Shown piece by piece: positions 1 through 64,000 of a stretch of 64,000 nucleotides of DNA (within the stretch, counting starts at the first letter, position 1; each line of letters opens with the position of its first letter). The position numbers and the translations under genes were made by a program. The notes under the pieces were generated by a model. That model saw nothing but the letters and a program-made list of their open reading frames with translations. It was not told the DNA's origin and searched no databases. The stretch lies in contig NZ_JAIUMR010000002.1 in assembly GCF_022565475.1 (NCBI RefSeq), forward strand, positions 248,001 through 312,000, written 5' to 3'. Origin of the DNA: Aliidiomarina sp. GTDB taxonomy: Bacteria; Pseudomonadota; Gammaproteobacteria; Enterobacterales; Alteromonadaceae.

Positions 1-395
1 TGTCCCGGTGGTAACTGTGCAAACACAGTTCCATCGCCGGCCATTTGTGTAAATGAAACCTGATGCACACCGGGTGCTCGAGTCGCGCCGCTAACGCCAT
101 CCACCGGTAGGTCCAATGTACGCCCTGACCGCCGCCACCATTGCCGCAAATCTTTTAGCCAGGTTTCACCTTCTTGATTAGCCATGCTGATGTCATACCA
201 AACATTGAGATTCGCAACGGCCTGATGACGCTCATCGGCGAGCCAAATGGCAACATAAGGTCGATGATATTCGGCAACTGCGAGACGCGGTATTTCAATA
301 TCAAGCGTCATGCTGGGTATAGCCTCGGCACTAGCGCTTAAACTCAGTGTACCCACGAAAGCCGCTAAACACGCTTGGTGTGTCAGCCTCACCAT
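1..395 (-). CDS. DUF2271-type periplasmic protein, 3' part outside window
   Basis: An open frame runs from an ATG at 395 (minus strand) to the window edge without a stop, so the C-terminus is missing. A GAGGAG ribosome site lies just upstream (about 404-410). The N-terminus has a short basic segment and a hydrophobic stretch ending SLSASAEA, typical of a Sec signal peptide. The mature part contains EIPRLAVAEYHRPYVAIW, a WLKDLRQWWRR segment and DGVSGATRAPG, which I recognise as the DUF2271 family of predicted periplasmic proteins. The biochemical role of the family is not known to me; its members often sit next to PepSY proteins and TonB receptors in iron-acquisition loci. That fits the divergent Fur-box-controlled receptor at 513. 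Function beyond 'iron-linked envelope protein' is inference. Confidence 0.8.
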   Translation of the reverse strand, partial: MVRLTHQACLAAFVGTLSLSASAEAIPSMTLDIEIPRLAVAEYHRPYVAIWLADERHQAVANLNVWYDISMANQEGETWLKDLRQWWRRSGRTLDLPVDGVSGATRAPGVHQVSFTQMAGDGTVFAQLPPG

Positions 396-425
396 GTGAT
401 GTTACTCCTCTTTTCTAAATATAAA

Positions 426-475
426 TGAGAATTATTCTCAAAATCTCTAGACAATATAAATGAGAATCAATATCA
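426..475. promoter_or_regulatory. Two Fur-box-like palindromes in a divergent promoter
   Basis: At 426-440 there is a perfect 7-1-7 palindrome, TGAGAATTATTCTCA, close to the Fur consensus TGATAATNATTATCA. A second, imperfect copy lies at 461-475 (TGAGAATCAATATCA). A possible -10 hexamer TATAAA (455-460) falls between them, so Fur bound at either site could block RNA polymerase. The pair lies between the divergent DUF2271 gene and the TonB receptor, so joint iron repression of both is likely. Confidence 0.85.
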
Positions 476-512
476 TTTGCAACGAGTTTTTAATTCACTT
501 TGGGGAAAGAGA

Positions 513-2870
513 ATGAAATCAGGTCACTTCACGCTGGTAGCAAGCGCGATTCTTAGCGCATTAAGCGCCAGCGCCGCAGCAAATACCGAAACTTTAGAAA
601 CAGCGCCACAAAGTCAGCAGTTAGAACATGGTGCGGTAATGGAACGCATTGTCGTCACCGCCAGCGGTTTTCAGCGGAACTTGGTCGATGCGCCGGCAAG
701 CGTCACCATCGTTACACGAGACGATCTGCAGCGTCGACCGTATGCCGGAATCGCTGATGCACTGCGGGATATTGAAGGCATCGATGTCGGCTCTGGGCAG
801 GATAAAAACGGCAACATAAGTATCACCATGCGTGGTTTACCGGCTAATTACACCTTGATTCTTATCGACGGAAGACGGCAGAGCGATATTGGCGATATTG
901 GCCCGAACAATTTTGGTAATAGTCAGTTTATGTACATGCCACCACTCGAAGCAATTGAACGTATTGAAGTCGTGCGCGGCCCAATGTCGACCCTGTATGG
1001 TGCCGACGCAATTGGCGGTGTTATCAATATTATCACGCGTAACAATCTCGACAGTTGGCACGGCAGTGTAACGCTTGGAGCGACGCTTCAGGAAGACCGG
1101 CAGTACGGTAACGACGATAAAACCGACCTGTATGTGACTGGCCCACTGACCGATAACCTCACACTTGCGCTCTATGGTTCCTTATTTACGCGGGGCACGA
1201 CCGAACCTTCTTATCAAACGTCATTACCACTGCCGGATGGTACGTTATGGGAAGATTCAGGGAGCTTCGGTGACCGTAAAATTGTCGCCGCAAAAAACTG
1301 GAATGGCGGAGCGCGTCTTAACTGGCTCGTTAATGAAGGACATACCTTTGCGCTCGGCTATGACAGTGCCAAGCAGCGCTATGATAATCGCCTCGGTCAA
1401 GTTGGTACGCTCGATCAACCGGAAAGTCTATGGCGGGCGAGTAACGGGCAAGTACAGCCGCGCGTCGGCTATTCCGAGCATCAACGTGTTGAACGTGAAC
1501 AGTGGGTGTTGTCGCATCGGCTCGAGCTAGCCGCGGGTACATGGAGTTCTGATCTGACTCAAAGCCGCAGTGCTAATTTGGGGCGTTCATTGCCGCTGAC
1601 TGTGAGTGAACGGCAAGCGTTACAGACGATTTGGGATCGCGAAGTGGAACAACAGAACAGCACCCGGCCAGCCCTTACTGACCCTATTCGAGCAGAGCTC
1701 GATGCACTGTTTTTACCGCGACAGATGCGTGTCCTGGAGATTGACAACCTCATCATTGATACCCGTTTTGAGTCGATGATCGGTGACCATGCGTTTATTC
1801 TTGGTGGCCAGTGGTTTGATGCCGAAATGGAAGATGGTGTGTTTGGCATGTACGGCGATGACTATGCGACGGGAACGACACAAAATCACCGGCAATGGGC
1901 CTTATTTGCCGAGGACAACTGGGACCTAACACCGCAGTTAATTCTGACTTATGGTGCGCGTTTCGATGACCACTCGGTTTTTGGTTCGCAGTGGAGTCCG
2001 CGCGTTTACCTAAACTGGCGAGCGCACAGTGACTGGACGTTTAAGGGCGGTGTCAGCACTGGCTACAAAGCACCTGAACCCAATCAATTGTTTCCTGGCA
2101 TTGTCGGCTTTGGTGGCCAAGGCGTGATCCCGATGGTCGGTTCTCCGCATTTGCAGCCGGAAACCAGTGTGAATTATGAAGTCGCCGCCTATTACGATAA
2201 TGGCGATAATTTGAGTGCTAACCTAACACTGTTTATTAATGATTTCCGCGACAAAATCATTCGTCAAGACAACTTACCACATTGCGAGGTCGCCATTGGC
2301 AATGAGCCCTGTGTCGATATTGGTGAAGGCTGGGCCGAGCTTGGCTTTCAGCGCTTCGCACAGATGCAAAACGTTGATAAAGCGGAAACCCGAGGTGTGG
2401 AAATTGCCGCACGTTATCAATTACTGGATTACTGGACACTCAGTGGCAACTATACTTATACCGACAGTGAAGTGAAGAATGGCATCGACCGCGGCTTGCC
2501 ACTGGTGAATACACCGAAGCACATGGCCAATGGTCGGCTAAGTTGGCAAGCAACATCAGCCTTAGATCTCGCGCTCATCGCCGAAATTCGTGGTGAACGT
2601 TATCGCGGAGTCGCGAACGTCAGTGGCCCGAGCGGACCAGAAACACAGAAGCTTTATTATAAAGCCTATGAACTCATGCACTTGAGCGCTAGTTATCAAA
2701 TTAATGAGCAGTTACGAATCAACGCACGGGTGAATAATTTACTCGATAAGGATTTAACCAGCCGCTCATGTTACTTGGCGGAAACGCAAACTGAGTATGT
2801 CTGTTCACCCGATTTCAATACCGCTGAACGTGCCCGCAGTTTTTGGGTGTCAGTGAGCTATCAATTTTAA
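513..2870 (+). CDS. TonB-dependent siderophore receptor (FepA/CirA-like)
   Basis: Outer-membrane receptor predicted to import a ferric siderophore using TonB energy. I place the start at ATG 513 (785 aa), behind GGGGAAAG. An in-frame TTG at 477 would add 12 residues ahead of the signal peptide and overlaps the second Fur box. After the signal peptide comes a TonB box (ERIVVTAS, about residues 45-52). The plug domain follows (about 55-170), with DRDD/DLQRRP-type plug start and the GPMSTLYGADAIGGVINI segment. A beta-barrel fills the rest and ends in the aromatic SYQF typical of outer-membrane proteins. A Cys pair near the C-terminus (RSCYLAE...VCSPDF) is like that of the FepA/CirA/IroN group. 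Fur boxes just upstream support iron regulation. The actual siderophore cannot be told from sequence. Confidence 0.9.
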   Translation: MKSGHFTLVASAILSALSASAAANTETLETAPQSQQLEHGAVMERIVVTASGFQRNLVDAPASVTIVTRDDLQRRPYAGIADALRDIEGIDVGSGQDKNGNISITMRGLPANYTLILIDGRRQSDIGDIGPNNFGNSQFMYMPPLEAIERIEVVRGPMSTLYGADAIGGVINIITRNNLDSWHGSVTLGATLQEDRQYGNDDKTDLYVTGPLTDNLTLALYGSLFTRGTTEPSYQTSLPLPDGTLWEDSGSFGDRKIVAAKNWNGGARLNWLVNEGHTFALGYDSAKQRYDNRLGQVGTLDQPESLWRASNGQVQPRVGYSEHQRVEREQWVLSHRLELAAGTWSSDLTQSRSANLGRSLPLTVSERQALQTIWDREVEQQNSTRPALTDPIRAELDALFLPRQMRVLEIDNLIIDTRFESMIGDHAFILGGQWFDAEMEDGVFGMYGDDYATGTTQNHRQWALFAEDNWDLTPQLILTYGARFDDHSVFGSQWSPRVYLNWRAHSDWTFKGGVSTGYKAPEPNQLFPGIVGFGGQGVIPMVGSPHLQPETSVNYEVAAYYDNGDNLSANLTLFINDFRDKIIRQDNLPHCEVAIGNEPCVDIGEGWAELGFQRFAQMQNVDKAETRGVEIAARYQLLDYWTLSGNYTYTDSEVKNGIDRGLPLVNTPKHMANGRLSWQATSALDLALIAEIRGERYRGVANVSGPSGPETQKLYYKAYELMHLSASYQINEQLRINARVNNLLDKDLTSRSCYLAETQTEYVCSPDFNTAERARSFWVSVSYQF

Positions 2871-2903
2871 TGTTCGTCAATCTAAATGACTAAGGATATA
2901 CCT

Positions 2904-3284
2904 ATGTTGAAAAAGCTAATGACCATCACGATCTTCAGTGCGTTATTTTCGATGGCTGTGTTTGCTGATCAAGAGCGGATTGATCACTACAAAGGGGAGC
3001 CGTCACCCACACTTGCGGTGGCGATGAAGAATTTTGTTGAATACAACCAGCGTTTACAGGCGGTCCTCGCTAAAAACGAATTAACGGTTGAGGATATGGT
3101 GTTAATTCATGAGCTAACCTACACCTTAGAAAATGCTTTGGAGCGTATTCGTGAGGACTTGGAAGAACTTGCTGAAACTTTAGAAGATGTACATGTGGCC
3201 TCGGAAACGATGGATTATGACACCGCTCAGAAGGCTGGAGCATTGTACTTAGAGACCGCTAAAATTGTCACTTCTGGTCAATAA
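2904..3284 (+). CDS. Small periplasmic protein, DUF6746-like
   Basis: A 126-aa protein starting at ATG 2904, which has an AAGGA ribosome site seven bases upstream; the in-frame ATG at 2886 lacks one. The first 20 or so residues form a signal peptide (hydrophobic core ending AVFA|DQ). The mature part is acidic and helical, with the run EYNQRLQAVLAKNELT and LTYTLENALERI, resembling what I remember as the DUF6746 family of small proteobacterial periplasmic proteins. No catalytic motif is visible. It sits 33 bases behind the TonB receptor stop, so it probably belongs to the same Fur-controlled transcript. Role unknown. Confidence 0.7.
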   Translation: MLKKLMTITIFSALFSMAVFADQERIDHYKGEPSPTLAVAMKNFVEYNQRLQAVLAKNELTVEDMVLIHELTYTLENALERIREDLEELAETLEDVHVASETMDYDTAQKAGALYLETAKIVTSGQ

Positions 3285-3299
3285 CAGACCAAGACGTTT

Positions 3300-3343
3300 A
3301 GCAGGGTAAAATTACAGTAAGTAGGCTTTGGTTTTATCCTGCT
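3300..3343 (+). terminator. Inverted repeat, possible weak terminator
   Basis: A 12-bp stem (3300-3311 with 3332-3343, one G-T wobble) encloses a 20-base loop just downstream of the small periplasmic gene. Only a short T run follows, so termination may be partial or the structure may protect the 3' end of the mRNA. Confidence 0.4.
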
Positions 3344-3385
3344 TTCGCCGACAATAGCGGCTCTATATGGTAAGGAGTGATGGTG

Positions 3386-4141
3386 ATGAATAAATGTCTT
3401 GGTTTACCCATTCTGGCGTTTGCCGGCTTCAGTTTGATGGCGTGTTCGGCAATGAACGAGAACGACAGCGCCACAACGAACGAACCGGTTGAGCGTTTTG
3501 CTGCGCCGGGTGAGCAACAATTGCGAGCTTCAGGGAATGAGCCTTTCTGGTCACTTCAGGTGTTTGCTGAGCAGATCCACTTTCACCGCATGGGTGAAGA
3601 AGCCGAGGTATTTGCGCTGACGTCGCAAACGCAGTCGCCAGAAACGAGCCGCTATCGCTTTAGCAGTAATGCCTACGCCGGCACACTCGTGGTTCAAGCC
3701 GAAACTTGTCATGACAGCATGACCGGCATGCCTTATCCCTATACGGCATCGGTGCAAATACCGGGCGAGACGCTGCACGGCTGCGCAGGTGATCCTAGCC
3801 AATTATTACAGGTCAACCCATGGCAGTTTTATCAGCTCGATACCCATGCAGTCGCGGATCTGGTGTTAGTTACCCTGTATTTTGACGGTGAGCGAGTGAG
3901 TGGCAGTACGGGCTGTAATCGTTACTTTGGCGGTTATGAACTGACCGGTGAAAACCTCGTTTTCGGTAACCTAGGGGTGACCAAAATGGCCTGCGATGGC
4001 CCGCGCAATGAGGCCGAACAAGCGTTTTTAGCTGTCATTAACGACGTTCACCGTTTCGACATTGACGCTGAGGGTCATTTAATTCTGCACAGTTCGCATG
4101 GGCAAACCCTCAAAGCAAAACCGTATACGCCAGAAAAATAG
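3386..4141 (+). CDS. META-domain lipoprotein with COG3650-type N-terminal domain
   Basis: Predicted lipoprotein of 251 aa. Start chosen at ATG 3386, eight bases after AAGGAG; three in-frame starts lie just upstream but are too close to that site. The signal peptide ends in the lipobox FSLMAC-S, so Cys about 20 is the lipidated residue. Residues about 45-150 (ASGNEPFWSLQV ... GMPYPYTASV ... LHGCAGD) look like the COG3650 membrane-associated domain. Residues about 155-250 are a META/HslJ-like domain (SGSTGCNRYFGGY, TKMACDGPRNEAEQAFL). HslJ-type proteins are outer-membrane lipoproteins linked to heat and novobiocin resistance in E. coli; the exact role here is not known. It is monocistronic, ending in a terminator shared with convergent deoD. 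Confidence 0.85.
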   Translation: MNKCLGLPILAFAGFSLMACSAMNENDSATTNEPVERFAAPGEQQLRASGNEPFWSLQVFAEQIHFHRMGEEAEVFALTSQTQSPETSRYRFSSNAYAGTLVVQAETCHDSMTGMPYPYTASVQIPGETLHGCAGDPSQLLQVNPWQFYQLDTHAVADLVLVTLYFDGERVSGSTGCNRYFGGYELTGENLVFGNLGVTKMACDGPRNEAEQAFLAVINDVHRFDIDAEGHLILHSSHGQTLKAKPYTPEK

Positions 4142-4142
4142 C

Positions 4143-4174
4143 AAAAGGGCTCAATGTGAATTGAGCCTTTTTTT
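4143..4174 (+). terminator. Rho-independent terminator (bidirectional)
   Basis: A perfect 7-bp stem GGCTCAA/TTGAGCC (4148-4154 and 4161-4167) with a 6-base loop is followed by seven T and preceded by four A, so it can serve both the META lipoprotein gene and convergent deoD. Confidence 0.85.
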
Positions 4175-4188
4175 ATAACCTGCTCAAT

Positions 4189-4890
4189 TTAAGCGGTGTG
4201 TAAGGCAATCTTCATCATATGGGTAAAGGCTTGCTCACGGTCCTCGGCGCTTGCGGCTTCATGTGTTACCAAATGGTCGGAGACTGTCAAAATACAGGCC
4301 GCTCGTTTACCCAATACTTGCGCATTGTGAAAAAGCGCAAATGACTCCATTTCCACAGCGATTGTTGCTTGCTCGCGAAAGAGGCGTTCGTGAGCATCGA
4401 CTTCGGCACGGTAGAACACATCACTGGAATGCACAGTGCCGACAGTCAAAGGTATATCGAGTTGTTTCGCGGCAAGCGTTAATGCTTCATTCAAGCTTGC
4501 GCTCGGGTGCGTGACTGGACTGACATAACCATTTTGTGTCCGTGCATAACTCGACTCGCTCCAAGCAGCTTGCGCTAAAACGACGTCATAGAGTTTAAGG
4601 TCGGAGGTATAGGCACCACAAGATCCAACCCGGATAATGGACTGCACACCGAAATGGGTAAACAATTCCCATGAATAAATTCCGATACTCGCCATGCCCA
4701 TACCACTACCCATCACGGACACCGGTTTGCCTTGATAGGTGCCTGTGTAGGCGAGCATGTTGCGAACATGATTCACTTCACGGACATCTTGCAGAAACGT
4801 TTCGGCAATAAACTTGGCGCGCAGCGGGTCGCCGGGCATTAAGACCGTTTCAGCAAAATCACCGGGTTCAGCATGGATATGTGGGGTCAT
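4189..4890 (-). CDS. deoD: Purine nucleoside phosphorylase DeoD-type
   Basis: Cleaves purine (deoxy)ribonucleosides with phosphate to the free base and (deoxy)ribose-1-phosphate in the cytoplasm, for nucleoside salvage. The 233 aa match the length of the hexameric bacterial enzyme (E. coli 239). Conserved parts are the N-terminal TPHIHAE, the phosphate-binding GDPLRAKFIAE and RVGSCGA, the sugar-binding VEMESFALF and the base-site SDH near the C-terminus. The start ATG at 4890 gives MTPHIHAE, which aligns with the E. coli N-terminus. It is not in a deo operon here; its upstream neighbour on the same strand is an unrelated DUF2254 gene. Confidence 0.95.
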   Translation of the reverse strand: MTPHIHAEPGDFAETVLMPGDPLRAKFIAETFLQDVREVNHVRNMLAYTGTYQGKPVSVMGSGMGMASIGIYSWELFTHFGVQSIIRVGSCGAYTSDLKLYDVVLAQAAWSESSYARTQNGYVSPVTHPSASLNEALTLAAKQLDIPLTVGTVHSSDVFYRAEVDAHERLFREQATIAVEMESFALFHNAQVLGKRAACILTVSDHLVTHEAASAEDREQAFTHMMKIALHTA

Positions 4891-4959
4891 GGATACTCTC
4901 TAGGTTATTCGTGAAGCGCTCAGTATAACGAATGGGTCACACAAGTGCCTTGATCTGCG

Positions 4960-6243
4960 TCACTTTGCGTACGAGCGAATTTCGCTTACGAGTAATTCTA
5001 AAGGTTTTAGATCGGCCGCAATCTCTAACTGTTGTTGGGCGTGCTCGAGCGCAACCAACGCGCTTTGAATGGCGGCATCGCGTAAGTCTTGTTGTGGAAA
5101 TTGAGCCAACGCCAGTAATGCTTTCTGCAAGCGCAGTTGTACTTCAGCGAGTGCCGCCCCATCGCGCGCAATGGGCCGATAGAGATCCGCCATGAGATCG
5201 CTAATTTGCAGTCGTTTGACATACAGCCGAGTGCATTGACAGTCAGCCGTATCCACTTCTTCGGTTGTCGCCCAAAGGCTAAGAATACGCACACCACGAC
5301 CGATGATATCAATTGCCGTGCCAGGATCATTGACCGCCGGCGATAACGCTCGAGAGGCAATTTCCGCTAAAACACAGAGTCCAAATCGAGGATCTTGTTC
5401 ATAGCTGCGCTCCTGGTCAATGGTAAAACAGGCCAATAATTTGTTTGTGTCTTCATCGCTCAGCGCTTCAGCGTCGTCTTTCTCGCTCATAACCCAAAGA
5501 ATGGTCGTGTGCTCATGAACGAAGGCACCGGGTATCGCTGGTAAAAAGAGCTTTAACGATAACGATTCTGCGAGGTTTTGTAAGGCCGGTGAATCGATAT
5601 GTTGAATGTAGCCGATTTCACGGCTGGTCAAGGCCGCTGCGTTGGCAGGTGGTTCTTCAAAGCTATCAATTCCGATTCCGCCCAAACAAGGTGTTTGCAA
5701 ATAATGGCGTAGCGCTTGACTGGCTTCTTGCTCAACGCGATTAGTCGTGGCTCCAACTCGTCCTAACAGCGACAGGTGTTCAATCCAGCGTAAAATTGTA
5801 ATGACGATCAGCGCAATCACAACCAGTGTGGCAATAAACAAAACAAACCGACCGTTGTGCCCATAACTGTCCGTTTGCACGGCGATAATGCCAACGAGAC
5901 TGAAGAGGAACGAGCCGATGAACGTCGCTAACACATTCTGCGTGGTGGTGTCTTGGCGAATTAACTTTGTGGCGCGCGGGGTAACATTACTCGTGGCAGC
6001 GCTGTAAGCGGAAACCATCACCGTCAGCGAGAATGTGGTAACCGCCAGCATACTTGAGGCTAGGATATTGAGAATGTTATCCAGCGTATTCTGTTCGGCT
6101 TCAAACGGCAGTTCAAATGGCAGCAGGCGGTCGGCCAACATGGCAGTGAAAACGACAACGATGGCTAACAGTGCCATCAGTGTTGCACGCAACCAAAGTG
6201 CGCGGGTGAGGTGACCGAGAATCCATTGCCATTTTGAAAACAT
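4960..6243 (-). CDS. DUF2254 family membrane protein
   Basis: Predicted inner-membrane protein of 427 aa. Hydrophobic segments lie at about residues 18-40, 62-85, 107-125 and 133-152, giving about four membrane spans, followed by a soluble C-terminal domain of about 270 residues. The run SAYSAATSNVTPRATKLI followed by ATFIGSFLFSLVGIIAV is the signature of DUF2254. Its function is unknown to me. Spacing to the lipoprotein gene upstream at 6274 is 30 bases, so the two may be co-transcribed. Confidence 0.85.
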   Translation of the reverse strand: MFSKWQWILGHLTRALWLRATLMALLAIVVVFTAMLADRLLPFELPFEAEQNTLDNILNILASSMLAVTTFSLTVMVSAYSAATSNVTPRATKLIRQDTTTQNVLATFIGSFLFSLVGIIAVQTDSYGHNGRFVLFIATLVVIALIVITILRWIEHLSLLGRVGATTNRVEQEASQALRHYLQTPCLGGIGIDSFEEPPANAAALTSREIGYIQHIDSPALQNLAESLSLKLFLPAIPGAFVHEHTTILWVMSEKDDAEALSDEDTNKLLACFTIDQERSYEQDPRFGLCVLAEIASRALSPAVNDPGTAIDIIGRGVRILSLWATTEEVDTADCQCTRLYVKRLQISDLMADLYRPIARDGAALAEVQLRLQKALLALAQFPQQDLRDAAIQSALVALEHAQQQLEIAADLKPLELLVSEIRSYAK

Positions 6244-6273
6244 CCTGATTCCCTCAGTGACTAAACTAAACGT

Positions 6274-6882
6274 TTATGAGCAGACTAATACGCCATTACT
6301 GGGTTCGTTAACGATGCGCGGACGCTTCAACACCAGCTCAGCGGCTGGTTCTGGCCAGCGCTCATGGAATGACATCCGGCCCCGTATGGGACAGGTGCTG
6401 ACGCGGTAGGTTTGGCCATCGACACTTTTGATTTCTACATCGAATAGCACCGGCCGTGTCAGCGGATTTCGTAACGACATGAGCATGCCATAGTTGCCAC
6501 GGATTTGCGTGAAGTAAAACTCGAAAGTGCGTTCGGGATTTGTACGCTCGGTGACGTGACGCATGTGTTGTACTTGTTGGAATTCATCAAACTCAATCTC
6601 AACCAACACGCGTTCACCGGGCAGAATGGTGATCTCATTGTCGTAGACGACCGGCCAATATTGGTCATAGTCGAAAGACACTTCACCGCTTGGTGTTGCT
6701 AAGAGCACCTGCGTTGAAGTACGACAGTTGCGCTGCGTGTCACAAACTTCCTCGATAGTCGGTTCAGGTGCTTGGACCTCTGCAACTTGGCTAGGCGTTT
6801 GCTCTTCAGACGTCGACATACAGCCCGATAACACGAGCAAAGCGAGCGTGGTGCCAAGAAAAGACTTAGTCGATACGTTCAT
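6274..6882 (-). CDS. Putative lipoprotein of unknown function
   Basis: A 202-aa protein whose N-terminus has a hydrophobic core ending in the lipobox VLSGC-M (Cys about 21), so it is probably an envelope lipoprotein. The mature part has four further cysteines (EVCDTQRNCRTS, VSTCPIRG, and the penultimate residue VCS), which could form disulfides. I recognise no domain. It lies 18 bases downstream of the GGDEF-EAL gene and 30 bases upstream of the DUF2254 gene on the same strand, consistent with a three-gene unit. Confidence 0.65.
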   Translation of the reverse strand: MNVSTKSFLGTTLALLVLSGCMSTSEEQTPSQVAEVQAPEPTIEEVCDTQRNCRTSTQVLLATPSGEVSFDYDQYWPVVYDNEITILPGERVLVEIEFDEFQQVQHMRHVTERTNPERTFEFYFTQIRGNYGMLMSLRNPLTRPVLFDVEIKSVDGQTYRVSTCPIRGRMSFHERWPEPAAELVLKRPRIVNEPSNGVLVCS

Positions 6883-6900
6883 TGGTTATTCCATATTCGG

Positions 6901-8466
6901 TTAGAGTTCACGGGCTAGACCGGTCTGACTTTGACTACGGACAAACTGTTTAAGTGTATCAGTCGCCGCAGGTAGATTGCTGACAAACGCACTTAACTCA
7001 CTCACATTCATTGGTTTCGCCATGAGAAATCCTTGGACTTCATGGCAACCATGCTTGAGCAAAAACTTCAACTGCTCGGTGTTTTCGACGCCTTCGCCGA
7101 CAACTTTTAAGTCAAGCGAGTGTGCCATGGCTAATATCGTTCTGACAATTGTCCGGTCATCGTCATCGTGCTCAATGTCGCGAATGAAAGAACGATCGAT
7201 TTTCACTTCATGAATGGGCAAACGACGGAGAATATTCAAGGACGAATAGCCAGTTCCAAAGTCGTCGATAGACAGGTGGATCTTTGCTTGCCTCAGTGCT
7301 GATAGAGCTCTCAATGTTTCTTCAAAATTATTGATCACCGCGGTCTCCGTCAGTTCCAACGTCAAAAGTGACCAGTCGTTGAGGTGAGCAAGGCGTTGAT
7401 AGAAGCGCTCAACCGAATTGGCTTCGGCAAAGTCGATCGCTGATACATTGATGGACAGCTGTGGCACTTGGGTCCCTAAAAGGTCGGATGCGGTGAGCTC
7501 AGCGATTGCATGTTCAAAGACGTAGTCCGTAATTCGGCTAATCAAGCCTTGTTGTTCAGCCAGCGCAATAAATGTATCAGGACGGATCGGGCCCAAGTGG
7601 GGATGATTCCAGCGTAGTAGAGCCTCAACACCCGTTAACTGCATGGAGTGTGTTGCAAACATGGGTTGGTAGGCAACAGTCAGCCCCTTATTTTCAATGG
7701 CGTGGCGAAGATCTGCGGTTAACTGTAAGCGCGAGTGGATGCTTTCACCAAAGAAATGGTCATACAGTCGCAACTGCCCGGGGCCAAGGTTCTTTGCTTC
7801 TTCTTGGGCGAGGTTCGCGCACGCAAGCAGGTCCTTCAAGTTATCGGCGTCGCTCGGGAACATTGCCAACCCGGCGCCTATCATCAATTCACTTTGGTAG
7901 CCCTCGACTTTGAGTTTTTTAAAGTCTTCTTGCAACTCGCGAACAAGTAACACGGCATTCTCGGTATTTTTTACATTCAGCAGCGCAACTGCAAACTCAT
8001 CGGCACCGATGCGAGCGATTAAGTTTGGCTGTTCGGCAAAAAAGTCATGCATAAGATTAGCAAAGTCGGTCAGTAATTGATCACCGACGGCGTGGCTACA
8101 GACATGATTGATACGACGAAAATCGTCAATGTTAAATGTAATTAGGGCTACTTTTTGTTGGTTTTCGCTGGCAAAAGCCAACTCACTTGCTAATTCACGC
8201 CGAAACATGTGTTGATTAAGGAGTTGGGTCAGCTCATCACGGGAAGACAGCGTTCGTTCCTTTTGTAAGCCATGATAAAGCAATACGTATAGAAGCACGG
8301 CGGTAATTGCTACATAGCTCCAGCCTTTATAGGTTTGTAGTTGGGTGAGTGTTTGCACATCATCAACAATAGTTTCGAGGAATCGGTCGGAATAAAGAAT
8401 CCAAACAACCCCAAAAACCAAGTAAATCATTGTTCGCCAAAATGCGCTATGTCGAGGAGACTGCAA
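6901..8466 (-). CDS. Membrane GGDEF-EAL protein, likely c-di-GMP phosphodiesterase
   Basis: A 521-aa regulator of the second messenger c-di-GMP. Two membrane spans (about 11-30 and 47-66) flank a short periplasmic loop with the recurrent SDRFLE...QTYKGW pattern. A GGDEF domain (about 75-235) and an EAL domain (about 250-505) follow. The GGDEF signature reads RIGADEF, so the second glycine is replaced by alanine and cyclase activity is doubtful. The EAL domain keeps EALLRW, ELTET, SIDDFGTGYSSL, KIDRSF and GEGVEN, so phosphodiesterase activity is expected. The frame starts with TTG at 8466 behind AAGGG; the first in-frame ATG is codon 13, inside the hydrophobic region and without a ribosome site. 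TTG is therefore preferred. Confidence 0.88.
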   Translation of the reverse strand: MQSPRHSAFWRTMIYLVFGVVWILYSDRFLETIVDDVQTLTQLQTYKGWSYVAITAVLLYVLLYHGLQKERTLSSRDELTQLLNQHMFRRELASELAFASENQQKVALITFNIDDFRRINHVCSHAVGDQLLTDFANLMHDFFAEQPNLIARIGADEFAVALLNVKNTENAVLLVRELQEDFKKLKVEGYQSELMIGAGLAMFPSDADNLKDLLACANLAQEEAKNLGPGQLRLYDHFFGESIHSRLQLTADLRHAIENKGLTVAYQPMFATHSMQLTGVEALLRWNHPHLGPIRPDTFIALAEQQGLISRITDYVFEHAIAELTASDLLGTQVPQLSINVSAIDFAEANSVERFYQRLAHLNDWSLLTLELTETAVINNFEETLRALSALRQAKIHLSIDDFGTGYSSLNILRRLPIHEVKIDRSFIRDIEHDDDDRTIVRTILAMAHSLDLKVVGEGVENTEQLKFLLKHGCHEVQGFLMAKPMNVSELSAFVSNLPAATDTLKQFVRSQSQTGLAREL

Positions 8467-8606
8467 GAGATTAACCCTTTTTATTGGACGTTAATGTAAA
8501 GATAGCAGCGGTTTGGTAGAAAGGAAATTATCTTCTGCGATTCCGGTGGCTATATTTTAGTAGGCAAGCTAGGTTAGAATATCCGCCCCAAAATGAGGTG
8601 AAAAAC

Positions 8607-10007
8607 ATGTCTGACGTCGAATTATTTGTGCCTGGCCAAACCCCAGCGAAAGCATCCGCTGACCGAGTCGCTGCAGATGGCAAAGCGACCATTGGTTTTG
8701 TGAGTCTTGGCTGCCCGAAAAACCTCGTCGATTCTGAGCGAATTCTAACTCAGTTGCGGACCGAGGGGTACGACATTGTGCCAAACTACGACAACGCAGA
8801 CATGGTGATTGTGAACACCTGTGGGTTTATTGATTCTGCGGTTCAAGAGTCACTCGATGCCATTGGTGAAGCGCTCAAAGAGAATGGCAAAGTATTGGTC
8901 ACTGGCTGTTTAGGCGCTCGCGATGATGAGATTCGTGAAGTGCACCCGAACGTGTTGGCCATTACCGGGCCGCATGCCTATGAAGAAGTCATGAGCCAAG
9001 TGCATGAGCACTTACCAAAACCGGAATTCATTCCATTTGAGCAGCTCGTTCCAGAAACTGGCGTTAAACTAACGCCGAAACATTTCGCCTATTTAAAGAT
9101 TTCAGAAGGCTGTAATCACCGCTGCACATTCTGCATCATTCCGTCGATGCGCGGTGACTTAGTCAGTCGCCCAGTCGGCAATGTCTTGGATGAAGCAAAG
9201 CGTTTGGCCAATGCTGGGGTGAAAGAGTTACTGGTGATTTCGCAAGACACCAGTGCGTATGGTGTTGATGTGAAACACAAGCTCGGGTTTTGGGATGGTC
9301 GCCCAGTAAAAACACGCATGCTTGAGCTGTGTGAAGCGTTAGCTGATTTAGGTGTTTGGGTGCGACTCCATTACGTTTACCCGTATCCTTCCGTTGACGA
9401 TGTGATTCCGCTGATGGCCAGTGGCAAAATTTTGCCCTACTTAGATATTCCGTTTCAGCACGCCAGCAAACGAATTTTGAAATTGATGAAGCGACCTGGT
9501 TCTTCTGACCGCGTGCTTGAGCGGGTGAAGAAATGGCGCGAAATGTGTCCAGACTTGGTTATTCGCAGCACCTTTATTGTTGGTTTCCCGGGTGAAACGG
9601 AAGAAGATTTTGAAGAATTGCTGGAGTTCTTGCGTGAGGCACAACTCGACCGTGTCGGTTGCTTTACCTATTCACCGGTCGAGGGAGCGAAAGCCAACGA
9701 ACTTCCAGATCCAGTGCCGGAAGCGATTAAGCAAGAGCGTTATGAACGGTTTATGGCCGTCGCCCAAGAAATTAGTGCTGCAAAATTACAGGCGCGAGTC
9801 GGCCAAGAAATGTTGGTTCTGATTGACGAAGTCGGTCCTGACGGAGCTGTGGGGCGGAGCTATGCTGACGCGCCAGAAATTGATGGTGTCGTCTTTTTAA
9901 CCGACGAAACAGACGTCAAGCCAGGGGACAAAATCTGGGTTGAAATTATTCATACCGATGAATATGACTTGTGGGGCGTTCGCGTCGACGACGACCCAGA
10001 GGCTTAA
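8607..10007 (+). CDS. rimO: Ribosomal protein S12 methylthiotransferase RimO
   Basis: Radical-SAM enzyme that methylthiolates the conserved aspartate of ribosomal protein S12. The 466 aa start at ATG 8607 with GAGG eight bases upstream; a GTG at 8598 overlaps that site. An N-terminal UPF0004 domain supplies three cysteines for the auxiliary cluster ([26 protein letters not shown]). The radical-SAM CxxxCxxC is seen in [17 protein letters not shown]-terminal TRAM domain covers about residues 390-460. The GCPKN and SMRGDL motifs separate it from the tRNA enzyme MiaB. It is monocistronic, with a terminator at 10015. Confidence 0.96.
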
Positions 10008-10014
10008 CTAAATG

Positions 10015-10046
10015 AATCCCGCTCGGTTTGCCTAGCGGGATTTTTT
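10015..10046 (+). terminator. Rho-independent terminator of rimO
   Basis: Stem AATCCCGCT (10015-10023) pairs with AGCGGGATT (10034-10042), and a run of T extends to 10046. It lies between rimO and a convergent gene. Confidence 0.85.
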
Positions 10047-10653
10047 AAAAGTGAAAGCTTAAACCAATCCGGCCGCTACGGTCGTTCGCATAAATGCCGA
10101 CAGCGGCATAGATATCCAACCGACGCCACGCACGGTAGCGCCCCTCGCCGTGCCAGCTGGTCGTACTCATACCGCCATTTTTCTGCCATTGAAAATAGCT
10201 GGTAATATCGACGTTCGGTGTCAACATCCCGCGCATACCAAACTGAGTGATGATTCCGTGGCGATTGAGATTATAGTCGTTCGTTTCAAACTCGACGCGT
10301 GTCACGCCACCGAGTAAAAAGATGTCAGCCTGCGGACTGGCAGCATAACGAACACCACCCATAAACGACTGTTGATAGCCATTGTAATCGCGCTTCACGC
10401 CATTGATGCGATTCTTAATCGAGCCACCGTTGGTTTCAATTCGAAAAAGACCATGCTCACGGACATTGGAGCTAGCACGAATACCCAAAAAATCGGCTTC
10501 GCGGTTATCGTGTCGATTGAATTCATGGTGATAATAAAGATCGACGATACGCCAGTTTGGACCCGCGTCTGAGTCTTGGGCGCCAGCGGTCATCGAAACG
10601 GATGCCATGAGAAGAGCGATGAAAAGCCAGCTGCCGATAGTGTTCCTGTTCAA
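10045..10653 (-). CDS. Predicted outer-membrane beta-barrel protein
   Basis: A 202-aa protein with a signal peptide (hydrophobic core ending MTAGA|QD). The mature part is rich in alternating short strands with aromatic residues and ends in GRIGLSFHF, the C-terminal phenylalanine pattern of BAM-inserted outer-membrane proteins. The size would suit an eight-stranded barrel. No specific family is recognised. The frame begins with TTG at 10653 and upstream AGGTG/GCGGG is only a loose ribosome site. The first internal ATG is after the basic N-terminus, so TTG gives the better signal peptide. It may be co-transcribed from the PAS-GGDEF gene upstream (65 bases), though no link in function is visible. 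Confidence 0.65.
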   Translation of the reverse strand: MNRNTIGSWLFIALLMASVSMTAGAQDSDAGPNWRIVDLYYHHEFNRHDNREADFLGIRASSNVREHGLFRIETNGGSIKNRINGVKRDYNGYQQSFMGGVRYAASPQADIFLLGGVTRVEFETNDYNLNRHGIITQFGMRGMLTPNVDITSYFQWQKNGGMSTTSWHGEGRYRAWRRLDIYAAVGIYANDRSGRIGLSFHF

Positions 10654-10718
10654 TGTCCCGCACCTATGGATTGCTTATTACCAAGTTGGTCTCTTGCGAT
10701 TGTAGCAAAAAATGAGAT

Positions 10719-11657
10719 CTAGTTTGTATTAGTTTCGAACATGACCACCCGGTTGCGTCCTGCTCGTTTTGCCTCGTACATCGACTGATCGGCAAAGCGT
10801 AATAACTCATCGACGGATTGCGAATGCTGAGGATAAAGTGCAATGCCAATACAGGCGGCAATCTGAATACGGTGTTCCTGGACGAGGATGGGTTCACAGA
10901 CGGCTTGTCGAATTTTATCAGCGACGCGAAGAGCGGTTGATTCCGCGGCTTGATGATCATAAAAGCCGGGCAAAGCGATAACGAATTCGTCACCACCAAT
11001 GCGTGCAATGAGGTCCGACTGACGCAAGTTTAACTGCAGTCGCCGCGCAACTTCTTGCAAGACTTGGTCGCCAATGGCGTGGCCGTAGCTATCGTTGACG
11101 GGTTTAAAATAGTCGAGATCGACAAAGAGTAAGGCAAGACAGTAATTCTCGCGCTGACTAATTTTCAGTTGCTGATGCAATAACTGAGTAAACAATGTGC
11201 GATTAGGCAGCTGGGTTAGGACGTCATAATGGGCGAGTTGCTGAATGTACTCTTGATGTAGCTTCTTGTTGGTGATATCTAACGCATAGCCATGGAAAAG
11301 GATGCTGCCGTCGGGGAGCTTTTCGAAGACGTCGAACGCTTCGACCCAAACAAGACTGCCGTCGGGCTTCACAATTCGAAACTCTTGGCTCCACGCGGTG
11401 TTCTCTCCTATGGCTTGTTGACTGGTCGCAAACACTCGTTCGCGGTCATCTTTGTGAATGCGGTTTAACAAAGCGTCACTGCTTGCAAGCACTTCTTCGG
11501 GGGCAATACCGAGGACTTTTTTGGAGTTCTCAGATGCATACAGGTACTGAAAAGTCCCATCGGGATCTTGCTTCAAGGTGTAAAGAAAATAGGGCAAGTG
11601 CTGCGCGAGTGCATGCAGCAGTCCGAATTCACGTTGGTTCGATTGTGCTGGCGTCAT
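10719..11657 (-). CDS. PAS-GGDEF diguanylate cyclase
   Basis: Cytoplasmic 312-aa c-di-GMP synthase. A PAS/PAC sensor domain (about 15-132, with WSQEFRIVKPDGS and GYALDITNKK) precedes a GGDEF domain (about 140-305). The catalytic motif is intact (RIGGDEF). An allosteric inhibition site RQSD lies exactly five residues before it, so product feedback is likely. DLDYFKPVNDSYGH is the Mg/GTP-binding stretch. There is no signal peptide or membrane span, so the stimulus is probably intracellular. No two-component partner is adjacent. Confidence 0.92.
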   Translation of the reverse strand: MTPAQSNQREFGLLHALAQHLPYFLYTLKQDPDGTFQYLYASENSKKVLGIAPEEVLASSDALLNRIHKDDRERVFATSQQAIGENTAWSQEFRIVKPDGSLVWVEAFDVFEKLPDGSILFHGYALDITNKKLHQEYIQQLAHYDVLTQLPNRTLFTQLLHQQLKISQRENYCLALLFVDLDYFKPVNDSYGHAIGDQVLQEVARRLQLNLRQSDLIARIGGDEFVIALPGFYDHQAAESTALRVADKIRQAVCEPILVQEHRIQIAACIGIALYPQHSQSVDELLRFADQSMYEAKRAGRNRVVMFETNTN

Positions 11658-11749
11658 GTGTCGTTTACTCTTCGGGTCCGTGAAGCCCTTGGTCTAAGCC
11701 CAGCATATCGGATTACAAAGTAAACGCAAAGTATAGGATTGATACAGAA

Positions 11750-11779
11750 TAAAAAAAGCCGGAATAAATTATTCCGGCT
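11750..11779 (-). terminator. Rho-independent terminator of azoR
   Basis: A long palindrome, AGCCGGAATAA (11757-11767) with TTATTCCGGCT (11769-11779), is bordered on the plus strand by seven A (11750-11756). These become the U tract of the minus-strand azoR transcript. Confidence 0.88.
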
Positions 11780-11796
11780 CTTCAATCTGTCGGTGA

Positions 11797-12405
11797 TTAA
11801 GCGCTCAACGACGCGATTTCTTGACTCGCAACTTCAATTGCTTGCGTCCGTGCTTCCGGGCTTAAATTTACACCTTCGGCGCGAATAATGGTGATATCGT
11901 CAACACCAATAAAGCCAAGAATGGTTTTTAAGTAGCTTTCCTGATATTCCATCGCTGCTGCTGCGCCTTCCGAATAGATACCGCCGCGTGCAGATGCAAT
12001 ATACACCTTCTTGCCCTTGACTAGGCCTTCTGGACCGTTTTCAGTGTAACGGAATGTGCGACCGGCTTGAGCAATGCGATCGAGCCAAGCTTTTAACTGG
12101 CTTGGAATCGAAAAGTTATACATTGGTGCGCCGATGACCAAGACATCAGCAGCAAACAGTTCTTCTAACAGCGTTTCGGTTAGCGCTAGTTCAACCTGTT
12201 GCTTCTCGGTGCGCTGTTCTGCTTCTGCACCACCGGCCAGCAGAATTTCTGCATCGAGGTGGCTAATCGGCGTATTAATCAAATCACGATCAATCACGGT
12301 TGCCGCTGGGTTTTCTTGCTGCAAGCGGGCAACAATTTTATCGCTCAGTTGACGACTGACAGACTGGTCACCGAAGAGACCTGTTTGTAAATGTAAAATG
12401 TTCAT
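11797..12405 (-). CDS. azoR: FMN-dependent NADH-azoreductase
   Basis: Flavodoxin-fold FMN enzyme that reduces azo compounds and quinones with NADH. The 202 aa equal E. coli AzoR (201) in length. Diagnostic segments are the N-terminal phosphate loop (SVSRQLSD), the isoalloxazine-binding GAPMYNFSIPSQLKAWLD and SARGGIYSEG. The start at 12405 has GAGGTGAA close upstream. The divergently placed LysR gene at 12537 is the usual arrangement for a regulator of an oxidoreductase, so azoR is probably its target. Confidence 0.93.
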   Translation of the reverse strand: MNILHLQTGLFGDQSVSRQLSDKIVARLQQENPAATVIDRDLINTPISHLDAEILLAGGAEAEQRTEKQQVELALTETLLEELFAADVLVIGAPMYNFSIPSQLKAWLDRIAQAGRTFRYTENGPEGLVKGKKVYIASARGGIYSEGAAAAMEYQESYLKTILGFIGVDDITIIRAEGVNLSPEARTQAIEVASQEIASLSA

Positions 12406-12465
12406 ACTTCACCTCGTTGGGGGGAATCGGTTTAACAATTTTGATGATGGACTGATTATAAAGTT

Positions 12466-12521
12466 GTTCCATTTAACTAACTAGATGGCTAATATGAAAA
12501 CTGTCGTTCCAAAAATGGAAC
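12466..12521. promoter_or_regulatory. GTTCCA repeats between azoR and lysR, candidate LysR operator
   Basis: An inverted repeat GTTCCA-AAAA-TGGAAC lies at 12506-12521, and another GTTCCA half-site at 12466-12471, exactly 40 bases (about four helical turns) from the first arm. Two-site arrangements like this are common for LysR tetramers at divergent promoters. The assignment is inference from placement and symmetry. Confidence 0.55.
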
Positions 12522-12536
12522 AATGACGAGGTTATC

Positions 12537-13466
12537 ATGAAAGACATCACCAATTTGGCGCTGTTTGCTCACGTCATTGAAGCGGGCAGCTTCAGCGCGG
12601 CGGCACGGCAATTACAGATGCCTAAATCTACGTTAAGTCGGCGTATTTCAGATCTCGAAGAAGAGTTGGGTGTGCGGCTATTGAATCGGACGACACGGAA
12701 ATTATACCTGACGGATGTCGGACGAGAGTTTCTCGTCCATTGTCAAACTGTCGTTGCTGCCGCAAACGCTGCGGAGCAGATTACCCAGTTCGTACAAGAA
12801 AAGCCGCGCGGAAAAGTGCGCATTAGTAGTCCCTACCCAATTAGTCAGTCGTTGTTGGTGCAAATACTTCCTGCCTTTATGGAGCGCTATCCGGACGTCA
12901 CCTTAGATTTAGTGATGACCAACAATCCAGTGAATTTGATTGAGCAACAAGTGGATATCGCTTTACGAGTGCGCCCAGAAATCGAAGAGTCATCGCTGAT
13001 TGCTCGTGAGCTGTTGCCGTCAGCAAGTGCTTTGTATGCGAGCCCAGCTTTGATTGCTGAATACGGCGCCCCGAAAGAACCCACTGATTTGATGAACTGG
13101 CCCGCATTATCGATGCACTTCTCGTCAGGCCGGTATGCATGGCAATTCAGTGGGCCTGCGAATGAAACCATCTCATTAAGTTTGCAGCCGCGATTGATTA
13201 CCGACGACTTATGGATGCTGCGCGAAGCGGCTCGCCATGGTCAAGGGGTGGTGGCATTGCCGACTTACCTTTGTCATGAGTACCAAGCGCTTGGGTACTT
13301 GCAACGCGTGCTGCCGGCTTGGAAGCTTCCGGTTGGAAAACTGCACATGGTGTACCCTTATCGTCGCGGTTTATTACCTGCGGTTCGTGTGTTGATCGAT
13401 TTTCTTGTAGCGGAAATGCCGAAAGCAGCGGGAATCGCTGGGATTGGACGTGAAAGTGATGGCTAG
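12537..13466 (+). CDS. LysR-family transcriptional regulator
   Basis: A 309-aa regulator with an N-terminal winged helix-turn-helix (about 3-62: FAHVIEAGSFSAAARQLQMPKSTLSRRISDLE is split here by its helix turn) and a C-terminal effector-binding domain (about 90-295). The sequence NRTTRKLYLTDVG is the classic LysR stretch after the recognition helix. Start ATG 12537 has GACGAGG six bases upstream. It is divergent from azoR, which it probably regulates along with itself; the inducer may be a quinone or other electrophile, which is inference. Confidence 0.92.
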   Translation: MKDITNLALFAHVIEAGSFSAAARQLQMPKSTLSRRISDLEEELGVRLLNRTTRKLYLTDVGREFLVHCQTVVAAANAAEQITQFVQEKPRGKVRISSPYPISQSLLVQILPAFMERYPDVTLDLVMTNNPVNLIEQQVDIALRVRPEIEESSLIARELLPSASALYASPALIAEYGAPKEPTDLMNWPALSMHFSSGRYAWQFSGPANETISLSLQPRLITDDLWMLREAARHGQGVVALPTYLCHEYQALGYLQRVLPAWKLPVGKLHMVYPYRRGLLPAVRVLIDFLVAEMPKAAGIAGIGRESDG

Positions 13467-13467
13467 C

Positions 13468-13496
13468 AAAAAGCGACGAGCACGGTGGCTCGCCGC
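13468..13496 (-). terminator. Rho-independent terminator of the peroxiredoxin gene
   Basis: On the minus strand a 9-bp stem (13488-13496 with 13473-13481, one mismatch) and a six-base loop are followed by five U, encoded by the A run at 13468-13472. Confidence 0.75.
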
Positions 13497-13505
13497 TGTA
13501 GCGGC

Positions 13506-13982
13506 TTAAAGATGTTTCAAAACGTGTTCAGCGCTACTGACGTCAAATTGTTTTTCTGATTCGACGAACAAATTGGCCACCACACCGTCTTTGATAATCA
13601 TGGCGAAGCGTTTGCTGCGGACGCCACCAAACGCACCTGTGTCCATACTCAGGCCAAGCTGCTCAACCCAGACGCCATTGCCATCGGAGAGCATGGTTAC
13701 TTTGCCCTCTGCACCTTGTTCTTTGGCCCACGATGCCATAACAAAAGCGTCGTTAACGGCGAGGCAATAAATACCTTTGACACCTTTGCCCATAAACGTG
13801 TCAAAGTGCTCGATATAGCCCGGCAAGTGCTGCTCTGAACAGGTTGGCGTGAATGCTCCGGGGACGGCGAAAAGTACGTAGGTGCCTGATTTAAAAGTTT
13901 CTGCAGGATTCAGTTGATCCATGCCAATTTGACCTTTCGTGGTTAATACGCCTTCGGGAATCTGTTGTTGTTCAGTAATCAT
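13506..13982 (-). CDS. Peroxiredoxin, Prx5/type II
   Basis: Thiol peroxidase of 158 aa that reduces hydroperoxides. The peroxidatic cysteine lies in PGAFTPTCSEQHLPGY, the Prx5 signature, and GGVRSKRFAMII carries the conserved active-site arginine. No second resolving cysteine is evident, so it may work as a 1-Cys enzyme that draws electrons from glutathione or glutaredoxin (known for the family, inferred here). I prefer ATG 13982 over an upstream in-frame ATG at 13997, because a GAGA stretch precedes the former and nothing precedes the latter; neither is strong. Confidence 0.9.
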   Translation of the reverse strand: MITEQQQIPEGVLTTKGQIGMDQLNPAETFKSGTYVLFAVPGAFTPTCSEQHLPGYIEHFDTFMGKGVKGIYCLAVNDAFVMASWAKEQGAEGKVTMLSDGNGVWVEQLGLSMDTGAFGGVRSKRFAMIIKDGVVANLFVESEKQFDVSSAEHVLKHL

Positions 13983-14078
13983 GTCAATTTCTCGCATTTA
14001 AGTATGAAGTCATCAAGTGAGTATAGATAATTTCTAGGGTTCTGCAGCGAATCCGCGTCGATGAATACGCCCGTCGTG

Positions 14079-14990
14079 CTAGTCCGGTTTAAATTGCCAA
14101 ACTTTCTCTTCAAGGAGTTGCAGGTAAGGAACTTCTCCGGGGTGATTTTCAAACCAACGTAAGAGGCTTTTAAGAAAGCGCGGGTCACGTCGAATGGTGT
14201 CGATATGCGCGTTTATCTGTTCGGTCATTTGCTGCCCCCATGCATTGTTGGTGCAACCAATTGCTCCGAGCACGTGAGTTCCGGCGGTTTCTTTGATTTC
14301 CAGAAAGACCAATGACGAGTCACCTTGTTCGACGTTGACCTGATGAAGAATCTGATAGTCAATGGTGTAATCAATACGATTGGCTTTAATCATGGCCAGA
14401 ATCGCTAGCGTCGCATTCTCGCCCGTATGAATGAGCCGATAGCCGCCAATCGACGATTGTGCGTCAATAATGTGCTGCAGCGCTGGATACTGCCGCCCGG
14501 CTGGAAAACCAAAACGCCATTCTGGATCTTGCATCAAAGCTGCTAATTCGATCGGTTGGCCATAACGCTCGGTCATTCGTCGCGCGTTTTCAGTCGAGGT
14601 TATAATCCCGTGAGGAAAATAAAAGTGGGTCGGCAAGGTGAACACTGCCGTGTTGTTTTCAGGACGATAAATCATACATGGAAAACATTGATTCCGCTGC
14701 TCGAACTGCTGGGTAATCCGCGTTTGCGCAAACACCGATCGGGTTTTTTGCACAAAGGGTAATTGCTCGTCGACCACGTCAATGAGCACATCACAAATAC
14801 CTTGGCCTTGATAGTCACCAGAGACGAAATGAAAAGGGGGAGCGGCGTTAATGACCCAGGGTAAAACATCGCTGCGCTCTGTATCTGATGCATTTGTGAA
14901 AGGCGTAAAAAAGAGCAACAACAGGCCTAACAAGGCAACAAAGCCGAGTGCTGGAGAACGAAAACGAATCACGTTCAACGTGTGTGCCAT
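14079..14990 (-). CDS. Periplasmic solute-binding-like protein (SBP_bac_3 / TIGR02285 type)
   Basis: A 303-aa exported protein. ATG 14990 is chosen because CAGGAG stands five bases before it; the upstream in-frame ATG at 15020 has none. A signal peptide (about 1-38) precedes a periplasmic binding fold. Segments such as WVINAAPPFHF, GICDVLIDVV and YTIDYQILHQ resemble the TIGR02285 group of transporter-like binding proteins that are not next to permeases. No ABC permease or ATPase gene lies nearby. The role is therefore uncertain; some of these proteins act as sensors rather than transporters. Confidence 0.75.
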   Translation of the reverse strand: MAHTLNVIRFRSPALGFVALLGLLLLFFTPFTNASDTERSDVLPWVINAAPPFHFVSGDYQGQGICDVLIDVVDEQLPFVQKTRSVFAQTRITQQFEQRNQCFPCMIYRPENNTAVFTLPTHFYFPHGIITSTENARRMTERYGQPIELAALMQDPEWRFGFPAGRQYPALQHIIDAQSSIGGYRLIHTGENATLAILAMIKANRIDYTIDYQILHQVNVEQGDSSLVFLEIKETAGTHVLGAIGCTNNAWGQQMTEQINAHIDTIRRDPRFLKSLLRWFENHPGEVPYLQLLEEKVWQFKPD

Positions 14991-15189
14991 TGTTGCTCCT
15001 GACTGCGAAAGAAACCACATTTAGAGTCGCAGTATAATGGAAAAGCAGAGGTAACGAGTTGAATTTTTTCGTACTCAGCAATCTGAATTTACAATACAGG
15101 GCAGAATTCAAGGGTGAAACGGCTGTACAGCGTGAATAGTTCACGTATGATTTCGTTAACAAATAACAATAAATATTGATAGGTGTTCC

Positions 15190-15762
15190 ATGGAAGATTC
15201 GAATCGCTGGCAACAGGTCGCAAAAAATTATGTGTGGTATTTGCGTTTCGACAATACAGTTTTGATTGTGTTGTTGGGCATTTTCGTCGGTCTGTCCTGG
15301 TTTTGGGACCGCATTCCAAATTGGCTAACGTATTCCGCTGCTGGCGTTTTGCTGGCGATTTGGTTAATTCTGGTGCTCTTTTGGGCACCACGTCGCTATC
15401 GAGTCACACGCTATCGCTTGGATGCTGATCGCGTGCACTTTCAATTGGGGGCGTGGTGGCGAAAGGAAATTTCGGTAACCCATAATCGCTTACAGCACAT
15501 CGAGATTCAGCAAGGACCGGTTGAACGAATATTGAAGATTTCTCGTGTGATTCTCTACACCGCAGGCGGCACCGGTGCTGATCTCGTGATTCCGGGATTG
15601 CCGCTAGCGACGAGTGAAGCGATTCGTAACGATCTGATGCAGGAGATCGCCGACGAGGTGGTCAGCGATGAGTCGATTACCAGTGCCGTGCGCGACAATG
15701 ACGAAGCATTGCCGTCTGCTGATTTGCCCGAAGACGCTCAGGAGCGCCCGCATGACCGCTAA
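15190..15762 (+). CDS. bPH2 (DUF304) membrane protein, YdbS-like
   Basis: A 190-aa membrane protein with two adjacent hydrophobic spans (about 28-45 and 50-70) followed by a bacterial PH-like domain (bPH2/DUF304), where VTRYRLDADRVHFQLG and NRLQHIEIQQGPVERIL are typical. It matches B. subtilis YdbS in architecture and is paired with a larger YdbT-like protein whose start overlaps it by 11 bases, so translation is probably coupled. In B. subtilis the pair affects susceptibility to lantibiotic-type agents; the function here is unproven. Confidence 0.85.
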   Translation: MEDSNRWQQVAKNYVWYLRFDNTVLIVLLGIFVGLSWFWDRIPNWLTYSAAGVLLAIWLILVLFWAPRRYRVTRYRLDADRVHFQLGAWWRKEISVTHNRLQHIEIQQGPVERILKISRVILYTAGGTGADLVIPGLPLATSEAIRNDLMQEIADEVVSDESITSAVRDNDEALPSADLPEDAQERPHDR

Positions 15763-17191
15763 AAACGCAGGCTGGAGTCGGCTGCCGTTGATTGCGTTGT
15801 TGGCGTTTTTCATCAGTAGCATCCGTTTATTCATTCGTTTTCTCTATCAAGCGGTTCCCGCTTTTTTAGGCGTGTACATTGCCTTTCGCAATCAGTTGCA
15901 TTTACTGCCGTATGTCATCGCTGGGCTCGTCTTGCTCTTGTTGATCGCCACCTTCTTGCGTTATCGCCGTTTCTTGTGGCAATTCGATGAACAACGCATT
16001 CGGGTCAAGCAAGGCGTGTTTAAAGTGACTGAATTGAATTTAGGGTATGAGCGCATTCAGCAAGCCGATATTCGCAAGCCGATTTGGTTGCGACCGTTTA
16101 AGCTGACAGTACTTGTTTTGCAAAGCGCTGGGAGTAAAGGCAAGGAAGTTGAACTGCCGGCCTTGCAGGAAGAAACGGCGGTATTGTTGCAGCAACGTGT
16201 CTTGGCCAAAAGTGACGACGCCAGCAGTGCAGACGAAGTGTCGGGCGAAGCCAATCCAAACACGCCTGCCAATTTTGAAATTCAGTTAGAAAACAGTGAA
16301 GTATGGCGGATTGGCGTTATGCAGAATGTGTTGATTGTTGTCGGTGCGTTACTTGCGTTTGTCTTCGCCAACCAAACCTTCTCGTCCTATGTCACCGAAC
16401 AAGTCGAGTTGTTTGTTGCCGGATTTGACTCAACGTATGAAGCCGTGATCGTCATCGTCGCCATGATTTTAATGGTGTTAGCTGTGATTGTCGCGCTGGC
16501 AACGCTCTATTTCTTTAACTTGTTTTATGGCTACCATCTGCAACGCCATGGTGAGCGAGTGCATTATCGAGCGGGCTTGCTTAGCTCCTTGTCGCGCAGT
16601 TTCCGCATGCCAAAATTACAACTGGTCGATATTCGCCAAGGCATGGTCGGCCGCTTGCTGAAGCGATTTAGTATGCGCATCCTGCAAGCGGGTGCAATTA
16701 ATGAGAAGGCGGAAGGGCGATTCACTGTGCCTATTCTCGATGAGCAGCGGTTTGCCGACTTGACCAATGACTTAAACTTCACCCAAGCGACGTGGCAGCG
16801 CGTGCACGTTGGCTTTCTGTTTCGACTCTGGTTAGTTGCTGGTGTTGTCGCTACGGCGACCTTAGGCTGGATTGCCGGCATTGTTGCCGTTGTGGTGGTT
16901 TTGCTTTGGCGTTTGGTTTGGTGGCGGCGTTTCGGTTGGCATGCAGATCAACATTGGGTTGCCGTTCGGACTGCTTGGATTGGTCAACGACAGCGTTGGG
17001 TACCCGCCGCGAAAATGCAACGTGTCGCCATTAAGCAAGCGCCTTGGCAGCGCTGGTTGGGGTGTTGTAACTTACTCATTGATACAGCGGGTGGACGTTT
17101 GACTATACCGTGGTTAAAACAAGAAAAAGCCGAGCAGCTTAAGCAGCAGTTATTGGATTTAACCGCAACGAATCAGCGCCGCTGGATGTAA
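15752..17191 (+). CDS. Multi-bPH2 (DUF304) membrane protein, YdbT-like
   Basis: A 479-aa membrane protein. ATG 15752 follows CAGGAG by seven bases and overlaps the upstream gene; the frame is open further back to 15668 but only in the shadow of that gene. Three hydrophobic hairpins (about residues 12-70, 190-265 and 360-400) alternate with three PH-like domains, recognisable from the repeated LQLVDIRQGMVGRLLKRF-type motif (also YERIQQADIRKPIWL and MQRVAIKQAPWQRWL). This is the YdbT organisation. It ends eight bases from the convergent fpr gene, with no visible terminator between them. Confidence 0.85.
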   Translation: MTAKNAGWSRLPLIALLAFFISSIRLFIRFLYQAVPAFLGVYIAFRNQLHLLPYVIAGLVLLLLIATFLRYRRFLWQFDEQRIRVKQGVFKVTELNLGYERIQQADIRKPIWLRPFKLTVLVLQSAGSKGKEVELPALQEETAVLLQQRVLAKSDDASSADEVSGEANPNTPANFEIQLENSEVWRIGVMQNVLIVVGALLAFVFANQTFSSYVTEQVELFVAGFDSTYEAVIVIVAMILMVLAVIVALATLYFFNLFYGYHLQRHGERVHYRAGLLSSLSRSFRMPKLQLVDIRQGMVGRLLKRFSMRILQAGAINEKAEGRFTVPILDEQRFADLTNDLNFTQATWQRVHVGFLFRLWLVAGVVATATLGWIAGIVAVVVVLLWRLVWWRRFGWHADQHWVAVRTAWIGQRQRWVPAAKMQRVAIKQAPWQRWLGCCNLLIDTAGGRLTIPWLKQEKAEQLKQQLLDLTATNQRRWM

Positions 17192-17199
17192 TTTCAGTG

Positions 17200-17946
17200 T
17201 CACTCTTTCCAGTACTGTTCAACCGTGACATGACCGGGTTTGCGCCGTAGATTTTTGTCGAGACCTTTAGCCAGCAAGGCGGCTTTGGCATCGGTAATCA
17301 TCTGCGGATTGCCGCACAACATGACTTGTGCGGCTTGATTGAGCGGCACACCGACCTGTTGTTCAAGCTCGCCACTGGCAATTAACGCGGGAATTCGCGC
17401 TTGCAACGCACCGAAATGCACTTCGCGAGTGACGACCGGCTGGTAAATAAGTTGATTCGGGTGCTCATGTTGCCAGCGCTGAATGTGTTCTTGATAGCAC
17501 AAGTCCTGCACGTGGCGGACGCCATGGACAAGGATGATTTTGCCAAACCGCTGCCACGGCAATTCGGTACCGAGCATGGATAAATAGGGCCCGATACCAG
17601 TGCCAGTGCTTATTAACCAAAGTGTCTCGCCATCGGGAATTTCATTGAGGACAAAAAAGCCGGATGGTGGCTGGCTCACCTCGACGGTGTCGCCCGGTTG
17701 CAGCAAATCAAGGCGGGGCGAAAGTTCGCCTTCTAACACCGCTGTTACGAGAAAATCAAGAATAGGGTCGTCAGGACTATTGACCAACGAATAGGCGCGT
17801 TGAATACGTTTTTCTGCGCCGGGTAGGCCCAGTCGAACAAACTGTCCGGCGATGAAGTCGAATGGTGGCGCTTCGACCCGGATACTGAATAGCTGGTCAT
17901 TCCAACGCTTATTTTCAATCACGGTGCCAGTTAACCATTGCGCCAT
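17200..17946 (-). CDS. fpr: Ferredoxin/flavodoxin--NADP+ reductase
   Basis: FAD enzyme of 248 aa (E. coli Fpr 248) that moves electrons between NADPH and ferredoxin or flavodoxin, supporting radical-SAM enzymes and the oxidative stress response. Conserved features are the N-terminal AQWLTGTV, the FAD motif RAYSLVNSPDDP, the pyrophosphate-binding GELSPRLDLLQPGD, the NADP site STGTGIGPYLSML and CGNPQM near the C-terminus. The C-terminal residues GHVTVEQYWKE extend two residues past the E. coli-type terminal Tyr-Trp that stacks on FAD. Confidence 0.95.
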   Translation of the reverse strand: MAQWLTGTVIENKRWNDQLFSIRVEAPPFDFIAGQFVRLGLPGAEKRIQRAYSLVNSPDDPILDFLVTAVLEGELSPRLDLLQPGDTVEVSQPPSGFFVLNEIPDGETLWLISTGTGIGPYLSMLGTELPWQRFGKIILVHGVRHVQDLCYQEHIQRWQHEHPNQLIYQPVVTREVHFGALQARIPALIASGELEQQVGVPLNQAAQVMLCGNPQMITDAKAALLAKGLDKNLRRKPGHVTVEQYWKE

Positions 17947-18038
17947 TGCCGTCTCCTGTCATCACCTTTATATTACGTTAATTCGTATAATGCGGTGTTT
18001 TGGATTTTTTTCAACCGATAGAGTGTAGGGGTATAACG

Positions 18039-18938
18039 ATGGAAGTTATCGGTGGGATTGATTGGTTACGCTGGCAGTATCGAGCCCCAGAAGGGTTTCT
18101 GCTAAGAGGGCTGCGAACCCGTCCGCGCGGTTTACCTGTGTTGCATTTTATTCATGGTAATAGCTACTCGGGACTGACATATTTACCCCTTTGGCAGCAA
18201 CTCGCAGCGGACTATGATATTTTCTTGCATGACGCCCAAGGCCATGGCGATAGCGAGCATGGCGGTCGTTTTGTCGGCTGGCAGCGTAGCTCAGAACTTG
18301 CCGAAGCAGTCTGGCAGCAGTATCAACCCGAGTATGCGTCGGTCACTAAAATCGGCGTCGGGCATAGCTTCGGTGGCATTCTAACTAGCTTATACGGGGC
18401 GCGTGACGCTCAGGCGTTTGACCGCCTGCTGCTGCTCGATCCAATTATTTTCCCTCGTCACCTACTGCGCTGGGCTTCATCCTTGCGTTTGACCGGCCTC
18501 TATCGTTTTAATCCGCATGCGCGCAAAGCACAGAAACGTCGGTCGGTTTGGGAAAATCCTAACGCGGCGTTCGCATCATTGCATCAGCGCGGTATGTTTC
18601 GCGGATGGACTGACGAAGCACTAAAAGCCTATGTGGAGCATGCCATGGAAGCGTCAAGCGACGGTTTGTGGCAATTAAAATGCGCACCTGAGCGCGAAGC
18701 GGAGGTGTTTAGTAGTTATGCCATTAACCTTTGGCAGCAACTGCCGAAACTCGACGTGCCGCTACAAATTTTGGTCGGCGACCAAACCTACCCGTTTGTC
18801 CATCAAGCCTTGGCGCAATGGCGGCAACAAAGGCCGGATTTGGCCGTAACGGAAACCACTGGAGGGCATTGTTTTATGCAGGAGCGCCCGGAAGACATTG
18901 CCATGCAAATTCGGCAGTTGTTACAGACACCAGTGTGA
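18039..18938 (+). CDS. Alpha/beta hydrolase
   Basis: A 299-aa alpha/beta-hydrolase fold enzyme of unknown substrate. Start taken as ATG 18039, eight bases after AGGGG; the frame is open from TTG 18000, but without a site. The oxyanion region HFIHGNSYSG, the strand DIFLHDAQGHGDSEHGG, the nucleophile elbow GVGHSFGG (Ser) and the catalytic His in TGGHCFM are all visible, with the acid likely in LVGDQTYPF. No signal peptide. It ends in a terminator and its neighbours give no hint of substrate. Confidence 0.85.
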   Translation: MEVIGGIDWLRWQYRAPEGFLLRGLRTRPRGLPVLHFIHGNSYSGLTYLPLWQQLAADYDIFLHDAQGHGDSEHGGRFVGWQRSSELAEAVWQQYQPEYASVTKIGVGHSFGGILTSLYGARDAQAFDRLLLLDPIIFPRHLLRWASSLRLTGLYRFNPHARKAQKRRSVWENPNAAFASLHQRGMFRGWTDEALKAYVEHAMEASSDGLWQLKCAPEREAEVFSSYAINLWQQLPKLDVPLQILVGDQTYPFVHQALAQWRQQRPDLAVTETTGGHCFMQERPEDIAMQIRQLLQTPV

Positions 18939-18943
18939 GCAAT

Positions 18944-18974
18944 AAGCGCGAAGCGACGTCCACTTCGCGCTTTT
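18944..18974 (+). terminator. Rho-independent terminator
   Basis: Stem AAGCGCGAAG (18944-18953) pairs with CTTCGCGCTT (18963-18972), then TTTT. It closes the alpha/beta hydrolase gene and may also act on the convergent M48 gene. Confidence 0.8.
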
Positions 18975-18976
18975 AA

Positions 18977-20935
18977 TCAGAACTCGAGATCAGGCAAAGG
19001 TTCACCGATGCACGCGCAGAGCGTAAGCAATAATTTCTGCTCAACAACGGTGATTTCGCCGTCATGGCGCACACACATAATCCAAGCTTTAACGATGCGT
19101 TCTTTGTCTCCGACCGACCAAACGTTAATCCGATCAAGACAGTCACCAAGTTCAGCGAAACTATACGGCTGCTGGCGGAATGGCTGTAGGCGTTTGCCAT
19201 AAATCGCGGCTGCGGCTTGGAAAGCTTGCAGTGCGGCTTCGTCAGAATCATGGCCAAACCATGCTAAAACCGACAAGGTGAACTCCGCATCACTTTGCCG
19301 ACGTACATCCACTTTCTTCACCTTCCGATTAGGCTCAAACTCAGCGCGCACATAACGGGTCACAATCTGGGCAAGGCACCATTCATAAAGGGATGTCTGT
19401 TGATCAGCTGCAATCACCGTGTTGAGTGAGTCGATGAGCGCATAGGCAGTCGTTTTATCGAGCGTTTTCAACGCAGGAATCGCGCGTTCTACCAGTGCTA
19501 AACGCGATTCTAATGAGAGCGACTCCAGCTTGCCATAATCGGCTAAGGTTCGGGTCGCAAGATCATCACCGTGTTGTTGTTTAATGTGGGCGAGTTGTTT
19601 GGCTTGAATATCCGCTTCAGCGCTTAATGCCATGGCCAAAACGAGGGCTTCGGCACCAACTTGGTCACGGGCTTCAGCAATGAGATGCACATCATCCGCT
19701 GAATTCGCAGCGTCTGTTTCGGTTGCCGCTGGCTCTGTCGCCTGCGCTTTACTGTGTTCAGTTTCGCCAAGTGCGGCTTCAATCGCTGCTGATGCAGCTA
19801 ATACGCCGACCATCCCTGTGCCGCTTCGGCTTCCTGGAGTCAGAATCCCGAAACCATCGCGCGCCAAAGCAGCTGGGCCGCGCTGGGCTTCTTCAGCAAG
19901 TTCTTCTTTTAACTGCTGTGGCGGGTTAGCGCGAAATTGACCGTCCCAACTCGGACGAATTCGTTTAATTCGCTTTTCCAGAGGCGGGTGCGTGGCAAAA
20001 ATCGACATGGCTTTACTAATGGCTTGACCAAAAAACAAATGCGCAGCTTCGTCAGCATTTTTGTTCTCGACCTTACTGCCACTCTGGAGCGCACCAATTT
20101 GTTCGAGCGCGCCACCAATGCCATTTGGATCGCGGGTAAACTGCACTGCTGACGCGTCTGCAAGGTACTCGCGTTGGCGACTGACCGCGGCTTTGATGAT
20201 GTTGCCAAATAACACGCCAATGGCGCCAATAATGAGTAAGCCAATACCGAGAATCGGTAACGGATTTTTGTCATTACGTCGACTGTACATCCCGGTTCGC
20301 AACAGCAAGTAACCGGCGTGGGAGATAAACAAAATACCGTTGAGAATCGCGATGATACGAATATTTAGGCGCATGTCGCCATTCAGAATATGGGCAATTT
20401 CGTGAGCAACCACACCCTGAAGTTGATCTCTCGTTAGATTTTCAACACAACCTCGGGTAATGCCAATGACCGCGTCTTGCGGTGAGTACCCCGCAGCAAA
20501 GGCATTAATTCCCTGTTCGTTCTCAAGCAAATAAACCGGCGGAACGGGCATATTTGCAGCGATTGCCATCTCCTCAACCACATTCAGGATCTTGCGTTCA
20601 ATGGGTTCGCGACTGTCTGGGCTGAGTCGTCTTCCACCGAGGCTTTCAGCGATCACTTTCCCGCCACCCTTAAGTGTCATCCATTTATATAAAACGGCCA
20701 AACTAATAGCCGACAAAGCCATACCGATTGAGGCTAAAATAATGTCCCAATGCCATAGAAATTCGGTTTGGCCAGAGGTCGTTTCGGCGTCGCTCACGAG
20801 CCCGCCGCTGAAAGCAGCGACGAGCAATCCAGTTAAAGTCAGTAAGCAAAGTACTGCTGCACCAAACAAAATGACCAAAAGACGGGTATTCCGTTTGGCA
20901 ACGGCTTGGTGTTCAAAAAAATCCATAGCTGCCAT
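18977..20935 (-). CDS. M48 family zinc metalloprotease with C-terminal TerB-like domain
   Basis: Membrane-bound protease of 652 aa, much longer than HtpX (about 290). Spans lie at about 18-42 and 63-83, and the active site HEIAH (His178, Glu179, His182) is followed by two more spans. The third zinc ligand is the Glu in SRQREYLADASA. FATHPPLEKRIKRI is the usual end of the M48 domain. A further 300 residues follow; the last 110 or so (VKAWIMCVRHDGEITVVE) look like a TerB-type helical domain. The start ATG 20935 has AAGGGG six bases upstream. It is ten bases downstream of lemA, a pairing seen widely, suggesting a membrane-protein quality-control unit (inference). Confidence 0.9.
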   Translation of the reverse strand: MAAMDFFEHQAVAKRNTRLLVILFGAAVLCLLTLTGLLVAAFSGGLVSDAETTSGQTEFLWHWDIILASIGMALSAISLAVLYKWMTLKGGGKVIAESLGGRRLSPDSREPIERKILNVVEEMAIAANMPVPPVYLLENEQGINAFAAGYSPQDAVIGITRGCVENLTRDQLQGVVAHEIAHILNGDMRLNIRIIAILNGILFISHAGYLLLRTGMYSRRNDKNPLPILGIGLLIIGAIGVLFGNIIKAAVSRQREYLADASAVQFTRDPNGIGGALEQIGALQSGSKVENKNADEAAHLFFGQAISKAMSIFATHPPLEKRIKRIRPSWDGQFRANPPQQLKEELAEEAQRGPAALARDGFGILTPGSRSGTGMVGVLAASAAIEAALGETEHSKAQATEPAATETDAANSADDVHLIAEARDQVGAEALVLAMALSAEADIQAKQLAHIKQQHGDDLATRTLADYGKLESLSLESRLALVERAIPALKTLDKTTAYALIDSLNTVIAADQQTSLYEWCLAQIVTRYVRAEFEPNRKVKKVDVRRQSDAEFTLSVLAWFGHDSDEAALQAFQAAAAIYGKRLQPFRQQPYSFAELGDCLDRINVWSVGDKERIVKAWIMCVRHDGEITVVEQKLLLTLCACIGEPLPDLEF

Positions 20936-20945
20936 GCAGCACCCC

Positions 20946-21542
20946 TTAGAACTTCACTTGTGGTGCTTGCTGAATCGCTTCACGATCTTCAAATTCAAGC
21001 AATGATGCATCTTGGCTATGACCAAACATATTGGCAAAGAACACCGGCGGGAACGACTGGCGATAGGTATTGTATTGCATCACCGAGTCATTGAACGCTT
21101 GCCGCGAGAACGCGACTTTGTTTTCGGTGCTGGTCAATTCTTCCGACAACTGAGCCATCGTTTGATTGGCTTTCAAATCCGGATACGCTTCCATGACAAC
21201 GTTCAGACGGCCTAAGGCACTCCCAAGCGCACCTTCAGCTCCTGCCAGTTGACCCATAGCTTGGGCGCTACCCGGATTAGCTGAGGCGCCTTTTAACGCT
21301 GCAGCTGCTTGATTGCGCGCTTCAACGACGGCAGTGAGTGTTTCGCTTTCGTGCTTCAAATAAGCTTTTGCGGTTTCGACAAGATTTGGAATTAAGTCGT
21401 AGCGGCGTTTCAGTTGCACATCGATCTGTGCAAAAGCGTTTTCAAAGCGATTGCGCAAGGCGACGAGCTTGTTATAAATCCCAACGACGTAGAAGACGAC
21501 AAGGATTGCGATAATAATTAAAATCCAGAATGACATACTCAT
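20946..21542 (-). CDS. lemA: LemA family protein
   Basis: A 198-aa protein with one N-terminal membrane span (about 4-24) and a long helical domain. YNKLVALRNRFENAFAQIDVQLKRR is split in the family as the first helix; DLIPNLVETAKAYLKHE and the C-terminal NTYRQSFPPVFFANMFG are LemA hallmarks. Start ATG 21542 has GAGGAT six bases upstream; the frame extends further back to 21575 but without a site. LemA proteins are of unclear biochemical role. The adjacent M48 protease gene suggests an operon. Confidence 0.93.
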   Translation of the reverse strand: MSMSFWILIIIAILVVFYVVGIYNKLVALRNRFENAFAQIDVQLKRRYDLIPNLVETAKAYLKHESETLTAVVEARNQAAAALKGASANPGSAQAMGQLAGAEGALGSALGRLNVVMEAYPDLKANQTMAQLSEELTSTENKVAFSRQAFNDSVMQYNTYRQSFPPVFFANMFGHSQDASLLEFEDREAIQQAPQVKF

Positions 21543-21636
21543 AGTTGTATCCTCAAAAGATAACCTTGGTTCCATGTTATAGCACGGTTCTGCCTAACGT
21601 AGCAGCAACCCGGCAGGAAACTTCTTAAAAGTGGCG

Positions 21637-21665
21637 TTTTGGGCGACTTCAGTGTACTTTATACT
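21637..21665 (+). promoter_or_regulatory. Candidate sigma70 promoter for gmk
   Basis: TTTTGG (21637-21642), a 17-base spacer and TATACT (21660-21665) lie about 30 bases before the gmk start. The -10 box is good and the -35 box weak. Confidence 0.5.
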
Positions 21666-21695
21666 GCACTTCTCATTAGCTAACAAAATTCTTTT

Positions 21696-22328
21696 ATGTC
21701 GAATGTCAGCGGAAACCTGTTTGTTATAGCAGCGCCTAGCGGAGCTGGAAAGTCTAGTTTAATCAAAGCCTTGTTAGATCGACACCGCGACGGATCGATG
21801 CAGGTTTCGGTGAGTACAACGACCCGAGCTCCGCGTCCGGGTGAAATTGATGGGGTGCACTATCACTTTGTCTCAGAAGACGAGTTTTTGCGCCAGGTCG
21901 ACAACCATGAATTTTATGAATGGGCGAAAGTTTTCAATCATTATTACGGGACCTCGCGGACCGTTATTGAAGACACGCTTGCGAGTGGAATTGACGTCTT
22001 TCTCGACATCGATTGGCAGGGAACGCGGCAAGTGAAAGCGGCCTATCCGGGCGTTCACACCATTTTTATCCTGCCGCCGTCGAACGAGGAACTTGAACGT
22101 CGGTTGCGTAAACGCGGACAAGACAGTGACGAGGTGATTGCTGGCCGTATGGCAAAAGCACAGGCGGAAATGTCGCATTACGCTGAGTTTAGCTACTTGC
22201 TGGTCAACGAGGATTTTGACGAATCCGTTGCCAATTTAGAACACATCGTGATGTCTCAGCGTTTACGTCGTTCCAAACAACAAATTCGCCACCGTGAGAC
22301 CTTGCAAGCACTGCTTGATGAGCAATAA
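21696..22328 (+). CDS. gmk: Guanylate kinase
   Basis: Phosphorylates GMP to GDP with ATP. The 210 aa compare with 207 in E. coli. The P-loop APSGAGKSS is at about residues 13-21. The GMP-binding part contains [19 protein letters not shown] and [15 protein letters not shown]. The lid has [17 protein letters not shown]. The ribosome site is weak. It is followed by rpoZ, spoT and ridA, the conserved gammaproteobacterial order, although rpoZ seems to have its own promoter. Confidence 0.97.
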
Positions 22329-22381
22329 ACACTTAAAAGCAAATAAAAATCCATATAAAACAAAGGCTCAGCGAATAAAAC

Positions 22382-22410
22382 TTGGCTAAATCGGCTAGTT
22401 AAAGTACAAT
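22382..22410 (+). promoter_or_regulatory. Candidate sigma70 promoter for rpoZ-spoT
   Basis: TTGGCT (22382-22387), a 17-base spacer and TACAAT (22405-22410) lie about 50 bases before rpoZ. Confidence 0.6.
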
Positions 22411-22459
22411 TTATGCCCTTTGAAAAACAGTCGTGTAAGAATTTAAGCGGAGTGACGAA

Positions 22460-22738
22460 ATGGCACGGGTAACAGTTGAAGAAGCAGTAGCTCGGATTGG
22501 TAATCGGTTCGACCTCGTACTAGTTGCAGCGCGTCGTGCGCGTCAAATTGCGAACGGTAAAGAAGCCTTGGTGAACACCACAAACGAAAAACCGACCGTT
22601 GTTGCGTTGCGTGAAATTGAAGCAGGTTTAATCGACGCCAGCCGTCTTGATAGAGAAGACCAAGCGGCACAATACGCTCAAGATGAAGCAGAAGTAGCAG
22701 CAATGGCTGCACTGAAATCGAGTGAAATCGACGAGTAA
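22460..22738 (+). CDS. rpoZ: RNA polymerase omega subunit
   Basis: A 92-aa subunit that helps assemble beta-prime into RNA polymerase and contributes to the ppGpp-binding site. The N-terminal [19 protein letters not shown] and [11 protein letters not shown] are diagnostic. Start ATG 22460 has GGAG upstream. Its place just before spoT, which makes and degrades ppGpp, is the conserved arrangement. Confidence 0.97.
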
Positions 22739-22748
22739 TCGTTTTCTT

Positions 22749-22773
22749 CGGCAGCAGCAATCGACTGCTGCCG
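22749..22773 (+). terminator. Hairpin after rpoZ, possible attenuator
   Basis: A perfect 9-bp stem CGGCAGCAG/CTGCTGCCG (22749-22757 and 22765-22773) with a 7-base loop follows the rpoZ stop. The downstream run GCATTTCTTCC is only partly T, so it may terminate weakly or reduce read-through into spoT. Confidence 0.5.
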
Positions 22774-22917
22774 GCATTTCTTCCGTTGGCAAAACGCAAT
22801 TTTCCCCTTATTCTCTCTGTTAGAACTTATTTTTTATCTGGACGTATGCTCGTTATGAGCAGAAATGCGCATCAAACCGAATGATGTTTGTCCACCAGCA
22901 GAAGTGAGAGTGCTGCC

Positions 22918-25032
22918 GTGTATCTATTTGAAGGATTGCGCACATTAACCGAACATTATTTGCCTGCCGAGCATGTTGACAAAATAGAGCAGGCTTTTCA
23001 TGTTGCCTTCGACGCACATAGCGAACAGAAACGGCAAAGCGGTGAACCCTATATTACGCATCCCGTCGCCGTGTCTTGCATGCTGGCGGAAATGCGCCTC
23101 GACCATGAAACTTTGATGGCGGCGCTCTTGCATGATGTGATCGAAGACACCCCCGTGACCAAAGAAGACTTAGCCGAGCAATTTGGCCCAACCGTGGCCG
23201 AGCTCGTTGAGGGCGTATCGAAACTCGATAAGCTGCAATTCGACAGTAAAGAAGAAGCGCAAATAGAGAACTATCGCAAAATGATTATGGCGATGGTGCA
23301 GGACATCCGTGTCATTCTTATCAAACTCGCCGACCGCACGCACAATATGCGCACGATTGGTTCCTTGCGTCCGGACAAGCGTCGCCGCATCGCTCGGGAA
23401 ACCCTCGAAATTTATGCACCGCTCGCGCACCGCCTTGGTATTCACAATATTAAAAACGAGCTTGAGACCCTTGGTTTTCATGCCCAGTATCCGTGGCGGG
23501 CGAAGCTTTTAGAGAGCCAAGTTCGCAAAGCACGCGGCAATCGTAAGGCGCTGCTTGAACGTTCGCATAACGAAATTATTGCACGCTTGCAGGAGCAGGG
23601 TATCAAGGCGCGGGTGTATGGCCGTGAAAAGCACCTGTACAGCATTTACAAAAAAATGCTGCACAAAGAGTTAAAGTTTGATCAGGTGATGGATATCTAC
23701 GCTTTCCGTGTCGTCGTGGATAGTGTCGACACCTGCTATCGCGTGCTCGGCGCGGTACATAACTTATATAAGCCGATTGAAACCCGCTTTAAAGACTATA
23801 TTGCCATTCCGAAAAGTAATGGTTATCAGTCATTGCATACCTCATTGAAAGGCCCGCATGGCGTTCCGGTCGAAATTCAAATTCGTACCGAAGAAATGGA
23901 TTTAATGGCAGATCGCGGGGTTGCCGCGCATTGGTTATACAAAGATATCGAGGACAATAACACCACCGCTCAAGTGCGGGCGCAGAAATGGATGCAAAGT
24001 CTGATTGAATTGCAGCAAAGCGCAGGGAATTCGTTTGAATTTATTGAAAATGTGAAGTCAGATCTATTCCCAGACGAAATCTATGTGTTTACACCGGAAG
24101 GGCGAATTATTGAGTTACCTCAAGGTGCAACGCCGGTGGACTTCGCTTATGCGGTGCATACCGACATCGGTAATTCCTGCATCGGCGCTCGCGTCAATCA
24201 CAAAGCGTACTCGCTGAGTAAACCACTCGAAACCGGGCAAACCGTGGAAATTCGTACGGCGCCGGGTTCGCGGCCGAATATTGCTTGGCTAAATTTCGTT
24301 GTGACCGGCAAGGCGCGCCTGAAGATTCGTCAGTACCTGAAAAATCAAGAACAAGACGAAGCGCTGCTTCTCGGCGAACGACTTTTACGAGCGGCTTTAG
24401 GCTCGTTAAGTATGGACGATTTGCCTGAGGAAGATTTCGCTAAGGTTGCGGTTGAACTGAAACGTGCCGACAAACACGAACTGCTGCGTGATATTGGCTT
24501 GGGTAACTTAATGGGTGTGGCGGTTGCACGACGCTTGGTCGGTGACGAACAACGTCTCAAAGCGGCTAATGGTGATGATGAACGCGGTCGTAGTTTAGCG
24601 ATCAAAGGCGCTGACGGGCTGCTCTTGAGCTTTGCCAAGTGCTGTCGGCCGATTCCTGGCGACGATATTATTGCCCACGTTAGTCCGGGCAAGGGGCTTG
24701 TGATTCATCGCCGTGAATGTAAGAACGTGCGCGGTCATGAAGATGAGCCGGGGCGTTATTTCCCAGTGCAGTGGGACAACAAACCAGACGCACAATTCAC
24801 CTCTGAAGTGCGGGTAGAAATCGTCAATCATCAAGGTGCACTCGCACGACTAACCTCGGCGATTGCGAAGACCGGATGTAATATTCAAGGTCTGAAAACA
24901 GAGGAAATTGACACGACAATTTACTATATTGACGTTGTGTTAACCATTAGTAACCGAAAACATCTGGCTGATGTCATGCGCCAGATTCGAAAAATGCCCC
25001 ATGTTCAGCGGGTATCTCGTTTAAGGAAGTAA
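22918..25032 (+). CDS. spoT: Bifunctional (p)ppGpp synthetase/hydrolase SpoT
   Basis: Controls the stringent-response alarmone (p)ppGpp. I start it at GTG 22918 (704 aa; E. coli 702): this gives [10 protein letters not shown], which aligns with E. coli MYLFESL, and GAGAG lies seven bases upstream. A TTG at 22888 is in frame but has no support. Domains in order are the HD hydrolase (about 20-180, with HDVIEDT), the synthetase (about 230-345, [19 protein letters not shown]), TGS (about 385-445, [12 protein letters not shown]), a helical/zinc-finger region with KCCRPIPGD, and a C-terminal ACT domain (about 630-704). In this order of bacteria a separate RelA is expected elsewhere. Confidence 0.96.
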
Positions 25033-25033
25033 T

Positions 25034-25426
25034 ATGTCAAAAGTAATCATTGCTACTGATCAAGCACCAGCAGCAATCGGAACCTATTCGCAGGCCATCA
25101 AGATTGGCACCACCGTCTATTTGTCGGGTCAAATCCCTTTAGTGCCAAGCACCATGGAAATGGTTTCTGATGATTTCCGTGCGCAAGCGGTACAAGTGTT
25201 TGAAAACCTCAGTGCAGTGTGTGAGGCAGCTGGCGGCGAGCTTCAGAATATGATCAAAGTTCAAATCTATTTGACGGACTTAAGCCATTTTGCGGTGGTG
25301 AACGAGGTGATGGCGGAATATTTCCAAAGCCCGTATCCAGCGCGTGCTGCTATCGAAGTTAAAGGTCTCCCCAAAGGCGCGCAGATTGAGATTGATGGTG
25401 TCATGGAGTTGCCGTCCACCAACTAA
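25034..25426 (+). CDS. ridA: Reactive intermediate deaminase RidA
   Basis: Hydrolyses the enamine/imine products of serine and threonine dehydratases before they damage PLP enzymes. The 130 aa trimer subunit shows [21 protein letters not shown], and the substrate-binding arginine in YPARAAIEV, plus the closing EIDGVMEL. The start is one base after the spoT stop with AAGGAAG upstream, so translation is probably coupled. The spoT-ridA order is conserved in gammaproteobacteria. Confidence 0.95.
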
Positions 25427-25435
25427 CCTACATTG

Positions 25436-25464
25436 CTCGGGTAGTGTAAGACTGCCCGAGTTTC
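25436..25464 (+). terminator. Terminator-like hairpin after ridA
   Basis: CTCGGGTAGT (25436-25445) pairs with ACTGCCCGAG (25451-25460) including one wobble, followed by TTTCCTC. Confidence 0.6.
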
Positions 25465-25601
25465 CTCATCGAGCTTTTCCATGCATCGCTTCCACTATAA
25501 ATAGTTCATTTGATGTTGACTTTTTGTTGAGTCGCGGTAGGATTTAGCCTGCCTTGATTCAGGCAACCAACCTTTTGCTCAACGGAACTGAGGAAATACC
25601 G

Positions 25602-27644
25602 ATGCAAAATAAAAATATCTCTCTCGCTATGCGAGCGGGCACTCTATTGCCTGCAACTTTACTTCTTGCCGCCTGTGGCGGCGGTTCGAGCGAACCGACA
25701 CCACCGCCACCGCCACCACCGCCGGTCAATTACGTTGTCAGCACCACAACCACCGATGGTGGGCAGTTGTCGCCGACAAGTTTGACGGTGCAAGCGGGGC
25801 AGCGAGGAACGTTCAATATCTCGATTGATGACGGCTACGAAATAGAATCTATTTCAGGCTGTAACGGTGCGATCGAAGGTGAGCAATATATTACCGGCAC
25901 CATCAATGCGAACTGTACGGTTGATGCCGTGTTCACGAAGTTAACTTATACCGTGTCGACCGAAACCACCGCTGGGGGTCAAATCAGCCCCGAGTCGGCA
26001 ACGGTTGCTTTCGAAGACACTGCGACTTTTTCGCTCACGGCTGATGAGGGTTACCAACTTGCTTCCGCAACAGGCTGTGAGGGTCACTTAGAGGGGAGCG
26101 ACTATGTCACTGGGCCGATTACTGCCGACTGTCAAGTCAGTGCTGCATTTGAACGACTGCAGTTTAGTGTTACTGCAGAGGCTTCTGAAGGCGGATCGGT
26201 TGCACCAGCGAGTCAGCAAGTTTACTTTGGTGAGTCGGCGCAAGTACAACTGACGCTTAATGAAGGTTATCAGTTGTCGACTATCGAAGGTTGCGATGGT
26301 CACCTCGATGGCCTGATCTACACCACGTCATCAATTACTCAGGATTGTCATGTCTATGCACAATTTGAATTGATGAGCTATCTGGTCAGCGTCACGATTG
26401 TCGGTGAGGGTGAATCGTCCCCAGCCGAAGCAGAAGTGACTCATGGTGCGCAGGCTCAGTTTGAGTTTACTGCCGCTGACGGTCACTTGCTGGCCGGTGC
26501 GGAAGGTTGTAATGGTGTATTAAGCGAAAATGAATATACCACGGCAAGCATTACCGAAGCCTGTGACATTAAAGTCCTCTTCGTGCCGCACTTAACCACA
26601 CCAACAGACTTTGCGTTGCGCAATCACAATCAAGCAGTGACATTCAGTTGGTCCCCCGTAGCAGATGCTGAAACCTATGCGGTGTATATCGCTGAAGAGC
26701 GAGGTGTGAACCCGGAGTCATACGCAAATTTGCAAAACGGTCGCCGTTTAGTGACGAGCCAAACTTCACTAGAAATCGATGATCTCGAGAATGGCTCGGT
26801 GTATTACGCAGTGGTTACCGCATTCAATGCTGGTTTCGAGACGTCGCCAACACGCGAGATTTTTGCCACACCGGCAGCACCGTATGCGCCGATTGGTGTC
26901 TTAAATGATACCGGCGCAGTTGCCTGTGCCGATCGTAATTACGGCAATTTGCCCTGTCCAGTTGAAGGCTTTCCAAATCAAGATGCTGAACACGGTCGTG
27001 ATGCGCAAGCACGAGCTGGCGAGCTAGAAAAAATCGGTACCGGCATGCAAGGGTTTGATTTCACCAAGCTCAGTGAGTTTGGTTCGGTCTTACCTAATCA
27101 GTCGCTAACGTATCAGAGCAATGGTGATGCAATCGATGGTAATCATTGGAGCTGTGTGCGGGATAATGTAACGGGATTGATTTGGGAAATCCGTTCACAT
27201 GACCCTGAGCATTATCGCTACAACGACAAAACCTATCGTTGGCAGGACTCTAACCCAGATACCAACGGTGGTGTCGAAGGTTATGACCGCTGTCTTTCAG
27301 GCTTGTGCACGACAGAAGAATATATCGCTGAAGCAAATGCCGAAATGATGTGTGGTTATGACGATTGGCGCATGCCAACGTCCGAAGAGCTGTTCGGGAT
27401 TGTTCATGTGGGTCGCGAAAATATTGTGCTAGATACAACTATTTTTCCCGATATGTCGAGTTCAAGTAATCAAAACTTTTGGACCAGCGAAACGAACAAT
27501 CGGACACCCTCACAAGCGGTTTTTGTCGATTTCCGAAGCGTAAATATCAACTTCCGAACTAAAACCAACGCAGCCCGTGTGCGTCTAGTTCGTGGAGATG
27601 CTCCATCAGCGGTTAATCATTCAATCGAAAAGGATGTTGAATAA
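25602..27644 (+). CDS. Repeat-containing lipoprotein with Fn3-like and DUF1566 domains
   Basis: Predicted surface or periplasmic lipoprotein of 680 aa. ATG 25602 follows GAGGAAA; the frame opens earlier at 25554 without a site. The lipobox LLLAAC puts the lipid on Cys25. A linker with eight prolines follows. Four tandem repeats of about 72 aa span residues 44-330, each with a GGQxSP start, a GYxLxxxxGCxGxLxG core, a YxTxxIT step and a final C, so two cysteines per repeat. An Fn3-like domain (about 335-430) comes next, then a DUF1566/Lcl-C domain (about 530-670, GLIWEIRS, GYDDWRMPTSEEL). DUF1566 is found in secreted, sometimes adhesive proteins. Function unknown; adhesion is a guess. Its stop overlaps the next gene's start. 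Confidence 0.8.
   Translation: MQNKNISLAMRAGTLLPATLLLAACGGGSSEPTPPPPPPPPVNYVVSTTTTDGGQLSPTSLTVQAGQRGTFNISIDDGYEIESISGCNGAIEGEQYITGTINANCTVDAVFTKLTYTVSTETTAGGQISPESATVAFEDTATFSLTADEGYQLASATGCEGHLEGSDYVTGPITADCQVSAAFERLQFSVTAEASEGGSVAPASQQVYFGESAQVQLTLNEGYQLSTIEGCDGHLDGLIYTTSSITQDCHVYAQFELMSYLVSVTIVGEGESSPAEAEVTHGAQAQFEFTAADGHLLAGAEGCNGVLSENEYTTASITEACDIKVLFVPHLTTPTDFALRNHNQAVTFSWSPVADAETYAVYIAEERGVNPESYANLQNGRRLVTSQTSLEIDDLENGSVYYAVVTAFNAGFETSPTREIFATPAAPYAPIGVLNDTGAVACADRNYGNLPCPVEGFPNQDAEHGRDAQARAGELEKIGTGMQGFDFTKLSEFGSVLPNQSLTYQSNGDAIDGNHWSCVRDNVTGLIWEIRSHDPEHYRYNDKTYRWQDSNPDTNGGVEGYDRCLSGLCTTEEYIAEANAEMMCGYDDWRMPTSEELFGIVHVGRENIVLDTTIFPDMSSSSNQNFWTSETNNRTPSQAVFVDFRSVNINFRTKTNAARVRLVRGDAPSAVNHSIEKDVE
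25731..26591 (+). repeat. Four tandem ~72-codon repeats
   Basis: Four consecutive units of 71-72 codons encode the repeated cysteine-containing module of the lipoprotein above. They are diverged at DNA level but clearly related at protein level, so the expansion is old or under selection rather than recent slippage. Confidence 0.8.
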
Positions 27645-28180
27645 TGAACAATACACTCTCTTTAACTTTGGCGGCCATTGTGGCGATGGCTGCGCCAATG
27701 AGCGCACTTGCTAATGATGCGGTTGAATGTAATGTGCGAAACACACAAACGGTCGCAACAACACCTGCAACTGATTTTGAATTTCATGACGACGGTACAA
27801 TCACCCATCTTCGCACCGGTTTGATGTGGACACAGTGCTTAGTTGGTGAGACTTACAGTAATGGCGCATGTTTTGGAAGTCCGCAAGGAAGTAGCTTTGA
27901 AACGGCACTCAATTATGCGCAAGAAAGCGATTATGCAGGCTATACGGACTGGCGACTGCCGAATATCAAGGAGGCGATGTCACTGATTGAACGTCAATGC
28001 GCAATGCCAGCGATGAACCTCGCGGTATTTCCAAGCATGGCGTCATTAGATCGCTTGATTACGAGCACGACTTCACATGGTAATTCGCGCACGGTTCGTT
28101 TGCATACTGAAGCTGGTGCAGTGCTGACACTGACCAGTGGGACAACCACGAATTTCTTGATGGTTCGTGAACCTGAATAG
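27644..28180 (+). CDS. Small exported DUF1566 protein
   Basis: A 178-aa protein with a signal peptide (ending MSALA|ND) and a single DUF1566/Lcl-C domain: HLRTGLMWTQC near residue 60 and GYTDWRLPNIKEAMSL near 107. Four cysteines remain in the mature form and may pair. Its ATG overlaps the stop of the upstream repeat lipoprotein (TAATG), so the two DUF1566 proteins are translated together and likely act together at the cell surface. A strong terminator follows. Confidence 0.8.
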   Translation: MNNTLSLTLAAIVAMAAPMSALANDAVECNVRNTQTVATTPATDFEFHDDGTITHLRTGLMWTQCLVGETYSNGACFGSPQGSSFETALNYAQESDYAGYTDWRLPNIKEAMSLIERQCAMPAMNLAVFPSMASLDRLITSTTSHGNSRTVRLHTEAGAVLTLTSGTTTNFLMVREPE

Positions 28181-28199
28181 GTCGCGTTGATGCATAGCA

Positions 28200-28235
28200 A
28201 GCCACTCTAGCCTGAGCTAGAGTGGCTTTTTTTTT
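28200..28235 (+). terminator. Strong Rho-independent terminator
   Basis: A perfect 12-bp stem AGCCACTCTAGC/GCTAGAGTGGCT (28200-28211 and 28216-28227) with loop CTGA is followed by eight T. It closes the DUF1566 operon; the convergent antiporter gene ends at its edge. Confidence 0.93.
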
Positions 28236-29580
28236 AAACTTGGGCTTCTTCCAAGACTTCGTCGCTGCGAATGGGACCGAGGATAAAGATACTAGTAATA
28301 GCAACCACCGCAAGAATAAAACAGTAGAAGGTGTTTACACTGACGGCGAGTGGCGAAATCCCGAAACTCGCGCCCATTAGAAGCGCTTGGGCACCGTAAG
28401 GTAGAACCCCTTGCACCACACAAGCAAATATATCCAGATAGCTGGCGCTTTGTTTGGGCGCAACGCCACCTTCTTTCGCTAGGCGCTTACTGACTTCACC
28501 CGAAAGCAAAATGGTTACGGTATTGTTTGCCACGGCAAGGTTGGTTAAGGCAGTCAGGCCAGAAATACCGAAGGCGGCGGAGCGCTCTTTGCGCTTGCTT
28601 AATTTCGCTGCAACACGTTCAACACTGTTGGATAAAAATGCTAAGCCGCCCTGTTGCCGAATTAAGGCTGATAGACCACCGATGAGTAATGACAGCAAGA
28701 AAATTTCTTGCATGCTGGTAAAGCCTTCATAAATATCTTGGCTAAAAGCGACGACGGCGTAGTCAACCGCAACGAAACCGAACACGGCAGCCAAAATGAT
28801 GCCGAGCGTCAATACGACAAACACGTTGAGGCCACTGACTGCCAGCGCAATAATAAAGAAATAGGGCAAGGCTAACCAATAGTTGGCTTCAGGGACTGAA
28901 ATAGGTGCGCTACCAACGTCGATAAAGGCGAGGGCAATGACCGTCAGAACCGCTGCCGGTACCGCAATGCGCAAGTTGGCGCGAAATTTGTCTTTCATCG
29001 CGCAGCCTTGTGTCCGGGTTGCTGCAATCGTGGTGTCGGAAATAAACGACAAGTTGTCGCCGAACATGGCACCGCTGACCAAGACACCTGCCATGAGTGC
29101 TGGATTAATGCCTGCTGCTTGGCTGAGACCCAGAGCGACGGGTGCTAACGCTGCAAGCGTTCCCATCGAGGTGCCCATGGCAGTCGAAACGACTGCGGCA
29201 ATCAAGAAAATACCCGGTAACAAAAATGCAGGTGGGATAATACTCAGCCCCAAAGCGACCATGGCATCGACACCGCCGGTGGCTGCGGCAACGGTTGAGA
29301 ATGCGCCCGCTAACAAGTAGATCAAACACATGGTGATGATATTGTTGTGGCCAACACCCGCGACGAAGGTTTGAATTCGATCGTTAAGCGCCTCTTTACT
29401 CAGGATCACTGCGAGGATAATTGCCGGCAAGATCGCCACTGGACTGGCGAGCTGATAAAACGCCATTTCCACACCAGCAAGGTGGAAATAGATCCCCGTA
29501 CCCAGAAATAACGACAGAAAAAGAGCGAGTGGTAGTAGTGCGATTGCACTTGCTTTAGGAGTATTCAGTTCATGTGCCAT
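28234..29580 (-). CDS. Na+/H+ antiporter, NhaC family
   Basis: Inner-membrane protein of 448 aa with about 11-12 hydrophobic spans. TAMGTSMGTLAALAPVA (about residue 138) and GAMFGDNLSFISDTTIAATRTQG (longer stretch split by the helix break; about 176-198) are NhaC-family hallmarks. It probably exchanges Na+ for H+, or a dicarboxylate such as malate or lactate as in MleN. The exact substrate is uncertain. Sodium handling would suit a marine bacterium. It is monocistronic. Confidence 0.85.
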   Translation of the reverse strand: MAHELNTPKASAIALLPLALFLSLFLGTGIYFHLAGVEMAFYQLASPVAILPAIILAVILSKEALNDRIQTFVAGVGHNNIITMCLIYLLAGAFSTVAAATGGVDAMVALGLSIIPPAFLLPGIFLIAAVVSTAMGTSMGTLAALAPVALGLSQAAGINPALMAGVLVSGAMFGDNLSFISDTTIAATRTQGCAMKDKFRANLRIAVPAAVLTVIALAFIDVGSAPISVPEANYWLALPYFFIIALAVSGLNVFVVLTLGIILAAVFGFVAVDYAVVAFSQDIYEGFTSMQEIFLLSLLIGGLSALIRQQGGLAFLSNSVERVAAKLSKRKERSAAFGISGLTALTNLAVANNTVTILLSGEVSKRLAKEGGVAPKQSASYLDIFACVVQGVLPYGAQALLMGASFGISPLAVSVNTFYCFILAVVAITSIFILGPIRSDEVLEEAQV

Positions 29581-29726
29581 AGTGATTCCAAATTTACGTT
29601 TAGACGTCCAGAAGCATAAACATCTTCAATTGTGCTGACAAGGTTTTTTTCCATAGCGTTCACCAAGCTTGCGGTTTCGGTGTACACTGCAATGAAGCAA
29701 TACATTGACGACAACGAGGTATCCGG

Positions 29727-31256
29727 ATGAGCCCAGAAGACTTACATTTGCAGTTACGTAACTTACGCGATGACGATTACCCACAGTTAAAAGCTTTGAT
29801 GGACCGGGTGTATAACGACATTGGCGGTGCGTGGGAAGAGCACACTATTCTGCGTTTGATCCGTGACTTTCCCGAGGGGCAAATTTGTCTTGAAGACAAT
29901 GGGCAAATCGTTGGCGTCGCGTTAACGGTTCGCGTGGTCTATGACAAGTTTAGCAACCCGCATCAGTATGACGATTTACTGGGTAAAAAAGACACGATTT
30001 TAAATGATGCGAATGGCGACGCCTTGTATGGCTTGGACGTCCTTATTCATCCTGACTATCGCGGGTATCGTTTAGGTCGGCGTTTATATGACGCGCGTAA
30101 AGAGTTATGTATTCAGAGCAACCTGAAAGCAATTTTGGCTGGTGGCCGTATCGTCAACTATCACAAATATGCGGATGACATTACCGCCAGCCAGTACCTA
30201 GAAAAAGTGCGTCGGCGCGAAGTGTATGACCCAATTTTGAGCTTTCAGCTCGCCAATGACTTTGTCGTCAAACGGCTGTTGTATAAATACCTGCCTGAAG
30301 ATCTGCGTTCGAAGGGCTACGCGACCCTCTTGGAGTGGAGCAACTTCCTCTACGAACCGGCCGAAACTGTAATTAAGGCGCGTTCGCGTAATGTCCGTGT
30401 GGGCGCAATTCAATGGCAGATGCGTGCAGTTGACTCAGTTGAGGAGCTGTTGCGCCAAGTGGAGTACTTTGTCGATGCGGTTTCCAGTTATAAAAGTGAC
30501 TTTGCGCTCTTCCCGGAGTTTTTCAACGCACCATTGATGGGGCTGACGGATCAAACCCATCAAATGGAAGCGATTCGCTTTTTGGCCAGCTATACCGAAC
30601 GTTTTCGCAAGGAAATGTCGCAGATGGCAGTGAGTTATAACGTCAACATTATTACCGGTTCGATGCCGTTGCTCGAAGACGAATCGCTCTATAACGTGAC
30701 CTATTTGTGTCGGCGCGATGGCTCGGTTGAAGAGCAGCGTAAAATTCACATTACACCGCACGAAAAGCGTGACTGGGTCATTGAGGGCGGCGATAAAGTG
30801 CAGGTCTTTGAAACCGATGCAGGTCGCGTGGGTATTCTGATTTGTTATGACGTCGAGTTCCCCGAACTTGGCCGATTAATGGCGGAAGACGGCCTTGAAA
30901 TCCTCTTTGTACCGTTCTGGACAGATACGCGGAATGCCTATTTGCGTGTGCGCCACTGTGCACAAGCGCGAGCGGTCGAAAATGAATGTTATGTGGTGAT
31001 TTGTGGCAGCGTCGGCAACCTCCCCGAAGTCGAAAGTTTAGATGTGCAGTACGCACAGTCGAGCGTATTTTCGCCCTCTGATTTTGCCTTCCCCCACGAC
31101 GCGGTTATGTCGGAAACAACGCCGAACACGGAAATGTTGATGTTTTCCGACCTGAATCTGGACGAACTTCGTTACTTGCATCACGAAGGTTCGGTCACCA
31201 ACCTTAAAGATCGGCGCACAGACCTATATGATGTCGTGCGCAAATGGAACGGATAA
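29727..31256 (+). CDS. Fused GNAT acetyltransferase and carbon-nitrogen hydrolase
   Basis: A 509-aa two-domain enzyme. The N-terminal GNAT domain (about 5-175) keeps the acetyl-CoA loop region HPDYRGYRLGRRLYD. The C-terminal nitrilase-superfamily domain (about 222-500) has the full catalytic set: Glu in LFPEFFNAPL, Lys in RKIHITPHEK and Cys in GILICYDVEFPE. The same fusion occurs in B. subtilis YhcX and many proteobacteria, and its substrate is unknown to me. An amide hydrolase coupled to an acyltransferase is what the domains imply. The start ATG 29727 has GAGG nine bases upstream. It is 10 bases before recG. Confidence 0.9.
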   Translation: MSPEDLHLQLRNLRDDDYPQLKALMDRVYNDIGGAWEEHTILRLIRDFPEGQICLEDNGQIVGVALTVRVVYDKFSNPHQYDDLLGKKDTILNDANGDALYGLDVLIHPDYRGYRLGRRLYDARKELCIQSNLKAILAGGRIVNYHKYADDITASQYLEKVRRREVYDPILSFQLANDFVVKRLLYKYLPEDLRSKGYATLLEWSNFLYEPAETVIKARSRNVRVGAIQWQMRAVDSVEELLRQVEYFVDAVSSYKSDFALFPEFFNAPLMGLTDQTHQMEAIRFLASYTERFRKEMSQMAVSYNVNIITGSMPLLEDESLYNVTYLCRRDGSVEEQRKIHITPHEKRDWVIEGGDKVQVFETDAGRVGILICYDVEFPELGRLMAEDGLEILFVPFWTDTRNAYLRVRHCAQARAVENECYVVICGSVGNLPEVESLDVQYAQSSVFSPSDFAFPHDAVMSETTPNTEMLMFSDLNLDELRYLHHEGSVTNLKDRRTDLYDVVRKWNG

Positions 31257-31266
31257 TTGATTAAGC

Positions 31267-33369
31267 ATGGGACTTGCAGACACGACACTAACCACGTCTC
31301 AGTTAGCGCAAATTCCAGTCACTAACCTCAAAGGCGTCGGCCCGAAAATGGCCGAACGTCTTGAGCGTCTGGGTCTGCGTTCGGTCCAAGATGTTTTGCT
31401 GCATCTGCCTTCACGTTATCAAGATCGCACCAAAGTTACTCCCATTGCAGCTTTGCGAACGCAAGAATATGCCACTGTGGTTGCCGAAGTGGTCGACAAC
31501 CGCGTTCATTTTGGCAAGCGCAGAGCCTTGTTAGTGCGTGTCAGCGACCGCAGTGGCAGTTTGACCTTGCGTTTCTTTCGTTTTACCGCGGCGCAACAGC
31601 AGCAGTTGAGCCGTGGTGAAACGGTCCACTTATATGGCGAAGTGCGTCCAGGGCCGACCGGGCCCGAAATGGTCCACCCAGAATGGAAAATACTGCAAGA
31701 TGGCGCTGCGGCGCCGATAGCCGAAGCATTGACACCGGTGTATCCGACAACCGAGGGTGTGCATCAATTGACCTTGCGTCATTTGCTCGAACAAGCCTTA
31801 ACCTATTTAAATGAAAAAAGTCTACCTGAGCTCCTGCCGCAGTCGTTACGCAATGATTTACCCGATTTAGCAAGTTCGATTCGCATGTTGCACCAACCGC
31901 CGACGGATGCAGATCAAACTTTATTACTTTCTGGATTACACCCTGCTCAACGCCGTTTGGCGCTAGAGGAACTCCTTGCCCATCAACTCAGTATGCTGCA
32001 AGTACGCCAGCAAGCACAGGCGGTTAAAGCTGTTGCTTTAACACCGTCCAAGCAACTCAAGCCCGCGTTCTTAAAACAGTTGCCATTCCATCCGACAGGC
32101 GCTCAACAACGTGTGGTGGCAGAGGTGGAAGCAGACTTAGCACAACCCTATCCGATGTTACGGCTAGTGCAAGGTGACGTCGGCTCCGGTAAGACGTTAG
32201 TGGCTGCTTTGGTTGCCTTAGCGGCAATAGAAGCGGGCTACCAAGTTGCCTTGATGGCACCGACTGAATTGTTGGCTGAACAACACGCGCAAAGCTTTGC
32301 GATGTGGTTTGAACCCTTGGGTATAGCCGTCGGCTGGTTGGCGGGCAAGAGCAAGGGCAAAGCGCGCAGTGCAACACTCGAGGCGCTTGCAAGTGGTGAA
32401 TTACAGCTCGTCGTCGGTACCCATGCATTATTCCAAGAATCCGTGCAGTTTCATAACCTAGCGTTGGTCATTATTGACGAGCAACACCGCTTCGGTGTCC
32501 ACCAACGTTTAGCCCTTCGCGAGAAAGGTGAGCAACAAGGGCAACATCCTCACCAATTGGTGATGACCGCTACGCCAATCCCACGAACGCTCGCCATGAC
32601 CGCCTATGCCGATTTAGCGACATCGATCATTGACGAATTACCGCCAGGACGCACACCGGTTCAGACGGTTGCGATTCCTGATACGCGTCGCGACCAAGTC
32701 ATTGAGCGTTTACGTGCATCGGTGCACGATGAAGGGCGACAAGTCTACTGGGTGTGTACCTTGATTGAAGAGTCTGAGTCACTGCAGTGCCAAGCCGCTG
32801 AAGACACCGCAAAGTATCTGCAGGAGACATTACCTTCGGTGCGCATTGGACTGGTTCATGGTCGCCTAAAAGGACCCGAAAAAGAGGCCGTGATGCAGCA
32901 GTTTAAAGCCCATGAGCTGGATTTACTGGTGGCGACCACAGTCATTGAAGTCGGGGTGGATGTGCCGAATGCGAGTTTGATGATTATCGAAAATCCGGAA
33001 CGCCTAGGACTGGCGCAGTTGCATCAGTTGCGCGGCCGGGTAGGTCGCGGCTCAGTCGCGAGTCATTGTGTGCTTTTGTACAAGTCACCGTTGTCGAAAC
33101 AAGCGGCAGAACGGCTCAGTGTGTTGCGTGACAGTAACGACGGTTTTGTTATCGCCGAGAAAGACTTGGAACTGCGCGGGCCCGGTGAGTTGCTGGGTGC
33201 ACGGCAAACCGGTCTGGTACAAATGAAGGTGGCTGATTTAACCCGCGATGGTGATTTACTGCCACAGATTCGCCAGCTTGCCCAACAGCTATTTCGTGAC
33301 TATCCGCTGCACAGTACAGCGTTGATGCAGCGCTGGTTGCCTGAGCGTGAGCGCTACGCACAAGTCTAA
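31267..33369 (+). CDS. recG: ATP-dependent DNA helicase RecG
   Basis: Helicase of 700 aa (E. coli 693) that regresses stalled replication forks and unwinds branched DNA. The N-terminal wedge OB-fold domain (about 15-200, with VKGVGPKMAERL-like NLKGVGPKMAERLERLG) is followed by two helicase lobes: Walker A QGDVGSGKTLVAAL, Walker B IIDEQHRFG, motif III TATPIPRTLAM, and motif VI QLRGRVGRG. The C-terminal ELRGPGELLGARQTG is the RecG-specific TRG region. No strong ribosome site; the start is 10 bases after the preceding gene. Confidence 0.96.
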   Translation: MGLADTTLTTSQLAQIPVTNLKGVGPKMAERLERLGLRSVQDVLLHLPSRYQDRTKVTPIAALRTQEYATVVAEVVDNRVHFGKRRALLVRVSDRSGSLTLRFFRFTAAQQQQLSRGETVHLYGEVRPGPTGPEMVHPEWKILQDGAAAPIAEALTPVYPTTEGVHQLTLRHLLEQALTYLNEKSLPELLPQSLRNDLPDLASSIRMLHQPPTDADQTLLLSGLHPAQRRLALEELLAHQLSMLQVRQQAQAVKAVALTPSKQLKPAFLKQLPFHPTGAQQRVVAEVEADLAQPYPMLRLVQGDVGSGKTLVAALVALAAIEAGYQVALMAPTELLAEQHAQSFAMWFEPLGIAVGWLAGKSKGKARSATLEALASGELQLVVGTHALFQESVQFHNLALVIIDEQHRFGVHQRLALREKGEQQGQHPHQLVMTATPIPRTLAMTAYADLATSIIDELPPGRTPVQTVAIPDTRRDQVIERLRASVHDEGRQVYWVCTLIEESESLQCQAAEDTAKYLQETLPSVRIGLVHGRLKGPEKEAVMQQFKAHELDLLVATTVIEVGVDVPNASLMIIENPERLGLAQLHQLRGRVGRGSVASHCVLLYKSPLSKQAAERLSVLRDSNDGFVIAEKDLELRGPGELLGARQTGLVQMKVADLTRDGDLLPQIRQLAQQLFRDYPLHSTALMQRWLPERERYAQV

Positions 33370-33482
33370 TTCCAACAGATAAGCTTCAGATCAAGCATAC
33401 CCCGGAAAAGTCGGGTATGATATTGGGCAATTCGCTCCCATCGTTTACACTAGACACGAATTTGACGTAGTAGGCATTTCCC

Positions 33483-34250
33483 ATGGAAAAAGACATAAAT
33501 AAAGCGCACGACGACAGCACGCATTTCGGTTTTAAAACCGTCGCGAAAAACGAGAAAGCTAAGATGGTTGCTGGCGTGTTTCACTCGGTGGCGGGTAAGT
33601 ACGATTTAATGAACGATGTCATGTCGTTTGGTATTCATCGACTGTGGAAACGCTACACGATTGATTGCAGTGGTGTACGCCCTGGTCAAAAGGTTCTTGA
33701 TCTCGCTGGTGGTACCGGTGATTTGGCGGCCAAATTTGCCCGCATCGTCGGCCCAACGGGGGAAGTCGTTCTCGCGGATATTAATGATTCAATGTTACGC
33801 GTCGGTCGCGATAAATTGCGCGATATGGGAATTGTCAGCAATGTAAGCTATGTCCAAGCTGATGCGGAAAAACTACCCTTCGAAGACAATACTTTTGATT
33901 TAATTACGATCGCGTTTGGTTTACGCAATGTCACCGATAAAGATGCTGCGCTGCGCTCTATGCTGCGGGTTCTGAAGCCGGGTGGACGTTTGTTAGTCTT
34001 GGAGTTCTCAAAACCGGAAGTGGAAATGTTGTCGAAAGCGTATGACTTGTATTCGTTTCATGTTATGCCGCGTATGGGCGAATTTATTGCCCGCGATAAG
34101 GACAGTTATCAGTATTTAGCGGAGTCGATTCGCATGCACCCGGATCAAGAAACATTGAAGGGTATGATGGAAGAGGCCGGTTTTGAGAATGTCGAATATC
34201 ATAATTTAACCGGCGGTATCGTCGCATTGCACCGCGGATTTAAGTTTTAA
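33483..34250 (+). CDS. ubiE: Ubiquinone/menaquinone C-methyltransferase UbiE
   Basis: SAM-dependent methyltransferase for the C-methylation step in ubiquinone (and, if made, menaquinone) synthesis. The 255 aa (E. coli 251) show [17 protein letters not shown], the SAM motif [27 protein letters not shown] and [17 protein letters not shown]. It starts the cluster ubiE-ubiJ-ubiB-tatABC, as in E. coli; its last base is the first base of the ubiJ start codon. Confidence 0.97.
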
Positions 34251-34855
34251 TGACCGTGATGCAAGTTGTCCGCGCTGGAGCGGAGCGCAGTTTGAATCTG
34301 GCATTAGCGAATGACGCTGATGCGGTTCAACGGTTGCGTCCGATTCAGGGGAAATGCTTCCGCTTAATCGCCAAAGGGTTACCTGAGCCGGTGACGATAG
34401 TGTTTCTCGCCGATCGTGTGCAACTCATGGGACCAGCCTATGAAGTGGTGGATTGTGCGGTGACTACCTCGTTGAGCGATTTGCCGACCCTGAGTGACAG
34501 CAGTCAGGTCACTAAAATGTTGGCCAGTGGTCAAATCGAGATTGTCGGTGACCCGGTATTGGCGCAACAAGCGGCGCAGGTATTTTTGCAGCTCAATGTC
34601 GATTGGGAAGAGCTATTTGCCCGTTACTTGGGTGATGTTCCTGGCTACCTTGCGGGGCAGTTGGTGAGTAAACTCAATGCCTTGCGACCGCAACCCGAGG
34701 CGATCAAAACACGACTACAAGCCTTTTTAACGACAGAATATCGCGTCGCCGCTCATCCGCTGGAACTGGCGATAGTGGCCGATGAATTGCGGCAGCTTGA
34801 ACGTCAATTAAAGCAACTAGAAACGCGCTTACAACAGCGCGAACAACAGGAGTGA
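34250..34855 (+). CDS. ubiJ: Ubiquinone biosynthesis accessory factor UbiJ
   Basis: A 201-aa SCP2-fold protein that binds ubiquinone intermediates and helps organise the Ubi complex. The N-terminal two thirds form a lipid-binding SCP2 domain (about 15-115) and the C-terminus is helical ([20 protein letters not shown]), probably a coiled coil. Overlap with ubiE by one base and with ubiB by four indicates coupled translation. Sequence is less conserved than its neighbours, so position carries part of the assignment. Confidence 0.9.
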
Positions 34856-36495
34856 GCAGCACGGTGCGCGGCTTTCGCTTTTACAAAATACTCAGCACAT
34901 TGATGCGCTATGGCTTGGATGACATGATCCCGCGTCGGTGGTTGCCCTGGTATGTGCGTCTTGCGCGACGGTCTGCTTTTTGGTTGCGCAATCGCCATCG
35001 TGACAAGTCGCTTGGGCAGCGCTTGCGTATGGCTCTTGAAGAGCTTGGTCCGGTGTATGTCAAGCTCGGGCAAATGCTGTCGACGCGACAAGACTTACTC
35101 GATCCGGAGATGATTCTACAGCTGTCGATGTTGCAGGATCGGGTACCGCCATTTCCCGGTAAACAAGCACAAGCACTGATCGAGGAAGCCCTTGAATTAA
35201 ACAGTATTGACGAGGTGTTTAGCGACTTCGCGATTCAACCGCTTGCATCCGCATCGATTGCCCAGGTTCATACCGCAACCTTGAAGCACCCAGAGCCAGT
35301 TGAAGTCGTGATTAAGGTACTGCGGCCGGGGATTAATAAAACGATCGACGCAGATCTTGAACTCATGGAATCCGTTGCTCGACTTGCGGCACGTTATTTA
35401 CCGGATGGCCGGCGCCTAAAACCGGTGGAAGTGATTAAAGAGTATCGCAAAACTTTATACAATGAATTGAGCCTCGATCGCGAAGCGGCCAATGCCATTC
35501 AATTGCGGCGTAATTTCACCGATTCCGAGCTGTTGTACATACCCGAGGTCTTCAGCGCCTATACACGTGCGAATGTGATGGTTATGGAACGCATCTACGG
35601 CATTCCGGTGAATGATGTCGAACGTCTTAAAGCACATTCAATCGACTTGAAAGTTTTGGCGGAACGGGGTGTTGAAGTATTTTTCACGCAAGTTTTCCGC
35701 GACAGCTTTTTTCATGCGGACATGCATCCTGGCAATATTTTCGTCGATCCAGATTCCGGCGTGAGTCCCCGTTATTTTGCCGTCGACTTCGGCATTGTCG
35801 GCACTCTCAACCGAGAAGATAAGCGTTACCTGGCCGCCAATTTCATTGCCTTTTTTAACCGTGACTACCGTAAAGTTGCGGAACTTCACATTGACTCCGG
35901 TTGGGTACCCGACCATGTCAATGTCGAAGAGTTTGAATCTGCTATCCGCACCGTGTGCGAACCGATTTTTGAAAAACCGCTGGCAGATATTTCGTTTGCG
36001 CATGTCTTACTGAATTTATTCAATACAGCCCGTCGCTTTGAAATGGAAGTGCAGCCGCAGTTGGTACTGTTGCAGAAGACACTCCTGTATGTGGAGGGGT
36101 TAGGACGGCAGCTTTATCCGCAGCTGGATCTGTGGAAAACGGCAAAGCCTTATCTCGAGCGCTGGATGCAAGAGCAAATTGGCTGGCGCGCTTTATTGCG
36201 CAATGTCAAAGAGCAGGCACCTTATTGGGCTGAAAAGCTGCCAGAAATGCCGGGCTTGTTATACGATACGTTACAGCAAATGCAAAAAGGTGGTCGTAAA
36301 CAGCGCGAGTGGGCGCAGCAGTTCTTGCAGCATCAGCGCAAGGCTGCGGTCAGTCGTTGGTGGAGTTTGCTCGCCGCAAGTTTATCGGTGTCGGCTGCCG
36401 CCTTTGTGGTCGCCGACGTTCAGCCTTGGTTGACCATTCCGGTCGCCGCTGGGGCATTATTAAGTTGGTTACAGGCGTGGTGGTCACGGCCGTAA
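34852..36495 (+). CDS. ubiB: Ubiquinone biosynthesis protein UbiB (atypical kinase/ATPase)
   Basis: Membrane-associated ABC1/UbiB-family ATPase of 547 aa (E. coli 546), needed for ubiquinone synthesis. The KxGQ motif is in [13 protein letters not shown], the alanine-rich loop in [12 protein letters not shown], the catalytic region in [12 protein letters not shown] and the DFG equivalent in VDFGIVGTL. Two hydrophobic segments close the protein (about 500-545). The start is ambiguous: GTG 34852 overlaps the ubiJ stop as GTGA but sits on the AGGAG site, while GTG 34864 is 11 bases after that AGGAG. The difference is four residues. Confidence 0.96.
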
Positions 36496-36532
36496 CTCAG
36501 TGTATTACATTGGTTAATGGTGGAGTGAAATT

Positions 36533-36757
36533 ATGGGCGGCATCGGTGTTTGGCAAGTTTTAATTGTCCTTTTAATTATTGTCATTTTGTTTGGCGGCAA
36601 GCGCCTGCGCAATTTGGGTTCTGACTTAGGCACAGCGATTAAGGGCTTTAAGAAAGAAATGAATGACGAAGACAGCAAGAAGGAAGGTGACGTCATTGAG
36701 CATAAGCGTGAAGACGCAGCAGCAAAAGACGCTGAAAAACAAAAAGAAAAACAATAA
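36533..36757 (+). CDS. tatA: Twin-arginine translocase subunit TatA
   Basis: Pore-forming subunit of the Tat system, which exports folded proteins. The 74 aa comprise one membrane helix (about 5-21, [14 protein letters not shown]), the hinge GGKRLRNLG, an amphipathic helix ([15 protein letters not shown]) and a charged acidic/basic tail. Start ATG 36533 follows TGGAGTG. The order tatA-tatB-tatC follows. Confidence 0.96.
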
Positions 36758-36768
36758 GTTGTTGATAC

Positions 36769-37215
36769 ATGTTTGATATTGGCTTTTGGGAGCTGCTGGT
36801 TATCGCCGTGATTGGCTTGGTCGTCCTCGGACCGGAGCGGCTACCCGGTGCCATTCGCTCAGTGCAACGCACCATGGAAAAAGTTCGTGCGTTTGGCAGC
36901 AAAATGGAAGCCGAACTGAACCATGAGCTGCGCGTGAAGGAGTTGCACGAGCACTTGAAGCAAATCGAAGCAACGGACGATATCGAAAAGCTGTCACCGG
37001 AATTGAAACGTTCGCTACAAGAACTCAAAGATGCGGCAGCGTCCGTGCAGCATCCTTATGCGAAACCGGCAGCTGGGAAGTCGTCGAGTGAAGCTGCAGC
37101 AGATGGCGATGCCGATAACGATGCCGGTGGCCTTGAGCAACAAAATGCGGCCGACTCGCAAACCTCCTCACCGACACCTTCGTCGCCTGCGGGAAAGTCT
37201 GAGGATCGTCATTAA
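36769..37215 (+). CDS. tatB: Twin-arginine translocase subunit TatB
   Basis: Receptor subunit that works with TatC in signal-peptide binding. The 148 aa begin MFDIGFWELLVIAVIGLVV (membrane helix) and continue with LGPERLP, a TatB hallmark, then a long amphipathic helix and an Ala/Asp/Ser-rich disordered tail (about 95-148). It overlaps tatC by one base. Confidence 0.95.
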   Translation: MFDIGFWELLVIAVIGLVVLGPERLPGAIRSVQRTMEKVRAFGSKMEAELNHELRVKELHEHLKQIEATDDIEKLSPELKRSLQELKDAAASVQHPYAKPAAGKSSSEAAADGDADNDAGGLEQQNAADSQTSSPTPSSPAGKSEDRH

Positions 37216-37952
37216 TGCAAAGTGAAACCGGTTTACTCGATCATCTCGCTGAGTTACGCAGCACGCTCTTGCGCAGTGTTACTGCGGTTCTACTTATTTT
37301 CTTGAGTCTAATTTACTTTGCTCGTGATTTATATCGTTGGCTTGCAGACCCGTTGATGGCGCACTTGCCTGAAGGTACGAGCATGATTGCAACGGACGTT
37401 GGCGCGCCTTTTTTTGCCCCATTTAAACTGACTCTTGTCGTCGCTGTGCTGATTGCGATTCCGTTTTTGTTGCATCAAATTTGGCGATTTATTGCCCCTG
37501 GGCTGTATCAGCATGAAAAGCGTTTGGTTGCTCCGTTACTGATTAGTAGTAGCTTATTGTTCTATGGCGGCATCGCCTTTGCTTATTATGTCGTATTGCC
37601 GCTTGCGTTTGCGTTTTTCACCAGTATGGCACCGGAAGGCATCACTATTGCCACCGACATATCGAGTTATCTCGATTTTGTTCTAAAAATATTTTTTGCT
37701 TTTGGCATCGCTTTTGAAATTCCTGTCGCAATTTTATTGCTGACGTGGAGTGGCGTGGTCACTGCGGAGCAGTTACGCAAGAAGCGCCCGTATATCATTG
37801 TTGCGGTGTTTATTGTCGGTATGTTACTGACACCACCAGATGTTATTTCCCAGACCCTCCTTGCGATACCGATGTGGTTGTTGTATGAGTTAGGTATTGT
37901 GCTCTCGCGGTTCTACACGAAAAAACAACCTGAAGAGGATTCACAGGCATGA
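37215..37952 (+). CDS. tatC: Twin-arginine translocase subunit TatC
   Basis: Polytopic core of the Tat translocase, which recognises the twin-arginine signal. The 245 aa contain six hydrophobic spans and the conserved LLDHLAELRSTLLRS N-terminus, FAPFKLTLVVA, LYQHEKR and FGIAFEIPVAILLL. The start ATG 37215 overlaps the tatB stop. Its stop overlaps the start of the next gene by four bases (ATGA). Confidence 0.96.
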   Translation: MQSETGLLDHLAELRSTLLRSVTAVLLIFLSLIYFARDLYRWLADPLMAHLPEGTSMIATDVGAPFFAPFKLTLVVAVLIAIPFLLHQIWRFIAPGLYQHEKRLVAPLLISSSLLFYGGIAFAYYVVLPLAFAFFTSMAPEGITIATDISSYLDFVLKIFFAFGIAFEIPVAILLLTWSGVVTAEQLRKKRPYIIVAVFIVGMLLTPPDVISQTLLAIPMWLLYELGIVLSRFYTKKQPEEDSQA

Positions 37953-38614
37953 AAACAATACTAACAACGGGCCTTGCAACCATTCTTCTTATCGCCAGCA
38001 GCGCGGCTTCAGCGCAGAGTGATGACAATGAGCAGCAACTTGCGGCGCAGCTGCGAGCGTGTGCAACGATCAATAATGCGTTAGAACGATTGGTCTGTTT
38101 TGACGATGTTGTCGAAAGCTTAGCAACGCGCACGCCTGCTGCCGCTGCACAAGGCCAGGCACGTGCTGAACAAGCACGACAAGCAGCAGAACGACGCGAA
38201 CAGCCGCGTATTACTGGGCAGGAACGAGCGGAGCAAGCGCGGCAACAAGGTGAAGAATCGGACTTAGCACGAGCACAGGCCCGTGCAGCGGAGGCGGAAG
38301 CGCGCGCCCGGGCCGCTGAAGCTCGCGAGGCAGAGCGTGAGGCACGTCTGCGAGCTGAAGAAGAGCAACGGCAACGTCGTGAGCCACCGAGTAATAAAAC
38401 CTATTATGAAGTGCTTGAAGTCTGGCAAGGCCCTACCGGCTTGTTGCGTATGCGCTTAGATAACGATCAAGTGTGGGCGCAAGTCAGTTCTGGCGACCGT
38501 ATGCAAATTCGTGAAGGACAGCGTTACTTTATCGAGCCGGGGCGCATGAGTAATAGTTTCTTTATCGGCGCAGACAATAGTAACCGACGTATGCGAGTGC
38601 AACTGCAGCGTTAA
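37949..38614 (+). CDS. Exported coiled-coil protein of unknown function inside the Tat operon
   Basis: A 221-aa protein with a Sec-type signal peptide (SSAASA|QS). Next comes a short segment with two cysteines, CATINNALERLVCFDD, reminiscent of the C...RL.CYD motif seen in some periplasmic proteins such as VasI/TagP. A highly charged Ala/Arg/Glu-rich coiled coil covers about 65-145. A C-terminal domain (about 148-221, YYEVLEVWQGPTGLLRMRL ... GDRMQIREG) looks like a small beta domain. It overlaps tatC by four bases and touches tatD by one, so it is translated as part of the operon. I know no named family; it might be linked to export or envelope stability. Confidence 0.75.
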   Translation: MKTILTTGLATILLIASSAASAQSDDNEQQLAAQLRACATINNALERLVCFDDVVESLATRTPAAAAQGQARAEQARQAAERREQPRITGQERAEQARQQGEESDLARAQARAAEAEARARAAEAREAEREARLRAEEEQRQRREPPSNKTYYEVLEVWQGPTGLLRMRLDNDQVWAQVSSGDRMQIREGQRYFIEPGRMSNSFFIGADNSNRRMRVQLQR

Positions 38615-39412
38615 TGATGATGCACTGGACGGATGTCGGCGTTAATTTAACCGCAGCCTCACTGGCAATGAAAGCCGCTGAGGTTGTGGCTGGTGCGCAC
38701 GCTGCTGGTGTGACACGACTGGTGTTAATTGGCACGTCGGTGGCGGAAAGTGAAAAGGCTGCCGAACTGGCACATCGATTCTCAGGCTGTGTCAGCACCG
38801 CAGGGATTCACCCCCACGATGCAGCGCAAGCTGATGACAACTTCCAAAGCCAGCTCGTTCAATTACTGACCCATGAGCAGGTGCGCGCGATAGGCGAATG
38901 CGGACTCGATTATAATCGTAACTATTCACCGCCAGACGTCCAGCGGAAAATTTTTGCCGCCCAGCTTGAATTGGCTGCTGAATTGCAACTACCCGTCTAT
39001 TTACACGAACGCGAGGCGATTCGCGATCAACTCGACATTCTCGACCGTTACCTCGATAAAATTCCTGCAGCGGTGGCCCATTGTTTTACCGGCACAGCAT
39101 ATGAACTGGCGGCCTACCAAGAGCGCGGTTTATATATCGGTGTGACCGGTTGGGTCTGTGACGAGCGCCGCGGCCAAGCGTTGCAAGCGGCCGTGCCGGA
39201 TATCGCCGCGGATCGCTTGTTATTAGAAACCGATGCGCCCTACTTAATGCCACGCACGATTCGTCCGCGTCCGAAATCTCGTAACAATACCCCCGCCAAC
39301 TTACCTTGGGTTGCGGAGCGCGTGGCACAACTGCGAGCGTGTTCGTTGACTGAACTCGCGGCACAAACCAACGCGAATGCTGAACGGCTGTTTGGAGCTT
39401 GGGAGCCAATCG

Positions 39413-39420
<8 letters not shown>
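38614..39420 (+). CDS. tatD: TatD family metal-dependent hydrolase (DNase)
   Basis: TIM-barrel metallohydrolase of 268 aa. In E. coli TatD is a 3'-5' exonuclease involved in DNA repair, and not needed for Tat export despite its place. Visible motifs are TDVGVNLT at the N-terminus (a typical TatD variant of the HxH metal site has lost both histidines, being DVGVNL), AGIHPHDA, IGECGLDYNRNYSPPDVQ, VAHCFTGT and LLETDAPYL. The exact ATG of three (38614, 38617, 38620) is uncertain. Its last codons overlap the next gene by eight bases. Confidence 0.93.
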
Positions 39421-43744
<4,324 letters not shown>

Positions 43745-43770
43745 CGGTTAGGCTCCTTCCCTTGGTGTGA

Positions 43771-45036
43771 TTAGTGCTTACGTTGACGCGGTCCTGAGTG
43801 ACGACGATTATGTTCGCGACCACTTTGCAACCGACGTTTTTGCGGTATATGTGGGCGCGTTAAATCGTTCAACAAGGCATCCGGGTTGTATTTCGTCACT
43901 GGAATTTCATGTTGGATATATTTTTCGATCGCCGGTAAGTTGTAGACATACTCTTCGCAAGCAAAGCTAATCGCTTTACCGGAAGCGCCCGCCCGACCGG
44001 TTCGACCGATGCGATGTACATAGTCTTCACAGTCGTCCGGCAAATCGAAATTGAAAACGTGACTCACAGCGGGAATATGTAAACCTCGGGCCGCGACATC
44101 GGTGGCGACGAGAATGTCGATTTTACCTTGGGTGAAGTCTTCCAAAATACGCAAGCGTTTGCGTTGCGGTACGTCACCGGTAAGCAAGCCGACACGATGT
44201 TTGTCAGCTAATAACCAATGGTAAATTAAACTACAGCCATGCTTCGTATTACTAAACACAATTGCTTTGTCTGGCCAGTCTTCTTCCATGAGTGTCAGCA
44301 ATAACTTAATTTTATCTTGTTTGGATGGATAAAAAAGTTCTTCTTCAATCCGTGCACCGGTCATTTGCTCGGGTTCGATTTCGACACTGGCAGGGTCGTT
44401 CATCTGCTCGTATGCCAATTCGCGAACGCGGAATGACAGGGTGGCTGAGAATAGCAAGTTCAAACGCTCTTCCGCTGGCGGCATTTTGCGCAACATATAG
44501 CGAACGTCATCAATGAAGCCTAAATCGTACATGCGATCCGCTTCGTCAAGCACCACGACGTCAATGTTATCGAGCTGATAGGCGCCTTGCTTGTAATAGT
44601 CGATTAAACGACCGCAAGTACCAATCAGGACGTCCACGCCCTCTTGTAATTCGGCGCGCTGCGAGTCATAGCCTTCACCGCCATAGACAACAGACATTTT
44701 CAGTCCACAGCTTGCGGCGATGGCTTCTGCGTCGTTGGCGATCTGCACCGCGAGCTCGCGGGTTGGAGCCATAACGAGCGCACGAGGCTGCGTTTCATCC
44801 GGTTTTCGCTTCGGCTGTGTCATTAAATGGTTGAATAATGCGACGAGAAAAGCGATAGTTTTCCCGGTGCCGGTCTGTGCTTGACCAGCCACGTCTTTGC
44901 CCTGCAATGCAATCGGCAAGCTCATGGCTTGGATTGGTGTACAGTACTCGTAGCCGATTTGATTTAATGCATCCAGCACTTTAGGATGCAGACCCAACGC
45001 GGCAAATTGGGTTTCTGTTAGATGTTTTTTACTCAT
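43771..45036 (-). CDS. rhlB: ATP-dependent RNA helicase RhlB
   Basis: DEAD-box helicase of the RNA degradosome that unwinds structured RNA for RNase E/PNPase. The 421 aa equal E. coli RhlB in length. Visible motifs are [14 protein letters not shown] and the Q motif, Walker A AQTGTGKT, the PTRELA box, DEAD, SAT and [11 protein letters not shown] basic C-terminal tail rich in Arg and His follows ([14 protein letters not shown]). It is divergent from trxA and upstream of gppA by 26 bases, as in E. coli. Confidence 0.96.
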
Positions 45037-45055
45037 AGGTTGTGAGTTTAACAGT

Positions 45056-45085
45056 TTAGACTTGTAATAAAAAACAGAATATAAT
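45056..45085 (+). promoter_or_regulatory. Candidate sigma70 promoter for trxA
   Basis: TTAGAC (45056-45061), an 18-base spacer and a consensus TATAAT (45080-45085) lie about 50 bases before trxA. Confidence 0.65.
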
Positions 45086-45136
45086 GAGCCGCGTTAAAAA
45101 TATATAGAAACGCATGCAACCGATTGGAGATGCAAC

Positions 45137-45463
45137 ATGAGTGACAAGATTGTTCAGCTAAGCGACGATAGCTTTGAAGCGGACGTACTATCGGCTGACC
45201 AGCCTGTATTGGTTGACTTCTGGGCTGAATGGTGTGGTCCGTGCAAGATGATCGCGCCGATCCTGGACGAAGTCGCAGAAGAATTTGCCGGTAAATTGAA
45301 AATTGGCAAATTAAATGTCGACCATAACAACCAAACACCTCCGAAGTACGGTATTCGCGGTATTCCTACGCTGTTACTGTTCAAAAACGGTGAAGTGGTT
45401 GGCACCAAGGTAGGTGCTTTGTCAAAAACACAACTAGCAGAGTTCTTAAACGAACACGTCTAA
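45137..45463 (+). CDS. trxA: Thioredoxin 1
   Basis: General cytoplasmic disulfide reductant of 108 aa with the active site [14 protein letters not shown] and the conserved cis-proline in [12 protein letters not shown]. Start ATG 45137 has TTGGAG upstream. The position between divergent rhlB and rho matches E. coli. Confidence 0.98.
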
Positions 45464-45904
45464 GTTTGTGATTTGACCTTGGTAAGTGTGCTGCAAACTC
45501 AAACGGCCCTTACCCGTTCGAATTGTTAGGAATGCCTCTGCGCTCAACTTGTGCGACATTGCGTAAAAATGCGGTGCAGAGGCGTTTAAAAACTGGACGA
45601 TTTTTATTTTTAGTGTTACTTTTAATTCCGCAGCACTTCTGAAGCCTCTCTTGCAATCTTTTCGTGTTCAGTTTTAGTCAGCAGTTTTCTTGCAATGACA
45701 GGTGCAAAATCCCATGCGCTGCGCTCAGCGAACCATTCTCTCGCTGAACAGAAATCCGAAATTTTACTTTGAACGTTTTCGTAGATTGAGTCTGAGGCCG
45801 AAACGACGAAGTCAGGATAAAGAGCTAACTCAAATCATCTTTCAACATATGCGACGCTGGGTTTCAGCGATCGTGCAGGTAAAACCACAAAAAACCTACC
45901 CATT
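45464..45904 (+). promoter_or_regulatory. rho leader region (441 bp) with long hairpin and overlapping leader ORF
   Basis: This gap holds no conserved gene. A perfect 8-bp inverted repeat GCCTCTGC/GCAGAGGC (45534-45541, 45576-45583) encloses 34 bases and may end the trxA transcript, though no good T run follows. From ATG 45714 (or GTG 45702) an open frame of 64 (68) codons runs to a TGA at 45906-45908, overlapping the rho ATG as ATGA. The encoded peptide is rich in Arg and Lys. There is no ribosome site immediately before rho. In E. coli the corresponding region carries the leader rhoL and mediates autogenous attenuation by Rho; that this region does the same is inference. Confidence 0.5.
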
Positions 45905-47167
45905 ATGAATCTAACCGAACTAAAAAATAAACCCGTAAATGAATTAGTAAACTTGGCCGCTGAAATGGGCCTCGAGAACATGGCGCGTCTGCGTAAGCAA
46001 GACATTATCTTCGCAATTTTGAAAGCACACTCAAAAAGCGGTGAAGATATTTTTGGTGACGGCGCACTCGAGATTCTTCAGGATGGATTTGGTTTCCTGC
46101 GTTCTGCAGATTCGTCTTACCTCGCTGGGCCGGATGACATTTATGTCTCGCCAAGCCAAATTCGTCGTTTCAACTTACGCACAGGTGACACGGTCGCCGG
46201 TAAAATTCGACCGCCGAAGGATGGCGAGCGTTATTTTGCGTTGTTGAAGATTCGCGAAGTTAACTTCGATAAACCAGAAAACTCACGCAACAAAATTTTA
46301 TTTGAGAACTTAACCCCGTTACATGCCAACGAACGTTTGCGCATGGAGCGTGGTAATGGTTCAACCGAAGACATCACCGCCCGTATTTTGGATTTAGCTG
46401 CGCCAATCGGTAAAGGTCAACGTGGCTTGATTGTCGCGCCGCCGAAAGCCGGTAAAACGTTATTGCTGCAGAACATCGCTCAGTCTATTGCCGCAAATCA
46501 CCCAGAGTGTGAGCTGATGGTGCTGCTCATTGACGAACGTCCTGAAGAAGTCACCGAAATGCATCGCCTCGTCAAAGGTGAAGTTGTGGCGTCAACGTTT
46601 GACGAGCCAGCAAGCCGTCACGTACAAGTGGCGGAAATGGTCATTGAGAAAGCCAAACGCTTGGTTGAGCACAAGAAAGACGTGGTCATTCTGCTCGACT
46701 CGATTACCCGTTTAGCGCGTGCCTACAACACCGTGATTCCAAGCTCAGGTAAAGTGTTAACCGGTGGTGTTGATGCCAACGCCCTGCACAAGCCGAAGCG
46801 CTTTTTCGGCGCAGCGCGGAATGTTGAAGAGGGTGGTTCATTGACCATCATCGCGACTGCGTTGATTGACACTGGGTCGAAAATGGATGAAGTAATTTAC
46901 GAAGAATTTAAGGGTACCGGTAACATGGAACTCCACTTAAACCGTAAGATTGCTGAAAAACGCGTTTTCCCAGCCATCGACTACAACCGTTCAGGTACGC
47001 GTCGTGAAGAGTTACTGACGACGCCAGACGAGCTGCAAAAGATGTGGATTCTGCGCAAAATCGTCCATCCAATGGGCGAAATCGAAGCCATGGAATTCAT
47101 CATCGATAAATTGAGCATGACCAAAACCAATGACGAATTCTTCGACTCCATGAAACGTTCGAAGTAA
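45905..47167 (+). CDS. rho: Transcription termination factor Rho
   Basis: Hexameric RNA-dependent ATPase that terminates transcription; 420 aa (E. coli 419). The N-terminal helix bundle [15 protein letters not shown] and the RNA-binding cold-shock-like domain ([22 protein letters not shown]) precede the ATPase domain: Walker [24 protein letters not shown], Walker [18 protein letters not shown]-loop [15 protein letters not shown] and R-loop KGTGNMEL-like [11 protein letters not shown]. Coding starts at ATG 45905 without a clear ribosome site, overlapped by an upstream basic ORF. A strong terminator follows. Confidence 0.98.
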
Positions 47168-47184
47168 TTCTTTCTGCTCGATTA

Positions 47185-47219
47185 AAACCCAGTCATTGTG
47201 ATCGCATGACTGGGTTTTT
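47185..47219 (+). terminator. Rho-independent terminator after rho
   Basis: A perfect 12-bp stem AAACCCAGTCAT/ATGACTGGGTTT (47185-47196 and 47206-47217) with a 9-base loop ends in a T run. It separates rho from ubiD. Confidence 0.93.
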
Positions 47220-47321
47220 GCTTATATAAAGCGTGATTACGCCGTTCCGAAGCGGACATGTTCAACCCCGAGTAGTAAAGCTGATATACTTCAATCCACA
47301 ACGACTAACTTGGCAGCCTTC

Positions 47322-48794
47322 ATGAAATATCGTGATTTACGGGATTTTATTGCCCAACTCGAAGCGCGCGGTGAACTGAAGCGCATTTCGCAAGAAATCG
47401 ACCCTTATTTAGAGATGACTGAAATTGCAGACCGGACCTTGAAAGCCGGTGGGCCAGCACTTTTATTTGAAAATCCCAAAGGTCACAACATCCCCGTGCT
47501 GGCGAATTTGTTTGGTACACCGGAACGGGTCGCGATGGGGATGGGGCAAACGGATGTTGCGGCATTGCGTGAGGTCGGCAAGCTCTTGGCTTATTTGAAA
47601 GAGCCTGAGCCACCGGCTGGTTTTAAAGATGCCATGAGTAAGCTGCCCCTATTGAAGAAAGTGCTGTCGATGGCGCCAAAAGTCCTCAAAAAAGCGCCGT
47701 GCCAAGAGGTTGTGCTCAGTGGTGATGACGTTGACTTAACGCAAATTCCAATTCAGCATTGCTGGCCTGACGATGTTGCGCCACTGGTGACTTGGGGACT
47801 AACCGTCACTAAGGGGCCCCTAAAGAAACGCCAGAATCTCGGTATTTATCGTCAGCAGTTGATCGCCAAGAACAAGCTCATTATGCGCTGGTTAAGTCAC
47901 CGTGGTGGCGCTCTCGATTTTCGTGAGTTCTGTCAGCAGAATCCGGGACAACGTTTCCCCGTAGCGGTTGCCTTAGGCGCAGACCCGGCGACCATTTTGG
48001 GTGCGGTGACACCGGTACCGGATACCTTGTCTGAATATGCATTCGCTGGCTTATTACGGGATAGCAAAACCGAAGTGGTGAAGTGTCTTAGCAATGATTT
48101 GCAAGTTCCGGCAAGTGCCGAGTTTGTCCTCGAAGGTTACATTGAGCCCGGTGAAATGGCGGCGGAAGGTCCGTATGGTGACCATACCGGCTACTACAAT
48201 GAAGTGGATAATTTTCCAGTCTTTACGGTTACCCATATCACCCATCGCCGAGACCCGATTTATCACAGCACTTATACCGGACGGCCACCGGATGAGCCGG
48301 CGATTCTCGGTGTGGCATTAAATGAAGTATTTGTTCCGATTCTGCAAAAGCAGTTTCCAGAAATCGTCGATTTCTACTTACCGCCAGAAGGCTGTTCTTA
48401 TCGCATGGCGGTGGTGACCATGAAGAAATCCTACCCGGGTCATGCCAAACGGGTCATGCTTGGCGTATGGTCGTTTTTACGTCAATTCATGTATACCAAG
48501 TTTGTGATTGTCTGTGATGACGATGTCAATGCGCGCGATTGGAAAGATGTGATTTGGGCGATTACGACGCGGATGGATCCGGCGCGCGATACCGTCATGA
48601 TCGAGAATACACCAATTGATTATCTTGATTTTGCGTCACCGGTGTCTGGCTTAGGTTCGAAAATGGGCTTAGATGCAACCAATAAATGGCCGGGCGAAAC
48701 TGACCGGGAGTGGGGCACTCCGATTGTGATGGACGATAACGTGAAGCAACGTGTCGATGAACTGTGGGACGAACTTGGCATTATGGATTCTTAA
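47322..48794 (+). CDS. ubiD: 3-octaprenyl-4-hydroxybenzoate decarboxylase UbiD
   Basis: Prenyl-FMN-dependent decarboxylase of ubiquinone synthesis, 490 aa (E. coli 497). ATG 47322 gives [10 protein letters not shown], aligning with E. coli UbiD; an in-frame TTG at 47310 is possible. Conserved stretches include [21 protein letters not shown]-like [47 protein letters not shown] (metal and cofactor binding) and [18 protein letters not shown]. UbiX, which makes the cofactor, is not in the window. fre follows after three bases, the E. coli ubiD-fre order. Confidence 0.97.
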
Positions 48795-48797
48795 TTA

Positions 48798-49499
48798 ATG
48801 AAGCAATTAGTAGCGAACGTTAGGCGCTGTGAGCCATTGAATGGATTTGTCTATTTAGTGGAATTGGAGCTGCCAGAGCCGGTGGAGTTTATCGCTGGAC
48901 AATATTTAACTGTCGTCATGGGCGAGCGTGACGAACGACCTTTTTCAATTGCTTCGACACCAGCCGAAAAGCGTTACCTCCAACTGCATATTGGTGCTGC
49001 GCCAGACAATCCGTATGCTTGGGAAGTGATTGAAAAAATTCGTCACGATGGAGTGCTAACGATTAAAGTACCCGCGGGTGATGCGGGTTACGCTCCAACC
49101 AGTGAACGTCCCTTAATGCTTATCGCGGGGGGCACCGGTTTTTCCTATACTTGGTCGATACTACAACAGCATTTAGCCAGTTCAAGTGAACGAAATGTAG
49201 AGCTCTATTGGGGTGGCAAGCAACCTCAAGATCTTTATTTTCATGACCGGCTGCGCGCACTAGCCGCCAGTGACAAGCGCTTTACTTATAGCCCGGTCGT
49301 TGAGTCCTCGGCGCAAGCAGGTTGGGGCGGCTTTACTGGCTTAGTGATCCCTACGGTACTTGCAGAAACCGCTAATTTAGCTAATTATGATATTTATATT
49401 GCTGGGCGTTTTGAAATGGTGCGTGTTGCGCGTGATGCGTTTACGGCAGCCGGTTTGCCCCGCGACCAATTGTTTGGCGATGCGCTCGCATTTATTTGA
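48798..49499 (+). CDS. fre: NAD(P)H-flavin reductase
   Basis: Reduces free FMN, FAD or riboflavin with NAD(P)H; 233 aa as in E. coli Fre. The flavin-binding RPFSIAST (about 47-54) and the nucleotide-binding IAGGTGFSYTWSIL (about 108-121) are clear, and the C-terminus FGDALAFI is typical. In E. coli reduced flavin from Fre serves flavin-dependent enzymes and ferric iron reduction. The start is only three bases after ubiD, so they form an operon. Confidence 0.96.
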   Translation: MKQLVANVRRCEPLNGFVYLVELELPEPVEFIAGQYLTVVMGERDERPFSIASTPAEKRYLQLHIGAAPDNPYAWEVIEKIRHDGVLTIKVPAGDAGYAPTSERPLMLIAGGTGFSYTWSILQQHLASSSERNVELYWGGKQPQDLYFHDRLRALAASDKRFTYSPVVESSAQAGWGGFTGLVIPTVLAETANLANYDIYIAGRFEMVRVARDAFTAAGLPRDQLFGDALAFI

Positions 49500-49534
49500 C
49501 GTCTACACGACAGTTGCGGCTGTTAAGGTAACCG

Positions 49535-50497
49535 ATGGTCGATTTTTGGCAACGAAAGCTAGCACTGAAAACGTTCATCATGGCATTAGCGATAATGCTC
49601 GTCACAGCGTGTGGTAAACGCGATCGCGACACCACCAATCTTGTCGGGAATTCATGGTTAGGTTATCAACCATTCTATTTACAGCACCATCTACACCGTG
49701 AACAACAACCGTCAGACATTAGCGTAACCATGCTAATGTCTGACGTTAGTGTTATTCGCATGCTCACCAATGAAGCCGCTGGGGCGGCTATGCTGAGCCT
49801 CGATAACGCCATCGCCTTGCAAAGTCTGACGGCATTAGATCTCTGTGTTGCCTTGGTGATGTCGCATTCTGTTGGTGCCGATGCAATTTTGCTGCACCCG
49901 AATTTCGTTAGCTATCTTGACTCCGAGGAACCAATTCGCGTGGGCATGGAAGACAGTGCTCTGTCTCGCTATATGCTTTCACGCTGGCTCGAACATACGC
50001 AAATTGACCCACGCCGGATTGAGCGTCGTATCGTCTTACCTAACACGCACCTCGATGAGTTTGCACGGGGCAACTTCGATGTGGTGGTCGCCTACGCACC
50101 TTTTGCCCAGCGTCTCGAACAATTGGGCGCAACCGCTATTTTCACTAGCCTCGATATCCCCAATGAAATTGTCGATATCGTCGTCGTTCGTCAGCAGGTG
50201 TGGCAGCGCGAACGCGATAAGTTACTGGCTCTGGTTACTCGCAGTTGGGATCAAGCACTTGCGGCGCTGCAAACACAAGAACTGCAGACCATGAAATACC
50301 TTGAGATTTTGACCGAACTTGATGGGCAACAGCTGCAAACTGTGATGGGCTTAGTGCAGTTCTACACCGCCGATGAAAGTCGCGTCGCTTTGGTCTCAGA
50401 CTATCCCCAATGGTTTGCCACGGTTGCGGAAAACTTAGTCAAAGCTGGAGTGCAACAAGTTACGCGCGACCTACCTGTTTGTGATGGTGTGTTATGA
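49535..50497 (+). CDS. NMT1/THI5-like binding lipoprotein paired with a c-di-GMP sensor
   Basis: A 320-aa predicted lipoprotein with a type II signal peptide and lipobox MLVTAC (Cys26). The mature part follows the NitT/TauT/THI5 binding-protein pattern: NSWLGYQPFYL, MLMSDVSVIRMLTNEAAGAAMLSLD, SVGADAILLHP, and DVVVAYAPFAQRLEQLGA. These proteins bind small ligands such as pyrimidines, sulfonates or nitrate, usually for an ABC transporter. Here there is no permease or ATPase gene; its stop overlaps by four bases the start of a membrane GGDEF-EAL protein with a periplasmic domain. I infer that the lipoprotein presents a ligand to that sensor. Confidence 0.8.
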   Translation: MVDFWQRKLALKTFIMALAIMLVTACGKRDRDTTNLVGNSWLGYQPFYLQHHLHREQQPSDISVTMLMSDVSVIRMLTNEAAGAAMLSLDNAIALQSLTALDLCVALVMSHSVGADAILLHPNFVSYLDSEEPIRVGMEDSALSRYMLSRWLEHTQIDPRRIERRIVLPNTHLDEFARGNFDVVVAYAPFAQRLEQLGATAIFTSLDIPNEIVDIVVVRQQVWQRERDKLLALVTRSWDQALAALQTQELQTMKYLEILTELDGQQLQTVMGLVQFYTADESRVALVSDYPQWFATVAENLVKAGVQQVTRDLPVCDGVL

Positions 50498-52932
50498 GAA
50501 GACTACCGCTGTGGCAACGGCTTAGTGTGCAAATCACGGTACCGATTCTGTTGCTCATTACGCTGTCATTTATGAGCATGACGTACTTTTTATCGCGTGA
50601 TCAACAAGCCGATGCCTATGCGCGCGCTGAAATCGAATTGCGCTCGATGTTAGTGGTCGCCCAAGGCTCACTGAATCGAATTATGTCGCTTGACCGCCCC
50701 GACTCCGTTGCTGAAATACTTAGCGAGATGTACGTCCATCCGCGGATTCGTAATGCTGCAATTATCGACTCAGATTTTCAACTGATGCACTATTATGTTG
50801 TCAATCAAATACGTCCTGAGTTGCAAAAGTTTGTTGGCGAGTTATCTCACGAAGCTTTAGGTAGAGCTTTTCAGACAGGAATGACCATTATTGAGTATCA
50901 CCCGGAGCATAAACACTTTCTGGCACTGGTGCCAATATTACCCGGGGCCGTTCTTGATGCGGGGCTTACCCGCAATGTGTTGGTGCTCGAGTATGCGTAT
51001 GACCATGAAGCAATTGGCTTACATACCTTTGATGTTCGCGATAACCTGCTGATCTTCGGCCTTCTCGTCGGTCTCGGTTTCTTACTGTGGTTAGGCTTGT
51101 ATCTTGGTGTAAACCGACCGATTCGGGCGATGGTGCAAGCCTCCTCTCAGCTCGCGCAGCGCCAACCGATCAGTATAACATTAAGTAAGCGTTATTATAA
51201 CGAGCTCGGTGTACTCTCGCGGGCGCTGCAAAAGGCTGCAAAAGCTAGGGATCGCTATGAGCGAGACTTGCAGCGGCTTTCCAGTGCAGTAGAGCAAAGC
51301 AGCGACAGTATATTGATTACCGACCTAGACGGCAAAATCGAGTATGTGAACCAAGCGTTTTTAGAAAGCACGGGCTATTCTCGGGTCGAACTGATTGGCG
51401 AGAACCCAAATGTATTGGCGTCTGGACGCACGCCAGCGGCCACCTATGAAAGTTTATGGCAGACATTGCGAGCAGGAGAAACCTGGCGTGGGGAATTGTT
51501 TAATCAAACACGTGACGGAACTGAATTACGCGAATGGGTGACGATTTCTCCCTTGCGCAATGAGCACGGTGAAATCAATTATTATCTAGCGACGAAGCAG
51601 AATATCACCGAGAAACGCGCTTCCGAGGAACGGATTCATTTTCTTGCTTATTTTGACCAATTAACGGGGCTCGCCAATCGAGCATTAATAAAAGACCTGC
51701 TCGATCAGTTTATTGCGGAAGGTTCGAAAAGCCATCAGGGCGCAATTCTTCTGTTTGATTTAGACGGTATGCAACGTCTCAATGATGTGCGTGGTTTTGA
51801 GTTTGGTGATCAAGCGTTACTGACCGTCAGTGAGCGTCTTAAACGCGGGATTGACGGCTTTCATGGGGCGCAGCTTGGCAACCTCGGCGGTGATTTATTT
51901 GTCGTGTTGCTGCCACCGAAATTTCCTTGCCAGGAGGTAAATCGTATTGCCGGCGACCTCGCTGAACGCTTGTTGGCCAGTATCGCGGAGCCGATGTCCA
52001 TTAATGACGAGCCAGTGACACTGACCGCCAGCGCCGGATTAATTTATTACCCACATGCGCAAACGAATGCAGAGGAACTGTTGCGGTACACAGAGACGGC
52101 CGTGTTTAAATCGAAACAGGCGGGTGGTAATCGCTGCACAGCCTATAGCGCAGATCTCAGCGCAGAAATTGAAACTCATTTTAACATTGACCGAGATCTG
52201 CGTGCAGCAATCGGTACCGAGCAACTGCAACTTTACGTTCAGCCAAAACATTTAGTGACCGGCGAAATGGTTGGTGTGGAAGTTCTGTGTCGGTGGCAGC
52301 ATCCAGAGCGCGGCTTTATTCCGCCAGATGTCTTTATCGCGGTTGCCGAAAAGTCTTCGTTAATCGTTAAACTCGGAGATTGGATTCAAGCGGAATCACT
52401 GCGCTTACTGGCAAACTTGCCAGCGCCCCTGAATTTAGCCTTAAACATTAGTCCTCGGCAGTTCCGTCAGGAAGAATTTTCGACGCGATTGCAACAAGAT
52501 CTTGAGTTGTCGGGTGCCGATCCGAAACGATTAACCATTGAGGTGACTGAAAACCTGCTCTTGGATGATGTCCATGCGGTGAGTGCAAAAATGCGCGAAT
52601 TAAGTCGCCGTGGTATTGAGTTCTCCATTGATGATTTCGGTACCGGCTACTCGTCACTGAGTTACTTGAGTGACTTACCTCTGCAAGAGCTAAAAATTGA
52701 TCGCCATTTTGTTATGGGCATTGGCAATCCGCGCCAAGAAAAAATTGTCGACATGGTTATTTCAATGAGCGAGCACATGAATCTTCGCGTTGTCGCAGAA
52801 GGTGTCGAAACGAAAGAGCAGGTTGACTACCTGCTCGCCGAGTCTCCGCAAATCATTTGCCAAGGCTACTATTTCTCGAAGCCGTTGCCGGTTCAAAATT
52901 TATCAGATTATATACACCATACTATGTCTTGA
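50494..52932 (+). CDS. HAMP-PAS-GGDEF-EAL membrane sensor, likely c-di-GMP phosphodiesterase
   Basis: An 812-aa inner-membrane regulator. Membrane span about 13-33, periplasmic domain about 34-185, second span about 186-210, HAMP about 211-262, PAS about 265-385 (LITDLDGKIEYVNQAFLEST), GGDEF about 390-555 and EAL about 560-805. The GGDEF signature is NLGGDLF: the catalytic Glu is lost, so it is probably not a cyclase. The EAL domain reads EVLCRW (Ala to Val, tolerated in other enzymes) and keeps EVTENLL, SIDDFGTGYSSL, KIDRHF and AEGVET, so hydrolysis of c-di-GMP is expected. It overlaps by four bases the lipoprotein gene upstream, likely its ligand-binding partner. Confidence 0.9.
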   Translation: MRRLPLWQRLSVQITVPILLLITLSFMSMTYFLSRDQQADAYARAEIELRSMLVVAQGSLNRIMSLDRPDSVAEILSEMYVHPRIRNAAIIDSDFQLMHYYVVNQIRPELQKFVGELSHEALGRAFQTGMTIIEYHPEHKHFLALVPILPGAVLDAGLTRNVLVLEYAYDHEAIGLHTFDVRDNLLIFGLLVGLGFLLWLGLYLGVNRPIRAMVQASSQLAQRQPISITLSKRYYNELGVLSRALQKAAKARDRYERDLQRLSSAVEQSSDSILITDLDGKIEYVNQAFLESTGYSRVELIGENPNVLASGRTPAATYESLWQTLRAGETWRGELFNQTRDGTELREWVTISPLRNEHGEINYYLATKQNITEKRASEERIHFLAYFDQLTGLANRALIKDLLDQFIAEGSKSHQGAILLFDLDGMQRLNDVRGFEFGDQALLTVSERLKRGIDGFHGAQLGNLGGDLFVVLLPPKFPCQEVNRIAGDLAERLLASIAEPMSINDEPVTLTASAGLIYYPHAQTNAEELLRYTETAVFKSKQAGGNRCTAYSADLSAEIETHFNIDRDLRAAIGTEQLQLYVQPKHLVTGEMVGVEVLCRWQHPERGFIPPDVFIAVAEKSSLIVKLGDWIQAESLRLLANLPAPLNLALNISPRQFRQEEFSTRLQQDLELSGADPKRLTIEVTENLLLDDVHAVSAKMRELSRRGIEFSIDDFGTGYSSLSYLSDLPLQELKIDRHFVMGIGNPRQEKIVDMVISMSEHMNLRVVAEGVETKEQVDYLLAESPQIICQGYYFSKPLPVQNLSDYIHHTMS

Positions 52933-52942
52933 TTAGTGAGGC

Positions 52943-54136
52943 TTACCTTCGAGTTTCTTTAGCTGCTTGGAACGTCGGTAACGCCATAGCTTGACCTTGA
53001 GCGACAACGTGTCTACCACGACTCCAGACATGCTCGACTTTTAAAGTCTTGCTCTCCATTAAGACAATATCGGCATCATAGTTTGGTACAAGTCGACCTT
53101 TGCGTTTCAAGCCCAAGTATCGAGCTGCATTTGTACTAACAGCGTGCGCCGCAACTGGAAGACTGATGTTGTAGTCGAGTACGGCGCTGACGAAAGCAGA
53201 GTATAGGCTACTCACTCTCCCGACTTGCAGTCCAACTAAGTTTCCGTGTTTATCAAAATCAGGCAGGCTTGCGTTCCCGTCAGAACTGAACGAGATTTGT
53301 TTAAAGTCTAATCCGTCCTCTAAGGCAGTGGCCAATGCGTGAGCAGCAGTGAGTTCTCCTTGAGAGACCAGTTCTGGAGTGGTACTGGCGGTAACATCGA
53401 GTACCACCCCATTCTTTGCGAGATCGTAACCATTGCGAAGTAGCTCAACTGAGCGGTTCATGTGCGTTGGATAGAACTGCGTTACCGGAACTGGATAGTT
53501 TTGAATAACCTGCCGAATCAAATCTAGTTTTTCACGGCCCTCACCAACATGCAGGAAAACGATGCCTCGCTTTCCTGCAAGCATACCTCCAACTCGAGCG
53601 TCGGAAGCAAGGCGAGCAAGTTCGTGCATACTCGGGTGAGATCCACGATGATCGGCAATAGCGACCTCACCGACACCGATGAATTTATCAATCAATAAAA
53701 TGTCTTCGCGCACGGAACTAAGTACGGTTTTTACCGGAAATTCATAAGAGCCTGTGTAGCAATAGACAGAGACTCCTTCATGATCCAACGCATGCGCTTT
53801 TGCCAGAAGATCCGGCAAGCTGCGTGTTGTTGCGTCGGTTCCAAGACCGGCAACTAGTGTTGTAACACCATATAAAATTGCTTCCGTGAGTTCCATCTCC
53901 GGTGTTCGTGTGTGAAATCCACCTTCACCGCCACCACCAGTAATATGGGCCAACGGGTCTACGAATCCCGGTAACGCAATCATTCCGTTTGCGTCAATTA
54001 ATGTTACGTTAACTCCTATCGAAGAGAGCGAAATAGCTGATCCGATAGCAGCGATGCGTCCATCGCAGATGAGAATATCTTGGTAGCCTACATCTTCCGG
54101 CGCAAATACGTGCGCGTTCTTAATTAAAGTGAGCAT
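52943..54136 (-). CDS. iadA: Isoaspartyl (beta-aspartyl) dipeptidase
   Basis: Amidohydrolase-fold enzyme of 397 aa that cleaves beta-aspartyl dipeptides. The signature GGGGEGGFHTRTPEM (Glu71) is that of IadA. Expected metal ligands: His64, Glu157 (Lys in E. coli), His196 (FLHVGEG), His225 (PTHMNR) and Asp286 (SSDGNAS) are present. The first histidine of the HxH motif is a leucine here (VDPLAH; Leu62), where E. coli has VDQHVH. It is four bases downstream of a permease gene and in the same operon as a TonB receptor, opposite a secreted cyanophycinase whose product, beta-Asp-Arg, is a substrate type for this family. I infer the final, cytoplasmic step of cyanophycin use. Confidence 0.9.
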   Translation of the reverse strand: MLTLIKNAHVFAPEDVGYQDILICDGRIAAIGSAISLSSIGVNVTLIDANGMIALPGFVDPLAHITGGGGEGGFHTRTPEMELTEAILYGVTTLVAGLGTDATTRSLPDLLAKAHALDHEGVSVYCYTGSYEFPVKTVLSSVREDILLIDKFIGVGEVAIADHRGSHPSMHELARLASDARVGGMLAGKRGIVFLHVGEGREKLDLIRQVIQNYPVPVTQFYPTHMNRSVELLRNGYDLAKNGVVLDVTASTTPELVSQGELTAAHALATALEDGLDFKQISFSSDGNASLPDFDKHGNLVGLQVGRVSSLYSAFVSAVLDYNISLPVAAHAVSTNAARYLGLKRKGRLVPNYDADIVLMESKTLKVEHVWSRGRHVVAQGQAMALPTFQAAKETRR

Positions 54137-54140
54137 GGGT

Positions 54141-55595
54141 TTAATATCCTATGAGAACGGCGATAATGACAAAGGCAGTTGCCATGCCTGCGAGGAGCAA
54201 TTGAAACTTCCATATAGCTTTCAACCAACTCGCCCAATCGAGCTTGACTGCACCAAGACAGCCGATTAATGCTGCGGATGTAGGAACAATGATATTAGTA
54301 AGACCATCACCAAGCTGAAATGCAAGTACTGCGGTTTGACGACTAATTCCAACTAAGTCTGCCAAAGGTGCCATGATCGGCATCGTTAATGCCGCTTGCC
54401 CCGAGCCCGAAGTCATAAAGAAGTTAAACGTGCCTTGAAAAAATAACATACTGACTGCTGCAAATGGTTCAGTAAGTTGTCCTAATCCATTTCCAGCAAA
54501 GTGTAATATGGTATTTAGAGTAGATGGCTCTGTTGGTTCATTGCCGCCAAGGACAAGTATAATTCCTTTCGCGAAGCCGACAATTAGTGCCGCTGGTAAT
54601 AGGTCTTGAGCTCCTCGAACAAAAGCTTGGGACATAGTATTAGCAGAGAATCTGCGGCCGACAACAGCAACGATGCCAATAATTATGCCGATCACGAAGA
54701 ACTGACTAGCGAGTTCTGGAATGTAGTAACCGCGAGCGACCACTCCCCAAATTACCCAAACGAGGCCCAAGCTAAACAGACTTAGAATGACAATATCGAG
54801 TCGAGTAAACGAGATTTCGGGGGCCATTTTATCCGTGTCCGCCGCTGAGAGGTGAGGCGTTGGCGAACGATGTCTAGCTGCATAGCACAACGTAAAACCA
54901 ATACCAATGCTCGTGAGAAAAAACCATAGAAGCATACGATAGCCTGCACCAGACAGAAGCGGAACGTCAGCTATTCCCTGCGCAATTGCGACGCTGAATG
55001 GATTCATCCAAGAAGTGGCGAATCCAATTTGAGTCGCGACATATGTAACCAGAACGACTGTGACTTTATCGTATCCAAGCTTGGTCATGACGGGTAGTAA
55101 TACCAGGCAGAATGCAATTGCTTCCTCGCCCATCCCAAAGATCGCTCCTCCAAGTGAAAACACAGTAAAGATCAGAATTAAAAAAATTTGTTGGTAACTT
55201 TGAGTGCGTTGAATCAGAGTTAATATACCCCGTTCAACACTTGACGTTTGAACTATAATTCCGAAAGCTCCCCCGACAATTAAAATGAAAGCCATCACAC
55301 CAATAGCGCTGCCCCATTTTGTTCCCGACACAAGGCCTTCAAAAGGAATATTCGCGACACCAATTTCACCACCTTCTGCAAACCATGGTAAGGATGGCTG
55401 CCGTTCGGCCGATTGGTATGAATCCGGTATAAGAACCTCGCGAGATTGCACACCTTGAGATGTTTCTTGCTCTATGATCGCAGTACTAAAGTTACCAGCA
55501 GGAATGGTCCAATTTAGAACCACTGCTAACATAGCGACAAAAAACAAGATAACGAAAGTGTCAGGCACGCGCGAATGATTGGCCTGCTGAGTCAT
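54141..55595 (-). CDS. YfcC-family permease (C4-dicarboxylate carrier superfamily)
   Basis: Inner-membrane protein of 484 aa with about 12 hydrophobic spans. NWTIPAGNFS near the N-terminus, GGAFGIIVQTSSVERGI, GMGEEAIAFCLVLLPVM and GDGLTNIIVPTSAALIGCL are characteristic of the YfcC/DcuC-like group. E. coli YfcC has no firm substrate; other members are proposed to carry peptides, arginine/ornithine or dicarboxylates. Between a TonB receptor and a beta-aspartyl dipeptidase, import of beta-Asp-Arg dipeptides is the natural inference. Start ATG 55595 follows GAGGTAAG. Confidence 0.85.
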   Translation of the reverse strand: MTQQANHSRVPDTFVILFFVAMLAVVLNWTIPAGNFSTAIIEQETSQGVQSREVLIPDSYQSAERQPSLPWFAEGGEIGVANIPFEGLVSGTKWGSAIGVMAFILIVGGAFGIIVQTSSVERGILTLIQRTQSYQQIFLILIFTVFSLGGAIFGMGEEAIAFCLVLLPVMTKLGYDKVTVVLVTYVATQIGFATSWMNPFSVAIAQGIADVPLLSGAGYRMLLWFFLTSIGIGFTLCYAARHRSPTPHLSAADTDKMAPEISFTRLDIVILSLFSLGLVWVIWGVVARGYYIPELASQFFVIGIIIGIVAVVGRRFSANTMSQAFVRGAQDLLPAALIVGFAKGIILVLGGNEPTEPSTLNTILHFAGNGLGQLTEPFAAVSMLFFQGTFNFFMTSGSGQAALTMPIMAPLADLVGISRQTAVLAFQLGDGLTNIIVPTSAALIGCLGAVKLDWASWLKAIWKFQLLLAGMATAFVIIAVLIGY

Positions 55596-55634
55596 TACAA
55601 CTTACCTCGATGTCGTATGGCGGACTATGAATCT

Positions 55635-55660
55635 GCGAGGACCACGGGAGTGGTCCCCGC
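55635..55660 (-). terminator. Intercistronic hairpin between TonB receptor and permease genes
   Basis: On the minus-strand RNA an 11-bp stem (one G-U pair) with a UCCC tetraloop lies eight bases after the TonB receptor stop codon. No U run follows. It may be a partial terminator or an mRNA-stabilising end that keeps receptor mRNA higher than that of the downstream genes. Confidence 0.6.
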
Positions 55661-55667
55661 GATACAT

Positions 55668-58439
55668 TTAAAAACGATATGTCGCGCTTAAGCGATAGTA
55701 ACGACCCATCGTATCATGATTGAAGTGATCGACATTGGCGCTTGTTCCATAAGCAAACGGAGCTTGACGATCGAATAAGTTCTCAACGTTAAATCTCAAT
55801 GTTAGGTTTTCACTCAGATCATAGCCTAAGGTTGCATTGACTTTCGTCCAGCTGGGGACTTTTCGGTCGGCACTAATTCCAAGTCGCTCTAAGTCAGCTA
55901 CCCGGAATGCTTCGATATCGTCGTCATATCCACTTGTATATTGGATGCGAATGTTACCGAACCAATCATCGCGACTCCAACGCAGAGTATTAGTCAACAC
56001 CGTACGCGGATAGCGAAAACTGCCTGCTAACTGTTCAACATCTGCGTTCTGTGAGAGTTGGCGATCGAACTTTAACAGAACGGTTAAATCGACTAACCAT
56101 GTAAAACGTGCCACACCGTCAATATCGAAATAATGGGTGTAAGTTGCATCAATACCGCGCGTTTTCTGTGTACCAAGGTTCTCGAGTTGCAAGTGAACAT
56201 CTCCAGCGAGTCGGCTCGTTACGATGCCAACGCCGTTTGCATCACATTCTTCGAAGCCAATACCTTGACTTACTGTCGCTGGTAATTCACCGCAGAAGCG
56301 TAGACTAGGATCACTAAGGCTTCGTCTTAACAAAAATTCACCATCGACACCAACAATATTTTTGTGATCAAACTGCCAGTAATCCATAGTAAGCGTAATG
56401 TCGCGATTCACACTCCAAGCGAAACCCGCGCTGAAAGACTCAGAATCTTCCGCTTCTAAATTTTCGTTACCGAACACTTTGGTTAGAATATTGGTTTCAA
56501 TCTGTGTTTCGCCGCAATAGTTTCCTCGAAACTCATCTTTACACTCTAGGTTAAATGAGCTGAGTGTGATTTCAGCTCCAACTTGACTCAATGACGGAGC
56601 GCGAAATGATTGAGCCCAAGATGCGCGAGTAATGAAGTCGTCGGTTACTTGATAGCGTAGGCCAATTTTAGGATTAAATTCACCGCCAAAGTCGTCATAG
56701 TAATCGTAACGGCCAGCGATTTGAGCATCTAATTTTTCGGAAATCGGTACGAATAATTCAGCGAATGCAGCCCATTGACTCCGACTCGCTCGCGCTCCAG
56801 TAGAGCCGAACCCAATTACTCCCGGAGTGTAATTGTTTTCGAAGGTACCTCGCGCTAATGGATCTGGTGTGTCGGTCACCTCCTCGCGACGAGCTTCAAT
56901 ACCCACCGCAGCGGCTAGCGTGCCGTGAGAAAGCTCATATAGATCACCCGAGGTTCTAAAATCGATACTGTATAACTTTGAGAGCCCGTTTCGTGGTAAC
57001 TGCTCTTGCAGAAGATCTAAGACTTCAGAAGAATTTTCTGCTTGGCCACCAAATGGGTTGTACCATAGTCCGCCACTGCTTGGACTACAGGAAATGCTGC
57101 CGTCAGCGCATAGTTCACCAAATAGAGCTGCTTCAAAACGACTTCGATTATAGATGCCGGCTTCAGCGCGCTGCTCAGATCGCGATTCAGAGTATGTTCC
57201 GGCGGCTTCCCAGAACCAGCTACCCCAATTCCCCTCTAAACCGGAAACCAATCGTAAACTTTCGGTTTCGTTACTGATCGTGCGGCCGACAGGAAAACGG
57301 CCCCATCCGCGAATTTCTCCGAGCGGAGCTTCACCAATAGAATCCCAAAGATCGAGGAAGCGGTCGCGAAGCTCAGCCGGCATATTTGGATGGTCAAAGG
57401 CTACGTCATAACCGCTCCACGGCGCGGCCGTCGAGTTACTTGTGGCTTTGGTTTGGGTATACATGAATTCGTTAAACCAAGTCACTGAATCAAATTGATG
57501 CGTCAACATGAAGCCGGTGCCGATAGACTCTAGCGCAGTATAGGTGGGCATCACTGCATTTTGGTTATATTCGCAGTACTCACCAAAACTACCAACGTTA
57601 GCTAGCTCAGCAGGGCAGGTTGCTTCAACATAATCGTCATCATCAAAAAAACGAGTATTCCAACTCGGATAGATTCCTTGCTGACTTGGAAAAAAGCTAT
57701 TGGCTGTGCGACTACGATCGCGGTCAAAAAGTGGCTTTCGATCGTAATAGTCGAAAAATACAGTTACATTGGTGTCATTAAAGTTTCGGCCCGCAATTAT
57801 GTTTACATTTGCTTTCCCGTCGTCAGAACTTGCTTCTGAATTGCCGTAACTAACCGAAACTTCTGCACCTTCAAAATCACGTCGCAGAATGTAATTGATT
57901 ACGCCTGCGATGGCATCGGCGCCATAGGTTGCAGAGGCTCCGGTGGCAAGAATGTCAATTCGTTCAATTGCAGATAATGGGATGGAATTGATATCGACGA
58001 AGTTCTCAAAATTATTGGCAAATGAGCTTCCGCTCACGCGCCGGCCGTTAACTAGTGTAAGTGTTGAGGATGCTCCGAGACCGCGCAATGATGCTGCGGC
58101 TTGACCGACGGGCGAGTCCCCTTGCAATGCACCGCTGGCAAAGGTTGAAAAGCTTCCTTCACCGCCGCGAGTTTGGCCGACTTCACGAAGTAATTCGCTT
58201 ACAGTTGTCGCCGATGAGTTTCTGATATCGTCTTCACCAATTGATATCAATGGCTGAGCGCCTTCAAGATCGACGCCTCGTATTTGAGAACCGGTTACGA
58301 GAATCCTTTCGACACGTTCACTAGGTGGAGTTACTTCCTCTGCTTCACTTTCGTCATTCGCCCACGCTGAGTTCATCGCTAATACGAGAGCTGAAACTGT
58401 GAATCCAAGAGTTGGTTTTAATATTGTGTGGTTTTTCAT
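55668..58439 (-). CDS. Large TonB-dependent receptor, predicted peptide/cyanophycin-product uptake
   Basis: Outer-membrane receptor of 923 aa. The signal peptide ends NSAWA|ND. A TonB box (VERILVTGSQIRG, about 43-55) and a plug domain follow (about 60-185, LVNGRRVSGSS and GASATYGADAIAGVINYIL). The large barrel ends in YRLSATYRF. This is the long, xanthomonad/alteromonad type often used for carbohydrates or peptides rather than a siderophore type. Start ATG 58439 has AGAGG upstream. It heads an operon with a YfcC permease and isoaspartyl dipeptidase and is divergent from a cyanophycinase, so its cargo is probably cyanophycin fragments (inference). Confidence 0.88.
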   Translation of the reverse strand: MKNHTILKPTLGFTVSALVLAMNSAWANDESEAEEVTPPSERVERILVTGSQIRGVDLEGAQPLISIGEDDIRNSSATTVSELLREVGQTRGGEGSFSTFASGALQGDSPVGQAAASLRGLGASSTLTLVNGRRVSGSSFANNFENFVDINSIPLSAIERIDILATGASATYGADAIAGVINYILRRDFEGAEVSVSYGNSEASSDDGKANVNIIAGRNFNDTNVTVFFDYYDRKPLFDRDRSRTANSFFPSQQGIYPSWNTRFFDDDDYVEATCPAELANVGSFGEYCEYNQNAVMPTYTALESIGTGFMLTHQFDSVTWFNEFMYTQTKATSNSTAAPWSGYDVAFDHPNMPAELRDRFLDLWDSIGEAPLGEIRGWGRFPVGRTISNETESLRLVSGLEGNWGSWFWEAAGTYSESRSEQRAEAGIYNRSRFEAALFGELCADGSISCSPSSGGLWYNPFGGQAENSSEVLDLLQEQLPRNGLSKLYSIDFRTSGDLYELSHGTLAAAVGIEARREEVTDTPDPLARGTFENNYTPGVIGFGSTGARASRSQWAAFAELFVPISEKLDAQIAGRYDYYDDFGGEFNPKIGLRYQVTDDFITRASWAQSFRAPSLSQVGAEITLSSFNLECKDEFRGNYCGETQIETNILTKVFGNENLEAEDSESFSAGFAWSVNRDITLTMDYWQFDHKNIVGVDGEFLLRRSLSDPSLRFCGELPATVSQGIGFEECDANGVGIVTSRLAGDVHLQLENLGTQKTRGIDATYTHYFDIDGVARFTWLVDLTVLLKFDRQLSQNADVEQLAGSFRYPRTVLTNTLRWSRDDWFGNIRIQYTSGYDDDIEAFRVADLERLGISADRKVPSWTKVNATLGYDLSENLTLRFNVENLFDRQAPFAYGTSANVDHFNHDTMGRYYRLSATYRF

Positions 58440-58930
58440 ATCAAACCTCTGGCAATTCTGATGAATCGCTGCTTCGGGTTAAAAAACCTGAGGGTGCCAG
58501 CGATGTCATGATTAAGAATGCGTGTCATCGATGGATTACAGCGCGAAGTACACGAGGACGCATCCAGGACAACAAGAAACTAATTGCTAAAACTAAACAA
58601 CGATAGAATTGCGGATGTTCGAGCATTGGGCACGAGCAGGCCGCGGTAAAAAAGGTGTTTACCAGCGGTTCTTCCTATTCGTTCCACCACTCGGAGAGGT
58701 AGTAACTCCGATAATGATAGCTAGATAATTTTGCTGCCTTCTTCAACATGGTGTTGATAAATTCTCGCTATCTCAAAGTTTAACAAGCTCACGTCATCTT
58801 GTTTGGACAAGTAGACTGAAATGAGCGTTGACTTATTTAAAGATTTAGCATTAGTTTTAAAAAGAGTCAACATAAGTAGATTTTTTGTTATCACAACAAG
58901 CGATTGTGTCGTTAATATTCGGAGTAAGCA
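58440..58930. promoter_or_regulatory. Divergent control region (491 bp) of the cyanophycin locus
   Basis: No conserved gene is seen. A short inverted repeat CGGGTTAAAAAACCTG lies at 58475-58490 in the leader of the TonB receptor gene and could bind a regulator. Two small open frames exist: 37 codons on the plus strand (58615-58728) and 50 codons on the minus strand (58873-58721). Neither has a ribosome site. The stretch is AT-rich near the cyanophycinase start. Promoters of both divergent units must lie here, but I cannot fix them confidently. No regulator gene is in the locus. Confidence 0.5.
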
Positions 58931-60622
58931 GTGAGCAGAGTTATTATTCGTTTTTGGATTGCCGTTGTCACTTTAGGGCTATTGTGTTGGGAAATGTTCC
59001 CAGCTCACGCCAAATCAGAAGGTGAGATTCCAGAGCAGTGGAATTTGATGCTTGTTGGTGGCTCCATGAATACGTGTTCAAGCATGTCATTGCGTCGCTG
59101 TAAAGAGACCGATTGGGTTGACCCTGCGACGATGAGAACGGAGATGAATGTTGATTTAAGTGGTGACCGCTTAGCAGGTTTGCTTGCTAGTCCACTTTGG
59201 CAACGCGATCCTGAAACTGAACAGGAAATCGCTCAAACGCTCACGCGTATATCCCGGCATTTCGGCGAAGAGATAGTGAGTTTGTCGGGTTTTAGGCGCT
59301 TTTTCGCTGAACTTTATCCGAGTCTTTGGCGCGCGCTGACTACTGAACAGTGGCAGGCTATTCGTGACTATTTACAAGCTGCAGAAAGAGCATCGGTTAG
59401 CGAACTCAGTCAACTTGAGTTAAGTGTCGAACGACACGGGGCAGAACTTTTTCATACATTTGCCCAACGTGCGACAGAAATTGCGCAAGCCGAAGGAGAA
59501 GCCCCTCTTGTATTAGTTGTCACTGCCTCTGGAAGAGATAGCTTCGATGCGGTTGATTTCTATATTAGTAGTTTTTCTCAAACAGGTGTCAATGTTGAAT
59601 GGTTGCCGATTGACGCTGCATTTGCGCAGGCGGTGTTTAGTAGTCAATGTGAAAACCTTGCGGGTTTGAGAGCTCAATACCAGCATGCATATGATCGTGA
59701 GCGTGTGTTTCCTTGGCTTGCCGAGTTTCAGTCTGAGTTTTGTTCGCAGCCTGAGAAACTCATAACTCTCATTGATCGTGCCCACGGGATATTTATCAAC
59801 GGGGGCGACCAAAGCTTAACGCGTCAGTCTTTTATTTTATCTAATGGTTCTGAGTCTGCTTGGCTAAAACGTATTCGGGAACGTTTGCAGGAAGGTAAGA
59901 TGATCGTTGGGGGCACGAGTGCAGGAACGGCGGTGATGACTGAAGCTGCAATGATTTCAAACGGAAGTAGCAGGGCAGCTCTAAAATATGGCGCTTTTGC
60001 CATAGCGAAACCTCCAGCAGCTGATTGCGAAGAGCTGAACCAGTGCAAAAAAGCTCCGGTAGCAGATGCATTGGCGTATCACCCAGAAGGTGGGATAGGT
60101 TTTTATGAATTTGGGCTCCTCGACACTCATTTCTCAGAGCGAGGTCGTCAGGCCCGCTTGCTTCAGCTTCTAGTTGATAGCAAGGCCAACTTAGCTGCAG
60201 GAATAGACGAAACTACTGCATTACTTGTAAACAGTCGAACAGGCGATTTTTGGGTTCAGGGTGCGAATGGCGTTTATCTGTTAGCGCAGGGAGAAAGAAC
60301 TAAAGGTAGTCTAACTGGCCGATTTGCATATCTTCGAGATGGCACTCGCGGAAGGCTGAGTCTCAATGGTAATTTAGTTACTGAGTTACACTTTTCAGAG
60401 GAACAGAAGCATAAAACTGTCGAATCGGAGTTATCAAATTTTTTGCGAGATCGCTCAATAACCGCTGCATTGCAGAAGTGTTCAGAGCAAATTCTTTACT
60501 ATGATGAAAATGAAGATGTGCAAGTGATTCTTGCGAGTGATCAATTTACAAATATTGCTCATGCGGATAGCCGCTGTGAAATAGTTTGGGGAATTATTCA
60601 TTATCAATCGATTGGGCGTTGA
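58931..60622 (+). CDS. Secreted cyanophycinase (peptidase family S51)
   Basis: Serine exopeptidase of 563 aa that releases beta-Asp-Arg dipeptides from cyanophycin. GTG 58931 follows CGGAG by seven bases. A signal peptide (about 1-27, ending PAHA|KS) sends it out of the cytoplasm; no lipobox. All cyanophycinase active-site elements are present: NGGDQ (Gln294), GGTSAGTAVM (nucleophile Ser330), DTHFSERGRQARL (His400) and GIDETTA (Glu427). These distinguish it from the related peptidase E. A mostly helical stretch of about 120 residues (about 55-180) separates the first strand LMLVGGSM from LVLVVTAS and is longer than in cyanobacterial CphB. No cyanophycin synthetase is in the window, so a degradative, scavenging role is likely. 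Confidence 0.92.
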   Translation: MSRVIIRFWIAVVTLGLLCWEMFPAHAKSEGEIPEQWNLMLVGGSMNTCSSMSLRRCKETDWVDPATMRTEMNVDLSGDRLAGLLASPLWQRDPETEQEIAQTLTRISRHFGEEIVSLSGFRRFFAELYPSLWRALTTEQWQAIRDYLQAAERASVSELSQLELSVERHGAELFHTFAQRATEIAQAEGEAPLVLVVTASGRDSFDAVDFYISSFSQTGVNVEWLPIDAAFAQAVFSSQCENLAGLRAQYQHAYDRERVFPWLAEFQSEFCSQPEKLITLIDRAHGIFINGGDQSLTRQSFILSNGSESAWLKRIRERLQEGKMIVGGTSAGTAVMTEAAMISNGSSRAALKYGAFAIAKPPAADCEELNQCKKAPVADALAYHPEGGIGFYEFGLLDTHFSERGRQARLLQLLVDSKANLAAGIDETTALLVNSRTGDFWVQGANGVYLLAQGERTKGSLTGRFAYLRDGTRGRLSLNGNLVTELHFSEEQKHKTVESELSNFLRDRSITAALQKCSEQILYYDENEDVQVILASDQFTNIAHADSRCEIVWGIIHYQSIGR

Positions 60623-60647
60623 ATGCATTCGCCTTGGAAGCCCAAAC

Positions 60648-60675
60648 TTGCAAAGCAATCGCAATTCGTTATACT
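60648..60675 (+). promoter_or_regulatory. Candidate sigma70 promoter of the thiamine operon
   Basis: TTGCAA (60648-60653), a 16-base spacer and TATACT (60670-60675) lie about 30 bases before the TPP aptamer. Confidence 0.65.
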
Positions 60676-60705
60676 GCGGCCGCTGCAGTGAAATACTGAC
60701 AGCAA

Positions 60706-60806
60706 ATTACCAAAGGGGTGCCTCGCTTTAATCCAAAGTGCGGCTGAGATACGTGTGTGAACCCTTTGCACCTGATCCGGTTAATACTGGCGTAGGGATT
60801 GGTAAT
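60706..60806 (+). ncRNA. TPP (THI-box) riboswitch
   Basis: The conserved thiamine pyrophosphate aptamer is clear: GGGGTGCC, then GGCTGAGATA, ACCCTTTGCACCTGATCCGG, and TTAATACTGGCGTAGGGA, in order. The closing P1 helix is ATTACCAA (60706-60713) with TTGGTAAT (60799-60806). It precedes a thiamine uptake operon, so high TPP should switch expression off. The downstream platform (60866-60908) has no T run, which points to translational rather than transcriptional control. Confidence 0.97.
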
Positions 60807-60865
60807 GAACATCTGTAATCGCTTTGCTCACTCGACCCTGATTACACACCCACCAATTTACGCAG

Positions 60866-60908
60866 AACCGGATCTCATTCTTTATTTTGTATTAGGAAGA
60901 AGAGATCC
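60866..60908 (+). promoter_or_regulatory. Riboswitch expression platform: SD-sequestering hairpin with competing anti-sequestor
   Basis: GGATCTC (60870-60876) pairs with GAGATCC (60902-60908), enclosing and covering the AGGAAGAAGAG ribosome-site region before ATG 60912. The overlapping AACCGGATC (60866-60874) is a perfect 9-bp complement of GATCCGGTT (60774-60782) in the aptamer core. The two pairings exclude each other, the usual logic of an on/off switch. The structure is read from sequence; its use is inference. Confidence 0.75.
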
Positions 60909-60911
60909 AGC

Positions 60912-63008
60912 ATGAAACTAAATCCAATAACCATTGCTTTGTTGACCGCTATTGCTATGCCCGCTGTGGCAGAAGAGGCAAGTGAAAAGTCAATTGAGCG
61001 CATCACTGTGCAGGGAGAATTCCGCAGTCGCGGCATTGAAGACGTGGCAGCGAGTGTTTCTGTATTGAGCGGTGACGATCTTCGCCAACGTCAAGCGGAA
61101 CACCTTGAGGCGGCTTTGCTCATGGCCCCAAATGTGAACTTAGCTGCGGGTGCGTCGCGTGCCAGCTTTGTCCAGATTCGCGGCATCGGTGAACGCAGTC
61201 AATTTGTCGATCCAATCAATCCGTCGGTCGGCCTCCTACTCGACGGTATCAACTATAGTGGCCTAGGCTCCGCTGGTATTCTTTTTGATATCGGCCAAGT
61301 TGAAGTATTCCGTGGACCGCAAAGCACGCGGTTTGGCGCTGACGCCATGGCTGGCATGATTTACATGAGCAGTACAGCGCTCGATGCTGATCCAAACGGT
61401 GTCCTTGAAGCCATGGTAGCCAACTACAATAGTCGCAGCCTTGGCCTCGCTTACGGTAGCGCCGTGAATCAGGATTTGGTTTGGCGTGGCTCGTTATTTG
61501 GCTATCAAAGTGACGGCTTCATTGAAAACATTCACTTGCAACGCAAAGACACCCAAAACCAAGACGAAATCACGCTGCGCTTGAATGCTCATTGGCAACT
61601 CAATGACCAATGGTCTGCAGACTTCACCTACCACCACTTTAATCTGGATAACGGCTATGACGCGTGGAGTCTCGACCGCAATCGCCAAACCTTGTCAGAC
61701 ACGCCGGGCAAAGACACCCTCGACAGTCATGCCGGCCGCGTTGCCCTTCGTTACTTGAGCGATCAGGGTTACGAATTACAGCTCATGACCAGTTACTTAA
61801 CCGCTGACTCAGAGTATAGTTTTGATGAAGATTGGGCCTTCGAAGGTATTCGTCCCGGCTGGGAATACAACTCCTGGGATGCTTATTATCGTGAGCGTGA
61901 TCAACTTGAATTAGAAGCGCGCATACTCTCAGCACAGCCACTCATGGCTGGTCGCATAGCAACCGATTGGCTCTTGGGTGTGTACCGCCAAGAGCGGACA
62001 CAAGATCTGGATCGCGATTATACCTATTTAAGTGCGCCGTTTAGCAGCCAATATGACACCGAGCGTACGGCTGTGTATGGTGAGTTACAGCAACAATTGA
62101 ACGAACGCCTGCGCTTAACCTATGGCGTCCGTTGGGAGCGCTACGATAATGACTACCGCGACAGTCGCGGTATTACGTCTGCCCCACAGGATGATGCTTG
62201 GGGCGGTCGCGTCAGCTTAGAGTATCAACTGGCACCGATGCGAACTGTCTATACCTCACTGACACGTGGCTTTAAAGGTGGTGGTGTAAACGGCGAAGCT
62301 TTAGGTCGGGTGGAAGATCGCAATCTTGAAGATCATCGTGAGTTTTTGCAGTCACGCGCGACGTTCGACTCGGAGTATTTGACCAACTTCGAAGTTGGCT
62401 ACAAAGCATTTTTGCCGGAACAAAGTGTGTCGCTGCAACTGAATGCTTTTTACAGCTGGCGCGATGACATGCAAGTGAATGCCTATGTCGAGCGCAACGC
62501 GGTCTTCGTCACTTATATGGATAATGCCTCGGACGGCACTAACTATGGTATCGAAGCTCAACTTGACTGGGTAGCAAACGATGCTTTGCGTCTATTCGTC
62601 AACCTCGGTTGGTTAGAAACTGAGTTTAATGACTTAGTGTTACGCGATGGTACCAATTTGCGCGGTCGTGCGCAGGCGCATGCGCCAAATTGGCAACTGC
62701 ATCTGGGTGGTGAGTACTCACTTCCGCAGAACTGGTTGTTACGTTTGGAGCTTGATGGTCGTGATAAATTCTATTATTCCAACAGTCATGATCAACAGTC
62801 ATCTTCGTATGGGCTTGTTCATGCGCGTCTAAGCAAAACGCATAACCAGTGGGAATTCAGTCTTTGGGCACGTAATTTATTCGACAAAGACTATACGACC
62901 CGCGGTTTCTATTTCGGCAATGATCCACGTAAAGATTACGTTGCCGAAAATTACATTCAATTCGGTGAACCGCGTCGCTTCGGCGTTACCGCGCGTTATC
63001 GTTTCTAA
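60912..63008 (+). CDS. TonB-dependent thiamine receptor (OMR1-like)
   Basis: Outer-membrane receptor of 698 aa. A signal peptide (ending MPAVA|EE), TonB box (IERITVQGEF), plug (about 35-150, SVSVLSGDDLRQRQAEHLE, RGPQSTRFGADAMAGMIYM) and a barrel ending GVTARYRF are visible. A TPP riboswitch directly upstream and a PnuT permease downstream assign it to thiamine (or a thiamine precursor) uptake across the outer membrane; such riboswitch-linked receptors were described by comparative genomics in Alteromonadales. The riboswitch hairpin probably controls its start. Confidence 0.9.
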   Translation: MKLNPITIALLTAIAMPAVAEEASEKSIERITVQGEFRSRGIEDVAASVSVLSGDDLRQRQAEHLEAALLMAPNVNLAAGASRASFVQIRGIGERSQFVDPINPSVGLLLDGINYSGLGSAGILFDIGQVEVFRGPQSTRFGADAMAGMIYMSSTALDADPNGVLEAMVANYNSRSLGLAYGSAVNQDLVWRGSLFGYQSDGFIENIHLQRKDTQNQDEITLRLNAHWQLNDQWSADFTYHHFNLDNGYDAWSLDRNRQTLSDTPGKDTLDSHAGRVALRYLSDQGYELQLMTSYLTADSEYSFDEDWAFEGIRPGWEYNSWDAYYRERDQLELEARILSAQPLMAGRIATDWLLGVYRQERTQDLDRDYTYLSAPFSSQYDTERTAVYGELQQQLNERLRLTYGVRWERYDNDYRDSRGITSAPQDDAWGGRVSLEYQLAPMRTVYTSLTRGFKGGGVNGEALGRVEDRNLEDHREFLQSRATFDSEYLTNFEVGYKAFLPEQSVSLQLNAFYSWRDDMQVNAYVERNAVFVTYMDNASDGTNYGIEAQLDWVANDALRLFVNLGWLETEFNDLVLRDGTNLRGRAQAHAPNWQLHLGGEYSLPQNWLLRLELDGRDKFYYSNSHDQQSSSYGLVHARLSKTHNQWEFSLWARNLFDKDYTTRGFYFGNDPRKDYVAENYIQFGEPRRFGVTARYRF

Positions 63009-63018
63009 CTAAGCAGTA

Positions 63019-63056
63019 GGGGCAGGGTGTAAGAGTGAGAGCTTGCACTCTGCCCC
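63019..63056 (+). terminator. Intercistronic hairpin after the thiamine receptor
   Basis: GGGGCAGGGTG (63019-63029) pairs with CACTCTGCCCC (63046-63056), 11 bp with one wobble and a 16-base loop, followed by only CTTTC. It probably reduces read-through to, or separates the stability of, the next two genes. Confidence 0.6.
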
Positions 63057-63075
63057 CTTTCAAGAGGACCGTACG

Positions 63076-63330
63076 ATGCAGTTATCCGCAGAAATTAGTT
63101 TGTATCCATTAGCCGTCGAATACCGGGAAATTATTGGCGAATTTGTCGAACGTCTGGCGCAATACGACGAGCTGACCGTCAATACGAATACCATGAGCAC
63201 TCAGATTTTTGGCGACTACCGGACATTGATGGCGATTCTAACCGACGAACTTGAACGGGTTTATCAACAGGTGCCGTCACAAGTGTTGGTCTGTAAGTTT
63301 ATTAATCGAGATTTAAATCCGAATGGATAA
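63076..63330 (+). CDS. Small YkoF-like thiamine-binding protein
   Basis: An 84-aa protein with no signal peptide. ATG 63076 follows AGAGGA; the frame opens at 63043 inside the hairpin. The pattern LSAEISLYPLAVEYREIIGEF and TVNTNTMSTQIFGDYRTLM resembles the YkoF/thiamine-binding (COG0011-like) ferredoxin-fold domain, which binds thiamine or its pyrimidine. Its position in a TPP-riboswitch operon, overlapping the PnuT gene by eight bases, supports a cytoplasmic thiamine-binding or chaperone role next to the permease. Family assignment is moderate; context is strong. Confidence 0.78.
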   Translation: MQLSAEISLYPLAVEYREIIGEFVERLAQYDELTVNTNTMSTQIFGDYRTLMAILTDELERVYQQVPSQVLVCKFINRDLNPNG

Positions 63331-63967
63331 GTTACTCAGCCTTCTGGCGTTGTCGTCGACGGCGGAGCTTATTGCCGTCGGCATGGCGGTTGCCTATGTT
63401 CTACTGGCGATTCGCCAAAGTCTGTGGTGCTGGCCAGCAGCGGTGATCAGTGCCAGTATTTATACCGTGCTATTTTTTCAAGGCCGGCTCTATATGGAAA
63501 CCTTGCTACAGGTTTTTTATGTGGTCATGGCGGTCTATGGGTATTGGTCTTGGCGTTATAGTCCAGCGGCCAAACATGGGCAAACAGGCCAGCTACCGAT
63601 TCGCAGTCAAACGTGGCAATGGCACCTGCAATGGGGGCTGGTTCTTCTTCCTTTAAGTCTAGCAATTGCGTGGTTGTTACAACGCTACACCGATGCGGAT
63701 TTTGCCTATCTTGACTCGATCACAACGGTGTTTAGCTTCTTTGCGACGTTCTTGGTCGCGAGAAAACTCCTAGAAAACTGGCTTTATTGGATAGTAATTG
63801 ATTTACTATACGTGGGCTTGTTTTGGTTCAAAGGCTTTCATGCGACCTCGATCTTATTTGCGGTTTATACCGTGATGGCGACTATAGGTTATTTTAAATG
63901 GCGCCAAGCACTGAAAGACGAGCACGAGAACAAAACCGACATGCGCATGGAAACGGTTGCAGAATAG
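63323..63967 (+). CDS. pnuT: PnuC-family thiamine transporter PnuT
   Basis: Inner-membrane facilitator of 214 aa with about seven hydrophobic spans. RQSLWCWPAAVISASIYTVL, MAVYGYWSWR and ENWLYWIVIDLLYVGLFWFKG are PnuC-family hallmarks. PnuC members carry nicotinamide riboside, riboflavin (PnuX) or thiamine (PnuT); the TPP riboswitch and OMR1-like receptor upstream indicate thiamine. After entry thiamine would be trapped by phosphorylation; a kinase gene such as a thiamine pyrophosphokinase may follow beyond the window. ATG 63323 overlaps the preceding gene. Confidence 0.92.
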   Translation: MDKLLSLLALSSTAELIAVGMAVAYVLLAIRQSLWCWPAAVISASIYTVLFFQGRLYMETLLQVFYVVMAVYGYWSWRYSPAAKHGQTGQLPIRSQTWQWHLQWGLVLLPLSLAIAWLLQRYTDADFAYLDSITTVFSFFATFLVARKLLENWLYWIVIDLLYVGLFWFKGFHATSILFAVYTVMATIGYFKWRQALKDEHENKTDMRMETVAE

Positions 63968-64000
63968 GGAGATTATCCTCAGACTATAACGCTATGTAGC

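Follow-up and report, generated by a model that had tools for sequence, protein, structure and literature searches.

A probable cyanophycin-scavenging locus of an Idiomarinaceae-type gammaproteobacterium, with a conserved 24-codon upstream reading frame and an LxH isoaspartyl dipeptidase

The window, a 64,000-nucleotide stretch of Aliidiomarina DNA, very probably carries a locus with which an Idiomarinaceae-type gammaproteobacterium scavenges cyanophycin. Protein families, catalytic residues, a conserved divergent layout and the lack of a synthetase above cut-off can be read from sequence, and from context we infer the substrate of the TonB-dependent receptor (TBDT) and of the YfcC permease, the direction of transport, and secretion to the outside. 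In the proposed pathway, a Sec-exported, CphE-type serine exopeptidase would act beyond the inner membrane and degrade foreign cyanophycin to beta-Asp-Arg, the TBDT would move dipeptides or short oligomers through the outer membrane, YfcC would move them through the inner membrane, and a variant of the isoaspartyl dipeptidase IadA would split the imported dipeptides into Asp and Arg. Two features overlooked in an earlier, sequence-only reading look new: a 24-codon open reading frame (ORF) that precedes the TBDT gene and an LxH motif in IadA. The features of the locus are:

52943 to 54136, minus strand: IadA (from the ORF list)
53951 to 53953, minus strand: codon of Leu62 of IadA, where other IadAs have the His that opens HxH (from alignments)
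54141 to 55595, minus strand: YfcC permease (from the ORF list)
55668 to 58439, minus strand: TBDT (from the ORF list)
58440 to 58674, minus strand: spacer of 235 nt between leader ORF and TBDT, candidate Rho-utilisation region (from base composition)
58641 to 58668, minus strand: predicted hairpin a few bases past the leader stop codon (from folding z-scores)
58675 to 58749, minus strand: conserved 24-codon ORF ending in TAG, for a leader peptide or a microprotein (from motif and coding signature)
58843 to 58870, minus strand: promoter-like TTGACT-N17-TAAAT upstream of the leader, a loose match (from pattern)
58931 to 60622, plus strand: cyanophycinase, GTG start (from the ORF list)

The four genes lie at 52943-60622 as the sequence-only reading had placed them, with the cyanophycinase divergent from TBDT, YfcC and IadA. 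All four recurred in the same layout in 15 of 19 relatives, which had been fetched on the basis of holding a cyanophycinase homologue, and the arrangement is therefore far from chance; one locus (L044) is without IadA, and an intact cyanophycinase (L048) occurs by itself. The statement that no cyanophycin synthetase is present also held at the level of the genome (95.6% complete), where none passes the cut-off (best 161.4 bits versus 850). A cyanophycinase, an isoaspartyl dipeptidase and a transporter clustered in a genome without cphA1, the combination that defines a cyanophycin utilization (scavenging) locus, were thus all found. One relative (G020) combines a synthesis operon (CphA, 1125.6 bits; CphB, 279.6 bits; an HxH IadA) with a scavenging locus that has its own LxH IadA, so that the pathways of synthesis and scavenging are separate. 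No transcription-factor gene was recognised among the ORFs at 49535-63967, families having been scanned for six of them. A second TBDT gene (TBDT2, 60912-63008) and a PnuC-like gene (63323-63967) were rejected as members of the locus, which they flank in only 3 of the 19 fetched relatives; a TPP riboswitch at 60704-60815 precedes TBDT2 and was also counted against its membership.

The cyanophycinase passes Pfam Peptidase_S51 (31.0 versus a cut-off of 23.9) and falls below the NCBIfam TIGR02069 equivalog cut-off (100.9 versus 126.6 bits), a profile that gives 279.6 and 270.2 bits for two homologues of intracellular CphB, L184 and L185. The best PDB matches of its model are the cyanophycinases 7uqw and 3en0, ahead of PepE-type dipeptidases. 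The triad S330/H400/E427, set in GXSXG, DxH and DE motifs, is invariant in 18 aligned sequences, and the pocket residues Q294, D398, R404, R406 and R409 are the counterparts of CphB Gln101, Asp172, Arg178, Arg180 and Arg183. The claim that all active-site residues are present is correct for the CphE form, in which T399 takes the place of CphB Gln173. Extracellular CphE of Pseudomonas anguilliseptica and P. alcaligenes has the same Thr, and is alike in Sec signal, Ser-His-Glu triad and pocket, according to the available part of PMC3235067; the likeness was drawn by published residues, the gene of CphEal having 1260 bp and the window enzyme 563 residues. Eight cysteines, as expected for an exported protein, are each shared by 20 or all of the 21 homologues, the N-terminus looks Sec-type by eye (helix 2-20 in the model), and the genome encodes a type II secretion GspD (541.7 bits versus a cut-off of 351.35). 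The enzyme is predicted to be a secreted, CphE-type member of peptidase family S51 that would reach the outside of the cell. The CphE signature, the conserved cysteines, the kept layout and the lack of a synthetase above cut-off all support the outside-to-inside cyanophycin pathway that had been envisaged for these genes.

The receptor consists of Plug and TonB_dep_Rec barrel domains, and only generic receptors matched when it was compared with solved structures. TBDT matches at E<=1e-100 occurred in 23 of 58 relatives, and the 17 genomes with the strongest matches are the ones that carry the locus. Relatives that keep receptor and permease for a substrate gene other than cyanophycinase had been named in advance as evidence against the pathway; they were sought in part, and six relatives with weaker TBDT homologues (34-37% identity) gave no locus-type match. 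YfcC passes NF008611 ('putative basic amino acid antiporter YfcC') with 631.7 bits at a cut-off of 500, and matched no solved structure at E<=0.01. The roles previously assigned to the two transporters fit the anatomy of the pathway, with the qualification that the YfcC family is not cyanophycin-specific, since the YfcC-IadA pair occurs without cyanophycinase and TBDT in 23 of 39 HxH loci. We infer that the TBDT takes up dipeptides or oligomers of cyanophycin across the outer membrane and that YfcC, an inner-membrane permease of the YfcC/DcuC family, imports beta-Asp-Arg.

IadA gave a full-length match to TIGR01975 (461.8 bits, cut-off 331.25), its model has IadA as its top PDB matches (best 1ybq, TM-score 0.92 by target), and the protein appears to be cytoplasmic, no signal peptide being seen by eye. 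It is of the glutamate-bridged type and resembles the type I (Glu) enzymes CpsIadA, LmIadA and FiBAP in fold, bridging glutamate and substrate residues, as far as the available parts of the sources describe them (PMC5517026, PMC10206079, PMC7774594), but its clade has LxH for the HxH metal motif, here L62-A-H64. Leu62 is found in 16 of 16 locus IadAs, and LxH IadAs form one clade, with Leu in 52 of its 52 rows, in a tree built with the trait's own column included and with long branches flagged; the 16 locus proteins and the single clade rule out a sequencing error or the decay of one genome. Residues E157, H196, H225, D286, E71, Y131, R164 and R228 are invariant in 12 aligned sequences. The zinc ligands of CpsIadA, a glutamate-type enzyme, are given by Park et al. 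as His73, Glu166, Asp293, His205 and His234 (PMC5517026), and all five have counterparts in the window protein (H64, E157, D286, H196 and H225); the lost His corresponds to CpsIadA His71, which lies outside the ligand list in the part of that source available. A compensating new metal ligand was sought among positions fixed in 95% or more of LxH proteins but in no more than 20% of HxH proteins, and was rejected, since only V59, L62, G73, L98 and S284 differ in that way.

After deduplication, 45 of 49 LxH loci hold YfcC, TBDT and cyanophycinase (cyanophycinase in 46), in a sample of the best 80 of 350 relatives in which LxH rows are favoured because one of the two peptide patterns contains the motif. 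A TBDT or cyanophycinase was present in 0 of 39 HxH loci. Most of these rows come from Bacillota, and because such bacteria lack an outer membrane, the missing TBDT carries no independent weight; a better comparison is with the seven HxH IadAs from the same order (L183-L189). The motif cannot be called specific to cyanophycin, as L116 has YfcC only and L090, L181 and L182 have none of the locus genes. The LxH locus L106 is interrupted by a contig end.

The Leu that opens the motif in every row of the clade, at a position where three IadA proteins of known structure have His, could mean that LxH IadAs have no dipeptidase activity and serve another role, such as binding. We consider this quite improbable, given that the remaining active-site residues are all kept, that the ligands listed for CpsIadA are matched with His71 not among them (PMC5517026, in the part available), and that a profile search of the genome found no second IadA over cut-off. 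It is also unlikely that the locus scavenges isoaspartyl peptides generally, as from aged protein, with cyanophycin as one substrate only. The promiscuity of IadA enzymes, including those from cyanophycin clusters, would suit such a function (PMC10206079 and PMC5517026, as available), as would the YfcC-IadA pairs that lack a cyanophycinase and the two LxH IadAs (L090, L181) that adjoin an MsrA-like gene, named by eye, away from other locus genes. However, no CphE pocket residue is missing from the one hydrolase of the locus that is predicted to be secreted, and cyanophycinase accompanies nearly all LxH loci, as counted above. Scavenging of cyanophycin itself is the reading we retain.

The motif of the 24-codon ORF, sought with a pattern in which codons 17-24 are partly fixed, was present upstream of the TBDT in 54 of 54 regions, none of which was dropped and which together contain 45 distinct ORFs. 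It was found in 16 of 58 relatives, with one match per genome and each time at the cyanophycin locus, and in 2 of 369 of a class-wide draw, the second match also adjoining a cyanophycinase and a TBDT. Differences by codon position across 15 representatives (0.119/0.081/0.474 versus 0.71-0.72 after the stop) give a coding signature: amino acids are conserved from start codon to stop, most strongly at the very C-terminus, and third positions are free. Stops are TAG in 33, TAA in 12 and TGA in 0 (n=45; TAG 10 and TAA 5 in the representatives) versus 27, 109 and 37 of 173 gene ends, and Asp is encoded by GAC in 36 of 37 codons versus 34%, these counts over 45 ORFs not being phylogenetically independent. 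A Shine-Dalgarno-like sequence lies ahead of only 6 of the 45. Pfam, NCBIfam and Rfam returned no match, and the motif YLSEW appears in no paper of an open-licence library; these are the grounds for taking the leader as unpublished.

Downstream of the ORF, C exceeds G in 41 of 43 leader-TBDT spacers, versus 20 of 44 upstream stretches and 12 of 28 TBDT-YfcC spacers. The predicted hairpin has a mean z of -1.89 (43 loci; controls -0.46 and -0.36) and is not unique, for equally stable hairpins follow TBDT stop codons (mean z -2.22). Its conservation by covariation was rejected, RNAalifold finding none in the Idiomarinaceae and Alteromonadaceae sets and three pairs in a mixed set; no two-sided change was seen across four Shewanella-type rows. 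An intrinsic attenuator was likewise discarded, with terminator-like sequences in 5 of 43 spacers versus 1.5 in mononucleotide shuffles. The promoter-like match recurs upstream in 25 of 45 loci and its region forms a conserved block in an alignment of 8 intergenic regions; an automatic promoter scan of 58300-59050 did not have it among its listed sites.

Whether the ORF is a regulatory leader of the TnaC/SpeFL-like arrest kind is close to an even call. TnaC (24 residues) and SpeFL are also short ORFs before catabolic-transport operons, with conserved C-terminus and spacer; they involve Rho control, and SpeFL inhibits RF1-mediated release, by the available text of PMC8429421 and PMC7815308. One feature that characterises an arrest leader, a short ORF upstream of an operon with a conserved C-terminus, was found here on coding signature and on its presence in all 54 regions, and the ORF is predicted to be translated; no sequence kinship is claimed, and ligand, arrest and Rho dependence are put forward by analogy. 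A breakdown product (arginine, ornithine or beta-Asp-Arg, the sequence giving no indication of the ligand) would cause the nascent leader chain to stall the ribosome at the stop codon, and the stalled ribosome would keep Rho off the C-rich spacer and turn on TBDT-YfcC-IadA. The 24-residue product might instead function as a microprotein, perhaps in partnership with receptor or permease, an appreciable possibility that falls well short of probable. Conservation from start codon to stop with free third positions and occurrence whenever this TBDT does are what such a protein would show, but neither Pfam nor NCBIfam recognises it, no hydrophobic segment is seen by eye, and the C-terminal conservation, the TAG/TAA-only stops, the bias to GAC and the spacer rich in C point to control linked with translation. 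The arrest-leader model taken as a whole, in which a nascent-chain sensor at an RF1 stop, and not a regulator protein, spares TBDT-YfcC-IadA from Rho in a locus with an LxH class of IadA, is tentative and rather doubtful.

Cyanophycinase loci are known from other bacteria, among them the alphaproteobacterium Citromicrobium. In Citromicrobium sp. JLT1363, a TBDT adjoins a cyanophycinase and cyanophycin was proposed as its substrate, with permease, IadA and leader unmentioned in the part of PMC3400609 available. The 'cyanophycin utilization locus' of Ben Hania et al. 2017, as cited in PMC10206079, is alike in cyanophycinase, iadA, transporter, genomes without cphA1 and scavenging; it differs in coming from a Bacteroidetes strain, and that account, in the part available, leaves TBDT, YfcC, LxH IadA and leader unmentioned. 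The scavenging idea is therefore not new (PMC10206079, PMC3400609).

The locus provides a defined route, made up of receptor, permease and enzyme, in genera that have names and can be grown in culture; among the best 80 of 350 relatives these include Aliidiomarina, Idiomarina, Alteromonas, Shewanella, Pseudoalteromonas, Colwellia and others. Many cyanobacteria store nitrogen as cyanophycin, and to our knowledge its uptake after lysis, by whom and how, has been little tested. The leader motif can readily serve as a marker in the search for further loci of this kind, and the LxH clade would test how much of the two-zinc site the dipeptidase reaction needs. If the proposal is true, polymer scavenging in Alteromonadales-type gammaproteobacteria would be switched on by a leader peptide in place of a dedicated protein regulator, and an isoaspartyl dipeptidase of a distinct LxH class would work in the same locus.

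The sequence-only reading had proposed a cyanophycin-scavenging locus of four ORFs in the window, and the ORF calls returned all four at the positions claimed. They are listed here with the leader ORF and the features beyond the cyanophycinase:
52943-54136, minus strand, isoaspartyl dipeptidase (IadA)
54141-55595, minus strand, YfcC permease
55668-58439, minus strand, TonB-dependent receptor (TBDT)
58675-58749, minus strand, 24-codon leader ORF upstream of the receptor, peptide MLKKAAKLSSYHYRSYYLSEWWNE
58931-60622, plus strand, cyanophycinase
60704-60815, TPP riboswitch (74.4 bits)
60912-63008, second TonB-dependent receptor, downstream of the riboswitch
63323-63967, PnuC-like gene, downstream of the riboswitch

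The family assignments proposed for the four genes also hold, with the cyanophycinase scoring under the TIGR02069 cut-off. The riboswitch, second receptor and PnuC-like gene are probably for thiamin uptake and not part of the cyanophycin locus. Scavenging loci with a cyanophycinase, iadA and a transporter are already in print (Ben Hania et al., as cited in the available part of PMC10206079), and a TBDT close to a cyanophycinase has likewise been published (excerpt of PMC3400609).

A cyanophycinase homologue (E<=1e-10) was present in 29 of 58 genomes, counting the genome of the window itself (2.73 Mb, 95.6% complete). Loci were fetched from 19 relatives with a homologue; nine more, all of the same genus, had only the distant paralogue described further on. 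The full set of four, in which the cyanophycinase is divergent from the rest, occurred in 15 of the 19 fetched relatives; one locus (L044) lacked IadA, and in three (L048, L050, L051) the cyanophycinase homologue stood alone, its catalytic Ser motif lost in L050 and L051 and the enzyme intact in L048. Within the genus, 8 of 17 genomes carried the locus. In L044 a 543-residue ORF (14523-16154) follows YfcC on the same strand; by eye it resembles a beta-lactamase-type serine hydrolase, and it could be a replacement for the missing dipeptidase.

The cyanophycinase aligns to the intracellular enzyme CphB (3en0) around both motifs, placing S330, H400 and E427 on the triad Ser132, His174 and Glu201. 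Pocket counterparts are Q294, D398, R404, R406 and R409, while T399 stands where CphB has Gln173, exactly the replacement described for extracellular CphE (Ser132, pocket numbering and CphE from the accessible part of PMC3235067). Triad, pocket residues and T399 were invariant across 18 aligned proteins, and eight cysteines were retained by 20 or all 21 of the homologues. Structure matches for the predicted model (mean pLDDT 88.3) were led by cyanophycinases (7uqw, E 1.4e-13), with PepE-type dipeptidases further down (1fy2, E 9.2e-7). The export signal was assigned by eye only; GspD of the type II secretion system was found in the same genome.

All 17 genomes of the genus also carry a second, secreted-looking S51 homologue of the window enzyme, a pseudo-cyanophycinase in which catalytic Ser and His are replaced in 17/17 and Glu in 16/17:
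contig C2 of the genome that contains the window, about 111.7-113.4 kb (L053:8715-10403), pseudo-cyanophycinase; L212-L227 in relatives
Its neighbourhood is shared: one adjacent gene family was present at every one of the 17 loci and a second at 16 of them, and two of the 17 have a GGDEF-EAL gene ahead of it.

The window IadA is good by score, fold and substrate residues, and carries L62-x-H64 in place of the HxH metal motif. Leu occupied the first position in 16 of 16 locus IadAs, and His in FiBAP, CpsIadA and LmIadA, the three compared against one relative. In E. coli IadA both histidines are metal ligands. Genome contigs were scanned for IadA loci and the best 80 of 350 relatives kept; with duplicates removed, the first fetched set added and the window left out, this gave 49 LxH and 39 HxH loci. 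Within the fetched stretch, YfcC, TBDT and cyanophycinase accompanied 45 of the 49 LxH loci (in L129 the cyanophycinase lies on the same strand, and in L092 the TBDT is displaced); one of the remainder had YfcC and cyanophycinase, two YfcC only and one none. YfcC accompanied 23 of the 39 HxH loci, and a TBDT or cyanophycinase none. Further IadAs from the same order comprised seven HxH (L183-L189) and two LxH without the locus (L181, L182). The HxH genes of L184 and L185 adjoin cyanophycin synthetase and CphB, both over cut-offs; L186 and L189 resemble them, judged by gene sizes and starts only. One genome (G020) carries both a synthetase operon with HxH (L184) and a scavenging locus with LxH (L047). 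In a tree of 98 IadA sequences a single branch (support 96/83) set the 52 LxH rows apart from the others, a split recovered in 97% of 200 bootstrap trees. We found no mention of this clade in the parts of the IadA literature searched.

The LxH enzyme is likely active with its first metal site altered, because the zinc ligands listed for CpsIadA by Park et al. (His73, Glu166, Asp293, His205, His234; excerpt of PMC5517026) all have counterparts in the window protein, and the lost His corresponds to CpsIadA His71, which is absent from that list. At L181:8191-9917 and L090:9995-11733, LxH IadA genes are directly followed by a gene that is MsrA-like by eye, with no cyanophycinase; a protein-repair pairing is possible.

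Alignment of eight divergent intergenic regions revealed a conserved block which, read on the TBDT strand, is the 24-codon ORF, and no description of it was found in the literature searched. A short-peptide-motif search recovered it, start codon included, in 53 of 54 TBDT upstream regions, L105 being the sole exception (AAA at the start codon), and a DNA pattern search in 54 of 54, yielding 45 distinct ORFs. Among 58 relatives the pattern matched in 16, once each and always between cyanophycinase and TBDT; the reversed control gave 0 matches. The only locus genome missed was G046, whose ORF ends in Asn. In a class-wide draw the pattern occurred in 2 of 369 genomes, that of the window and G403, where cyanophycinase and TBDT adjoin the match.

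ATG starts 44 of the 45 distinct ORFs, Y17, L18, S19, E20 and W21 are present in all 45, and conservation ends at the stop codon. Among 15 representatives (<75% identical), codons 17-24 showed 0.119, 0.081 and 0.474 differences per site at positions 1, 2 and 3, and the 24 nt past the stop 0.71-0.72. At the level of sequence this pattern is the mark of translation. A Shine-Dalgarno-like tetramer lay upstream in only 6 of 45, within the stretch searched. Stops were TAG 33, TAA 12 and TGA 0 (n=45) versus 27, 109 and 37 at 173 ends of locus genes, and the Asp23 codon was GAC in 36 of 37 leaders versus 34% in locus genes, counts that are not independent by descent; the 15 representatives had TAG in 10 and TAA in 5.

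The leader-TBDT spacer (median 155 nt) had more C than G in 41 of 43 cases, against 20 of 44 stretches lying ahead of the leader and 12 of 28 TBDT-YfcC spacers. Directly past the leader stop a hairpin is predicted (mean z -1.89, n=43; below -1.5 in 13 of 15 representatives), but equally stable hairpins follow TBDT stop codons (mean z -2.22, 45 TBDTs), and enrichment of the start position is only mild (37/43 versus 26/45). Covariation in the post-leader hairpin was sought among the leader loci and none was found. The hairpins that follow the TBDT stop lie in the TBDT-YfcC junction, at 55596-55667 in the window and likewise in relatives, and would perhaps favour the receptor over the permease when both are made from a single transcript.

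In its plan the leader resembles two known peptides. TnaC, also of 24 residues, stalls the ribosome and so blocks Rho at a site just past the stop codon (excerpt of PMC8429421), and at SpeFL release by RF1 is blocked in response to ornithine (excerpt of PMC7815308). All 45 leader ORFs end in stops read by RF1 (TAA or TAG), and no transcription-factor gene was recognised among the window ORFs near the locus. On this resemblance, the RF1 stops, the position ahead of the operon and the lack of a recognised regulator gene, we tentatively favour an arrest leader, which the ORF may encode, over a product working as a microprotein, a possible but somewhat less likely reading; the operon behind the ORF would feed on an arginine polymer.
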